Shown here: one piece after another, positions 1 through 64,000 of the stretch | Position numbering within the stretch: position 1 is the stretch's first letter | Layout: every line of letters starts with the position of its first letter | Assembly: GCA_021234155.1 (NCBI GenBank) | Contig: JAJEKV010000046.1 | Span: 7,693,012-7,757,011, forward strand | DNA from: Isoetes taiwanensis | Taxonomy: Eukaryota; Streptophyta; Lycopodiopsida; Isoetales; Isoetaceae | Direction of reading: 5' to 3' | DNA: 64,000 nt | Notes under the pieces: generated by a model | Databases searched by the model: none | The model's input: the letters and a program-made list of their open reading frames with translations, nothing else | Told to the model about the DNA's origin: nothing | Program-made: the position numbers and the translations under genes

Positions 1-2160
1 CTATCTCGCTTTGGCAACTTGCTCGAGTTAACCTTATCTTCCTTGCTTTCTTTCGACTCTGCTTTTTCGAGTTTTTTTTGAAGATGTATGCTACCGGGCC
101 AGCTTTTTATTACCCACTGAGCAGCCGCTCACTAGACATAACACCGCATGATGGGGATAACTTTCACTCACTTTCCGTATCCGAGGCCTTTGAGTCCTTT
201 TTGTCCGCCAGTTCTCTACGGGTCCCCAAGACTCGCTTCTTCCTCTTCTTCTCGGGCCTGAGTCCTAACCGAAGCCAGGTTTCCGAGGATTCTCGTAGTC
301 GGGGACCTCCTTCTTGCTCCTCTTCTTGTCCTTCCTCGCCTTCTAAGGTGGTGCTTCCTAAAGAATCGGATATTGTTAGCCTGGGCCAATCCCTTCCCAG
401 TTCCCAAGAAAGCCTTTATTTGCTCAAGGTCCGCTCATCTCAAGTAAGATTTCTTCCTCCGAGACATTGGGCCTAATGCTTCATACAGTGGTGCTCCTTG
501 CTCGTGCGCCTAGGTGTAGTCCGTTTTTCCCTACGGTCTGCCTCAGTTGTTGTTCGGGCAACGTCGGGCCTCTAGCTGCATACATGTAGATCATGGCTTG
601 CCGGTTAGTTTTATTTATCTATTGCATTATGTTTGTTTGTTGGTATAGTTGTGGAACAAAATACATCAACAAAACATTTAAAGTGCAAAGGAAAATATAT
701 TTATGTATATATAATATCTTAATACAATGCCTCCGGATCAAGAGTCTAACTATTCTTGAAATCGCTTCTGGGGATGGATTATCCCCGAGAATTTCTTAAC
801 TTGGGCGGTTCCAACGCCCCAAGTTCCCCGAGAATATTTGTTGATGACCCGCCCGCAAGGTCTGTCACCATTCTTCTACCCCCTGGCTAAGTGTAGGTCA
901 GCACACCGCTAGTCTTCCGTCAGCTTCGGTGAGGGTACGGCGAAGTCAAAGATGTCAAGCACCATCGTTTCTTGACTAAGATGGCATAGTCGGTGTTTGA
1001 ACTAGCCGAAGCATGCCTGCCAAAGCCCGGGAGAGTGCGACAAGCATGAACACTCCTTCTTTGCCCCTTGGCTGAATTTTGTGTATTACCGCTATTCTCC
1101 CGCCCATCGCTAGGGAAGATAGTATTCAAATAATTGCCGTTTCTCAATGACGCTGTTGATTCGCCGGGCCCCTGCCTCCCACTCTATGTCTTCCTCGCAG
1201 ATACTCATCGACGCCGGATCTCGCGGATTTCTCCATAGTCTCGATCGTCGATGTGATTCGGGCCGCAGTCGATCTTCGCTTCTTCTCCAACACCCGGGGG
1301 GCCGTGTCAAGAACTTGGCATCGAATGTTTGTTGTCTTGCCACTATCCCCATCCATTCTTGCATAGCATAAAACTCTTCTTCGCATGGCAGTGTCCCGAA
1401 GCTTCCATCATGTGGCGGATGTTGCTATACGCTCAATGTCCAAGTCAACTCTCCTGTAGGTGTCGGCTTTCTCGACTGGAGGGGAAGCTCCAAGCCTCCC
1501 CGCCGGCGAAGTCATCCAGACCGGCCGCTGCCGCGCGAGATACATCAACTCGCCAAGTCGGTCCTCCCCTTTCCCCGCATTCCGGAGGTTCGATGTCGCC
1601 AGAGTAAGTATTCCCGGCCGCCGATGATGATAGGGCTAGGCTTGTGATAATTTAGCCCGACGGGATTCCATCTCGTGGTCTGCCGGCCTTACCAAAATTG
1701 GCGCTCCTCGCTAGCCGACGCCTTCTTCGTGGTCGAAAGCCCTCGACGTAGTCTTCGGCGCCGTGAGAGCCGACGCTTCATCATCCGTCTTCCCCTTGTT
1801 CTCGGCTTGGCACCGCTAGTCAGAGTTGACCCTCTCGCCGAGGAGGCTAAGGGGTCTACTCCATGGGAGGATCGAGGTCGCTTCATGAGATTTCCAACCC
1901 TGGGAAAGAAAATGGCTAGGGCAGAGGGAAAAATACTTGTTTCTATTAGTCGTTAGACCATATAGTCCGCACCTCTCGAGCTTTATTGGTCGATATTTGG
2001 CAATGTTGGGGACATCACCTAAAGTCTTTGAAGGGACTGCCTGGGACAAAAATATCATGTGCATGGGGAAGTCGTACTATAGGGACGGTCCTACCCTAGC
2101 TTGGAATTCTTGGCCATAACTTCCCCGTAGTCGGGGTTGCTTGCAATGTGGCTTGATATC
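1..2160 (-). pseudogene. GC-rich decayed coding-like region of G1
   Basis: No frame stays open for long, yet the minus strand keeps protein-like, Arg/Lys/Glu-rich stretches (for example an open stretch 1689-1886 starting MKRPRSSHG and another at 1144-1386). The position downstream of the H3-like ORF of G1 corresponds to that of ORF-B in G2, but I see no clear sequence match to ORF-B. Plus-strand open frames here look like shadows of GC-rich DNA. I do not recognise a product. Confidence 0.3.
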
Positions 2161-2487
2161 TATGTCTTTATGAAAACCTCAAAAATTGCATTGATGTGGA
2201 AAACAGCTAAATGGCTACCAGCACCGGCCGTACTCCATCGCTTCTAAAAATCAACAAACGCCATGATCTCGAGGGAGATAGGACTAACAAACGGATGCAA
2301 AAAGCCAGTGGAGCCGGAAAATTTTAGAAGGCCGGAGCAAACTTGTAGGATGCTAGTGAGAATTTGAGGTCCCAATGAGGATTGGGAAGTCAATTTGATG
2401 GTTTGTTTTGAATAGGACTTGTCTAATGAACCTATTGCAATAATCTAAAGTCAATTGGGGTGTTGGATGGAAGAGAAAATGCTAGAG

Positions 2488-2754
2488 GTTCACACGATGC
2501 CCGGGGCCCACCCAATTTTTAGGTTTGGCTTCCCGAATGACGTGAGACATTTGGCCTATCTTGGTCAAAACTTGTCCAGTTCTGGGTGAACTAAGGGTCA
2601 AATCATGCTAGTCTCATCGAAGTTAAGCAAGATTGACCCCTTACTTGGTCGATTTGGAGGTGTTTTGGTCTAGTTTAGATATGAAGGTCTCACACGATGT
2701 GCCTGGTGGCTCGACCTAAATTTTAGGTTATTTCTCGGACGACGCAGTGAGACA
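2488..2754. repeat. Two copies of a ~65-nt conserved hairpin motif
   Basis: Copies lie at 2488-2550 and 2687-2754. Each starts with (GTCT)CACACGATG, has an inner CTAAATTTTAGG-like near-palindrome (best in the second copy), and ends with a GACG...GTGAGAC arm that is the approximate reverse complement of the start. The sequence between the copies is not similar, so only the hairpin is conserved. Two more copies lie at 4291-4572. Confidence 0.7.
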
Positions 2755-2900
2755 TTCCTCACTACTTGCTCTAAATATGTCCAATTTGACTGAAACAAAA
2801 AGCCATTACTCGCTAATTCAACTTAATTAAGTACATTTATACACATAATCTACTAAAAACAAACACTTTGTATTAAAACAAAATTTTATCATTTACAAGA

Positions 2901-4083
2901 TTAATAAGGTTCCTTTATGACCGCCAAGTGCATATCTTTCTTCATCAAGGTTACCTTTTATGGAACTGGAACCGCATGCCGCGCCTTCAAAATGTTGCGA
3001 CGAAGTTTCGCCCGCGCTTCCTCAGAGGACTAGCAAAGATCTCACCGCAATTCCTCATTTTCGGTATATATTCTTGGACGACTTCCTTTTACGAAATCAT
3101 GGCGAAGGGAGCACGGGGATAAGGAAGCCAAACTCCTCCCGAAGTGCCGGATCTCCCCCGATTGCTCGATTCACCGGGACTGGCTTCCTTTCTACTTCTT
3201 TGAGGTTTGGGCTTCTTTGCGCTTTAGGGAGTCCGCTTTCGACGGCCCACCCACCAAGGATAAATGTGACCTTATTCTCCGGTAGTAGGAGTTATAAGCC
3301 TCCCACTTCTTCATGAAATCGCAGGCTCCTTCAAATTTTTTAATAGACCCCTCAAGGGGTCTATCACGTGATGATTCCCGTCAAAATGCTTTCTTCCTAT
3401 CCCAAGTTGGGTAAGGTGCCTCGCCCCGCCCCGGGCCCTCTGACCGTGCTCCTTCCTCATCACCTAGGGGCTTGGAAGAACTCCCACCCTCAAGGTTCAT
3501 AATGAAGCCGCCGGAGGAGACGTTGGTTGGCCTACGGGCCGCTTCCGTGATGACGCACCTTAATGTTGGGGGTCTTTGATTCTTCTCGGGCTCCCTCCAC
3601 CTTCTTGCCCCTTGAGCTTCTTCTTTCCCTCGGCCTCCTTCTTCCCGCCTCTTCTTCTCCTCCGCCCTTTCTACACAGCCCTTGTAAGCTAATCCATGCC
3701 GCCAGTTCTTCCCTCCTGTGGTCGGGCCGCAGGTCGGCTCTGAATCGCCTCTGCCTGGCCCGCTTTGCCTCCCGCTCGCCGGGCCTTAATCTGTTTCTCC
3801 TTCGACCTCCGAAGTACTCTTTTGTATCTCGTTGCTATCAGCCTCCATTTCTCGACACTGGCCGGTGGCTGCCGGAAAGTGCACGCCCCTCTTGGTCGAT
3901 CCCGTCTATCTCCCCGGTCTTGTGCCTCGCCGATCCTTCCCTTTGGTGCCGCTCCTCCGGTGATCGCTCTCACTCGATGAAGGCTACTTCCTCGCGCAAG
4001 AAGACGCCTCCCGGCATCTCACGGTAGGGCGCCCGGCTGGCTTCGGGCCCTCGAGGAACCCTACATGGTTTGGTTCTCGCCAT
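2901..4083 (-). pseudogene. Broken ORF of G1 with possible histone H3-like C-terminus
   Basis: The proposed start is the ATG at 4083, which opens MARTKP, the same first residues as canonical H3 up to position 5 (ARTK). The frame breaks within about 40 codons. Further on, open stretches are strongly basic (3689-3973). At 2922-2957 the minus strand reads KVTLMKKDMHLA, which resembles the H3/CENH3 C-terminal segment [10 protein letters not shown]. It is preceded by EEARAKLRRNIL (compare [11 protein letters not shown] of H3 helix 2) and, further upstream, by PALREEF (compare VALREI). At least three frameshifts or stops interrupt the region. A TATA-like box lies about 100 nt upstream of the ATG. 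The size (1.18 kb) and position match ORF-A of G2 (1.22 kb). The H3 assignment is by eye and tentative. Confidence 0.35.
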
Positions 4084-4184
4084 GACTTCACTACTGTCAG
4101 GACGCGAGGCTCCAAGCGCCCAAAAATCGTATAAGGAGTGATTTTTTTAAAGAGGGAACGCATAAAATGAGGGGGGTCTAAGTC

Positions 4185-4193
4185 TATTTATAG
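4185..4193 (-). promoter_or_regulatory. TATA-like box before the G1 ORF
   Basis: CTATAAATA on the minus strand, about 100 nt upstream of the ATG at 4083, inside the leader region between PBS and ORF. A good match to the plant TATA consensus, but no expression evidence is available. Confidence 0.4.
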
Positions 4194-4290
4194 CTTGGGC
4201 AATTTTAGGTCAAAATTCAAGTTGTTTCATTTAATGTGCTGTGGCACCTATTGACTTAAAACATGTACTTATTTTAGTTTTAAGTAATCG

Positions 4291-4572
4291 GTCTCACATG
4301 ATGCACTGGAGGCCCGAGCTAATAATTAAATCAAGCTTCTGGCGCGACGTGTGAGACATTGTGCATTTTTTACTAAATTATGTAATTTCTAGGCATATTC
4401 CTAGGGGTGTAATATACAAATCTAGCTAATTTTATCTTAAAACCTCCTCGATCTAGCATGTTACCTTGTTAAAATTCATCAAGTATTAAGGTGATCTTGA
4501 CCTAATGTTCACACGATGCCCTGTGGCTCGACTTTAAATTTTAGGTTTGTGCTCTGGCGCGACGTGTGAGAC
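4291..4572. repeat. Two further copies of the conserved hairpin motif
   Basis: Copies at 4291-4357 and 4508-4572. In the first the outer arms are GTCTCACATG and CGTGTGAGAC (nearly perfect inverted repeat). In the second they are CACACGATGCC and GGCGCGACGTGTG, and the second has the inner AAATTTTAGG core. Spacing between the two starts (217 bp) is close to that of the other pair (199 bp). They lie in the leader of G1, upstream of the TATA-like box. Confidence 0.7.
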
Positions 4573-4720
4573 CTTCTTACCTTAGAAAGATTTGGCTCTT
4601 TTTTTTAGTCTTTTTATGTTCCAATTCGCCTAACTGTTTTCGAGGTTTGAGGATCCTATCAAGTTAGTACTACTGGCTGGGAGCATGGCCAATGCTTTGC
4701 TCTTGGTCTCCAAGAACATT

Positions 4721-4731
4721 GCTCGATACCA
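4721..4731 (-). other. Primer-binding site of G1
   Basis: Minus-strand TGGTATCGAGC directly inside the LTR edge. It resembles the initiator-tRNA-Met PBS TGGTATCAGAGC with one base missing. The same variant occurs in G2 at 24384-24395. Confidence 0.55.
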
Positions 4732-5250
4732 CCGTGACGCCCCTACTCATATACTCTGCACTCATCGTGATATAAACGGAGTTCATCCCCCATACCAGCC
4801 CATACTGACCGATGTGGCCCTCCACGATCAACACTGCAACCTTGATGAGTTCCAAAGGGAAGAATGAAGGGGTCATTTTACCCTGCCTCCCCGTGGCCTA
4901 CCTAGTCTGCGGAAGCGTAAAACATACATGTCAAGATATAACAACAACATCGCATAACCATCTCGAAGGATGGCTCATTACATATCCGCATAGACAAAGA
5001 TCAGCAATATCACATATGGGGAGTCCTACCCAAGGCTCGGGACTCAAGGGGAAGGACTGACGCTTTGGGTCCCCGTGAGTTCATTGCGCATGTAATTCAT
5101 GGCAATGGATTTGGCTGGCATAAGAACATGGCTTGTGGTAGTCCACTCCATCCGCCCCTCGTGGCACACTTTGCAGAGTAGGTTGAAAAGTGTTGGGACT
5201 GACCAGAGCCCTCCTGGATGCATAGCCAAAGGATATAAGAAAGCTTCTAA
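4732..5250 (-). repeat. 5' LTR fragment of G1
   Basis: Begins CGTGACGCCCC, like the TGTGACGCCCC edge of the G2 LTR, and shares a later block with it (GTCCACTCCATCCGCC near 5139, followed by CACACTTTGCA, compare 13350 and 24825 in the G2 LTRs). The rest is diverged, and the right end is lost in the repeat/copia region that follows. Confidence 0.45.
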
Positions 5251-5322
5251 TTGGCGTAGGTGGCGAAGCTCTTCATAGATTGCAAAATGAATGTCGAAAA
5301 CATGGATCTGGATGTTAAGCCG

Positions 5323-5438
5323 CATTGGTGATACTTTCCTCATGTGTGATGCTTTGGAATTAGCAAGAGATATGAGTCTTCATAGGCTAGATTTTGAATT
5401 GGTAGTAGGTGCAAGTTAAGCTCCCAATAGGTCATACT
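5323..5438. repeat. Left part of a degenerate tandem repeat (GTGATACTTTGGAATTGG type)
   Basis: Two to three degenerate units built around GTGATACTTTGGAATTGG and GTAGTAGGTGTAAGTTAAGC. The same units resume at 7645, so the copia remnant between them probably inserted into a once continuous array. Confidence 0.55.
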
Positions 5439-6016
5439 TGTTAGAATTCACATGACACATCCTTTTCATGCCAAGTTTTGACATTTGGGCATGTTATCGA
5501 TTTATTTCGTGAGCTACACAATGATCAACATTTAAAACCAAATAGGTTGCCAACCCTTTTGCCAATGAACTTTAATTTATTGCTGAAAACACTTTTACAA
5601 TGTAATATCTAGTCAAACAAAACCTTATACCCAAGGTCTACAAGCCACACACACGTAAATCAAGTTTCTAACTAAGCCCGCACACAGAGCACATTTTCCA
5701 GCTTTGATCGCTTTCCCATCAAGGTCTAATAATTCCAAAGATCCTAGAGCCCTTGACTTTTGTAAATCTCCATTGCCTAATTGTACGCGGTGCTCCATGT
5801 AATTTTTGCAATTCTTGAGTGAATGAGAAGACGAGGTCACCGGCCCCTCTCAGCCTCCGAATCTATATTCATCATGTTATGATTGGTTTTGCCATGCATT
5901 AAATGATATAACTCAAAGACTTTACCTCTTCATCTTCATTGTGTTCGCCCTCATCTCCACGAAGCTTCCTCGGTAAGGTTTAAAGTTGGATTATCCTTTT
6001 GTACCTTCTTTTGCCT

Positions 6017-6978
6017 TTATATGCACCTACTTTGGTTATTCTCGCTCGCCTCTTTCCTTTTGAAACCTTGCCCTCTTGGCTTGAGCAATTTGAAGCAAAA
6101 TGCCCCCCCCTTACCTTCACAATTATAGCATACTACCTCTCTCCCTCGCTTTCTTATGATTGCTTTCAAATGACCATATTTGTTACAATTGTAACATGGA
6201 CCATTCTCTCCTTTGTTTGCAAACATCATTTCTTTTTGTTCTGAATTTTCCAAAGATACAACACTTCTCTTTGTGGTTTCTTCTTCCTCTTGACCCATTT
6301 GTTTCTGTTCAAACTCAGTCCTTATTATTTGAATGGTATGTTCCTTTGACCTAGCAATGTTTCAAAAAAAGTGTGGCTAGATAAGCATTATGAGACACCG
6401 CTCTTGACAAAGCTAAAAGCCGACATCGCTCATTTAGAATTACCCCCGCCCTTCTAAATCAAGAATGATTGAATCAAATTTTTCAAGAAACTCAAGAATA
6501 TTTTCTTTATCATGAAGTTTCACTTTTTTGCTTTTCCAAAGACATCTATATCCGGGAAGAGGTTTTGGCTTCATAGTTCTTAATCATGTATAACCACATT
6601 TCACTCGGGCTTAACCCTCTGAGCTTAAGTTTAATAGCAGGCCCAACCTTACAACTAATAATTGCTTGAGCCTCTTTAATTTTGAGTTCTTCATCTACCT
6701 GAATGCTTGCAGAGGTTGTAGAGTCCTTTCCTCCACTTGCTTCAACATCTCCACCAACCGTGGAACCATCTCGCTGAACCGAACTAGCTCCCTGCAACAT
6801 TTGCGCACTCGTGACTAGCATTAGCGCCAGAACGCCCACCGCATTTGGATCAACCAAATGCCATAACTTTTCAAATTCCGTAACCTCCCCCGATGCTTTG
6901 TTTCCAAACTTGGAAATCACTTTCTCCTTTGAAGACCTCAATGGCATTAAGCAAGTTAGCCTCAAATCTACTAGACAT
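6017..6978 (-). pseudogene. copia gag (nucleocapsid) pseudogene
   Basis: The start ATG at 6978 lies 24 nt after the PBS and opens MSSRFEANLLNAIEVFKG, the usual copia Gag N-terminus. The frame then shifts and continues with LWHLVDPNA, followed by a Gly/Ser/Thr-rich linker and KLRGLSPSEMW. A zinc knuckle CYNCNKYGHL and a second CYNC motif follow at 6017-6298. Gag packages the element RNA. Frameshifts make it non-functional. A relative of the same gag family occurs at 56870-57264. Confidence 0.75.
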
Positions 6979-7001
6979 GATTATCTCTTCTTGGATCTCT
7001 G

Positions 7002-7013
7002 GCTCTGATACCA
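7002..7013 (-). other. copia primer-binding site
   Basis: Minus-strand TGGTATCAGAGC, perfectly complementary to the 3' end of plant initiator tRNA-Met, directly inside the LTR edge TGAAGAATTTT (plus strand) at 7015 and just before the gag ATG. Confidence 0.85.
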
Positions 7014-7644
7014 ATGAAGAATTTTAAACACAATGATTCTAGTAGATAATCTATTCAAAGATAAAATTGAATAGAAAACAAGCAAGAACTCTAGCAATTT
7101 TCTTACTTTAGTTTGTCTCCAACAATTTCACAATGGCTCTTCAAATGTAAACAATGGTTTATCAAATCAGATATTTGCTACAAGAAAGTTATCAGAAGGT
7201 AGGTATTGACCAAGCTATCAGAGCTTGGTTGACTCAAGATCCCACAGCCCAAGCTTTAGGTTGAATCACCCATCCGCACATCACACACAATATCACACAT
7301 AATCAATTTAATACATCTTCTTTGTGTTATAGCCCAGATCCCGCCTAGGCGCATCGATCGAGCTTGGCTTATCCTGAAACCCAAAGGGGAAAGTTTGAAC
7401 CAGCTTTCCCCCCTTCGATCCATATTAGGTGTCATTACCATATAAAATATGCTCCTTCATTAACCTTATGGTTTAATGGCTCAAAACCCCTTTCGAATTA
7501 AAACCACCATCACTTGCATAGGTTAAGCAAATCTCAACCTTAAAAACAATGTCTTCAAACTTAACTAAAACACCAATTATAACATGAATTATTCTAACAA
7601 TACCGCGGAAGCAATTGTTAATAATAAGAGTGTATAAGCTCCAC

Positions 7645-8052
7645 ATTGGGTGATACTTTGAAATTGTAGTAGACATGACTTAGCTCCTCATGTGTGATAC
7701 TTTCGAACCGGCAAAGAGGTATGAGTAGGCTTTCATGCGTGATACTTTGGAGTTGGTTGGTAGTAGGTGAGTAAACTCCCAATAACCGATACTTCAAAAT
7801 TGGTAGTAGGTGGTAGTAAGCTCCTCGTAGTTTGACAAATGCATATTGAGTAATAACGGAAAATGGATGTTGAGCCACATGCATGATACTTTAAAATTGG
7901 TATGGATGTGAGTCAGACCTCATGTGTGATACTTTGGAATTGGCATTAGGTATAAGTCAGCCTTCTCATTGGTGATACTTTGAAATTGGTAGTAGATATA
8001 ATTAAGCCCTAATGGGTGATACTTTAAATTTGGTAGTAAGAGTTAGTAGCAG
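7645..8052. repeat. Degenerate tandem repeat, right part
   Basis: At least seven degenerate units of roughly 50-70 bp, each with (C)ATGxGTGATACTTTGxAATTGG followed by TAGTAGGTxTxAGTxAGCTC. Open frames across it (7618-7884 minus) are repeat shadows. It continues the array cut at 5438. Confidence 0.7.
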
Positions 8053-8089
8053 GGATGTGTAGGCAAGAATAATGTATGTCTGTATGGGT

Positions 8090-8360
8090 GTGCATTTGTC
8101 CAAGTCGAGGCCAAGGCCGAGGAATGTGTGCATGTATCCTCATGAATGATGCTTTAGAATTTTGGTAACAAGGCATGCGATAACGCAGTTAAATAAGATG
8201 TGTAATCAAGGCTATGTGTCCAAGTGAGGCCGAGGAATGTGTGCATGTGTTCTGATGGATGATGCTTTAGAATTTTGGTGGAAATTTGTGTATGTGTATT
8301 AACTAACATGTGCAATCGCTTATGTGTCCAAATCAAGGCGGAGGCCGAGGAATGATGCAA
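8090..8360. repeat. Three-copy ~115-bp tandem repeat
   Basis: The block TGTGTCCAAGTGAGGCCGAGG, followed by AATGTGTGCATG and GATGCTTTAGAATTTTGG, recurs at about 8096, 8215 and 8325. The TGATGCTTTAGAATT core is related to the neighbouring TGATACTTTGGAATT units, so this looks like a higher-order form of the same array. Confidence 0.65.
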
Positions 8361-8728
8361 AAAGAGTGGGCCCTTTTCTAGTATATATTGATAAACTAAA
8401 TAGTACAAGACTTTATTGCACGCCATAATAGGATATTTGGGAAGTATTCATACCACACTCAAGAAGAAGGGTTGATGAGATACATGAACTTAGTACTTGA
8501 GCAAAGGTAGCATGACCTCGGCGCCGCTTATATGATGATATATTCGTGGAGGTAATGGATCTGGGGCTCGTGATATGCCCCCGGCAACCATTTGATGGGC
8601 GTGAAATACCCATGATGTGTGTATGTATGTATATTTGCATAGCTTGTCGCCAGCCTTATTTTTGCCATGCTTTTTCCCTCAAAAATCCTTCGGGGTTTAA
8701 CTCGCAAAGAATAACGTCGGGCCTTGTA

Positions 8729-8770
8729 TTGGGTCCCATAGGCCCATTGGCTTCCGTGGGACTATAAAAG
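8729..8770 (+). repeat. 3' end of a non-LTR retroelement family
   Basis: TTGGGTCCCATAGGCCCATT, then GGCTTCCGTGGGACTATAAAAG. It closely matches the 3' terminus seen in opposite orientation at 30841-30900. It lacks the microsatellite tail seen at the other copies. Confidence 0.45.
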
Positions 8771-11374
8771 TCATTCAATTTATTATTTCTCATACTATAG
8801 TAGGTCCATCCCCTTTTTCCTCAAATATGAATACTCCGCATGAACCTATACCTCTTCTAAACAATAGCGATACTAAGGAACAACCCTTTGTTGAAGGTAT
8901 TCCCCGCAAACCTTCAACCTCAATGGTCTGTGGCTAAATCCCTGCACAAATCAGCTCAAATTTGCTTGTGAACAAGCTATCCCTAAACAAGAAAAAATTA
9001 TTTACCAAACTTTGATTGCCAAATGAGATAAGAAGATGGGAACACTTGCAATAGGTCCTTAGATGGGAACACTTGCAATAGGTCCTTAGACTGGAAGAGT
9101 CTTGCAAAAGTCAAAGGCAAATGGTTGACCGTAACTAGGTGAAAATACGCCCCGACCGGGTCAATTTTTGGTCAATAGAACCGCAAGAGAGCTCAAATTT
9201 TGTGTGATGAGAGAATGTGAGGATTCTTTTAGAATTTCTTTTCTACACCCTCCTGCCTAATCTATAGGACACGCGGCATCATGTTAAAAGAATGTAAAGA
9301 TTGCTATTGTGTGCACAAATGCAATTTTTTGCAGATTTTTTTGTGACAAATGAGACGAGCTAGAGAACAAGCTTTGAGATGAGGCTTAACATAATTTTTT
9401 GACTTTTACGATAGGAAAGAGCTTGCTAGAGATGGGTACAGTCAGAGGGTGAACAAGACCCGACACAAAAATGTTGTTTGGCTAATTTTTTTGGATTTTT
9501 AGAAGAAATTCCCAAGAACTAAAAATAAGCACTCTAGATTAAAGTTTAAACTAAGATAAGTTACATAAACCACGATACTTTTGTTGTTGAGACTCTGCAT
9601 CGCTATGGCATGGATGGAGCTTCTAATACTCGAACTTTGGATCAATACAATGCACATTCTTCACTAACTTCAAATTTTCATTCAAAGGAGCTTCCAAGAT
9701 TTATAATAAATGAATTTCCCAAAGAATTTGGCATAGGAAAATTCACAAAATGTATGAATCAAAGGTAATACATAACTTCAAAGGATAATATAAGACTTTA
9801 TTGCATCGATCTTCAAGAAACTGGACACAAGGAGGCAATGCAGGGCAAACAGAGGTCATTCCAAACAGAAAGATGATGGATTTGATCACTCAAGGCGCTG
9901 TGGTGCTTAAAGAATCCCTGAAGCCTGATCACACCCTTAAACCCGACAAATTTCGGGTCGGGCTCTGATGAAACGGATCGGATCCGCCTTTTCCGCTTTG
10001 CTAGAATCTTTCTTGACCTGTAGAATAGTCATTGAGGTGTCAGAGCCATGATTTCCTTTAGAAATTGATGTCCCCTTTTCGAATAAACCCTTTTTGCGTG
10101 GCTCCTTTCTTGTCTGACAGTAATAAATGAAGTTTTTACCGTTCTTACTGAGATTCTTGGCACGCTGGTTTGGTCATGATTTGCCTGTTAGTTAGGCTAG
10201 ATTTTTGGATCTTGCCATAAATTTTCTTAGGGTTCTTGAAGAAAAACCAGGATGAATATCCCACAGGCGTACAACAAAAAATAGGCTCAGCGGATTTCCA
10301 TGCGGGCGAAATGGGATTGGCCAAAAATGAAGTGGGTTGTGGGGGGAGGGGGGCAACCAAACTAATTTTTTGCAAGAGTGAAGTGTGGCGTGCATCCCGA
10401 GAACGCCTAAATCAAGGGTTAGATGTGGTCAAAATGAGAAGTTTTGACCACCTTTTTGCATATTTTTTTACAAGCTTTCAGGTGGAAAAAACAAATTTTG
10501 AAAATAACCAACTTCATTTTTTTGCCCTTTTTCCATGGTGTAAAGGTGAAGTGGGGCATAAGGGTGAAGACTTGGCAATGGTGATGATGTGGCATGGTGA
10601 TGTGGAAGGTAAGGTGTCAAAGAAAATTTCCCTAGGTCAAATCTTGATGAAGTGTACCAAAGTGTGAATGACACGTGTTAGGTGACTTGGTGATGATGTG
10701 GATGAAGTGTGCATGATTTTGATGGTGAGGTGGCACTAAATGGTAACTTTTTGCCCTTGACCTAGCCTTTCTTCGAGGTAGTCAACTTAGGCTATTTGAG
10801 ACTTGGTCTTTGACCATTACTTTGGTCTTGAACCAATGATGTGATGAATCTTTTGACCTTCTCTCCTCTTCTTTTTCTTTTTTTAGAGAGAGAATGACCT
10901 TTTTCAAATTTCTCATGTGCATGGTGATGGATTATGAAGTGTGTGTGTGATGCATGTGTTCACATGGTGCATGGGCATGAAATATGGAGTGTGTGAGATT
11001 TGACCTAGGAAAAAAGACTTGAGCTATGGAAATATGATGAATGGGATGAAGGAAGGATATGAGGTGTGAGTATGGATGTGGGCAATGCTTTCTTGAGCCA
11101 AGAACTTTAAGATAATGTCTCAAAAGGTGACAAGATAACATACTCTTTGGGGGCTCTTCCAATCTTTGACTAGGGGTCTTCTCTCTTTGACTTCTCTTCT
11201 AGTCTTTGACTCAAGTCTTAATTCCTTTTGCCAATTTGAATGCTCCTTTGAATGTTCTCCATTGGTCTTCAACTTGGTGCCAAGATTTGTCTTCATACCT
11301 AAACAATGAGCTCCAAATAGAAAGGTCTTGCACATCTTGATCTCCTTGTGATTTCTTGTGAAGTTGTTCTTACA

Positions 11375-11395
11375 TGCTGCCACAATGTGGCAGCA
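11375..11395. repeat. Perfect short palindrome
   Basis: TGCTGCCACA, one base, TGTGGCAGCA: ten-base arms with a one-base spacer. Nothing coding is recognised around it, so its meaning is unknown. Confidence 0.6.
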
Positions 11396-11982
11396 CCCTT
11401 GGATCATTCACCTGTTTGGGATACCTCATCCATCCCTTCAAATTGAAATACCAAGAAGAAATTCTATCATAGGTAAAGTTTCTACTAGATCAAAGGAAAC
11501 ACAGAGAACACAATATTTCCTGGAGTTGCAACTACTTGAACGCATGTTAACTATATATCCTAGACATGGCCTTGAAAAGACACTCGAGGTCGGAACTTAC
11601 GTGGTTTTCTCCAAAAGTGTTTGGAGTGTTTTTTTCTATGATCCCAATTAGCTGCATAGTGTGACGAAAGCATTTTGGCATTAAATTATCTCGTTAAATT
11701 CAATCATATTTGTATTTATGTCTAGGTTAAATACTTGAGCATATAGTATTTGACAAAAGGTTAAATAAGGAAGATATTGGATATTTATGGTATATTGCAT
11801 GGCTCGAATTTTGAGACATGCAAATAATGGCATTTAATGATGGTTGATAGGCCTGGAAGTCTAATCATTCCTACGAATTCTACGTTAAATCCACCATATA
11901 TCTATTCATGCTTAGTTTGGCGCCCATTCTCCGGCCATTCTCCGCCCACCTTTGCTGTAATTCTCCTCCCGACTGCGGTCAT

Positions 11983-12534
11983 GAAGCGCCCCGCAGCCAA
12001 GAGCCGAGGTGTCCTCCAAGAGGCTCTTAGGGTCTGGAGGAGGTCTTCCCTCCACTCCAGAGTTTCCTTGCTCTTAATTCCTCCGATTCCTCTGATGAGG
12101 AATCAGAGATTGAGGAAGAAAAGGAACTCTCGGACCAAGAGTATGTTACTAGTGTTCTTCGGGGATGGATCGGGGACTCGTCTGGAGAGGAGTGGTCAGA
12201 GGAAGAAGACGAGGAAGAAGAAGATGCCGAATTTGAAGACGAGTCTGCAGATTTCAAGGACTTCCTGGAAATGCTGAATGGTAATTGCAGTTGTAGATTA
12301 ATTTTTATTAGAGTAAACCTAACAGGACTCCTCTTCTTTCTCGTGATGCAAATGGTGAAGAAGGCGAAGGAAATTGAAATTGAAGGGGCCCCTTTTTTAT
12401 TGTTTTTTTTTTTTTTTGTGCATGCCTCCCAAGCTAAATATGTTGTATATCCCTCCAGCCAGACAGCATGCTTGCTAGCCTCCGGGCTTTTTTGTTTAAA
12501 AGATTTCAAGCCTTCGGGCTCTTGTGAAATATGA
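11983..12534 (+). pseudogene. Small ORF with strongly acidic tail, unknown
   Basis: An ATG at 11983 opens MKRPAAKSRGVLQEALR. A shift of one frame near 12030 leads into a stretch open to 12534 that is highly acidic: runs such as SSDSSDEESEIEEEKE and EEWSEEEDEEEEDAEFEDE, ending FKDFLEMLNG. After that it looks like read-through into a T-rich 3' region. Acidic tails of this kind are found in chromatin or nucleic-acid-binding proteins and in some transposon proteins, but there is no diagnostic domain. The other frame is Arg/Lys-rich only because it is a shadow. Most likely a 3' fragment of a gene or transposon ORF. Confidence 0.3.
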
Positions 12535-12568
12535 AAGGCCTTCGGGCAGAATGTGTAGCCCTATGGGC
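12477..12568 (+). other. Four consecutive GCC-loop-GGC hairpins
   Basis: AGCC-TCCG-GGCT (12477-12488, followed by TTTTTT), AGCC-TTCG-GGCT (12509-12520), GCC-TTCG-GGC (12538-12547) and GCCC-TAT-GGGC (12558-12568). Two have the very stable UUCG tetraloop. They follow the acidic ORF and could mark its 3' untranslated region. Confidence 0.6.
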
Positions 12569-12838
12569 AAAAATTTTAAATATATGAAATTTTGTTTCAA
12601 AGTCATTGCATATATCTAACCTATCACATTTCTGTAATGATAATATTATTTTGTATCGTAATTGTTCTTGCAATTCAAATAGTGAAAAGATAACCTGCTG
12701 TTTTCAAATGAAATGGTTTGCATCTCATCTTTATCAATCTGGTTACACCGTAACTTCACATCCGAACCTAAAATACAATCAACTTAAAATTGCGGACAAC
12801 ACGCCTTCCGCTAGCATTGGTCGGATTAATAGCAGGTC

Positions 12839-12919
12839 TCATCGATCGATACCAAGCACTTGATTGTATATGTACAACAAGTGCTTGCACGTGAATTCTC
12901 TAATCCTTTCCATGTGGAT
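12839..12919 (-). pseudogene. SWIM zinc finger, 3' half of a DDE transposase gene
   Basis: Read on the minus strand from the G2 insertion point: HMERIREFTCKHLLYIYNQ, then a stop at 12839. This supplies the second half (CxH) of a SWIM zinc finger, whose first half (ECSCPDFI) lies 13 kb away at 25986-26080, directly across G2. The reading frame runs through the target site without a shift once G2 is ignored. SWIM fingers follow the catalytic domain in MULE-type transposases and bind DNA or protein. This is therefore the 3' end of the gene at 25986-28450. Confidence 0.8.
12915..12919. repeat. Left target-site duplication of G2 (TGGAT)
   Basis: TGGAT directly left of the LTR edge TGTGACG and again directly right of the other LTR at 25986-25990. 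A 5-bp duplication is the rule for Ty3/gypsy integrase. Confidence 0.9.
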
Positions 12920-14504
12920 TGTGACGCCCCGTAATATATATATACGACACCCCGGCCGTGATACATACGGGACTTTCCCTCCCATGGCATGCACCATCGC
13001 GCTTGAGCGAGTGGTGGCCTCCATCTAACCCGGCCGCTTCCACGAGACGCCAGTGAAGGACACGGAGGGGTCTTTCGCCCACGCCGATGGGTTTCTACGC
13101 CGCTGGAAGCATGAATACAAGGGTTAGCACACAAAGATAAATCACATATAAATAACCACCATTTAAGGGTGGCATATCCATCCAAATACCAACGGCAAAG
13201 AATATGCATCTAAGACTAAGAAAACACCCAAAACCCGTGTTCTACCCCTGCTCGCACTCTAGTGGGGAGCGACCGATCGGCGGGTCTCGTGAGATCGGCA
13301 GACCAATCTTGGCATGGCGCTGAGTAGCATAGAACATCGGGCTAGGGTTGTCCACTCCATCCGCCTCCCCGTGCACACTTTTTGCATGGGTCGATTCACG
13401 CTTATGGCTTCGCTTATAGCCTTCCCGGGAGACGCAGCTCTAGGGATCACCCTTGAGTCTACTCCGTGTTCATGACACCTGGTCCGATGAGGCAGGTCGG
13501 GAGGCGCCCCTTCCAGATCACAGCTGGTGTCGTGGGTGAGCTAGAGAATACGCGGCCGCATCAACACCCCCGCGATCCGCACTCACTTACTCACCCTAAT
13601 TCTACTCAAAGTGCATGGTGCCCCATACGGGTCACACCACTACACCTGTGGAGTGTCGACTCCATACCCGCCCCTCCACGCGGACCGCCATCGTGCCTAG
13701 CCCATCAGAGGAGTCTCAGAGCCTTTTATGCTCGTGCAAGACCCCACCCCCTACTTCACCACTGTGTCCCTTGTCTGGTGCTAAGCCAGACCATAGCGTC
13801 TATGACCCGGTGGGCTCTTGCGCACAGGCCGAAACTAGTAGGGTGTTAAAGGACTACTAGGAGCATTCTATACTCAAGCTCGTGAGGCCCCTACCCCTGT
13901 TAATCCCCTCAAGCATTTAGAAACTACTAAACTAACTCATAGAGACATCGACCATTCCATACAGAGCATAATTCATAATTGAAAAATATTCCTAATTACC
14001 AAAGAAGGGTTAATCTCACCCAAAACCAATCAGAAAAGAATACTAGAGTATTATTCTACAATTTGCAAGTTATCTACTACTAACCAGAGTTTTCTACGGA
14101 CCCGTTGTCAAGGGTGTTTCCATGGTGCAGATCGGGTAGCAGCGATGTGTAGAGGGTGTCTTGGCGATCCGGGAAACTAATAGCAATCGCTTCCTCGAAG
14201 CCACCGCCCCCGGTGCTTTGCTGGGTCGAAATTGGGCTGATATGAGGATGGCACTTCCCTTTGGTGGCCTAGTTTAGCAATCCTCATGCTAGCCACCCGG
14301 GTCATGCCAAATGGCTCCTTCCCACTATGGATTGACTTAATCACATGTCTTTAGATAATTATCCTTTATAATCGGGTTAACATAGCTAATTAAATCCATT
14401 GTGGCCAACCCCCCTAGGTTATCATACCCCTGTGTGGCTTATTTATACCGAAAGTGACGGTTCAATATTTATACGCATAACCGATAAATACTTGGAACGC
14501 CACA
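12920..14504 (-). repeat. 3' LTR of G2
   Basis: 1585 bp, starting TGTGACGCCCCG and ending GGAACGCCACA on the plus strand. It aligns along its whole length with 24397-25985. Runs of more than 100 bp are almost identical (for example about 13921-14094 against 25392-25569), while GC-rich patches between them differ by many short indels and substitutions. Open frames within it are not convincing genes. Confidence 0.93.
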
Positions 14505-14516
14505 TTCTCCCTCCTT
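14505..14516 (-). other. Polypurine tract of G2
   Basis: Minus-strand AAGGAGGGAGAA directly before the 3' LTR. This is the plus-strand primer for reverse transcription and confirms the element's orientation. Confidence 0.85.
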
Positions 14517-15129
14517 AGAATTTATGTCGCCCTCAAGATTAGGTTAGTTCAAATGTACAAAGAAATACATTACGAAGGAAAGTAATCCGTTATTTTTTTT
14601 TTCGAGAAGTAATACATATATTCAAACTTTAAGGTTTGCAAAACATTTCAAGTACGGTGGTGCATTCAACATGATTATCATAATCAAACAGTTTAAGGAT
14701 CGAAATCCAATACCAACATCAGTCGAATGATAAACAAAACATGAAGGCAAAACAAAACCGAAGAGGTCGGTTCATCAAGAACCCTCTAGCATGGGTGTGG
14801 CACGCATCAAGCATCGGCCTCGCACATGTCGGGCCAGACGTTTTATATGATGAAGTTGTGGTTGAAGGGACCACCCCCTTATAATAATTAAAGAACATAC
14901 TATCTATCGTGGAACCTATCATGTCTATGGTTTTATGTTCCTTGTGGCATAGGGATTGGTCAAGTTCCCATTGCAGCCAAGAGGAAAGCGGTCTATCAAC
15001 TATATGCTTTTGACAAGACACCACGCCCTAGAGAACACAAGGTGATCTCATCATCGGTTATTTGTTATTACTTTTACTTATGCATCTTGCCCTCCGAGGC
15101 GCTTATCCCTAAGACTCAAGCTTTAAGCT
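14517..15129 (-). other. G2 3' untranslated region
   Basis: Between the chromodomain end and the polypurine tract. No coding frame is recognised. It contains a poly-T run at about 14593-14602. Confidence 0.6.
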
Positions 15130-15275
15130 TACCACGATCGCTGGGTTGATAGCATCGTTGATGGTGCGGCCTTGAGATTCGCGCATGAAACCGGATAATG
15201 TTTGTCAAGGTCTATCTTCATCACCCACGTAGCATCTTCAACTGGTAAGTGTTTCCACTTAACTAAGTATTGCAA
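15130..15275 (-). pseudogene. Chromodomain of G2 integrase
   Basis: Minus strand from about 15275 reads QYLVKWKHLPVEDATW, followed by DLDKHYP, the core of a retroelement chromodomain. It is separated from the integrase C-terminus by a frameshift. In characterised chromoviruses this domain reads histone H3 methyl-lysine and directs integration into heterochromatin. Here it shares an element with an H3 fold (ORF-A). Confidence 0.85.
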
Positions 15276-15289
15276 CATTTGAGTCCTTC

Positions 15290-16420
15290 CGTTTGTTTGT
15301 AAGCTCGGCCAAGAAGAGCTTCATGCACTATTTCGAAGTTGCTTTTTTCTCGCCATTTCTAGGGAGGGCTGGGGTCTCCAAAACCTCCTCTCGATCAGGG
15401 GTGTGTTGCTTGAGAAGACTCAATGGAAAGACTTTATGGATCTTCAAACGGGGCCGTAAATCCAAGCGATATGCCTGCTCTCCAACACGGTCAATAATTT
15501 TGAACGGTCCAGCCCATCTGGGTGCCAACTTTTTACAGTTACCAATCTTAAGCTTGGCTTGTTTCACCTTAATCTTAAGCCAAACCGATTCACCCACCTG
15601 GAAATTTGCGGGGTTCTCAGGTTTGTCGGCCACACTTTTTCCACGATCATCGCGTCGCTAATAAATAATCACTTAACTTCTTCGACCAAAGACTCAAGAT
15701 CTCTAAGAGGAGTTGTTGAGAAACCTCTACTTTAGAGACGGGTTATGCCATGTATCTGGGGTAAGGCATTGATAGCCATAATTTATCATAAAGGGGACAT
15801 CCCGAAGATTCCTCGCTTCATGTCCGTTATAAGCAAACTCAATCGATATATGTAGTCACCCATTATGCATTGCTTACTCCACACATAACTTCTTAGCATA
15901 TCCTCTATAATAACATTGGTAATGCGTCCGGCCCCGACCATCCGCTTTGAGGATGATATGTTGTACTCATAGCAAGCTTGGTCCGATGGTGGCAAAGAAA
16001 TCTTTCCAAAATGCACTTACAAATTTGGGATCCCTATCCCACACAATTACCGTGGCATCCCGTAATCAAGATTTCCTTGGCTTAACAAAGAGAGCAAGAT
16101 CATAGGCGGTATCCGTGGGTACGACATGGCAAGAAATGAGCCATCTTTTGACAATTTGTCGCACCACAACCATTAAGGCATCATATCCCCAGAGAGTCCT
16201 TGAAGGCCCACAATGAAATCCATGGTTATTACTTCCCATTTGGCATTTGGCACATCCAGAGGTTGCAACTCGCCTGGAATCCGTAACTGCTCCGCTTTTG
16301 TTTGCTGGCATACCTGACACTGCCTAATGTATTTGGCAATTTCCTTTTTCATGGAAGGCCGTAAATAATCGAACGAATTTTAAAGTAGGTTTTCATAAAC
16401 CCGCTGCGGTGTCCAGCCTA
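15290..16420 (-). pseudogene. Integrase of G2
   Basis: Pieces of the integrase remain in three frames: the zinc-binding N-terminus and start of the core (about 16066-16420, with KANKSGA-like and CAKCQMGSNN remnants), the core end (15786-16016, IIEDMLRSYVW) and a well preserved C-terminal GPY/F module (15328-15633, KLAPRWAGPFKIIDRVG, KIHKVFPLSLLK). Integrase joins the cDNA to host DNA. Deletions and frameshifts remove the continuous DDE core, so this copy is dead. Directly followed by the chromodomain. Confidence 0.85.
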
Positions 16421-17960
16421 TAGGGCTATTGTGTGTGTCATGAAGAATGAGCTTGCATCCTCAAGTCTCCGCACACACAACTTATCTTTATAATATAATA
16501 AGTTGCCCTCCTTCTTATATGCACTAAAAGCCTCACGCTCTCGATCCGCGGCGAAGCCGCCCTTAGCCAAATTGTCCCAAATGTCACAGAACTCTGGATC
16601 GGTGGCCAAGGTCTGCTCTATGCGTTTCCCAAACTCACTGGTGAGTGTAGAAATGGCATTACAATGGGTTCGGGTCACCAAGGAATGTCGTGATAAAGCA
16701 TCCGCAACCACATTGTGCTTGCCAGGCTTATACATAATCTCAAAATCATACTCCTCGAGAAATTCCATCCATCTCCTTTGACGGAGGTTGAGATTGGGCT
16801 GGGTGGATAAATAACGGAGACTTTGGTGATCCGTATCCAACTGGAATCTTCTTCCAAGAAGGTAGTGTCTCCATATCCGCAGGGCACGGACTACGGCTAA
16901 CAGTTCCTGATCATGGGTGGGATATCGTTGCTCTATCTCATTCATCTTCTTTGAGTCGTAAGCAATTACCCTCCCCTCCCTGATAGGGGACCCCACCGTG
17001 GCAATTTTACCGCATCCGCCGCCACTAGCTTATCCTGTTCCGGATCGGGTAATGTGAGAACTGGTGCTGATGTTAGGGCATCTTTAAGCTGCTGGAAACT
17101 CTGCTGAACTTTCGTCTTCCAATGGTCCATCCAATCCTTCACCTTCTCATGCTTTGTGAGATTTGTAAAAGGAGCTGCAATCTTCGCGAAATCCTTTACA
17201 AATTTTCGATAGTAGCCTGCTAACCCCAAGAAACTCCGGACTCCTAAACATTCCCCGAATAGCCATTCCCTTACGGCCTCTATCTTTATGGGTCTCAGAG
17301 CAATTCCCCTCATGGAAATGATATGGCCTAAATAATCAACCTTCTGAGTGGCTTAACTTGCACTTAGAGAACTTGGCATAGAGTTGATGACGTCTCAGCT
17401 TTTGTAGGGCCAATCTAAGATGTCTCTCATGTTCTTCAAGGGTCTTAGTGTAGATGAGAATGTCGTCGAAGAAGATAACAACAAAATCATCCAAGTATTG
17501 TCGGAAGACATCATTCATTAGTCGATAAACATTGTCGGGCATTAGTTAATCCAAAAGGCATAACCAGAATTCATAATGCCCATACCTAGTGCGTAAAAGC
17601 GGATTTATGGATGTCCTCCTCCTTGATCCTTATCTGATGGTATCCCGAGCTTAAGATCAATCTTTTGAGAAATACTTAGCCCCTTGTAACTGATCCATTA
17701 GGTCATCCGCCTCTAGGCAAAGCATAGCGATTCTTGATGGTATGCTTGTTAAGTTGCCGGTAATCAATACACATCCTCGAAGGAGCAGCCCTTTTTCTTA
17801 ACAAAGAGAATAGGGGCCTAAAAAGGCTAAACACTAGGTCGGATGAAACCTAGGTTTAATAGCTCTTGAAGTTGCTTCTTAAGTTCTGCCAATTCTGGAG
17901 GACTCATACGGTACGGAGCCTTGCTGATAGGCTTGGTACCTGGTTCTAAAGCTATTTCAC
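16418..17960 (-). pseudogene. Reverse transcriptase and RNase H of G2
   Basis: The RT palm is seen at 17336-17542 with the catalytic FFDDILIYT motif followed by [14 protein letters not shown]. The thumb/connection is at 16966-17313 ([20 protein letters not shown]). RNase H is at 16418-16996 ([42 protein letters not shown]). Typical Ty3/gypsy order. The fingers region (17560-17960) is fragmented by stops. The frames change at about 17320 and 16970, so no enzyme could be made. Confidence 0.93.
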
Positions 17961-18179
17961 ATTCCACCCCTCTAAAAGGAGGAAGCTTCTGAATCTCATC
18001 CGAAAAAGATCACCAAATTCATGGAGAAGATTAGCAATCCCTCCGGGAGGGGGCCGACATTTGTTTTGCTTAGCATCCGACTCGATGGAAGCAAGCATAA
18101 CGATGCAAAGGAGCTTTTCCTTGTGTATAGCTTTATCTAACTGCCTGATGGACATAGACTGCAGGATAGGGTTGAGAGG

Positions 18180-18620
18180 TTCACCTTTAACAGTTACGCG
18201 AGCTCCATTGGTTGCATTGAAGGTAACTTCTCTCTCTCAGCCTATGTTCGCTTTTATGGATGCCGTGAATTCCATACCAACAATGAGGTCATATTTGCCA
18301 ATATCCATCAATTCAAGACCTAAAGCAACCGGTGCACCCGGGAGTTGCATGTTGAGATTGATGCGACGCACCATGGGTATGCCCTCGACTTTACCATCGG
18401 CTAGAGTAATGTGTCTCGGACGGACCTCAATGTTTCTAGACGAAGACATGGGCCATCCTAGGAGAAGCAAAATTATGTGTACTTCCCCGATCCATAAGAA
18501 TTACAAAAGGCTTTTGTCTATTTGGCCTATGGTAGAAATAACAGCAAGCTGATTTTCAGCATTGCCGCTTATAGCCGCAAGGATATGAGACGACTCATGA
18601 ATGTAATCGGAGCTTCCTCC
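18180..18620 (-). pseudogene. Protease of G2 with altered active site
   Basis: Retroviral-type aspartic protease. The minus strand reads ILMDRGSTHNFASPR around 18460-18500 and later MDIGKYDLIVGMEF (18237-18470), matching the protease of G3 (42.5-42.8 kb). The catalytic triplet, DTG in G3, reads DRG here (18481-18492), so the enzyme would be inactive even without the frameshifts. In this family it would cut the Gag-Pol polyprotein. Confidence 0.8.
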
Positions 18621-19520
18621 TCGATGTGTTGTGTTGCTTCGAGATCATCCTAGCCGAGGTCGGCCATGGCCAACTGGGCAGTACAAGGCGGACATAAGGG
18701 CAGTTCTCGCATAAAGTGCCCCGCCTCATACACCGTAGCATGCCTTATCCCCGGGCGGAGCTGTTCACGGGCCTCTTTAGGAATGGACTGTGAAGAGGTT
18801 CAACTTCCTTTACCGCATTGTTCTCGCTTTATCCGGGCGTAAGCTAAAGGCGATTTTCCCCGCCCCGGGCGCCATAAGAGTTCTCACTGAGAGGGTCCCG
18901 GACTTGGCGAGCGGGTTTGTAAGGTGTGGACGCCGCGGGTCGCGCAGTAAGGCGCAGGACGGATACCGGGTTCTTTGGCGTGTCCTCCTCGAGGCTCAAT
19001 GCTTTAGCCTCGCCTCGCAGAATCGATTTTGGGTCTAACCATGGCCTTAACCCCTCAATATAGCCTTCCCACGCTCTTTTTCTCATTCATACCAGGTACA
19101 TACAACCTCAGGCGATAAACTCATCCGTAAGCCCAAGACGGACATACTCTTTCGCTTCCAACCCGTAAAAAGTCCGATCTGTTGGCATTTGTGTGCACGG
19201 GCACATAATGCGATTTGAAGGCCTTGGCAAACTTTCTCAAGTTGCATCCGCCTCCTCGCCCAAATGCTTGGCTCGCATAGCCCTTCCACCAAATACGGCA
19301 GCTCCTCGTAAGGTTGGTGGTGGCAACCTTTCTCAGATCTTTCTCTCGCCATTCCAGAAGACTTCCCAAACTCCTTCATCTCATCCAACCAGACTCCGGC
19401 GCTTAGGTAGCTTCGGATTTCCCATCAAACCGGGCCAATTTCCTATTCTTCCATATACTGCGATATAGTAGACAACCGCCTTACGGCACTTTTTGTCTCG
19501 GCGCTTTGCATGGTCACCAC
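18620..19520 (-). pseudogene. Gag of G2
   Basis: Gag capsid signature in several frames: a WWKGY-like Trp segment, FAKAFKSHYVPVHTNANR (19121-19369), then WEGYIEGLRPW (18844-19086), and a degraded CCHC knuckle near 18700-18760 (GHFMRELPLCP). Order and spacing fit Ty3/gypsy Gag directly upstream of protease. Single-base frameshifts at several places leave no frame longer than about 100 codons. Confidence 0.85.
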
Positions 19521-20044
19521 GATACCGATGAACCGTAAGATACTAAGTGGTTGATCGTGAGGAAGTGGCACTATCCTTAGAGGAACTTTCGGTAACGCTT
19601 TTAGCATGAGGCCTCCTCCTGCGTGTGTACGTGACTAGCTCCAGTGGGGAGATGGTCATGCAGTGTGTGTGGACTCGGTGGTAGTGAGGTAACTCCCGGT
19701 CCATCCTCCCGGGTTTGTTAGTGTGGGTTGGCATGCAATACATAGGTTCGTAATTCGCCTAACCGCTTTTCATTAACATCGCCTCGCTCAGAGTCACCAC
19801 CGGGCGTTGGAGGGTGTCCGCCAAGCGGCGCTTCGCACCGCCTATATCGAGCATTCATGGAAGCATAAGCAGCACGCATAATAACATACAATTCTATTTA
19901 GATAACAATTGCCGATGTAAAGTGACAAGAAAAAGTACAAATAGAAACTGATGTTTCATTTCATTCAAGTTGAGTACAACAACAAGTTGATTGGTACATG
20001 GGTTGGCACAGAAGGAGGTATTATACAGTGGAAGTTTTAAACTT
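19521..20044 (-). other. Spacer between ORF-C and gag in G2
   Basis: No coding segment recognised. Short open frames on both strands look random. Confidence 0.5.
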
Positions 20045-20559
20045 CTATCGGCACACAACGTAACAACAACAAAAACACATAACTTGAGGGACCAAGCCTA
20101 GGGGTTCGCAAAGGGGTACAGGATCGAGTAGCGGACACTCTCCCGCACAGCCCTTAACGAAGCTTGTAGCGTGCTCCCGTGCTTGGACAATCACTGGTTG
20201 GTATTCCCATGTTGGGCTAACAATAAGAAGATTGAAAAGCCTTCGCAAAGCATAGAAGAGTTGCCATAGGTGGTCATTGGCGTCCTCAAAAGCCTCGTGC
20301 CTGCTCATACTCCAATAGTCCCAGGTACGGCACAGGGTCAACTTCAGGTCCTCAAAAGCTCTGTCCCTAAGGATGTTAACTATCTCCAACCCTTTGTCAG
20401 CATCATAGGGTTCTCCTGGTGGCGGGGGTTCCATCTCATAGCCTTCATCCCATTCGGGATATTCGCCATATCTCTGGCCATAGTCCTGCTTTGGCGGCCC
20501 GGGATCATCCCTTCTGATCATGTCGGTAATCCTCTTCTCATATTCCCAAAGGGTCTCTT
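20045..20559 (-). CDS. G2 accessory ORF-C, unknown
   Basis: The minus strand is open from a strong splice-acceptor-like site (TTGTCTTGCAG ending at 20560) through MIRRDDPGPPKQDYG to a stop at 20045. The sequence is acidic and proline-rich at first (YEMEPPPPGEP), then has a compact helical-looking part (DLKLTLCRTWDYW, WQLFYALRRLFNLL) and a Cys-rich end. The acceptor suggests that it is a downstream exon of the ORF-B transcript, with an intron of about 0.2 kb, but I could not fix the donor. I recognise no domain. Confidence 0.45.
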
Positions 20560-20786
20560 CTGCAAGACAATTGAAATGAATGTAGAGGGTTGTGTAGTTT
20601 TGTTATAGATCAAACTTCAATAACCAGCAACACATGATAGAAGGAATAATTTTCAATTGTATTCATAAAGATAGTCCTTACATTCGATGAAAAGAGAGAT
20701 GTATCATATTATAAAGTGGCTAAAGAATTTGCCAATGCAAAATTCCACAATCATACGCAATACAAAAATGCGTAGTACAATTAGTT

Positions 20787-22183
20787 TTAAGAGCTAGGTC
20801 CTCCCTCTTCATCCGTAGGCCGAGGGGGTGGTGGAGGCGGTCGGTGTCGCAGCAGAGTCACCCCGGGGTCTACTGTAGCAGCCGCAATGGATGCAACCTC
20901 CGGTGGGTAGGCAACGGCTAATGGGGCTGCCGTAAGGAGCTTCATGCTCATCCAGGGTGCGATGTCCTGACCTAAGGCCGTCAGGGCAAGATCCCGTCGC
21001 ACGAGTACATAAGTAAACGTACGGTAGGGGAGCTTCTTGTGCCCGGTCAGCGTGGAGAGAGCACGGAGGGCCCACCATGAAGCTTCAGCCTCCGGCCCCA
21101 AATCCCGGGCTATAAAAAGGACTTGCCCGTGTCGAAAGGCTGACAAAAAGAAACGGGTAAGGTGGTTGCCCGATACCTTCCCTTGCGGGGTCTCTGATGT
21201 GGCCACCTCCTTATCCAAATCCATGGAAACCTCCTCTTCCTTAAGTTCCTGCTGCTCCTCCTTCACATGTGCAGGATTATGATATAAATCTTCTCCCTCG
21301 TCATCTGACCCGGAGGGAACCTCAACCATATTGATATTCGGGACGTGAGGTCCCATAGCCGTGAAGGCATCTGGTGAGGGCTGTGAGGCCGGCTCCTGCA
21401 TCACGAAGTCCCGAAGACGTAGTAGAATCTCAGCCGGCTCTATGGTCTCTTGACGGAACTGGAGCAGCTGCTGCACCTCCGGAGGAAGCTCAATAGAAGT
21501 GAAGTCGATGAAGTCATCCATGCAATACTCTGCAAGCTCGTAAAGCACATGGTCTTTACGCTTGCGTCTAAATCCGGCCATCATGTGATAAGTCCAGATA
21601 ATATCATCCAAGAGTAGATATTCTTGCCCTTGGTGATAAATAACTGGAAGGGCATCCAGCCCTGACAAGCCTACGGCTTGCTCACGGCGCGGAGGCAGCT
21701 CTTCCGCTAATTGCTTCCAACGGGCGAAGTCGCCCATGCCTATGTGTTCGTCTTCCCCTCCTCGAAGACTCGTGCAGCTTTGCCTTTCTACAGTGCAAGG
21801 TTTCATCCTCACATATTGGTCCATGAGGATGGCTAGGCAAAGGCAACCTCAAGGTATTGCCGACCTCGATGCCGCATTAACGGCGTGTGTTTGCCCCATC
21901 TGAGCTTCCCCTTCAAAGACATCAGACGCATGGGTGTCTCCCCTAGCATCTCCGGGACTACCTCCCCTGTGATACAAAGTGGGGAGGATCCCCAAGAGGG
22001 ATACATGTGAGGGAGCATCTCCTCCATGTAGAAGTCTAAAAATCCTGGCCAGTAACGGGTGCCTCTGCATGTTAGCAAGGAGGTCCAGTACCGCGCAGAG
22101 CAAAGGTCGCAGCAGGTCGAAAGGGACTTATGGATCCCATTGCTCCCGCCATGGTACCAGCGATAAGGTCGGCCGGTCGCCAT
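20787..22183 (-). CDS. G2 accessory ORF-B, unknown, largely intact
   Basis: The ATG at 22183 (MATGRPYRWYHGG) follows a CT-rich leader and a TATTTAAG box about 110 nt upstream. The first ~117 codons end at 21833. After an apparent one-base shift a 345-codon frame (21824-20787) carries on. It contains a Leu-rich part (EVQQLLQFRQETIEPAEILLR), a long acidic segment (SDDEGEDLYH, EEQQELKEEEVSMDLDKE), a part with ALRALSTLTGHKKLPYRTF and a proline run near the C-terminus. No known domain is recognised. A 1-kb open frame stands out in an element whose gag-pol is riddled with indels. It could be an element-specific accessory protein or a captured host gene. Confidence 0.55.
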
Positions 22184-22291
22184 GGCGCTTAAAAAGGAGG
22201 AGAGAGGAAGAAGAACAAACGTAAATGTGAAATGAAGTTTAAAAGTTCTTTTTATTTGAGGTGATGTCAAAGATTCTTTCATATTAAATTA

Positions 22292-22300
22292 CTTAAATAG
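22292..22300 (-). promoter_or_regulatory. TATA-like box before ORF-B
   Basis: Minus-strand CTATTTAAG in an AT-rich 100-bp spacer between ORF-A and ORF-B, followed by a pyrimidine-rich leader. Suggests that ORF-B/C may have its own promoter inside the element. Not demonstrated. Confidence 0.35.
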
Positions 22301-22378
22301 ATAAAAAAATACAAGATAAAAAAGTTTTTCTATTAAATACAAAAAAAATATTTACAATGCGGATCCAAGCACAATAGG

Positions 22379-23602
22379 CTAAGGATGCTCCCCCCGAATC
22401 CTACGGGTGAGGGCTAAATCCTTAGGCATTATGGTTACCCTCTTTGCGTGGATCGCGCAAAGATTGGCGTCACCAAAAAGTGCCACCAAATAGGCTTCAG
22501 CAGCCTCTTGGAGCGCCAAAATAGCAAAGGTTTGAAAACGGAGGTCGGTCTTGAACGGGCCAAGCACGATCTCGCACCTGCCTCCCGGAAGGGTAGCCCA
22601 TCGGGTTGTAGTAGACCTCGAACTTGCGGATTTCCCAAGAAGGCCACGGCACGGGTCGGCACCGGATGAGGTTTCCTTTGTGGAGCGGGTTTTGCAGGCG
22701 GCCCCTTCGGTGCTGGCACCGTCTTAGCCCCAACAGTCGGTCGGGAGCTATCCACCTGCTGCTGTCTCCGACTGGAGCTGGTATTCTTGCCAAAAGCCCC
22801 GACAGTCTTTAGTTTCTCCTTGTATTGACTGCCGGTCTTTCGGGCTAAACCCTTCCTCCGGTGCTTAATGGTCACATGTTACGCCGGGGGTTGGGCCGAC
22901 CCACCCCCGATTGCCCTCGGTCCTGCTGGTTCAGGTAGGTCCTGAGATCCCTCTCCTCTGTTCAAGCTTCTCCGTTCCTCAGGACTCTCCTCGGATCTTC
23001 CCGAATCGAAGGCAAAATGTTGGGTTGCGCTTGTGAAAGCTTCGGCCTGTTGTTGGCCCATGAGACCCATATCGATCTGTATGGTCGTCAGATAATCTAT
23101 GCTGATATCGGGGATTTCTCCCCAAATAAAACTGTGGTTATCCTCGTCCCAACGGTATGGGGGAACCTCAATTGCCATGCCATCGATAACGGCAAAGCCG
23201 CCCCCGAGGTACTGTATTCTCTCTTCCCTAGCCGCCAGATCGCCAGCTCCAATCTCCCGATGGTCGCCTTCCTTGGCCAAGCCTCGATACGATCGTCCGC
23301 CCACGATGTCCTCCCCCCCTGTATGCCCTTCCCGCTTGGGGGATAGAATTTAATGAGCATCATGACCATGTCGTTGCTCGACAATGGTGTAGGAGAGTCG
23401 GGCTAAGATTCAAAGGATCGTGAATGGCTCGAGAAATGATAGATAGGATAGGGGATCCTATCGCTATTCTCAAACCCGCTTACTAGCTCATCTAGGAGTA
23501 TGTCAATGAAGGCCGGGTCTCAGAGCCATGTACCGGGCTTATCATGGCATAAATCTCCACTATGCTCAAAGTAGAAGGGTCCGGCGCCTTGGTATTCGCC
23601 AT
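22379..23602 (-). pseudogene. G2 accessory ORF-A: unknown N-terminal domain plus histone H3 fold
   Basis: From the ATG at 23602 (MANTKAPDPSTLSIVEIYAM) several frames together encode about 210 residues of unknown type (for example FAVIDGMAIEVPPYRWDEDN, LTTIQIDMGLMGQQQAEAF). A basic Lys/Arg/Ser/Pro-rich tail follows (HRRKGLARKTGSQYKEK to RKPH), then a histone H3 fold. The fold's RYRP...EIRKY and LPF segments sit in shifted frames, but the last 62 codons are clean: [46 protein letters not shown], stop at 22379. Loop 1 has the canonical H3 length, so it is not typical CENH3. The tail is unlike the host H3 tail. A TAA between the N-terminal part and the tail, plus at least two frameshifts, break this copy. 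It might be one fusion protein or two adjacent ORFs. The H3 identity is certain; its role in the element is unknown. Confidence 0.88.
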
Positions 23603-24383
23603 AGCCGCGGGCAATAAGGGTCTAGGAAGGCGGACGCTGAGGCTACCGGGTGACTTGAGAAGGCGGTAAGGGAGGCGCTTAGGGTTCCCCAAGACACAAG
23701 GGCTTAATGGGCAAGGTCAAGTCCGGTATGCGATGGCGGCAGCTGCTCGGGCGGTCGAAGGTGCAAGGCAAGGCGTAACAAATAACAAGAAGAAATTTTA
23801 AATGTACCGTTAACTTTTGAAATTTTAAAATTTTCCTATTAACTTTTAATTTTATTATTAAAAAATAATTATACGGGCGGAAATACGCGAGGCATACTCT
23901 GGTCGGGCCGGCTGCATTATACGCGGCTCCCGCCGACGGGGGTCGCCGAAAAGCAAGCGGCGCCGAAGTTGACTGGCGCCCGCCGTTGACTCCGGCGTCG
24001 ACCGGTCGGGCCGACCGCATTTTGGCTTTTTCTACCGCGGATGCAGAAGGCGACAAAAAGCAAGCGGGCATACCGAAGTTGGTTTTCGGGCCTGCCCTTG
24101 ACCATTTTTCGCCGGAGACGCACCGCCTGTGGTAATTCGAAAGTATGTCCGATCCAATGGATGCAACTTCTCCGCCATTTGAGCTACCCAATCGACATTT
24201 ACAATTCTTCCAATTCTTGGGCCCTCCGCCCTATCCTTCTTAAAGCTACAATTTCCTAATTTAACATAACACCGAACCAAACAACAAAGAGGACTAACAA
24301 CACATTAACTTAGCCTCCTCCTAACTACCGTATACGAAGTTAGTGTTTGGCCAAGTGCTATGATTTTGAGCAACCGAAATCAC
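23603..24383 (-). other. G2 leader with a two-copy GC-rich repeat
   Basis: Untranslated region between PBS and ORF-A. At about 23900-24125 two diverged units of roughly 110 bp follow each other, each starting GGTCGGGCCG and containing AAAAAGCAAGCGG and CCGAAGTTG. Just left of them (23800-23870) is an AT-rich stretch. Possible dimerisation or packaging structure, by analogy to retroelement leaders only. Confidence 0.55.
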
Positions 24384-24395
24384 GGCTCGATACCA
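24384..24395 (-). other. Primer-binding site of G2
   Basis: Minus-strand TGGTATCGAGCC next to the 5' LTR. It equals the initiator-tRNA-Met PBS apart from one missing base, the same variant as in G1. Confidence 0.75.
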
Positions 24396-24396
24396 T

Positions 24397-25985
24397 CGCG
24401 GACGCCCTGTAATATATATCGACCCTACCGTGATATACATACGGGACTTTTTTTCCTCCCATGGCGACCATCGCGCCATGAGCGAGTGGCCCTCCATCTA
24501 ACCCGGCCGCCTCACGAGAGACGCCAGTGAAGGACACTGAGGGGTCATTCGCCCACGCCGATGGGCTTTCACGCCATGGAAGCATGAATACAAGGGTTAG
24601 CACACAAAGATAAATCACATATAAATAACCACCACGAAGGGTGGCATATCCATCCAAATACCAACGGCAAAGAATATGCATCTAAGACTAAGAAAACACC
24701 CAAAACCCGTGTTCTACCCGGTTCGACTCTAGTGGGGAGCGACCGATCGGCCGGGTCTCGGAGATCGGGCAGACCAAATCTTGGCATGGCGCTATCGGGC
24801 ATAGAACATCGGGCTAGGGTTGTCCACTCCATCCGCCCCCTCCCGTGCACACTTTGCAGATGGGTCGATTCACGCTTATGGCTTCGCTTATAGCCTTCCT
24901 AGGAGACGCAGCTCTAGGGATCACCCTTTGAGTCTACTCCAAAGTTCATGACACTGGTCCGATGAGGCAGGTCGGGGAGGCATCCCCTTCCAGGATCACA
25001 GTGGTGTCGTGGGTGAGCTAGAGAATACGTGCGCGCATCAGCGACCCCTCGTGATCCGCACCCAACTTACTCACCCTAATTCTACTCAAAGTGCATGGTG
25101 CCCCATACGGGTCACACCACTACACCCAGGGAGTGTCAGACCCATACCCGGCCCTCCACATGACCGGCTATCAGGCCTAGCCCACTGTAGGAGTCTCAGG
25201 AGCCTTTTATGCTCGTGCAAGACCCCACCCCCTACTTCACCACTGTGTCCCTTGTCTGGTGCTAAGCCGCACCATAGCCTATGACCCGGTGGGCTCTTGC
25301 GACAAAGCCTAAAACTAGTAGGGTGTTAAAGGACTACTAGGAGCATTCTATACTCAAGCTCAGAGGCCCCTACCCCCCTGTTAATCCCTGTTTACAAGAA
25401 ACTACTAAACTAACTCATAGAGACATCGACCATTCCATACAGAGCATCATTCGTAATTGAAAAATATTTCTAATTACCAAAGAAGGGTTAATCTCACCCA
25501 AAACCAATCAGAAAAGAATACTAGAGTATTATTCTACAATTTGCAAGTTATCTACTACTAACCAGAGTTTCGGCTGGACCCGTTGTCAAGGGGTGCTTCC
25601 ATGGTCTTTGTCTTGGGGTAGCAAAATGTAGAGAGGGTGTCTTGGCGACCGGGAACTAATAGCAATCGCTTCGAAAGCCACCGCTCCTCCCGGGCGCTTT
25701 CTTTGGGTCGAAATTGGGATGATATGAGGATGGCGCTTCCCTTTGGTGGCCTAGTTTAGCAATCCTCATGCTAGCCACCCGGGTCATGCCAAATGGCTCC
25801 TTCCCACTATGGATTGACTTAATCACATGTCTTTAGATAATTATCCTTTATAATCTGGTTAACATAGCTAATTAAATCCATTGTGGCCAACCCCCCCTAG
25901 GTTATCATACCCCAGGTGGCGTACCTATATCGAGTGACGTGTTCAATATTTATACGTACACCGTATAAATACTTGGAACGTCACA
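24397..25985 (-). repeat. 5' LTR of G2
   Basis: About 1589 bp, partner of 12920-14504. Its inner edge is damaged (CGCGGACGCCC instead of TGTGACGCCCC). Its outer edge is GGAACGTCACA followed by the TSD TGGAT. Confidence 0.93.
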
Positions 25986-25990
25986 TGGAT
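25986..25990. repeat. Right target-site duplication of G2 (TGGAT)
   Basis: Matches 12915-12919 exactly. Confidence 0.9.
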
Positions 25991-28450
25991 GAAGTCTGGA
26001 CAACTGCATTCTGGCTCCTCCTTAATGGATACAATGTATGTGCTATCTTCACGTTTCACTACAAAGTCCACATGCTTATTTTTCAAGTAGGTCTTTTCTT
26101 GGACAGAATCCACCTTCATTCTCTTTTAATGCTCAAATCTCACCTTTCCTTCCTGTAATTAACAACCTTCCCCTTCCTTGTCATTTTCGTTCTGCTTTTT
26201 ATAGAGCTAGCAGACCCTGCCATGGTGGATCTACGTGCCTGCATACTAGATGCTGCGTTTGCTGCTGTCAAGCTAGATTGGGATCTACCACCCAATAAGA
26301 ATCCCGCAGCTCCAAGTTTCTCAATTTCTTCATTGGTTAAATCAGTGTCTTTATCAACGGGCCACAATGGTGGTCTTTGTGGGGGACACACCAATGACTT
26401 ATCCAGAAACTATGTACACTCAACAGTACTGGGACAAAACCACACCATTTGTGATACCCGTTGTCCCCGAAATTCCCTTAACCCATAGAAGCAAGGAGCA
26501 GCAGTTGGTTGTATACCCATGTTAATTAGATTGTTACATTTTTTTCCATTTCCTGACTTCCTCCCTTGGCACCGGACTTTATTGCCTGCTTCTGTTCTTC
26601 TAATGGCCCAAAGAGACCTGTGCACTGACTTCTCTTCCAAAGAATCATTGAAAAGAGTCCTCGCTATAGGATCATCCTTACATACTCTGCTAACATTAGT
26701 TGCATGTTTGTCTGGACGATGAGTCCCTAATTCTGCTGTGAGATCAACTGTGTACGGAACGTTGCTTCTTGTACAGTCTTCAAGTTACCATCTGCACCGC
26801 TGTCATGCTCTTCAAAGCCTGCCATTTCAGCTTCCAAGTTTATAACGTTGGTTACCTCCTTACCCTTAGCACCACTGGTTTGACGATTTTGCAGTCTATT
26901 AAATAGATCTGACACACCTGGACCAGTCCCTAAGTAGTTGCAGTCTATAAATGATTTGTATTTGGTACTTTGAAGAACAGCTTCTATGAGATCGAAGAGG
27001 GAGGCATCATACAAGGAAAAATTATTCTTGTTTCCTGATGCTGCTAACCAACTCCCGTGCTTTGCCGCTGATAAGTTTGTTTGTGGAATATGTATTGATG
27101 TCTGCCAATTCTGTTTGTTGACCATAAACCTACCCCATCTGCTGACCCTATGATGCCACCATGATAGCCAAGAACTCAAAACTTTAATATGGTTATCTGA
27201 AGTCTTGCCCACCCACCAATCCATTATTGAGTGGTATATTTTATCTGCTTCCTCCTCAATTGCTGATTGATGCTATTTTCTACACAGATCCTTATGGGTA
27301 TCCCAATATTCCTTTGGCAAGTGTCTTTCTGTATGTCGACGCATGCATTGTTCAAAATGGAAGTAACACAAACGCTCTTTTTCGGGTCTAATCTCCCCAT
27401 TGAAGAAAACTTCCCTGACTGCAATCCAATTAGGTTGAGCTTCGTCTGCCATGAACCCAAAGAACTCAGCTTTGGAAAAACCTTTTGCTACCATGACCTT
27501 ATTAAGCTTCCTCCAAAACTTTTTCTGTGCCTCTGCATCTTCTGTCTTCATGTCACAAACCGCAATTGTCAATAGGGCTTTAATTCTGCACGTAAAACAA
27601 GCTTGTTAAAAAATTATCAATGAACTTGTTTCATTTGATTTTCACAAACCGCTTACTTATGATCATACAGATCATACACATGACAAGCTAAGGTTATCCA
27701 CCCTTGAATTCGTTTCACATGATCAAAACGCACCCAACTGTTGATAAGATCACCCTTTGGTCTCATCCTGTTGACCAAATCAACCCTGCAGGACTAGTTG
27801 TAGACATTTTGAAAATGTAACAGCGTTCATTTAGCGGATCATGAAGCTGGTAAGGGAATTTAGATCCATGGAAATATTCATATTTGCTTCTTTTCTTTAA
27901 CTCCAATAAACCTGAAATATCATCTGAACATTGCCTATTTCTTCTCCTCGCATCATCAATCCATCTCTTCAACCTAGACAAGCAAGATTCTTCATGTCAA
28001 ATAACTTGTTAATATAATTTCTTACGTAATATCAATATCATACCTTCTCTGATTGCGTAATGGTTCCAACCTTGTCAATAACTCGTTTATTTGATCTGTA
28101 TCCATCTTTTCGACACTGTCTCCTTCCGATGAGCCCATAATTGAACGAACAATTTCATCCATAGCTAATTCATTCTGTTTATGTCTTGGCCCACCAAGAT
28201 GTAAGGTTGTGTCTGAATTAACTAAGTCCCTCATCCGCTTGACTTGACTTCTGCATTCTGATTTTTAAATGGGATGTGTATGCTCACCAGTATGGACAGC
28301 TAGTCTTGTTTCTGTGATTCTGTTAGGCAAACAATAGTACATGGACACCAGACAACGTGCCACACAAGTAGGTGGCAGATGACAATATTCACAGCTTATA
28401 GATCCATTAGAACGACGTTCCTGTATCCCCACATAAAAGAAACTAATAAA
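25986..28450 (-). pseudogene. DDE transposase gene (MULE-like) interrupted by G2
   Basis: Minus strand, several exons or frames. A Cys-rich start (SISCEYCHLPPTCVARC, about 28330-28430) is followed by KRWIDDARRRNRQCSDD (27763-27981) and RPKGDLINSWVRFDHVKRI (about 27690-27790). The catalytic part is TIAVCDMKTEDAEAQ...FFGFMADEAQPNWIAVREVF...RLCYFHFEQCMRRHTERH (27273-27572). Next come WLSWWHHRVSRWGRFMVN (26727-27224), a Cys-rich segment (NKVRCQGRKSGNGKKC, 26410-26640) and the first half of a SWIM finger (REDSTYIVSIKEEPECSC, 25986-26080). The order transposase core then SWIM is MULE-like. I recall this DDE subfamily as common in non-flowering plants but cannot name it. The gene is cut by G2 and has stops, so it is a relic. 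Perfect palindromes lie upstream of its 5' end. Confidence 0.7.
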
Positions 28451-28546
28451 ATCGCAAATTCATATTAATTGAAAAAAAAAAAATGCAAGGTCATTGAATA
28501 TGCTGAAAACCAAGATCACTATTGATTCTCAGAAACTTGTACAGCA

Positions 28547-28681
28547 AAAGTGTATTCCGGAATACACTTTGGATTTCTAGCAAATTCAAAAGTGTAGTGA
28601 CTTTTAAGAAAAACAAAAGTGTATTCCGGAATACAGTTTTGTTATCCTCGAATGGCAAAAGTGTATTCCGGAATACAATTT
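28547..28681. repeat. Three copies of palindrome AAAGTGTATTCCGGAATACA
   Basis: Copies at 28547-28570 (a perfect 24-bp palindrome, AAAGTGTATTCC and its complement), 28616-28639 and 28658-28681. A degenerate fourth lies near 28735 (TTTTCTGGAATACAA). Spacing is 69 and 42 bp. They lie about 100-250 bp upstream of the transposase gene start. The open frames over them (VFRNT repeated) are shadows. Confidence 0.8.
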
Positions 28682-29360
28682 TGGTACTTTCAAATATTAT
28701 ATTATTTAAAAAGGACATATTGTAACCTAAAAGTACCTTTTCTGGAATACAATCCAAGCTAACAAAATGTTTTTGTAGGACGTACATTTAAAGTAGTGGT
28801 TTTCTCTAAAAACACACTTCAGTTAAATTCTAACTCTTAGGAAAAGTGTCACTTTGACATAGTCAATTTTCTCTTCGCACAGAAAAATGAGTGATTTTGG
28901 GGGGGTCAAAATGCAAATTTATGACCAAAATAAATTTTTTTACCTCATTTTAGCTCTTTTTTTGGAAAAAAAGGAATCTTTGAGGAATATTCCTTTTGCT
29001 CCCATTTCAATGATTTGCTCCCGTTTAATATGCAATCTTGTTTAAAGTGTGTGTTTTGGTGGCAGTTCTTGGTTCTGTTTCTGTTAAAAATTTCAATGTT
29101 CTTCTCCTATTTGTTTGCTTCAAATTTGTGTTTGCGACACCCCCCTTATGCTGGGTGGATATGGGGAATTAGTCCAACACCCCCCCTTTTTAAATAGTCT
29201 CGCATGCGCTATTGTAAATTGAATAGAATTGATGTGAACCACATATTTTTCAAAGACGTCAATTGAGAACTTGATTTTAAAATTTTATGTCAAATCTGAG
29301 ATTGAAATTTTCAAAAGTTGTCAAAAAAAAAAAATTCTTATAATTTGAATTTGAGATACT

Positions 29361-29389
29361 GCGTGGACGTTAAAAACCTATCTATCTAC
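29361..29389 (+). repeat. Non-LTR element 3' end with CTAT tail
   Basis: GCGTGGACGTTAAAAA followed by CCTATCTATCTA. The same terminal words as at 37741 and 60027. Confidence 0.45.
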
Positions 29390-30840
29390 TAACACCACAT
29401 ACCAAAAATAAACAAGACATGATGATGGTATCATCACCACCTCGGCACTATCTTAAAGCAGCAAACAGTGCATGAAACAATGGATGCCATCCAGAAAAAC
29501 CTAGGTCAATACAAATGCAAATTCATATAGTTGCGCCATAACACGTCGTATCGCACTTGATATCAGATCAACAACGTATTTATTCTACTCATGGCAACCC
29601 TTGTGATGATGGTTTGACTGATAATGGGCCTACATTGACATTCTCCAAAGATCAATACAAGAATTTAAATTGGCTAATGTTTCTGCTAGCTGGGAAACGA
29701 ATTCAACCACAAAGACCATCAATGTTCAGAAATTTGCTAGCCTCTATGATATGAACATCTGGCTCAGTAATAATTATGAAAAGAAAACCTTGGTTCACAT
29801 TTAATGAGTACACTCCCTCAATAATGGAGAGGCAAAACCGCATGAATACAACAACAGAAGGAGAAGCAGGAGATGGAGCTGGATACTTAATAATATCCTC
29901 CAAATTCTATGGCATCTTCTGATTAGACCATACCAGAAAAACAATAGTCTCTGGTAAGAAGCTAGAAAAATTATATGTACAAATTTGGCAATTTAAATAC
30001 ACAAAGTATACATATGAAGAAACCTAAGGACAATAAAATACCAGGTAAAGGCATACATTATGTTCTTGGATCTGCAAAATGCTTCACAATGGAAAACCCC
30101 ATGAACTAAGAGCACAAAATAAGCAAGAGGCTTGAGTTAGAAGATTCTAGCATGTAAAATTTGTACTTCCGAGAAGCTCCAAACATAGAAATCCATTGTT
30201 GATTTCAGTGATTGCAGTCGAATTCATATGAGTAAGTTCTGTAATGGCAAGTGATGAAGGTGTGCTACAGTTAGCCCAACCAACCCTCATGATATTGCAC
30301 TAAACAATCAAATACTAATATTATGCACAAACGCCAGAAATGCCAAGCATAATAGTCTGCAATAACTATCACTACAAAATTCATGCCAAGAACATTGGTC
30401 TATGCATGTGCATACTTGGTTTGGATTCACAATAGTACATTCATTCTTGCAAAAATATTGCTCCTTATCTTTACCTTGCCACTGTAAAAATTTTGTGGAT
30501 TTTACATTGTATTAACCAAACTTCTAACTTGCCTTAGCATATATGGTTGAAAAGTCATTTGTGGTTAAATCAACAGTACTTCCACTACAAAAGCACACAT
30601 CAACATGAGAACATGAATATGGGAAAACTGTGCAGAATTAATTGTCAAAGAAAATTTTGTAAAAGCAGGAAATAAAGGACTCTACTTTAACAGGAATTCA
30701 CAAGCTTCCATCATAGCTCTATGTGAAAACTTGGATCCTTCATCACAAAAATTCCTCCAATGTATGGTCTTGCTCACTCGCATCCTTCTCATGATGGCAG
30801 TTTCAATAAAAATTGGTTACACATTCATGAGCAACCTTCA

Positions 30841-30985
30841 AGAATAGAATAGATTTTTTAGCGTCCACGGAGGCCGATTGGCCTATGGGACCCAAACAAA
30901 AAAGAGAGCAGCAAGCGTATTACTGACAGGATTAAAAAACCCCCGCCCTGAAGGGTTTTCGAGGGAAAAACCTTAGACAAAGCAC
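30841..30985 (-). repeat. Non-LTR element 3' UTR and tail
   Basis: Minus strand: AAGGTTTTTCCCTCGAAAACC, a G-rich GGGCGGGGGTTTTTTAATCC block, TTTGGGTCCCATAGGCCAAT, CCTCCGTGGACGCTAAAAAA and a tail of TCTATTCTATTCT. The GTTTTTCC/GGGCGGGGTTTTTT block is also at 55591-55636, and the terminal block at 8729. Confidence 0.55.
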
Positions 30986-31648
30986 ATATTTACCAGAATA
31001 ACCATAGATACACCTCCATTCCCAAGTTCCTAATTGGATATCCCACACTTACAATCATTGTTGCATGGCTTAGTGTGAAGGCCTGGCAACATTCTTGGCG
31101 TGTTTGATGGTAAGTAACATAGAACACAATTTGATTACTTTCTTAGACAAGTATAAGCAGAATATGCACCATGAACAGGCTAAAGTTTAAGATTACCATA
31201 AACATCGAATACCTTGCAAATCATACAAAGTCAATGCCTACTCTTTGTGTAGCCAAACATTCTTACATCCATGGCCCTCTTCAATAGGGTATTTTACCGG
31301 AGTTTCTGTGCCACGTGGCAATCCCAACTGCAAGATCTGCCATTTCCATTGCTTCTACCACAACTCAACTGGGGTGAGGGCACCGTATCCGGCAAAATTT
31401 TCAGATGCACCATCATTGCATCTGAAATTTTGAGTTTGTCCTGGAGTTTGTTGTGTAGGATGAATCCAAATGGCTTCAAGTTCTCTTGCACATTCAAACC
31501 GGCTATCTCAAAGCTTTTTAGAATTCATTGCTCTCTCGTCAGAAGGCAACAAGTAAGAAATGCCATTGCAAATAAGAATGGGTCTTCATTTGCTAAGCCT
31601 ATGATTGTTGATATGGAACAGGTCTGAAACTTGGGTGTGATGCTAATG

Positions 31649-32508
31649 GGGAGCCTCAATGTGTAAATTTGACGGTCATCATGCCTGTTTTTAGCTATTT
31701 TGCCCATCAAAACGGGTAGAAATTTTTTTTGCCCTGCAAATGAAGGGCACCAAATTGTGAAATGCCCGTCATAGGAAGGACTGACTACTCGTAGAAATTT
31801 TGGCAGGCTGAGGAAGAGGAACCATCATCAGCAGGTTGCTTGCCTGTTGAATATTTCACAGCCGGATTGCAGCCTGCATATTCATCGTTTTACAGCTTCA
31901 AAGGTTGATCGAACACGATGTTTGAGTGAGAGAGGACTTTGTTGGGATAATCTACAGGGCTGTCAAGAATAAAGATATGATGGTAGCTTAATCTATTTGT
32001 CGAGATGAAATAGAACTTGTGATAGTTGGTGGAACAGTTTTCCAGCCCTCATGAATTTATGGCAATGTTGCATGCTCATTCATGGAAGCACAACAAGTTG
32101 TGAGAGGGAATTTTCTCGCCGAAATGCTATCAAGAGTGCTATAAGAGCTCGTATAAACCTAGAGACACTTGATGCACCTATGCTAGTGTCATTATGGGAT
32201 GCACCATTTGAGTCCATAGATTGGCAAGCATGTTTTAAGGATTGGTATGAAGCAAAAGATAGAAGAGCAATGCCGCTTGTTAATTGATCAATTTGTGTTT
32301 CTAAAACTTACTCATGTACTCTTTTTTGGTACATATTTATATAGCACGTGCATTTTCTATGTATTTTTGTTAAAATTTTGGATTCTGTCATTTTGAATTT
32401 TTGTCTGCCATATGAGAGGTTGAAATTTGAGAACTTTCTGTGATGTGAAAAGACATAGAATATTTTCCCTGTCCTTCGAAAACCGTCAAATTTACACACT
32501 GGGAGCCA
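31649..32508 (+). mobile_element. Short hAT-type element with terminal inverted repeats
   Basis: A 20-bp terminal inverted repeat, CAATGTGTAAATTTGACGGT at 31657, and CAGTGTGTAAATTTGACGGT as the reverse complement of 32482-32501. Flanks GGGAGCCT and GGGAGCCA fit an 8-bp target duplication with one change. Inside is only the C-terminal part of a hAT transposase, so the element is internally deleted. Confidence 0.75.
31990..32287 (+). pseudogene. hAT transposase C-terminal dimerisation domain
   Basis: Open to a stop at 32287. Reads WWNSFPALMNLW, then STTSCEREFSRRNAIKSAIR, ARINLETLDAPMLVSLWD. This is the hAT C-terminal dimerisation motif (compare TS..ER.FS..N.I....R..L..E.L), of the type found in ZNF862-like plant proteins. 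The N-terminal BED finger and the DDE core are missing. Another piece of a similar protein, the segment that precedes this one in full-length members, lies at 41144-41785. Confidence 0.8.
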
Positions 32509-32855
32509 TCCTTAGGCAAGCCTGCTAAATAAACATGAAAACAAAACTAATAAATAAGGAGGGAGATCCAACTCATGCTAAAAGAATATTTTATGTCTGT
32601 CCTTTTCCAAAATCTAAAAAGGTCCTTCTAGGAATTACTAAATTAGTATTGAAATGTCAGCTGATCAGCTCTAGCCGTTCTTATACGAAATCTGACACCT
32701 TGACAAGTCGGCCTCCAACATACTTTCGCCAAAGCAGAGGAAGTGTTTTGTTCTCCTTGCATGCAATGCCACCTCTGTTCTCTACTTCTCAAAAAAGGTA
32801 AGCATTTCTTGGATCAAATTCCCAGAATATAGGAAGGGCAGCGGTACATTTATAT
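32509..32855. other. Upstream region of the TNP gene
   Basis: No separate gene. It should contain the promoter and 5' leader of the TNP gene. A splice-donor-like AAG|GTAAGC at about 32799 could belong to a 5' leader intron. Confidence 0.4.
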
Positions 32856-35768
32856 ATGGATGCCGGTCTTTCAAGACCAGTAGGAAGCGATCCTGCATCC
32901 TCTTCAAACTCAAGAAGAAAAGTTCAACTACTACCATACAAGTTTTGTGCTGAAAGCTCTTCGGATAGTCCAGAAAATAATACTCCGACTACGACTCCGG
33001 CACTCTCATCTCTGGCCCCTTCTTCTTCTTCCCCTTCCCCTCCTCAATCTCCAGACTCTGTTTCCCCTCAAAATCTCTCCCCTTCTTCTTCTTCTGCTTT
33101 TGTATCAGCTTCAGCATCTCCATTTCTTGTATCTCCTTCCTTCAATGCAGAACCAGAGGATAGACTTCCTCCCATATCTGAACACATCCATGGCAAATAT
33201 GGGACATTACCCAACATGGGTTCTTCGGTTCCTTCGACATCTTTCAACCCTAGACCTTTGTTTTCTTCACAACGTTCAAATGCTCACCTTTTACCCTCCT
33301 CGTCGAGTATTCCTACATTGGGCAGGCCGCAGCTATGTGATGTCTTCATCGGATATAGCGGGAATGATCATTTACTGCTGCATTTCTGCAAATGGTTGCA
33401 AGCTGAATTGGAGCTTCAAGGGATTGCATGTTTTGCAACAAATAGAGGTAATTATTCTGAACCTAAAGCACATGATGTTGCACGTAGAATTATGAACTCT
33501 GCAAGATGTGGAGTGGTAGTGATTACTAAATGCACGTTCAGTTCCCCCTGGGCCATGGAAGAATTAAGAGTGTTTTTAGGACGACGGAGTTTGGTACCAA
33601 TTTTGTTTGATATTAGTCTTGGGAACTGCTGTCCTAATGACGTTGTTATGCAAAGACATGCATGGGAAAGGGAGGGAGGAGAACTATGGAGAATATATGG
33701 TGGCACTGAAGTGGAATGGAGAGACATAGTTGATGCTCTGCTTAAAGTGGATGAGTTGAATGCTTGCAATGGGAATTGGAGGGACTGCATTTTGAAATCT
33801 GTAGGACTCTTGGGATCCAGACTTGGAAGAAAAAGTGTGGCTGAGAGAGGGAAACCTAACAAGATGACAATTGAGGATGTGGAACTCCCACTTCCCAGAA
33901 ATACTAAGTTCATTGGCAGGGAGAGGGAACTTGAAACAGTTTATAATTTACTTTTCTATGGCAAAGAAAGGAGAAATGAAGTTCCAGTTGAGACTGTTGT
34001 GAATGACTGGTCCCACGCCAGAGATGATTTAGTGCCTAGATATGAAACGCAAGTTCAATTTACTGCACATAAAAACAGGAAATCCCTGAAAACAAGACAT
34101 AATAAAGAGAGGAAAATGCATACACAGAAAATGAGTCCGGTCGTGAAAGAAGACATTACAAGGGAAAGAGAGTTTGAGTCTCCTTGTACAACACAAAGTT
34201 GGGTTTATGTACATGGTATGCCTGGCATGGGTAAAACTGAGCTAGTGTTGGAGTATGCTTACAGAAACATCCAGCATTACAAAATGGTGCTGTGGGTACA
34301 GGGTGAAGCTCGTTACCTGCGCCAAAATTACCTTACTCTCTCCTCTTTGCTTGATGTTGATGTGGCCATGTCAATTCCCTCAGGTTCTGAAAGAAGTTTG
34401 AGAACTTTCCGCGAGATGGAAATTGAGGCTGTTGAACGGGTGCGGAGGGAGCTCTCCAGAAATATCCCTTACCTTCTTGTTATTGATAATCTGGAGATTG
34501 ATAGGGATTGGTGGGACGGTCTGGAGCTTGTTGACTTGCTTCCTGAAGCAGGATCTGCTACTCATGTTATTGTCACTACTCGTCTCAAAAGTTTGCCACG
34601 CTTGCAAAAGCTGCAGTTATCATGTTTGGAGGGGGCAGAAATTATATCTCTGATGAAAGGTAATAAAGTCTTTCCTGAGCAAGAATTATCTGCATTAGGC
34701 AAAATTGCAGAAAAGCTTGGCAACTTGACTTTCGCTCTATACATTGTTAGTAAGCTTCTGGAACTTTCAATTCTTCCTTCACGGTTGTTACAGATAATTG
34801 AGAAAGGACCAGGGGATCAATCTTGGACAGACACAATATATGGAAGCCATCCTTTTGTGTTGGCAGTTGTTGAATACTGCTTTAACCTTTTGGATAAGCC
34901 ACATAAAGTGAACAGGCTGGCTATAAACATGGCTTGGAGTACAGGCTGGCTGGCTCCAGGTCCCATCCCCCTAAACCTGTTGGCTTGTATTGCTGCAGAG
35001 TGTGGAAGAAAATCCGCTGGTTTGAAATTAATGGAATGGTGTAAAAACTGCCAAGGTTGCTGTTATCCTCCTGAATATAAAAAAAAGGATATCCAAGCGG
35101 GCTTGCTCCTTGTGAAGTATGGCTTGGCAAGAGCTAGCAGTCAGAATGGATGCATCCAGGTTCATGACATCGTTCAATTATATGCAAGGAGAAAAGGAGG
35201 CGTTACAGTGGCTAGGTTGGTTGCCTTTGGTATTTGTAAATTTGGATTTCTTTCTCAGCACTCCCTTCATTGGTGGGCTGCTGCATTTCTTGTGTTTGGC
35301 TTTGGAAATGAGAATGCCACTGTGAAAATGAAGGTGTCAGATCTTCTCCCATTTTCAAAGAGAGTAGTCCTGCCTCTTGCCCTTCATGCTTTCACCTTAT
35401 TTTGTCGTTGTCATGCGGCTTTGGAACTTATCCGCCTCTGCGGTAATGCACTTGATGAAGTTTTGCAGTCATTTGATCTACAAAATTTGACTGGCTGGGA
35501 TAAAATGTTTTGCTGTAAACTAGGAGGGCGTAGGGGTGCAAATGAAGATGTTGACGAGTACCTATGGCAGGATGTCACATTATTTAAGGCTTTGCTACTA
35601 GAAACTAGTGCAAAGCTTCTAATGGAAGGTGGGCAGTTTGACACAGGGGAGGAAATGTGTCGGACTTGTATCAGTATAAGGACCGTGATGCTAGGCAAGG
35701 AGCATAGTGATACAATCTCTGCTCAAGGGATACTTAACAAGCTGGCCAGATTAAGAGCTAATTGTTGA
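32856..35768 (+). CDS. TIR-NB-ARC-TPR (TNP) protein, intact
   Basis: A single uninterrupted frame of 970 codons. Residues 1-150 are a Ser/Pro-rich disordered leader. A TIR domain follows at about 160-290 (LCDVFIGYSGNDHLLLHFC, CKWLQAELELQGIACF) with Trp-Ala-Met-Glu-Glu at 232-236, where the NADase glutamate of TIR enzymes lies. The NB-ARC domain has its P-loop GMPGMGKTE at 454-462, Walker B LLVIDN at 540-545 and VIVTTR at 571-576. The C-terminus is helical and TPR-like, ending LGKEHSDTISAQGILNKL. Length and ending agree with the conserved plant TNP family (about 970 aa, e.g. Arabidopsis At5g56220), which is present as few copies across land plants, unlike the expanded leucine-rich-repeat NLRs. 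The start at 32856 gives the usual Ser-rich leader. TNP roles in cell death or immunity are reported but not well settled. No frameshift is seen although transposons crowd both sides. Confidence 0.92.
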   Translation: MDAGLSRPVGSDPASSSNSRRKVQLLPYKFCAESSSDSPENNTPTTTPALSSLAPSSSSPSPPQSPDSVSPQNLSPSSSSAFVSASASPFLVSPSFNAEPEDRLPPISEHIHGKYGTLPNMGSSVPSTSFNPRPLFSSQRSNAHLLPSSSSIPTLGRPQLCDVFIGYSGNDHLLLHFCKWLQAELELQGIACFATNRGNYSEPKAHDVARRIMNSARCGVVVITKCTFSSPWAMEELRVFLGRRSLVPILFDISLGNCCPNDVVMQRHAWEREGGELWRIYGGTEVEWRDIVDALLKVDELNACNGNWRDCILKSVGLLGSRLGRKSVAERGKPNKMTIEDVELPLPRNTKFIGRERELETVYNLLFYGKERRNEVPVETVVNDWSHARDDLVPRYETQVQFTAHKNRKSLKTRHNKERKMHTQKMSPVVKEDITREREFESPCTTQSWVYVHGMPGMGKTELVLEYAYRNIQHYKMVLWVQGEARYLRQNYLTLSSLLDVDVAMSIPSGSERSLRTFREMEIEAVERVRRELSRNIPYLLVIDNLEIDRDWWDGLELVDLLPEAGSATHVIVTTRLKSLPRLQKLQLSCLEGAEIISLMKGNKVFPEQELSALGKIAEKLGNLTFALYIVSKLLELSILPSRLLQIIEKGPGDQSWTDTIYGSHPFVLAVVEYCFNLLDKPHKVNRLAINMAWSTGWLAPGPIPLNLLACIAAECGRKSAGLKLMEWCKNCQGCCYPPEYKKKDIQAGLLLVKYGLARASSQNGCIQVHDIVQLYARRKGGVTVARLVAFGICKFGFLSQHSLHWWAAAFLVFGFGNENATVKMKVSDLLPFSKRVVLPLALHAFTLFCRCHAALELIRLCGNALDEVLQSFDLQNLTGWDKMFCCKLGGRRGANEDVDEYLWQDVTLFKALLLETSAKLLMEGGQFDTGEEMCRTCISIRTVMLGKEHSDTISAQGILNKLARLRANC

Positions 35769-36114
35769 TCAGATTGGCACTATTATAAATAAAGTGTAGG
35801 CAAGCTGGCAAAGGAAATAGTTATTGGGTCTAATAATTCACAACTCCTATCCACTGGCATGCTGAAATTATTTCATTGGCCTCTAGACATGGACATTGGA
35901 GTTTACTGGAGTCAACAATATACTTTCATGGGTATATTTGTGTGGATAAAAACCACTGAATGAACAAACGTCATCCAACTGTACACTACATAACAAAGAC
36001 CGTGCAGTTGTACACAACAAATTAGACATTCAAAGTAGTTTATGGGATCCAGAACCCAAATCTCTTAAACTAAATTCCCTATGCAATCTCTTCCTATTTT
36101 GCTGTGTGTTTGAT
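35769..36114. other. TNP 3' region
   Basis: Noncoding. The first AT-rich part (ATTATAAATAAAGTG just after the stop) may hold the polyadenylation signal. Nothing else recognised. Confidence 0.4.
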
Positions 36115-36196
36115 GGTAAAAGGCACCTTCGAGCGGGATGGGAGCCATAAATTGCGCTCCATCATTCTGGGGTATGTTCCCACGCATAAAGTCTAA

Positions 36197-37302
36197 GGCC
36201 CTTTTTCCACAACAGTCTTATTTTATGGCTGTCATATTTTTATAAGACACCCTTTTGGGATCCATGTCAGCTCCATGTCACGCCCTAAAGAAATCAGTTT
36301 TTCATTGCTTAAATATAAGACATGTACTATTAACATAAGACGTGTCTTATAATTTCGGTTTTTCACATGCAGATTGGAGCAAAAGACCTCTGTAAGCACT
36401 TCTTTCAGCAGGAAGCATGTTCTACTGCCAATTCTCCGAAGATAAAGAATATTATTACTTCCTGAAAAAAATCTAGAATGGCTGGATGAATGAAATATAT
36501 GAAAAAAGGAAAAAGCCTTTAGAGCATAAAAGAATTGAGAAAGAAGTCTGAGAAAAATGATCAGAGAAAGAAATCTGAGAAGGGAAACGTCTGCCCTAAA
36601 AATTTGAGCTCAACAAATTCGAACTCAACAAATTCGGCCTGCAGGAATTTCGTGCGATTCCGATCTGCAGCAACCAATTTCGACTTCTTTCGTTTGCAGA
36701 CCTATCTCGATTTCGGTTTCAACCAATTTCGACATGTTTCAATCCAACAATTCCTGGCATCTGGCAGTTCCGGATAATGATCATAGAGGCGAATATTTCG
36801 CCATGATGGCCAGACATGGCGATAGCCCAACAAATCTCGCACCCAGAGCTTTTGGTAAGTCTACTACCACTTATTTCTACCATTTTAGAGCAGTAAACTC
36901 CCAGTTCAAAAGATGGAATGGCTACATGCATGGCCGAATTCAATCTGTCCGGAAGTACAGGGTCTTGTGGAGGTCCTTTAGCAACGATTGCAGTTCCGGC
37001 AAAGTCCAACGATTCCTATCCAGACCTTTTTTTTGCAACACCCTAAATTCTCGGCAAAGAAGCCCTCCGATTGGATATGTTTTGATGTCTCATTTTGTGG
37101 CGGAGGGTTTCCCCCGGAAGAAAATAAGGCTCCATAGTTGTACAGAATGCTTATACGACATGCCTTATAAGTTGCAGTGGAAAAACTATTGTGTACGACA
37201 TGCCTTATAAGTTGCAGTGGAAAAACTATTGTGTCTTATATGCTTATCTGGCCCAATGAGATCTTGATAAATATAAGACACTAGTGTCGTGGAAAAAGGG
37301 CC
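36197..37302. mobile_element. Harbinger-like non-autonomous DNA transposon
   Basis: Terminal inverted repeat GGCCCTTTTTCCAC at 36197 and its complement GTGGAAAAAGGGCC ending at 37302. A second, offset similarity follows inside (CTTATxTTTAT). It is flanked by TAA on both sides (36194-36196 and 37303-37305), the 3-bp target duplication typical of PIF/Harbinger. At 1106 bp it codes for no transposase; the 80-codon frame at 36535-36777 is Lys/Asn/Ser-rich and unconvincing. It contains several copies of ATAAGAC...GTCTTAT words and a 40-bp tandem duplication. Confidence 0.75.
37155..37234 (+). repeat. 40-bp tandem duplication
   Basis: Two exact copies (37155-37194 and 37195-37234) of a unit beginning ACGACATGCCTTATAAG and ending ACTATTGTGT, within the Harbinger-like element near its right end. 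Confidence 0.9.
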
Positions 37303-37900
37303 TAACTTCTTATATAAGGGCAGGGATGGAGGGCAGGGAATCCCCCAGCATGAGAGATTATGCCAGTGCTGTCACATGCAGATAGTAGAAGATGAACACC
37401 ATGCTCTGCAGGAGTGTCCGACACATGCACACATCCGAGCAGCTCATGCCGATCTCAGATGCTCTGAGATAGCAATTCATCAACTACTGGCTTCGCCAAT
37501 GGTTGTACGTCTCGCGTCCTACATTCTGCAAATCTCCACCGTCAGGGAGTCCCTCACAGCACAGGGAATTTGAGCGCCCAGATAGGGACTCTGAACGCCT
37601 ACTACAAGGGTTTTTCCTCCCACTTGGGGGGTTTTTTCGTGCCAGTGGTAGAGACACATTGTACAGGGTTTCTATGGTTTTCTCTTATGTTTGGATACTT
37701 TCCGATATATTGTATTAACCGTCTCATAGACCAGTTGGCCTACGTGGACGTTAAAATATACTTCCTTCCTTCCTTATATAAGACAACGAATAGAGCAACA
37801 CGCAAGTTGCAGGACACTGAATCGTTGCTCTGTTTTTGTTTTGCCAATTTCTATGTTGTAGGCACTGGAGGTCGAGGAAGCTACCGGCTTTGGCCTAAAC

Positions 37901-38654
37901 TGATATGGCACTAGCTTGGGCGCGTGGCTCAGAGAAAGGATTTGCAGGAACAAACACAGAGGCAAGGGTCTTTCATTAACTTTGATTGTATAGCCTTAGG
38001 CGTTTTTAAGTTATAAATTACAATAGGGAACCATTGAAACGAAAAAGGGTTATAAAGGAACCATTGAAATTTAAAGCAATCGTTTAAAACAACGAATTAG
38101 TACAAATGTTAAATGTGTTAACAAAAAAATAACAAACAAAAGGGCAAACGCGACCTGCGGCAGACGGAATTGCCGGATCAGCTATTCTTTAGCTGAAAAA
38201 GGTCCGATATGGCCGAAATTAGTTCCAGAGGCCTTGTAGCAGGCAGAATTGTTGAAAAAGGCTATCGGAATTAGCTTAAGATGAAAAAGGTCAATCCAAA
38301 TATAGATCACAAACACCTTTTAGAATAGCATAAAAGAGATCGATCTGCAGAATTGTAGCAGCCGTAGGTGTCTAGCATGAGATAGAAGCCTATCTACAGT
38401 AGATCTCTTGATAAATTGTGGTTGAATTAAGTGTTTCCCTTAGCTCTAGAGAGTTCCAGAGAATCCCAGAGAGGCTATCCAGCTGGTTAGCAGACTCTCA
38501 GAATTGGGAGGAATTTGAGCTTAGACTTGCCGTGTTTGCAAATTGGAGCCCAGTTGGGTGGATAAGTTGTGCCGAGAGACTTGATCTGGAGTTCTAGGTC
38601 GATTGGATTAACCGTGTTTGTTAGTTTTGCAGAGAGAAAGGATCGTTTGTATCA
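37901..38654 (+). repeat. 5' LTR of the gag-only element
   Basis: 754 bp. Aligns end to end with 40288-41040 with scattered substitutions and few indels. Confidence 0.93.
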
Positions 38655-38656
38655 AT

Positions 38657-38668
38657 TGGTATCAGAGC
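38657..38668 (+). other. PBS of the gag-only element
   Basis: TGGTATCAGAGC, a perfect initiator-tRNA-Met primer site, two bases inside the 5' LTR. Confidence 0.9.
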
Positions 38669-38692
38669 CGTGACATCCTAAGATTCTGTAAA

Positions 38693-39902
38693 ATGGCCCA
38701 AAACAAGTTTAATCTTCCTGCAGCTCAGTACAACCAGGCTATGAATGCTGCTGCACAGATTGCAGTTCAGATTGGCATGCCTACATCTGCTAATTTTGAG
38801 GAAAATCAAAGGACACTTGAATATGTAGCAATTCTGTATGGGCATTTGCCAGACATATTCCAACAGCCTCCTTTGCCTGCAAGCACTCCACCAGTTACTC
38901 CACCACCACCACCTGATTCTTCTACTGCAGTTGCCAATGCCAGAACAGGTCGAATTAAATGGTTAGAGAGGGTAGAAGGAATGCCGTCATATGCAGGAGA
39001 TAAGCGGAGTCCACCAGCAGTTCTGGGATTCCTGGCAAGTTGGGAAAGTTTCTTTGAAAGAATAAAAGCTACGGAGGAGCAGAAACTGCAAGCTATGGAT
39101 AAATATTTAACTGACGTAGCCAGAATATGGTGGCAAGGGCGAAAAAAATTGTTGCCTCAGATAAAAACCTGGGCAGCTTTTAGAAAAGCATTCGAGTCGC
39201 ACAACTTGCATGCAAATTATTATCCAGATCTTAAAAGACAGTGGGATTAAGCAAGGGGAACATGAATCGGTGCATCATTTTTATTCCAAGCTCTCCTACT
39301 TAGCGGTGCAGATGGGAGAATTACATGAAGTGACGCGAAAATTGATAGCTGGACTGCGAGATCCATTATATGCAGAGCTATGTTTTGCAGAACCATCGAC
39401 TATTGATGAAGCGGTGCAAAAGGCTGAAGCCGCAGAGATGAAACTCAATCCTAGTATAATACGGTATGATATCTGGGAGGGGTATCCTCAAAAGAAAAAT
39501 TTTAAGCCAGATAATGGCAAGGCATCTGAAAGAGAGAATCAGCGGTATCGAGTAAGTGCTTTGCCTGGCAATGATGAAACCCGTACGAAGAGAAATAATG
39601 GAGAACGAGGGATGGCTAAAGCACAGGCAAACGCACCCCCGGAAGGATGTTTTATATGTGGAGGTCCACACTATAAGAATCGATGTCCAAAAGTCATATC
39701 CAAAGGGGATCCTGAGCAACCAAAGGAGAATACTCGAGCGAAAGCCCGAACATCTGTGCAGATTGCCCATGTTCGTGTTGCAGAAGAAGTTCCTGAAAAG
39801 GTTCCTGAAAGTTCCCATGCTAACGCTAAGTTTGACAAAGAAAAGGCGGAAGACTATGAAAGAAGTCGGCTTCAAATCGGCTATGTGGGTAAAAATAAGT
39901 AG
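38693..39902 (+). pseudogene. Gag protein of the gag-only element, one frameshift
   Basis: The ATG at 38693 lies 24 nt after the PBS (MAQNKFNLPAAQYNQAMN). A proline-rich linker (TPPVTPPPPPDSS) is followed by the capsid retrotransposon-Gag domain (FFERIKATEEQKLQAMDKYL, RIWWQGRKK, WAAFRKAFESHNL). The first frame stops at 39250, and the Gag domain goes on one frame over (IKQGEHESVHHFYSKLSYL), so a single-base indel near 39235-39245 breaks it. A zinc knuckle CFICGGPHYKNRCP follows and the frame ends at 39902. The frames overlap at 39210-39250. If the shift is an assembly error, or if frameshifting occurs in translation, the protein could be functional. Confidence 0.88.
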
Positions 39903-40085
39903 GGTAAAATGTCTGTGTAGACATGTGTGTGTGTGCGGTTTGAGCATTGTATTCATTTGGTTTGAGATAATGAAAGTTTCTTTTTCAAATGAATGTTGCT
40001 CTAGGATTTAGAAGGGGACAACTGTATTTGCAAACATGAAGCGGATTTTTAGAATTGTAAGGCAGATGGTAAGTTTACCAGCCTA

Positions 40086-40235
40086 GAAGAAATCCTTTCA
40101 AAGCAGATAGTCAGGTGACTAGCTTAGAAAGAAAGGTGGTTTTGAAGAAATCCTTTCAAAGCAGATAGTCAGGTGACTAGCTTAGAAAGAAAGGTGGTTA
40201 TTCCAGACAAAGCAGATAGTCAGTTGACTAATTGT
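40086..40235 (+). repeat. 58-bp tandem repeat before the 3' LTR
   Basis: Two copies of a unit starting GAAGAAATCCTTTCAAAGC at 40086 and 40144, and a partial third from about 40207 (CAAAGCAGATAGTCAG). It lies in the 3' untranslated part of the gag-only element. Confidence 0.85.
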
Positions 40236-40287
40236 TACTTCCTAAGGCAGATGATCGAGGACGATCAGCCTTGAGAAGGGAGGGAAT

Positions 40288-41040
40288 TGATACGGCACTA
40301 GCTTGGGGGCGTGGCTCAGAGAAGGGATTTGCAGGAACAAACACAGAGGCAAGGGTCTTTCATTAACTTTGATTGTATAGCCTTAGGCGTTTTTAAGTTA
40401 TAAATTACAATAGGGAACCATTGAAACGAAAAAGGGTTATAAAGGAACCTTGAAATTTAAAGCAACCGTTTAAAACAACGAATTAGTACAAATGTTAAAT
40501 GTGTTAACAAAAAAATAACAAACAAAAGGGCAAATGCGACCTGCGGCAGGCGGAATTGCCGGTTCAGCTATTCTTTAGCTGAAAAAGGTCCGATATGGCC
40601 GAAATTAGTTCCTAAGGCCTTGTAGCAGGCCGAATTGTTGAAAAAGGCTATCGGAATTAGCTTAAGATGAAAAAGGTAAATCCAAATATAGATCACAAAC
40701 ACCTTTTAGAATAGCATAAAAGAGATCGATCTGCATAATTGTAGCAGCCGTAGGTGTCTAGCATGAGATAGAAGCCTGTCTACAGTAGATCTCTTGATAA
40801 ATTGTGGTTGAATTAAGTGTTTCCCTTAGCTCTAGAGAGTTCCAGATAATCCCAGATAGGCTATCCAGCTGGTTAGCAGACTCTCAGAATTGGGAGGAAT
40901 TTGAGCTTAGACTTGCCGTGTTTGCAAATCAGAGCCAGGTTGGGTGGATAAGTTGTGCCGAGAGACTTGATCTGGAGTTCCATGTCGATTGGATTAACCG
41001 TGTTTGTTAGTTTTGCAGACATGAAGGATCGTTTGTATCA
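40288..41040 (+). repeat. 3' LTR of the gag-only element
   Basis: 753 bp, preceded by the polypurine tract and followed by the TSD TAAAC. Confidence 0.93.
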
Positions 41041-41143
41041 TAAACCCATTCACTTGCACCTCTTTTCCCTATTTTCTAGGTAAGCTACCTATCATCTGAA
41101 ATATAAAGCACGCAATTATAAATATAAAGCACGCAATTATAAA

Positions 41144-41785
41144 TTGATGCTTTTCCAAGCCAAAGCAGTTGATGTGACATGTGTAGAAAGTACTGTGAGA
41201 ACGCAAATAGGTGCCATCAAGCAATATTATATTGCTGATCCAGGGCCAGACTTGAATGCATATCAAGAGGATAGCCGGAACTTCCCCATAATTCTAGATT
41301 ATGGTTCTCCAAATGGCAAGATGGAACGATTAAGGAGTTGTATTCATGGAAATGAATATCAAGGTTTTAAGATTGAAAGAGATGTAGATGGGGCTGATTT
41401 AGATGATGCCATTCAAAAGCAAAAGGCCTATGCATCAGCTATTTGCAAGTGCTTGGAATCCAAGTTTGAAGATAGCTCTATCCTTAAGAATTTCAGAATT
41501 TTTTCTCCTTTGCATATGCCTAAAAGTATTAACAGATGCAAAAGGTTTGGTGAGCAAAAGTTGGCTGATTTAATACCATTCTATGGAACATCAAAAACTG
41601 TTGGAAAAGGAAAGAGTAAAGAAATTGTTTCAACTTTAGTTGATGGACAAGCTTTGAGAAGAGGGTATGCTGAATTCAAATTGTATGTTCAAGCAAATTG
41701 GCCATACAAGAAACTTGAAGAGTTAGGAGTTGTTATTGCATGTAATGAGGTGCACGCTAACTCTTATAGTAATGTGCTGAAATTG
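41144..41785 (+). pseudogene. hAT-type transposase fragment fused to gypsy gag
   Basis: Open from 41144. Reads ADPGPDLNAYQEDSRNFP, AICKCLESKFEDSSILKNF, RIFSPLHMPKS, FGEQKLADLIPFYG, then GYAEFKLYVQANWP. This matches the region of hAT/ZNF862-like transposases just before the dimerisation domain (a length of helices with P...YGe..l..L...Y). At about 41785-41800 the frame runs into the Gag of G3 (RTQVPYDA), so the hAT fragment is truncated at a junction with the retroelement. Confidence 0.55.
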
Positions 41786-41789
41786 ATAC

Positions 41790-43123
41790 GAACACAAGTG
41801 CCATATGATGCAACAGTTCTATAGGTTGGAGCAGGGCAATAAGACAGTCCAGAAGTACACTGAAGAGTTCATGAGGCTGAGGCTCTATGTGCCAAAATTA
41901 AGCGAAAGACATGCAGTAGAGGGGTACATTGAAGGCTTGAACGAGGAGATCAGGAAGCTGGTGAGAGCAATAAACCCCAAGACAGTGTCAGAAGCAGAGT
42001 CCAAGGCAGTGAGCTTATAAGGAACAGGACCTCAAGCAAATGGGCCGAGGCAACAGTATTATCAGGACAAGGGGAAGGCTACAGGAAGCTACAGCCCAAG
42101 AGCAACAAGCCCAGCAGCTGCCAGACCGGTACAACGCAAACTATGGGAAGCAAGAAAATGCAAATTTTGGCAAGCAGGATAAGAAGCAGGTCCGCTTCAA
42201 GGACAAGGAGCAAGGAGGTGGCTCAAACTACTCCAAAGCAGTAAAGCAGTTCTTACAGTCCATCCCCAAGGAGAAGAGGCAGGAATATATTGAAAAGCAG
42301 TTGTGCTTCAGGTGCTTCCAGCCAGGACATCAGACACATAATTGCCCATTTGTGATGAATGCAGCGTTAGCAGAGCTAGGAGGATGGGAGACACCCACAG
42401 ACATCGACGAAGAAGATGCTCCCAACTACATCCAGGGTGAGTGCCACATCTTTGCCGCTATTGACTCCGAGAATGCTGAAAGTCAGTACCAAGTCATTTC
42501 GACGATTGGGAAGGCCCGAGCCAAGCCCTTCATAGTGCTGATGGACACAGGGAGTACCCACAATTTTGCTTCGCCAAGGATGGTAGAGATGTTGAAGCTG
42601 AAGCCTTTGAATTCCAAGCCTAGACCAATTGTGTTGGCAAGTGGGGCAATCCGACACATAGCAGGGAAGAGGATCAACTTCAGTATAGACTTGCCATGTA
42701 TCAATGTTGGAATAGGAACAGAAGTGATGAACATAGGCAAGTACGATTTGATCATAGGCATGGAATATCTTGGACCGGCTGGAGCCGTAATTGATTGTCG
42801 GGAGCAAAAAGTAACCTTAACGACGCCAGAGGGCAAGGTCATTGAGATATTTGGTAAAGAAGTCACCCTAATCATGCAATGCATGTATAGTAAGAAGCTA
42901 CTTAAATGCATAAGGAATGAGCAAGTGGCCTATTTCTTTAAACTCAAAGTTGACAAGCAAGACGCAGAGGAAGACAAAGAGGCCAAAGAGTTTAGCAAGC
43001 TCCCAAAGCCGATAGCCAAGTTGGTGAAGGAATTCCATGATTTGTTCCCAGATGAGATTAAGCAACTTCCACCTTACAGAGGAGTCGAGTGTGAAATAGC
43101 ACTTGAGCCAGGAACGAAGCCAA
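41790..43123 (+). pseudogene. Gag and protease of chromovirus G3
   Basis: Gag starts inside the capsid domain (QQFYRLEQGNKTVQKYTEEF, VEGYIEGLNEEI) and reads on after a stop and frame change at about 42020. The knuckle CFRCFQPGHQTHNCP follows. The protease has an intact catalytic DTG (VLMDTGSTHNFASPRM, 42535-42580) and GKYDLIIGMEYL. The frame then runs into the RT linker (FHDLFPDEIKQLPPYRGVEC) and ends abruptly at 43123, where a TIR transposon begins. The missing RT half is found on the opposite strand at 47929. No 5' LTR remains, because the left side joins a hAT fragment. Confidence 0.9.
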
Positions 43124-44250
43124 CACACTGACCCCAATTTTTTGTCCACAATTATTTTTTACTTGTACGGAAGTGTTGTTTTATGCCAAAAACAACACCA
43201 AAATGGCCCCAAAAGTCCACGTGGCCCGTTTATCCGGATTTGCACAAAGAGACAGTGGTTTTTTTGCAGAAAAATTCCACTGTGGTTTTTTTGGCACCCT
43301 TTTTTTTTGGTCAACGTGTCTTTTTTTTCACTATTGTTTTTCGCAAAATTTTGTCAACGTGTGGTTTTTTTCACGAGCCATATGTTGTTGTTCATCAAAA
43401 TAACACGCGTTGGTTTAGATATTACTACACGTGTAAACTTAAATTACAACGTCAAAGTAAGATGGTTTTTAAAAAAAATTACATGTCATTTAACCAAGTA
43501 CCACCTGTTACTTAAATCTAGTTATTGTTTTTAATGCTACTAACTATTGTTTTTCTAAAATAAAGACATGTAAAAAAGCACTATTAATACACATAGAAAA
43601 AGAAAGATGATGTTTCCAATGTGTCTTTAGGCCAATGTTTTTTATGAATAGAATAGAACCATGCGTTGTTTATCTTTAAAATAGCACGCGTAGGTTTTAA
43701 CTTTACTACACCTGAAAAACTAAATTACAACACTAGAAATAAAGGACTACAAAGAAAAAGCGGCTGTAGGAAATGAACAAATGATGTTTTCAAGTGTTCT
43801 TTTTCTAAATATAGACACGTTGTTTCAAGTGTTGTTTTTGCAAAAATTAAAAAAATCATACATAGCCTTTTTTTATTTACGAAACACTACATGTGTTATT
43901 GAAATCTAGCTATTGTTTTCCTAAAATAAGGACGTGTAAAAAGTAATATTATAACACGTAGAAAAAACGTGAGTTTCTAATGTGGTTGTTTAATTAATGA
44001 GATATTGACACATGGCATGCTTTAGAAATAAAAAAATATTATAATTACATGTAGGAAAATCAATTGTTGTTTCTAATGGCTTATAACTAATTTATAATTT
44101 AAACCATTTGCTCCCACTTAGACCACTTTCCACTTTCATTTTTTGCTACTGTTTATATTTATTAAAGAATTCATAAATTTGACAACATAATTGTTGATTT
44201 TGAAGGAGCAGGGGCCAATATAAATCAGACTTATCATGTCTCATCAAATG
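43124..44250. mobile_element. TIR transposon X, left part
   Basis: Starts CACACTGACCCCAA directly after the G3 protease-RT linker; the first 26 bp recur with three changes at 47930-47955. The interior is T/A-rich with many GTGGTTTTT-type words and no coding frame. About 43500-43620 and 43885-43985 form a diverged direct repeat (ATCTAGxTATTGTTTT, CTAAAATAAxGACxTGTAAAAA). The 3-bp target duplication CAA and a CAC-type start would fit the CACTA (CMC) superfamily. The right limit of this piece is not resolved. Confidence 0.5.
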
Positions 44251-44500
44251 AACACTTAGCATTATTAATACGAAATGTTGCCAAGACTAGAACTTGAGCT
44301 GAAAATGTGATCCGGACAAAGGTTGAACAGAGGAAGCAAGGGGGTTTTAATTGCATATGTTTAATATACATGCACAACACACGAGGTTGCCCCCTAGGTG
44401 CAACCCTTTACGACTCTCAAGTACTTGTCACGATGACATGTACGTGTGACGTGGCAGTATAATATACTTATTAGATCGTATGTCATACTGGAACGTCACA
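44250..44500 (-). repeat. 3' LTR (part) of G3
   Basis: The plus-strand end GGAACGTCACA at 44500 equals the LTR edge of G2. It is followed by the polypurine tract. The other end is not resolved, so 44250 is an estimate. Confidence 0.55.
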
Positions 44501-44514
44501 ATCTCCCCACCTTG
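44501..44514 (-). other. Polypurine tract of G3
   Basis: Minus-strand AAGGTGGGGAGAT next to the LTR edge at 44500. Confirms that the pol half of G3 runs on the minus strand. Confidence 0.75.
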
Positions 44515-45239
44515 AATTGATGTTGTCCTCAGCATCACGCGTCTCCCCGCCTTAGAAACCTGCATACCCTGCAATTATATTTGATGCATATAGTTTCACA
44601 ATATAATTACCCCAAGGTAATATTTTAATTTATCATAACACATCCTTGTTTAATATTATACTATGATAAGAGGCTCTTTCGTCCTCTTGCTTTATCGTCT
44701 ATTATTCACAAAATTTTATGGCTTATACTATTATCATTAACGTAGTTTTCAAAATTCTCTAATTAAGGTTCCTTATTGTCTCCTTGCAACACATTATGAC
44801 AAAACATGTGTTGCCAGTCTTCGCAGTGCGACCTTCTTGCCGTTAGACTCTCCTATTGGCCTACAGGTCCAACACTACGTCAGTATACATTTAATTATAA
44901 AAAGTTGGTTGTTAGGGAACCACCCATTAATTACAATTTACATGGATGCAAGGCTAATCTCCCGGCGTAGGAAGATTATGTTTCTTCCATCTTGGCTGTG
45001 GAGACAGCGCCCTATCATGTCTAGGATGATCACTCATGCTTACACCTTTAATTGCCTTTGGCATGAAGGGTGGCGTCCTTCCCGTATTTGGGCATGAAGG
45101 ATGGCGTCCTTCCCGTGGTAGGCATTGACTAGAGGTGCTTTCCTATCAATGCATGCCTGAATGACCTCTTATCTCTCAAGGTCATCTACTTCCGTGGGAC
45201 GGAAGTAGACTTTTTAATCTACCTTCCACTCATCTATCG
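44515..45239 (-). other. G3 3' untranslated region
   Basis: No coding frame recognised. A ~33-bp direct duplication (GGCATGAAGGxTGGCGTCC) lies at about 45058-45110. Confidence 0.5.
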
Positions 45240-46440
45240 GTTCGGTGTCGACTACTTGGGTGACGAGCCGACCCGTGCATTGCTCCATGAATTGGGGGTA
45301 CTGCTTCTCCAAATCTGATTGTAGTACTACGTAACGTCTTCCACAGGTAAGTGCGTCCATTTCACTAGGTATTGGAGAAATTGGAATCTTCTTGTCTTCT
45401 TATAGATCCTGTCAAGAAGAACCTCTGGGACGATTTCAAGCTGGTTGTCCGTCATTTCCAGTAACTCAGTTGTCTCCAATACTTCCTCTGGATTAGGAGT
45501 GTGCCTCTTCAGGAGATTTACATGGAAGACCCTATGGATTTTGAGATGTGCTGGCAGGTCTAACTTGTAGGATTGGCTACCTACTCTTTTGGTTATCCTA
45601 AATGGCCCAGCCCATCTTGGAGCAAGCTTCTTGCGATTCTTAGATCGCGGAGCTTTGCCTACTTGACTTTGATCTTCAACTATACATTGTCTCCCACCTG
45701 AAATTCCCTTACCGTTATGTGTTTATCGGCTATGCTTTTCTACCTACTTCTTTTGTTAGCGTGGTATCCTCATTACCTCTTCCACTAAAATTTCTTTGCA
45801 TGTCGGAGATAACATCTGCTAGGAGATTTCCACTTTTGACACTAGATTGTGCCATGTATCTGGGGTAAGACACTAATACCCATAATTAATCATGAAAAGA
45901 GACATCTGGGATGACTCCTGCTTGGTGCTGTTGTAGGCAAACTCCACTAAGTGGATGAAATCCTCCCACTTAGACTGCTTGTTCCACACACAATTCCTTA
46001 GCATGTCTTCAATGATCCAGTTGGTTCGCTCCGTCTGACCATCTGTCTGCAATTGGTATGTTGTGCTCATAGAGAGCTTCGTCTGAATGGTGGTAAACAA
46101 TTCCTGCCAGAATGCACTCATAAATTTAGAGTCTCTATCCGAGATTATTTCCCTCGGCATCTCGTGAAGTCTAAAGATCTCTTTGGTGAACAATACGGCA
46201 GTGTCCAATGCCATGTCTGTGGTCCTACACGGCACGAAATGTGCCATCTTCGACAACTTGTCCACCACCATCATTAGAGCATCCTTGCCTCTTACTGTCC
46301 TCGGCAGTCCTGTGATGAAATCCATACTTATGACTTTCCATTGGCAATGGCTCTAAGGCTCCTGGAATTCGGAGTTGCTCCGCTTTTGTCTGCTGGCATA
46401 ACTGGCACTCCTGAATGTACCTGGCTATTTGCTTCTTCAT
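45240..46440 (-). pseudogene. Integrase and chromodomain of G3
   Basis: Minus strand. The zinc-binding part is YIQECQLCQQTKAEQLRIPG (46225-46440). The catalytic core is MDFITGLPRTVRGKDALM, VDKLSKMAHFVP, ISDRDSKFMS, LQTDGQTERTNWIIEDMLRN (45873-46325), with Asp residues in place. The C-terminal GPY/F module is at about 45590-45700 (KLAPRWAGPF), and a chromodomain QYLVKWTHLPVEDVT lies at about 45340-45395. Integrase inserts cDNA and the chromodomain targets chromatin. Several stops and one-base shifts separate the parts. Confidence 0.88.
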
Positions 46441-46446
46441 GTCGGG

Positions 46447-47929
46447 TCAGAAGTAGCTGCTTCTGACCTTGAAATAGGTCTTCATGAACCCTGCATGCCC
46501 GGCTATGGGACTATTGTGTATATCGTGGAGTATCAACTTCCTTACTCCCGACGATTCTGGTACACACAATTTATTCTTGTGATATAGCAGGTTACCCTCC
46601 TTCTTATAATGCTTGAAGGTCTCCCTTTCCTTATCTGCTCTTGCCTTTATAGAAAGGCTTGCCCATACTTCTTTAAAGTCGTCGTCTGATGGCAACGTCT
46701 CTTCAATCCTTTTGCCATACTCACTTGTGAGAGTCGATATGGCGTTGCAATGGATTTTTGTCTTTAATGGCCTCCTGGAGAGCGCATCTGCGACTACATT
46801 TAGCTTGCCGGGCTTGTAGACTATTTCGAAGTCGTACTCTTCGTGAAACCCCATCCACCTCCTTTGCCTCAAGTTCAGGAGTGGTTGCGTGAAGATGTAC
46901 TGGAGGCTTTGATGATCTGTATCTAGTTGGAACTTTCTTCCCAACAAGTAGTATCTCCAGATTCTCAAGGCCCTCACAATGGCCAAAAGCTCTTGGTCAT
47001 GAGTCGGGTAGCGTTGTTCTGCATCATTCATCTTCTTGGAGTCGTATGTGACTACCCTTCCCTCCTGCATGAGGACTGCTCCTGTTGCTAGCTTGCTAGC
47101 ATCTGTTGCTACAAGCTTATCCTTGCTTGGATCCGGCAAGACTAAGACTGGCGCGGGTGTTAAAGCTTCCTTCAACGTCTCAAATGCTGCATGGGCCTTC
47201 CTTTGCCAATGACTCGCCCAATCTTTTATCTTTTCTGCTTTGGTGAGATCTGTCAATGGAGCTGCCACCTTTGCAAAGTTCTTAACGAACTTCCTATAAT
47301 ACCCTGCTAAGCCGAGGAAGCTCCTCACTTCATGGATGTTCTTTGGTGTCGACCAATCAATTACCGCTTCAATCTTTGCAGGGCCGGTGGAGATCCCTTC
47401 CGTTGTGATTACATGCCCCAAGTACTCCACCCTTTCTGTCGCAAAGTGACACTTGGATAGCTTCACATAAAGCTGATGCCTCCTCAACTTTTCAAGTACC
47501 TTCCTCAAGTGCTGGGCATGCTCCTCTAAGGATTTGCTGTAAACTAGAATGTCATCAAAGAAAACTATGATGAATGCATCTAGGAATTCGGGGAAACCAT
47601 CATTCATGAGCTTCATGAAAGTTGCTGGAACGTTGGACAATTCAAAAGGCATCACTGTGAACTCATAATGGCCATATCTCGTCCTGAATGCAGTCTTATG
47701 GATGTCCTCTTCCTTGATTCTGATCTAGTGATAGCCTGACCTCAAATCTATCTTGGAGAAGACCTTTGCTCCCTACAGCTGGTCCATCAAATCATCTGAT
47801 CGAGGTAGAGCATATTTGTTCTTGATGGTGTGCTAGGTCTATTAAACCCTAGGTCTAGCAACTCCTGCAATTGCTTCTTCAATTCCGTCAACTCCTGAGG
47901 TGACATTCTGTAGGGCACCTTACTTGTTG
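46447..47929 (-). pseudogene. Reverse transcriptase and RNase H of G3
   Basis: The minus strand starts at 47929 with the linker ...[18 protein letters not shown], which continues exactly where the protease half stops at 43123. A long open frame (47655-46447, 402 codons) has [49 protein letters not shown], RNase [27 protein letters not shown] and ADALSRR. The fingers region 47660-47929 contains stops. Best preserved pol in the window. Confidence 0.93.
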
Positions 47930-48480
47930 CACACTCACCCCAAGTTTTGGTCCACTGTCGAAAAGTATAGTTTTCTTAGGTCCACATGTTCTTTATTCAG
48001 AGATTTCAAAAAAACCTACATGTAGATCTGTGGAGGTGTGGTTTTACTAACTAACGGTATTGTTTTTTAAGTGGACAAGGAACGTCCACTGTTATTTTTT
48101 TAAGGAGCTGTGGTTTTTGTTTTTTTAGGGACAGTGGTTTTAAGGAGGTATGTTTTTGTCAAAAAGCGTGTTTTTTTCTTTTAAGGTAGTGGTGTTTTTA
48201 AGGAGGTGTAGTTTTTGGAGGTGTGGTTTATAAGTAAGTGTAGTTTTTTTTTTTTTTTTTAAGATTTTGTGGTCTTTGTTTTTTAGGGCGTGTGGTTTTT
48301 AAGGAGGTATGTTTTTTGTTAAAAGGCTGTGATTTTTCTTTTGAGGTGGTGATGTTTCTAAGGAGGTGTAGTATTTGGAGGTGCGGTTTATAAGTAAGTG
48401 TAGTTTTTAAGGAGGTTTTTTCTAAATGATGTGGGGTGTGGTATTTTAAGGTTCTTTATAGCCAATTTTGTAAGCATCAT
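47930..48480. mobile_element. TIR transposon X, right part (inverted)
   Basis: Begins CACACTCACCCCAAG at 47930, next to TTG (the complement of the CAA target duplication). The interior is full of GTGGTTTTT, AAGGAGGTxTG and GGAGGTGTGG words, reminiscent of subterminal repeats in CACTA elements. No coding frame. Both TIR copies now point the same way on the plus strand. Confidence 0.5.
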
Positions 48481-48694
48481 TATACAATCATTACCTTTGC
48501 TCCCATCCATATGACACCCATAAAGTATTCATGTTGTCATTACATGCCATGTGTAAAATGCAATATCTCATCTATTGTCCCTCTACCCCTCATGCTTATA
48601 GAAAACTAGAATGCAAAGGCATTATGAAGATCCCAAAATTGAATTGAATTGAATTTAACTTTAACATCCATGGGGACCAACAAGTCTATCAGAT

Positions 48695-49134
<440 letters not shown>

Positions 49135-50770
49135 ATGGACAAAGTTTCTGTCCACTTGGCTCAAACATGCCACCTAGGCTCAAACATGCCAAGGTGGCTC
49201 AAACATGCCACCAAGGTGGCTCCAACATGCCACGCGGGCTCTAACATGCCATGCAAGCTCCAATATGCCAAGGTGGCACAAATATGCCACGTGGGCTCCA
49301 CCATGGCACCTAGGCTCCAACATGCCAAGGTGGCTCACAACATGCCACCTAGGCTTAAATATGCCAAGTTGGCTCAAACATGCCACCTAGGCTCCAACAT
49401 GCCACCGTGGCTCTAACATGCCACCTAGGCTCAAACATGCCACGTGGGCTCCAACATGCCATCTAGGCTCCAACATGCCAAGGTGGCTCACAACATGCCA
49501 CCTAGGCTCCAACATGAAAGGTGGCTCAAACATGCCAAATGGGCTTCAACATGCCACCTAGGCTCCAACATGCCAAGGTGGCTCAAACATGCCACGTGGA
49601 CTCCAACATGCCACCTAGGCTCCAACATGCCACGTAGGCTCCAACATGTCATCTAGGCTCCAACATGCCAAGGTGTCTCAAACATGCCATGTGGGCTCCA
49701 ACATGCCACCTAGGCTCCAACATGCCAAGGTGTCTCAAACATGCCACGTGGGCTCCAACATGCCTAGGTGGCTATAACATGCCACCTAGGCTCAAACATG
49801 CCAAGGTGGCTCCAACATGTCACCTAGGCTCCAACATGACAAAATGGCTCAAACATGCCACCTAGGCTCCAACGTGCTCAAACATGCCACACGGGCTCCA
49901 ACATGCCACATATGCTCCAACTTGCCAAGGTGGCTCAAATATGCCACGTGGGCTCCAACATGCCACCTAGGCTCCAACATTCCTAGGCACCCACATGCCA
50001 CCTAGGCTCAAAAATGCCAAGGTGGCTCAAACATGCCAAGGTGGCTCAAACATGCTAAAAAATGCCAAGGTGGCTCAAACATGTCAAGGTGGCTCAAACA
50101 TGTCACGCGGGCTCCAACATGCCACCTGGGCTCCAACATGCCACCTAGGCTCCAACATGCCAAGGTGGCTCAACCATACCACCTAGGCCCTAACATGCCA
50201 AGGTGTCTCAAACATGCCATGTGGGCTCCAACATGCCACCTAGGCTCCAACATGCCAAGGTGGCTCAAGCATGCCACCTAGGCTCAAACATGCCAAGGTG
50301 GCTCAAACATGCCACCTAGGCTCCAACATGCCTCCTTGGCTCCAACATGCCAAGGTGGCTCAAGCATGCCACCTATGCACCAACATGCCACCTAGGCTCA
50401 AACATGTCAAGGTGGCTCAAACGTGCCACCGGGCTCCAACATGCCACCTAGGCTCCAACATGCCAAGGTGGCTCAAGCATGCCACGTGGGCTCCCAACAT
50501 GCCAAGGTGGCTCAAGCATGCCACGTAGGCTCCAACATGCCAAGGTGCCTCAAACATTCCATGTGGGCTCCAACATACCACCTAGGTTCCAACATGCGAA
50601 GGTGGCTCAAACATGCCATCTAGGCTCCAACATGACAAGGTGGCTCAAACATCAACATGCCAAGGTGGCTCACGCATGCCAAGGTGGCTCAGGCATGCCT
50701 AGGCTCCTAACATGCCAAGGTTGCTCATGCATGCCACCTAGGCTCAAGGCATGCCACCTAGGCACTCCAA
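49135..50770. repeat. Minisatellite with ~19/38-bp units (CATGCCACCTAGGCTC)
   Basis: About 80 degenerate units, mainly of two types alternating: AACATGCCACCTAGGCTC and AACATGCCAAGGTGGCTC, with CACGTGGGCTC variants. The ACC-TAGG/AAGG-TGG pair can base-pair with itself. Long open frames in it are repeat shadows (CHLGSNMPRWLKH). An inverted copy lies at 53005-53295. Confidence 0.95.
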
Positions 50771-53700
50771 GTGGTGACATGGCATGCCAAGCAAGCAAGG
50801 CCAAATTTTGACTAGGCCAAAAATATAAAGATGTCCATCTTTGGTCTTTTCATTGGGTGATGTTGGAAAATTTTGGATGGCATGGCTAGATGGTGGTGAT
50901 CTGGACATGATGACTAGGACTTTATGCAAGAAATATGATAACATTTGGAATTTTTGGTAGAGGAGTTTGGCAATGGATAGAATAGAGGGATCTTGAAGAA
51001 CTTAAAGCGCTGACATCCTTCGTCAAATGGAACCAGGCCAGGACTTTGCATGGCTTCCTCACCAGAGGGGAGAGGCCAGACCCCAGGAGACGGACCTCAT
51101 AAAGGTTGCCGAGGCAGCCTTTCCTGCCAGCGCTCCTCCGGGAGGGTAAATGCCAGTGCCCCCACTCCCAGAGCTCAGTTTCCCTATCCGACCGTTGAAT
51201 TCGCCATTCAACTAACCTGCTTTTCTTCGGTCCAAAGGGAACGCGTTCAAAAAAAATAAAAGATCGGTCCAAGAGAACTTATCAAGCCTTTCTCGTCTTT
51301 TCATTAAAAACTAATACAAAAATCAAAATGTCAAGGACCAGGTGTAGACACCCAAGTGTTTTGTCGTTGGAGCAGTACAAAGGCTCCGGAATGGAGATTC
51401 GACTTCACCATGCCATCAAGAATGGCGAAATTACCCTAGGGACCAAGTTACACGGTCATTTTTTGCAATGAAAAAAACATGGACCCTCTACATGGCAGTA
51501 TTCTGCAGCCACCTCTTAGACCAATTGACTACGAACATGTTGGACATGAGCTACTTTGGTGCTTCTTGGAAAAGAGGTAGTCTTCTACCCACGAAACTTG
51601 GTCTCCAGAGTAATGTCAACGTTTTGAGTCCATTGGCAAAGTCGGTTCCGCGATTCGGTGGGAAAGTTGCCGTCCGTGGCGGGGTTCTTTGGGAGAGGAC
51701 CTTTGGGGTGGCGCCTTGGAAGGTTTTAAAGGTCCATCTTCGGCATCAACACCCTCCCCCTCTACGGATGACATTGTGCAAGATTTTGGTCGAATCGACT
51801 AGGATATAGCCTCAAAGCGTAAACCACATTGTGTGTTGCTAGGTTATTGAAGGGTTTTACGTTATGGGGGTCGAGTTTTAGTCGATCGCGCTTGGGACAT
51901 GGTTGAGAATTTTGCAATTGAAAACATGAAGTAATAGGGGCTGATGGAATGGGGTTTGGAGTTATCCTCCTCCGGTGTGGCAATTAGAAGTCAAGCGCCT
52001 TTTTGCGGTAGCAAAATTGTTTGGGATCATTAGGGATGGCGGTAGATCAAACTCTATTATTTCGATTGCCATGGCTTTGCATGTGTGTTTAGCAAAGGTG
52101 CACCTAGCTATTTAAAAAGCGACCCCGTTTTAGCCTCGAAAACGTAAACCCTGTGTGTTACTAGGTTATTGTGGGGTTTCGTTTTGGAGGCCAAAAATGG
52201 TCATTTTCTTAGATAACTAGGTGCACCTTTTTCCATGAGCCATAACAGAAATAGCAGAGTTTGGATCTATTAGCCATCCGAATGATCCCAAAATTTTTTG
52301 CTACTGCAAAAGGCACTCTTTTCTAATTGCCACACTGGAGGAGGATAACTCCAAACCCCATTCCATCGATTCCTATTGCTTCATGTTTTCAATTGCAACT
52401 TCTCAACCATGTCCCAAGTGCAACCGACTAAAACTCGACTCCCATAACGTAAACCCTTCAATAACCTAGCAACACACAGGGTTTACGTTTCGGAGGCTAT
52501 ATCCTAGTCAGATTCGATCAAAATCTTGCACAATGTCATCGCCTAGAGGGAGGGTGTTGATGCGAGGAAGATGGACCTTTAAAACCTTAGAAGGCGAGGT
52601 TTAAAGGTCCTCTCCCAAAGAACCACGCCCGCGAACGAGCAACTTTCCCCACTCCGGAATCGTGAATTGACTTCGCCAATGGACTCAAAACATTGACATT
52701 ACCTTGGAGACCCAAGTTTTCGATGTAAGACTATCCCTTTTCAAGATAAAAAGTAGCTCATGTCCAACATGTTCGTGGTCAATTGGTCTAAGAAGTGGTT
52801 GGAATCTTGCCGCCATGTAGAGGGTTCTGCTTTTTTAAGTTGTAAAAATGACCAGGTGTAACTTGGTCCCTAAATTTAAAAATAGATTCGGGATGGCACA
52901 ATAAGATTGAATCTCCATTGAAGCTTTTTGTACTGGGAAACGACAAAATGCCTCTACCAAAAATTCCAAATGTTATCATATTTCTTGCATGAAGTCCTAG
53001 TCATCATGCCCACATGGCATGTTTGAGCCACCTTGGCATTTTTGAGCCACCTTGGCATGTTGGAGCCTAGGTGGCATGTTGGAGCCACCTTGGCATGTTG
53101 GAGCCACCTTGGCATGTTTGAGCCTAGGTGGCATGTTGGTGCCTAGGTGGCATCACCTTGGCATGTTTGGAGCCTAGGTGGCATGTTGGAGCCCACATGG
53201 CATGTTTGAGCCACCTTGGCATATTTGAGCCCACATGGCATGTTTGAGCCACCTTGGCATGTTGGAGCCTAGGTGGCATGTTGGGAGCCCAGGTGCCACA
53301 CTAGGAGGAGGATAAATCCAAACCCCATTCTGTCAGTTCCTATTGCTTCACGTTTTCAACTGCAGCTTCTCGACCATGTCCTAGGTGCAACCGACCGAAA
53401 CTTGACCTCCATAACGTAAACCCTTCAATAACTTATAACAACACACAAGGTTTACGTTTCGAGGGCCATATCCTAGTCAGATTCGACCAGGATTTTGCAC
53501 AATTTCATCATGTAGAGGGAGGGTGTTGATGCCAGAAGATAGACCCGTAAGACCTTTCAGAAGCAGCTTGCTCCAAATGTCATCTCTCGAAGGCCCCTGT
53601 CCATGGACGGGCAACTCCCCCACTCCGAAACTGTGAACTGGCTTCTCTTTGCCAAAAATGTCTATGCAACTTGGCCATTTGGGTAATTTGGTAATTCTGG

Positions 53701-54310
53701 ACGACATGGCGAAGTCGAATCTCCATTTTGGAGCCTTTGTACTGCTCGAACGACAAAACACTTGGGTTTCTACCACGATTAGCCCGTGGGGCGGCCAGCG
53801 GTTTGATAGGTTCTCGGGACCGATCTTGGATTTTTGAACCTGCTTTCGAAGCATGTTACATGAGCGACCCAGATTCAATGGCCCGGATAAAGGGGCCGAG
53901 CTGGGGGAGGGGGCATTGGCGTACATCCTCTGGGAGGAGCACTGCCAGGAAAGGCTTCCTCAGCAACCTTTTTGGGGTCCGTCTCCTGGGGTCTGGCCTC
54001 TCCCCTCTGGTGGGGCAGCCACACAAAAGTCCTGGCCTTGTTCGACTTGGGGAAGGGTGACAACACTTTAAGTTCTTCAATATCGCTCTATTCTATCCCT
54101 CGCCAAACTCCTCTACCAAAAATTCCAAAGGTTGTCGTATTTCTTGCATAAAGTCCTAGTCATCATGTCCACGTCACCACCATCTTGCCATGTCACCCAA
54201 AATTTGCCAACATCACCCAATGAAAAGACCATAGATGGATATCTTTTCATTTTTTACCTAGTCAAAACTTGACTTTGCTTGCTTGGCATGCCATGTCACC
54301 ATTTGGAGTG
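50756..54310. repeat. Large fold-back inverted repeat
   Basis: The left arm (about 50920-52140) and right arm (about 52170-52985) are inverted copies around a centre near 52150 (GGTGCACCTAG and CTAGGTGCACC flank it). A further inverted copy of the outer left arm (50756-51800) lies at 53300-54310, beyond the inverted minisatellite. Matching blocks include GACTAGGACTTTATGCAAGAAATATGA (50920s) with its complement at 54140s and 52980s, and the GGGGAGAGGCCAGACCCC block at 51065 with 53990s. Arms are 80-90 per cent alike by eye. Open frames here (for example 53477-54060) come as mirror pairs and show no known domain. Confidence 0.85.
53005..53295. repeat. Inverted copy of the minisatellite
   Basis: About 14 units of GGCATGTTTGAGCCACCTT and GGCATGTTGGAGCCTAGGT, the reverse complement of the 49.1-50.8 kb array. 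Confidence 0.95.
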
Positions 54311-55560
54311 CCACATCATCTTTTCCACGTTGTTTGTTGGTGCCACAAGGGCAATGACATGCGTGAACGTGGAACCTTTCCATGTGGCACTTGTGGCAAG
54401 GGGAGCAGCCTATAATGTGAACCTTTCCATGTAATTTAGGAACTAGCGTGAGACCATGTAATTTAGGAACCACTAGTAAACGTGTGCCCAGTGTTGCCGC
54501 ACATATACTTTTCTTGACATGTGAAAAATGTTCAAGAAGTATCTAATATGATGATAAGGGCATGAAAGTTCTTGATCAAGAAGGTGACAAAATGTAATAA
54601 TAACAAACTCATTAATGTATCCAACCTTCTTCATAAGAACTTTGAATACTTTTCATTAATACATGTATCCCAATCAGGATTCGAAAATTATTCGGCAAGG
54701 CCCTTGTTTGTCTGGTCCAATTTCAAAATTGCCGGTCTAAATGTTTGGTCACCTGAAAAATTCCAGTTTAAAAAACATAGTTTAATGTAAAATCTGGCAA
54801 ATTTATGTCTTATTATTATATATTAAATCTAATACATATGTTATATGGATGGCAAATTATCAGGTAGAGGTCAAATATTTTTCGAACCCTGATCCTAATG
54901 TTTTATTATGCAAGGTCGTGCATTACACACATATATTAAGTTCAAACGCTAGTAATAAGTATTGTTTGTTAAACTCTTAGTTTGGTTGAACCGCATAAAA
55001 TAGTATCCTTATGTTATGTGCTTGGGAACCCACCAGTCATCGCGGGTTTTCGACGAGAAACCGGCAGGCCAGCTGCCAGTTTCTGGCTAGAAACTCGCTC
55101 CGACCGATGGGTTCCCACACGTGGCCCACCGTTAGGTTAGGTGAGAATTCCGTCCGGCTACAGTGTAATAACCAGGAATTTCCACCTACTGCAGGGTTAT
55201 GATGTCTCAACGTGCACTAATAATGAAGCATAATATAAGAAATCCTTCATATTAATTTTGATGAATATTTTAGAGCAACAAATGATCACTCCCGCATATT
55301 TCTCATGTCAAAAATTTTAAATCTGAGACAAAAAAATTCGCAAAAACCCACGGACGAAATAATATACACGAATATTCTAGAATGGGACTCGCATGAAACC
55401 AACAAACCGCCGACTTAGACTTGCTTCTCATTCATCTCAGCAGATTTTTCTACAATGGTGGATAGTGAGTAGCCGCACACATGCGAACTACCCACAAAAA
55501 TAAAGGGAAAATCCAATTATATCATTTGGACCCCAACAAATTACAATGCTAATAGAGATT
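54311..55560. other. Intergenic, with one long hairpin
   Basis: Duplicated GTGGAACCTTTCCATGTxxxAxTT words at 54368-54470. At 55023-55117 the outer arms TGGGAACCCA and TGGGTTCCCA pair, and the inner AAACCGGCAG/CTGCCAGTTT arms pair as well. No gene recognised. Confidence 0.5.
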
Positions 55561-55770
55561 GGGCTAGTGTACCTGCCGAAAGCTTATCACCGGGATTAAA
55601 AAACCCCGCCCTTTCGGGTTTTCGAGGAAAAACCCTAGTGATAAGCCCGGCAAGGGGCTGGACAAAGCAAGGCATAAAAGCGCCCGAAACCCACGAATGG
55701 AAAAGTCGAAGCAGGCGCTGGCTTCGCCCACATGCACGCACATCACCAACAAAACAACAAGACAAAACAA
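55541..55770 (-). mobile_element. Non-LTR element 3' UTR-like fragment with hairpin
   Basis: Contains the same GGGTTTTTCCTCGAAAACCC and GGGCGGGGTTTTTTAATCC blocks as 30930-30985 (minus strand). Here they are bracketed by GCTTATCAC (55582-55590) and its perfect complement GTGATAAGC (55638-55646), giving a 65-nt hairpin. The CGTGGACG terminus is not present. Confidence 0.45.
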
Positions 55771-56869
55771 ACCTCCCAGAGTGGAGGGGCTGATTACGCG
55801 CGTGCCACGCGATAAAAATACAAAAACAAAGAGGGGAGGGAGGGTGGGTTCACAGAGAATAAGGTACTGCTGAGAGAGAAGAGGAAGCGCCGATGAGATG
55901 TTGCTGCAGAATCGCGCCTAAAATAGCGAACTCCCAACCAGAATGGGCATGCGCCGCCCGCATGCATGCAAAACATGCATGCTCGTCCCATTCTAGAATG
56001 GCGATCCGATGTCTCGGATCGATGGGATTCGTGATAGTTTAACTTTCATCCAATGGCTAATATTTTGCCTCGCCAATGGCTTAGATTGCGATCCGCGTCC
56101 TGCAATCCTATTGGCCGCTGGAATGGCCTTTGGTTTGTAGGTTTGTGTTTCTGAAATTGGCGATGGCAGAGCTTCGTTTTTTGCGCCTACAGTTTTGGCA
56201 TCTAGCTTCAGTTGAGATGGGATGGCACCTGGAAGCTCCATTTTGTGAACCAAAGCTTGAGAAATAGAACAGTAAGAACTGGACTAGTTTTTATCTTTAA
56301 AGTAATTGATCTTGTGTTAGTTTTGAGTTTGTTCCTTAAATGATAGGTGACTCTATTTGCAGATGTTGTCTTATTTTGGGAATCAAGGCCAATCAAGGCA
56401 GGCTTGCAGCTTACCTATTGAAGGATTGAATCGATGCCTACAGAGGGGGATAGTAAATGTGACACCTGCTTGTCTCTGGGATAACGTGGAACCTTCTCCT
56501 TCGAAAAAATGGATCAGAGATGCTGTGAAATGAAACTAAAGGAACAAGCTATTATATTAGATTAGCCTCAAAAAACCCGTCCTAAAATTTGTTGAAGTAA
56601 ACACAGAGCAGAAACAAGAAAAATAGCTTATTTCTTTATGTTCGCTGCTTCTCTTTTTAACATTCAATTTGTTTTTCTCAAAATACATTCAAAATACATT
56701 GAAAATACATCAACAAAATTGTCTTTCTGTTCTTTACACAATGAGCTTGCTCTATATTTTGAATATTTCTATGTGTTTCTTTTCTTTTTTTTTAGGTGTC
56801 CGGTATGTCTTCGTCATCATGAAGTTTTAAACTCCTCAACTCATTTTCTAACACATCTATTTGTGAGGT
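55771..56869. other. Intergenic, no gene recognised
   Basis: Mixed AT- and GC-rich sequence. Short open frames on the minus strand (55794-56253) have no domain. A CATGCATGC-rich patch lies at about 55955-55982. Confidence 0.5.
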
Positions 56870-57264
56870 GGACTTAGCTTCATAGTGCTTCAGTAAATAG
56901 GACCACATTTGACGAGGAGACATACCTCTAAGTTTTAACATAATTGTGGGGCTAACCTTGCTGCATATAATTCCCTTTGCTTCTTTAATTCTTGCAGACC
57001 TGTTTATTGCTCTAGAACTCTCTCTTCTTCAGTTGGCGCAGTCTGAGATGTCCCTGAGAAACCTCCACCAACACCTGCAGTTGAACTAGCTACACCATTG
57101 GTAGCTGAAGTTCCATCATCTTTAGCTGCATCTGGATCTACTAATTCCCATAGATCCTCTACTTCCAAGATATGCATTATTTGTTGCTTCTAAATTTGAA
57201 AGCTTGATCCTCCTTTGTAAACCTCCACAGTGCTCAACAAACTTGCTCCAAATCTGCTAGTCAT
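56870..57264 (-). pseudogene. copia gag remnant
   Basis: Minus strand from the ATG at 57264: MTSRFGASLLSTVEVYKGG, a stop, then DLWELVDPDAAKDDG, a Gly/Ser linker, IKEAKGIICSKVSP and LKLRGMSPRQMW. Same family as the gag at 6550-6978 (LWHLVDPNA, KLRGLSPSEMW). The rest of the element is missing. Confidence 0.75.
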
Positions 57265-57279
57265 TGTAAATGTAATTTT

Positions 57280-57291
57280 GCTCTGATACCA
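57280..57291 (-). other. copia primer-binding site
   Basis: Minus-strand TGGTATCAGAGC, 15 nt upstream of the gag ATG. Any LTR to its right is not resolved. Confidence 0.8.
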
Positions 57292-60200
57292 AATATGGAA
57301 TTATAGACCAACTTCGTTAAGGCTTCACTTGATCCTCAAATAAAATATAAGTTACAATGGCTATTCAAATATGATATCAAGAGAATTTAATAATTAACTC
57401 AACTTTCAATGGTCTAACAATAATACTGTTGCAATGGTCTTCACGACTCTACTGTAGCTCAATTTTCTCAAGGCACTTAGTGCAAATCACACTTGGGCTA
57501 GCCGAATTGATGACTCCACCATTCAATCAGTTTCGATCCACCCAGCCTGAATCAATCGGCCAATTCTCTTATCTTAGGTTCCAGTCGATTAGCTCTTTCC
57601 AAAAATTGCCCGATGTGAATCCATAATTGCCATTCGTCTACCTGTACTATTCAAAATATTACTTCAATAGTTAGAAGTATTCCAAGCATTGAAATGTGAA
57701 ATGAATCTATAGCCATTACTTCACAGTTGATGCTTTATATGTTATTTATGAACTTCCCAATGTTTTTTGAAGTTTTATTTATTTAAAAAAAAAAAAAACA
57801 ACATCTCCCATAACACACCAAAACAAAACATATCTCCCATAAAAATAATACATAACAAGTCAAGCAAAAACAGAGTTGGGCGCAAGAATTTAGTGAGAAA
57901 AAAACACGATTAAAAAACAAAAATCTATGTCAAGCTAGCAAAATACCGGGTGACCATATACTTTGTTGGGGAAATGGAGGCCGGTTTACTATGTATTTAA
58001 AAGACTTTAGTTTTACATACAATATCTATTATATAATGAGCTGAATGAGATAAATTGAGTGTCATTGTTACCTCAACAGTTTATGGCAAGCAAAATAGAA
58101 AGGCATATTAGTATCTATAAATATAGTTATCCCTGACATCAAATTATGTTAATTGTTCTTATTGCATAGTGAAGATTAACTCAAATTTGTTTCTCGAGAG
58201 ACTTTCTTAACCTAAAAATATTATATTTGCTTTCATTAACTTACATATGCATTGGTTAATGCTTTTGACTTTGACTTCTTTAGCTATAGTTTGACTGATT
58301 CAAGTTTAGCTTGGCTTTCTTAGTTGATCGTATTCAATAGGGTGACTTTACTTCCAACTTCCTTGTAAAAAAAATAGAGGACTTTTGGCTTTGCGGACAA
58401 GATTATTGGAGATTTTGGCAAACAACTCCAAGTTTGGAACATCATACCTTGACCATGCTATAGTTTAGTTGGTACATAGTTTGAGGTCTATGTTTACTGT
58501 TTTCTTTTTAGATTGAAAACCATGTTGTTCTTTGCCTGCATCCACCAATTATATTTCCAAAAGCTGCAACTACTGTGATTATGCATTTTTGTTACATGTT
58601 TCAATAGGATAAGTTTTATAGAATAGATCCTTCCTTATGCTGATATGGATTTAAGGTACATAGAGCATGATATCCATTCATATCTCTTTGTGTTTGTGTG
58701 TTTATTTTCTTCTTGTGAAAGCCTTCAATCCTTGAAGCCAGATCTTGGAACGGTATTTATATGGATTGACATTCGGGATATGCAAATATCAAATAAGTCT
58801 CTAGTTTATCAAGACCTTTCCGACCTCTACAGCTCTAACCATAAGATGTATTGCCTTTTAACTGCAAATGTCGTGTTTGCTACTGTTTGTTGCTTGCTAG
58901 AGGTGGCGTGTCTTATCTCAGCAAGCATTGTGACATAATATTTGGAAATGCCATTATTGCAACATATATGTAAAAAGGCTATTTCAATGAAGCCCATGAT
59001 TTGTTCATTCCAAAGAGCACAATTTCCTGGTCTACGATTACGACTTTGAAGAAAAACTATTCAGGATTAATGAGGTTCTTAATTATCTTCTTTAATTCAT
59101 GTATTTCTCTTTAAAAAGGTGTCAACAAAGTTTCTTTGTTTAGTTGGCATAGTAATTTGCCTCCTGCTATTGTGATCCAGACGTCCATAACATTAGAGAG
59201 CTGATTAGTCATTAATTAACTTCCAAAATGAAGCTCCATTTGTTCTGCTTTGGATCAAAGGTAGCTTCTTTACAAAGTCGTAGAAAAGCTAGACAATGTA
59301 TTTTGTTTTGTGAACAGAGTAACAATGTTGTTTAGCTTAAATATGCTCATCTTCTAATGAATGCTTACTTCCAATCTTTGCTTCTATTCCGATGTACTAC
59401 GGATTTTTTTTTGTTACCATGCTTTGAGTGCCTCCTTTTGTAATCGGGTCAATACATCAGGCAAATACATTTGCATACATGCTTCAACTATATGCAAGGC
59501 AAGGGAAAATGGAAGGAGACAGTACGTTGCCTAGATCCACCAACTAGAATTTATACTTACAATGGTTTAATAAGCCTTGCATAGCTGGTTACCTTCATAA
59601 TAATCAATAATCACAGCCAATGTACATTGTTGTAGGTCGTTCAAGGATCTTTCTCCTTTAGGTGATCTATTCTATTCTATTCTATTTAGTAAACAGTCAT
59701 AGATAAAGCACAACCTCTTGAACTACTAGTTTTCCTCCTAATTCAAATCGCAAATTCTCCCTTTTGCAACCAACTCCAACAACAAGTTGACAATCTACCA
59801 AATGTTGAAGAGCAGAATTACATCATGAGGCCACATGACAATTAATTGTTATATCAAATCTTCCATTTGCCTTTTGAACTCCTAGTTGGTGAGTGTAGAA
59901 GAAGCCATGGGTGTTCTTTATGGCTATTATCTTAATAAAAAGACTGAAATTATCTTCTTGTTTACTTGATGAGTTAAAGTTATATTTCTATTACTGAGTA
60001 TGTAAAGTTGATCACTGGCTTATTCTCCGTGGACGTTAAAAAAACTATTCTATTCTATTCTATTCTATTCAATCTGTGAAGTTATAGTCTTTGTTAAGTT
60101 TTCAGTTGAAGTTGTATATTGCGAAGTAATATATTGTGCATCCCAATAGCTGTATAATTGTGCACGCTCTTTTCTATTTGCTTAAATCTAAAAATCTGGC

Positions 60201-61906
60201 AGTGTGGACTTGTAAAATTGGTGTTTTGCTATCTAATATGGATTCTAAAGTAGATCTTTTAGAGTTAAAATTGATGGTCAAATTTTAGTGTGAGACTAAT
60301 TTAGTCCGAGTAGCCATGAATTATGGATTCTAGATCTAACAATAAAACTTGAGCAACCATGACTTATGGATCCTAGATCTAGAAACAAGACTAGAGCTCT
60401 ATATCTATAGTGGTGCACATGATTGATTAGGTAAAACGAGCGCCTATGAGTGTACTTTATGGTTACAGAGTGAGGTGCCATGTACACATTCCTTATACGT
60501 GTTCTTACTTGTATAATGCCCTATAAAGTTACAAGTTGCAAAAACTATAATAATGGCATAAGTAATTTAACAAACTTTTTTTTTGTGTGTGTGAAAGAGT
60601 GAGCATCCATATACCAACATTAAACTTCATTTTCAACAAAGTCTTTAGATTATTAACAAGGTAGCTATGCCGAGTTGCATTTAGGGTGACTTGTGTTAGG
60701 GCTTTATATACAAACTTCTTCCATGTGTTCAAACTGCTTAATTATATATATACATTAAATACATGCAATAACACTTGGTATTGAGGCAATCCATAATGCC
60801 TGGGCACCTTGTTCTAGTATGGTAATAGAAAACATTTAAGCTCAACATCCCATGTGACCTATGCCCTCAACATAAGACTTCGAGAATTAGGCTAATGGTT
60901 AGCAACATAGTATGGAACATCACCAGCAATAGGCTTTGGGAAAGTAATGGCTTTCTTTAGAATCAGATCTACTGGTGAAGGAGTAAAACAATCAAACTAG
61001 ATTTTGAGACGGTTTTAGGGAAGTGAATTCTACCTAAATCGGATCTCTGGCTGTGGAGACATAGCCATTGGAAGTTTAGCTTTTATTTATAGACATCTCC
61101 ATGACTCTTTTCTTAACAAACTTTGGCTTTTGCCCTTGTCCATGCCTTCATCATATGCTAGCTCTGTATGATTTTATCCGATGCATAATCATATTGACCA
61201 CTCTTTCGGAGCTCATTTGTTAGATGCAAACCTTAAACCATACTACGACCTCTTAGTCTCGTGTAGAAAAAAAATTTCAATGCGATTCATTTCCATCATG
61301 CATGCAATAGGTGTTCTGACTTTAATTATTGCTTTATCATCCTCTCGCTTTGTGCTATGGACCTGATTGTCACTATGGCACCATAGCACTTGCGTCAAAA
61401 CATGTAAAATCACATAGACCTCATTGTTGTTCGGTACTGAATTTGCAAGTTTAAAGAAACCCATGTGATTTTTTTCTTTCCCTCATCCACTATGTAATTC
61501 TCATGTATGTATGCATGTCTTTCCTTGATGTTAAAATGTTTTTCTATTCCATAGATCAATATCAACAAGTTTAGACACTTCTAGGTTCATGAAAAGTATA
61601 AAGACCTCTTGCTTCAAACATGAAGTAAATTGATTGTTTTTCAGATACAAGAGATTGCTTCAACATAAGTAAATTGATTGTTTTTCAGATAGGCCTACAA
61701 GAGATGGGTAAAGGCATATATTTAGGCAATCATCTTCCTTCGTTTACCGGCGCAAGCATCCGTCAACAAATTGGAAGGATAAAGTCGTGGAGGGCCACAA
61801 ATTTATATAATATGAGAGGTGCGAATAATCCTAGGACTTTGCCCTTTCTCATTTGTCATTGTGCAAGCATAAACCCTCTTTGCTCTTTCCCACGTTTCCA
61901 GCTACG
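57292..61906. other. Intergenic region before the alanyl-tRNA synthetase gene
   Basis: AT-rich, no coding gene recognised. It includes a (TTCTA)n run at 59667-59690 and a non-LTR 3' end at 60027-60072. The promoter and leader of the synthetase gene should lie at the right end. A 21-bp near-duplicate (AAGTAAATTGATTGTTTTTCAGATA) occurs around 61623-61646 and 61668-61691. Confidence 0.55.
60027..60072 (+). repeat. Non-LTR element 3' end with TATTC tail
   Basis: CCGTGGACGTTAAAAAAAC followed by five to six TATTC units. Same terminus as at 29361 and 37741. Confidence 0.5.
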
Positions 61907-64000
61907 ATGGTGGGAGTTGCAATGGCTGAGCAACGATGGCCTGCAGTTGAGGTGCGCAGGACTTTCCTCGACTTCTTCAAATCAAAGGAACATGAAGTGG
62001 TCGATTCTAGCCCAGTTGTTCCTTTCGAGGATCCAACGCTGCTATTTGCGAATGCAGGTCCGCATCACATTCTATAGTTCGAAGATACTGAAACAAATCC
62101 TTGGAATTAGCCATTATTTGGTTTCTTTTCTCATTTGATGTCATCTGGATTTCAGGCATGAACCAGTTCAAGCCAGTATTTTTGGGAACGGTTGATCCCA
62201 AAAGTAAGCTTGCTCAGTTAAAAAGGGCATGCGATACACAGAAATGCATAAGGGCAGGTGGAAAACATAACGATCTTGATGATGTTGGAAAAGATACATA
62301 CCACCATACCTTTTTTGAAATGCTGGGAAACTGGTCATTTGGTGACTATTTTAAAAAAGAAGCCATAGAGTTCGCCTGGGAACTATTAACCAAGGTACGT
62401 TACATAAAAAATACGATCCTTCAGGTTTGTTCATATTGCACTAAGCAAGTCAAAATACTGGAATCTGTAATTGTAGGTGTATGGATTGCCAAAAGATAGG
62501 CTTTATGCAACCTACTTTGGTGGAGATGATACATTGGGTCTTCTTCCAGATACAGAAGCCAAAGAATACTGGTTAAAGTTCCTACCTGCCACTAATGTCT
62601 TGCCCTTTGGATGCAAGGTTGAATATTACTTAGTGTGGTATCCAGTTTTTGTTGTGGGTAAATGAACTTACCATTTTGCATGTTGTGCAGGATAATTTCT
62701 GGGAGATGGGGGACACTGGACCATGTGGGCCTTGCACAGAAATTCACTATGACAGACTAGGGAATCGCGATGCATCAACTTTAGTCAATAATGATGACCC
62801 TACATGCATTGAGATATGGAATCTTGTTTTTATCCAGGTGATTTTCTGTTGCTCTTAATTAAGCTGCTGATTTTGTGTTTACGGGTGCCACTCAATTTTC
62901 TCTTTTATTTCTCTTTTCAACTTCTTTTTATACTTTCTGTTGATGTTCCTCATGTTGCTAACAATATTCTTATACTCTTCCATTGTGCGTTTTGGTCCTC
63001 AGTTTAACCGTGAATCTGATGGTTCCTTGAAACCTCTACCTGCAAAGCATGTAGATACAGGGATGGGTTTTGAGAGGCTAACCTCTGTTTTACAAAACAA
63101 GATGAGCAACTATGACACAGATTTGTTTGTTCCAATATTTGATGAGATACAGAAGGCAAGGATGTCATTGCCCGTGGTTTTGTAGATATTATTTGCAGGC
63201 TAGTGACTGATACATACAACACGTTTTGGCTTTTCAGTTGACAGGTGCTCGCCCTTATAATGGAAAACTTGGGAAGGAGGATATAGATAATGTTGATACT
63301 GCATATAGAGTAATAGCTGATCATATCAGGACACTCTCGTTTTCTATTGCTGACGGTGCCCGACCTGGTATATCTAAATGCATATATTTTGGTTAAAATC
63401 TAGTTTTATTAGTGACATTCCATTGGATGTTGGATATTTAAAAGGGAATGAAGGCCGGGAATATGTGCTACGTCGAATTCTTAGACGAGCAGTGCGATAT
63501 GGGAGGGACGTCTTGAAGGCAGAGGAAGGTTTCTTTAGCCGGTATGCTTTGACATTACACATGTCTATCTTCTTGCCAGTATATGATAATTGTTACCCAG
63601 TCGGATTAAATTCTTGTTGTTCTTATGCTTTTCCACTTTGCAAAAATAGAGAAATGGGAAGGGTGTTCTTTACAGCATAACAGCAGAATCTGTTTACCAA
63701 TGTTCTTATCAGATGATCCAGTTCATGTGCACTGTTTTGACTTCGTAGAGAATGGGTTGTTCATTTGGCCTTGCCCATGGAACTATTTAAGGCAAACATG
63801 TTGCTATTATGGCATTGTGACGTGATTTCTGTATTTATTGGCCCAAGCAAAACGAAGCAAACATACAATACGAATATAGATAGACACTATGTCGGATGGA
63901 ACTATATGTTAATTGCTATTTTAAATAGGCTAGTTGGAGTGGTTGTATCCATAATGGGCGAAGTATTTCCCGAGCTACCAAAGAACGAAAAGAAAATAAG
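61907..64000 (+). CDS. ALATS: Alanyl-tRNA synthetase, 5' part (continues beyond the window)
   Basis: Exons: 61907-62057, 62156-62394, 62477-62617, 62691-62837, 63003-63155, 63238-63367, 63445-63541, 63929-beyond 64000. All joins keep the frame. They encode 376 residues of the class II catalytic domain: [140 protein letters not shown]. The enzyme charges tRNA-Ala. In Arabidopsis one gene serves cytosol and mitochondria through alternative starts. Here the frame is open upstream of the chosen ATG, without another ATG close by, so a non-AUG extension cannot be excluded. The fifth intron (63156-63237) starts with GC, not GT. Introns are 73-387 bp. Clean coding sequence; the editing and C-Ala domains lie outside the window. 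Confidence 0.95.

Follow-up and report, generated by a model that had tools for sequence, protein, structure and literature searches.

The window, a stretch of 64,000 nucleotides from the Isoetes taiwanensis assembly (1,658,258,908 bp in 1,110 contigs, the genome searched here), carries on its minus strand an LTR retrotransposon copy, G2, in which two LTRs, the 5-bp target-site duplication (TSD) ATCCA, a primer binding site (PBS) and a polypurine tract are all present, as the initial annotation had recognised. A gene for a histone H3 fold (ORF-A) and the remnants of two further ORFs lie between the PBS and the gag-pol region. In the element's own orientation the features are the following:

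25986..25990, minus strand: TSD ATCCA on the 5' side of G2, from the sequence of the window
24396..25985, minus strand: 5' LTR (TGTGACGTTCC...), from the LTR pair and an LTR match of 86.9% to copy L016
24384..24395, minus strand: PBS, TGGTATCGAGCC, one base short of TGGTATCAGAGCC
22960..23602 (3' border approximate), minus strand: ORF-A N-terminal domain (MANTK...), frame-broken, by homology to L016, whose homologous domain has a fold model
22665..22875 (borders approximate), minus strand: ORF-A basic tail (RRKGLARKTGSQYKEK...), which replaces the H3 N-terminal tail
22382..22664, minus strand: ORF-A histone H3 fold, of which 22555-22382 (the C-terminal 58 codons) is clean and alphaN-alpha1 lies in another frame
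20787..22282, minus strand: ORF-B remnants in two frames; homologues without Pfam match
20045..20602, minus strand: ORF-C region, a TTGCAG splice-acceptor-like site preceding AAGAGACC; homologues without Pfam match
15139..19871, minus strand: gag-protease (PR)-reverse transcriptase (RT)-RNase H (RH)-integrase (INT)-chromodomain region, frame-broken, from Pfam matches on two window fragments and on copy L020
14505..14516, minus strand: polypurine tract, AAGGAGGGAGAA
12920..14504, minus strand: 3' LTR (TGTGGCGTTCC...CGTCACA), from the LTR pair
12915..12919, minus strand: TSD ATCCA on the 3' side of G2

The initial annotation had described a single ORF ending in a clean H3 fold. The C-terminal part of this fold is indeed intact at 22555-22382 (58 residues, 97% identical to L016, a copy that the ORF-A of the window copy resembles), but the frame from 23602 to 22379 contains 12 stops, and the fold is split over two frames, with alphaN-alpha1 present in the other. 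The N-terminal part of about 210 residues does begin at a Met at 23602 and the basic tail does precede the fold (at about 22875-22665), each outside the frame of the C-terminal fold. Over 55 comparable codons, the H3 sequences of the window copy and L016 differ with a dN of 0.008 and a dS of 0.39. The two LTRs of G2 align over 1,627 columns, 85 of them gaps, at an identity of 89.6%; since the indels are clustered, the breakage may partly be assembly error instead of decay. As part of the overall explanation developed below, which we hold to be highly probable as a whole, G2 would belong to a Ty3/gypsy chromovirus lineage of high copy number, as a copy that has either decayed or been poorly assembled.

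Other repeats share the window. Fragments at 45330-47939 (minus strand) and 41793-43125 (plus strand) are chromovirus-like as well, their identity to L020 being 66-78% in pol and 48-51% in gag-PR, and no ORF-A or H3 match to accompany them was found within the window. Tandem arrays of a 19-bp unit, GGCTCCAACATGCCACGTA, together with a reverse-complement-like relative, occupy 49158-50736 and 53015-53295, about 2.3 kb apart. A pair of direct repeats (37898-38342 and 40285-40728) is 94-95% identical at a spacing of about 2.39 kb, possibly the LTRs of a short element.

Anatomy and abundance of the element family

A search of the genome with the Pfam Histone profile gave 8,705 first-look candidates, and all of the best 150, which were scored, passed. 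The top 15 of these (164-165 bits) resemble host genes, and the eight that were read are all canonical H3. From the other 135 we fetched 20 copies, picked for high score and long frames, a choice that favours an intact H3 fold. An open frame of more than 300 codons with the H3 fold is present in 19 of them (L023 is broken), and in 17 ORF-A is open from its start Met over 411-459 codons, while L025 and L026 have its N-terminal end out of frame. The four sister copies that were scanned all match Pfam Histone PF00125 with 138-147 bits (cut-off 26.4). An LTR start or a PBS lies upstream of ORF-A in 19 of the 20, in a constant layout: an LTR start was located in 18 and a PBS-like site in 15, 13 of them with exact TGGTATCAGAGC, which we take to be of the initiator-tRNA-Met type, and L018 has neither. 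The distance from the PBS to the start of ORF-A is 0.60-0.76 kb (11 copies measured).

The LTRs measure 1.5-1.7 kb and run from TGTGACG to CGTCACA (10 copies), and the gene order in the better copies is LTR, PBS, ORF-A, ORF-B, ORF-C and gag-PR-RT-RH-INT with a chromodomain. Pfam matches along L020 confirm the order from gag through protease, RT and RNase H to integrase and place a chromodomain, as had been proposed for G2, at the integrase C-terminus (PF00385, 32.9 bits, cut-off 25.1, residues 633-681 of the ORF). ORF-B reaches 469 codons and ORF-C about 150, and the stretches of both that were scanned gave no Pfam match. ORF-C is under purifying selection (for example dN 0.042 and dS 0.41 between L013 and L028) and begins at a conserved TTGCAG that resembles a splice acceptor, with no nearby ATG (L012, L015, L017, L018, L022, L025 and L027; TTACAG in L022), so that it is probably reached by splicing. 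ORF-B and ORF-C are absent from L020, which keeps ORF-A and long gag-pol frames. In L024 two LTR starts 5.8 kb apart enclose ORF-A and ORF-B but no gag-pol frame. This LTR-ORF-A-ORF-B-LTR unit (L024:590-8000 in element orientation), with LTRs 94.6% identical and the H3 gene kept, is possibly a non-autonomous derivative. In L014, L028 and, with one change in AGGGTTT, L012 the spacer between the ORF-A stop and the ORF-B start carries GTGCCAAAAAGTATAAA...AGGGTTTCATTT just before ORF-B, a stretch that resembles a plant TATA box plus telo-box, and ORF-B may have its own promoter.

The 9-codon element motif DANLCAIHA has 1,269 exact matches genome-wide (0 for the reversed control), a number that, like the Pfam scores of the four sister copies, chance would come nowhere near. 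The host motif DTNLCAIHA has 52 matches, a few of them perhaps element copies with a mutation, which puts the ratio of element-type to host-type H3 motifs in this genome at about 24 to 1. Because the 20 copies had been chosen by their H3, two less biased samples were drawn, one by the DANLCAIHA motif and one by a gag motif. The former comprises ten slices of 2.4 kb among about 100 matches listed of the 1,269: all ten match ORF-A and seven include the LTR-end/PBS leader, three have an unbroken H3 fold and none of the ten a full-length open ORF-A. For the gag sample, 342 matches to a gag N-terminal motif were found, and every match listed for contigs up to C501 was used, 23 in total, blind to H3. 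For ten of them the same strand carries the exact H3 motif at a distance of 2.4-2.8 kb upstream; for two more the distance is 5.4-5.8 kb, presumably still inside one element. Slices taken upstream of the other 11 contain a diverged ORF-A in eight, bringing the gag starts with ORF-A upstream to 20 of 23. As for the three misses, the slice of L041 holds LTR and leader, and was thus cut too far upstream to decide, that of L044 matches the ORF-A/ORF-B spacer of sister copies, and that of L046 matches none of the 20 loci. An H3 segment between LTR/PBS and gag, first noticed in G2, therefore recurs in many copies (an LTR start or PBS upstream of it in 19 of 20 fetched copies, ORF-A upstream of gag in 20 of 23 gag starts). 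The H3 fold belongs to an entire retrotransposon lineage as a permanent gene and is more than a single captured piece.

Sequence, origin and selection of ORF-A

The product of ORF-A begins with a domain of about 200 residues, followed by a linker that varies and is rich in coil or Q; a basic tail then leads into the complete H3 fold. The sequences fall into four types (a-d, exemplified by L018, L014, L016 and L027), supported in the tree of the H3 fold at 98/98 (a), 100/99 (b), 90/88 (c) and 83/83 (c+d). The N-terminal domain of L016 is 29-36% identical to those of the other 16 copies, and its AlphaFold2 model has a mean pLDDT of 81 and a pTM of 0.74. No convincing relative was found for it in the PDB or the protein database, in keeping with the first description, which had left this part without a type.

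The basic tail, with a K/R content of 24-31%, had also been described as unlike the host H3 tail. The canonical ARTKQTARKS...TGGVKKPHR is not recognisable in the 22 element tails compared; position 36 is R in 20 of them, and none of the 22 scores clearly above its own shuffles when aligned to the host tail (lowest 24/500). L016, L038 and the window copy each have an ARK[ST] motif in the tail, so a K9-like context is not lost in every copy.

The H3 fold itself is 83-89% identical to that of host H3, and all 94 positions align without gaps in 22 copies; the best PDB match of the L016 ORF-A is Histone H3.3 (7ux9 chain E, 184.7 bits), presumably a plant structure. T107A and changes at S86, S87 and E105 occur in 22/22 copies, V89I in 21/22, a change of G102 in 21/22 and I124L in 19/22. 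The stretches N108-M120 and L126-G132 and the residue D123, which we take to be H3-H3' and H3-H4 interface or DNA-contact residues, are invariant in 17 ORF-As. In a nucleotide tree a 100/99 branch separates the 22 element sequences from five host H3 sequences, the latter from this genome only and with 3 of the 8 host loci left out. Near-identity to a host H3 gene, which would have indicated a recent capture, is thus not what we find.

Synonymous sites are saturated both against the host (pS 0.87-0.93, five copies) and between subfamilies, with pN near 0.1; the H3 protein is about 90% conserved between subfamilies. Variable sites in the fold are distributed 43/17/91 of 94 over the three codon positions (22 copies). 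The median pN/pS of the H3 fold is 0.12 and the maximum 0.18 (165 pairs, 19 copies). In the same 19 copies the medians of the N-terminal domain (170 pairs), the linker (166) and the tail (168) are 0.49, 0.63 and 0.48; since pS is saturated, these medians and that of the fold are upper bounds. L018 and L017, a close pair, have an omega of 0.03 in H3, 0.10 in the N-terminal domain, 0.22 in the linker and 0.51 in the tail, which is accordingly less constrained than the fold. The motif-sampled copies agree: three pairs involving unbroken folds give a dN of 0.019 at a dS of 0.51-0.63 (0.58 for L029/L016, 0.51 for L036/L022), and the two pairs of L038 a dN of 0.059-0.062 at a dS of 2.2-3.3 (L038/L018, 0.059 and 2.2). 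Purifying selection among copies, for which the initial annotation had suggested looking, is therefore found in the fetched and in the motif-sampled copies.

The shared H3 residues and the saturation of synonymous sites at about 10% protein change support one old capture followed by purifying selection, and the 100/99 split, together with a homologous N-terminal domain and tail, likewise supports a single capture. Most likely, then, judging from these comparisons, the H3 part was acquired once from a host-type H3 gene, long before the subfamilies split, and has been functional since. The ORF-A types appear to predate the element backbones in which they sit: in pairs from different subfamilies the median pS reaches 0.68-0.93 in the H3 fold, against 0.51-0.63 in gag and 0.42-0.49 in RT (RT pairs without type c), and L009 (type a) and L028 (type b), whose ORF-A types differ, have LTRs that are 90.8% identical. 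Recombination is the likely cause of this mismatch, and old ORF-A types would have been exchanged between younger element backbones.

Putative role in chromatin and relation to known elements

Anatomy, copy number, shared derived residues and purifying selection establish ORF-A, as far as sequence comparison reaches, as a selected, element-specific H3-fusion gene. The explanation that we consider highly probable as a whole is a chromovirus lineage with an ORF-A fusion whose H3 part was captured once and kept functional. The original proposal of an H3-like protein supplied by the element itself gains support at this level from recurrence, diverged subfamilies and selection, and such long retention suggests that the element may use its H3 to manipulate chromatin. 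On our best reading, ORF-A would be an element-encoded, tail-swapped H3 variant that acts on chromatin as an accessory protein. With the H3-H3' and H3-H4 core residues invariant in 17 copies, the fold likely pairs with H4, and we think it fairly probable that the protein would pair with host H4 and enter nucleosomes as an H3 variant, although the extension of about 300 residues ahead of the fold could hinder this entry. More tentatively, nucleosomes containing ORF-A on element DNA, cDNA or target sites might resist H3K9-type silencing, as would follow from the loss of the H3K9/K27 methylation context with the replaced host tail, or might favour transcription or integration. In that case the N-terminal domain and the basic tail would bring H3 to element nucleic acid. 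The wider picture, which we put forward only as a conjecture that may well be wrong, is an element that builds its own chromatin with a tail-swapped H3, delivered by the N-terminal domain and free of H3K9/K27 marks, its ORF-A cassettes being swapped among backbones, as an arms race with host silencing would predict.

The fold might instead serve as a histone sink or chaperone decoy that binds and diverts H4, ASF1, CAF-1, HIRA or the H3K9 methylation machinery and stays out of nucleosomes. The lineage-fixed changes cluster at positions 86, 87, 89, 102, 105 and 107, which presumably all lie in alpha2, and a long N-terminal extension is unusual in a nucleosomal histone, both of which suit a decoy. 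So do the changes at 87 and 89, since residues 87-90 are discussed as an assembly-pathway determinant for viral H3 in the available part of a review (PMC9145170). A decoy, however, needs neither the H3-H3' bundle nor the DNA-contact residues, and both are conserved, so that we regard this role as rather unlikely. Less likely again is a packaging or integration cofactor, whose tail and H3 fold would condense element RNA or cDNA in the particle or tether the pre-integration complex via the integrase chromodomain. We rank the nucleosomal variant above the decoy and the decoy above packaging because conservation of interfaces and DNA contacts is required for the first only.

Passive capture, in which a piece of host H3 was transduced once and hitch-hikes on a recent amplification, had been offered initially as the simpler alternative. 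Gene transduction by LTR elements is documented (PMC7264820, PMC13317346, both in excerpts) and many element copies are broken; yet the H3 protein is conserved while synonymous sites are saturated between subfamilies, the variation falls on codon positions in the uneven way given above, 20 of 23 gag-bearing copies have ORF-A, and L020 retains H3 without ORF-B and ORF-C. We reject this alternative as very improbable, with omega far below 1, and the high element-host pS speaks against gene conversion from host H3 as the source of the codon pattern. Hardly credible at all is a host H3 or CENH3 gene family merely surrounded by LTR elements: the genome does hold host H3 genes (the group at 164-165 bits, 8 of 15 read), but the order and spacing of LTR, PBS and ORF-A are constant in dispersed copies and the 100/99 branch parts the element sequences from host H3.

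In LTR, PBS, the order gag-PR-RT-RH-INT-chromodomain and the 5-bp TSD the element agrees with plant chromoviruses, from which it differs by three extra ORFs ahead of gag in most fetched copies, the first with the H3 fold; we class it among the chromoviruses and regard its accessory gene as one of a new kind. Two other classifications were tried and rejected. CENH3 has a longer loop 1 in its histone fold, and the ungapped alignment of 94/94 positions to canonical H3 in 22 copies leaves no room for one; a transduced gene fragment would be present in one or few copies and unselected, unlike a sequence with 1,269 motif matches, presence in 20 of 23 gag copies and a median pN/pS of 0.12. Compared with canonical plant H3/H3.3 (7ux9 chain E), the protein shares the fold at the identity to host H3 given above and differs by the replaced tail, the extension of about 300 residues and the fixed changes at 86, 87, 105 and 107. 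The pol relative of highest identity among 120 listed of 7,971 matches, P0137 (81% over 98% of the query), is a full-length gag-pol with chromodomain; it was assembled from public data and represents a relative from a different sample.

Grande, RIRE2, Retand and PvRetro13 are plant LTR retrotransposons with a conserved extra ORF in most copies of the family, like the present element, but the extra ORFs discussed there are mostly located downstream of pol, ahead of the 3' LTR (PMC7264820, in excerpt). Gypsy elements of Phalaenopsis similarly have a host-type domain, an m6A demethylase (2-ODD/AlkB), fixed as an additional ORF, but this is an RNA demethylase in 25-kb elements and its acquisition is titled recent; the retained domains named in the excerpted angiosperm survey are AlkB, G-patch, KOW, ArgoL2, B3 and possibly AIR1, with no histone (PMC9289625). 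Viral histones comprise H4 of bracovirus, H3 of xenomavirus and phycodnavirus, and the marseillevirus doublets; as in the element, the core fold is conserved and several have a divergent or extended tail, but the carriers are DNA viruses, and the excerpted review does not contain the string "retro" (PMC9145170). The word "histone" is absent from the available portions of the reviews of extra ORFs (PMC7264820) and of plant TE gene capture (PMC13317346), as well as from those of the main texts of the Isoetes taiwanensis (PMC8566536) and Isoetes sinensis (PMC10541799) papers.

Core histones are known from dsDNA viruses; a described retroelement with one was not found in the literature searched, which accords with the initial annotation, to which no retroelement family with an H3 domain was known. 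Here a transposon lineage has retained an H3 variant as a regular gene over a time in which synonymous sites reached saturation. If the protein does enter nucleosomes, transposable elements would be suppliers of histone variants and not just targets of histone-based silencing, and the editing of host chromatin by an element via the nucleosome itself would become directly testable.
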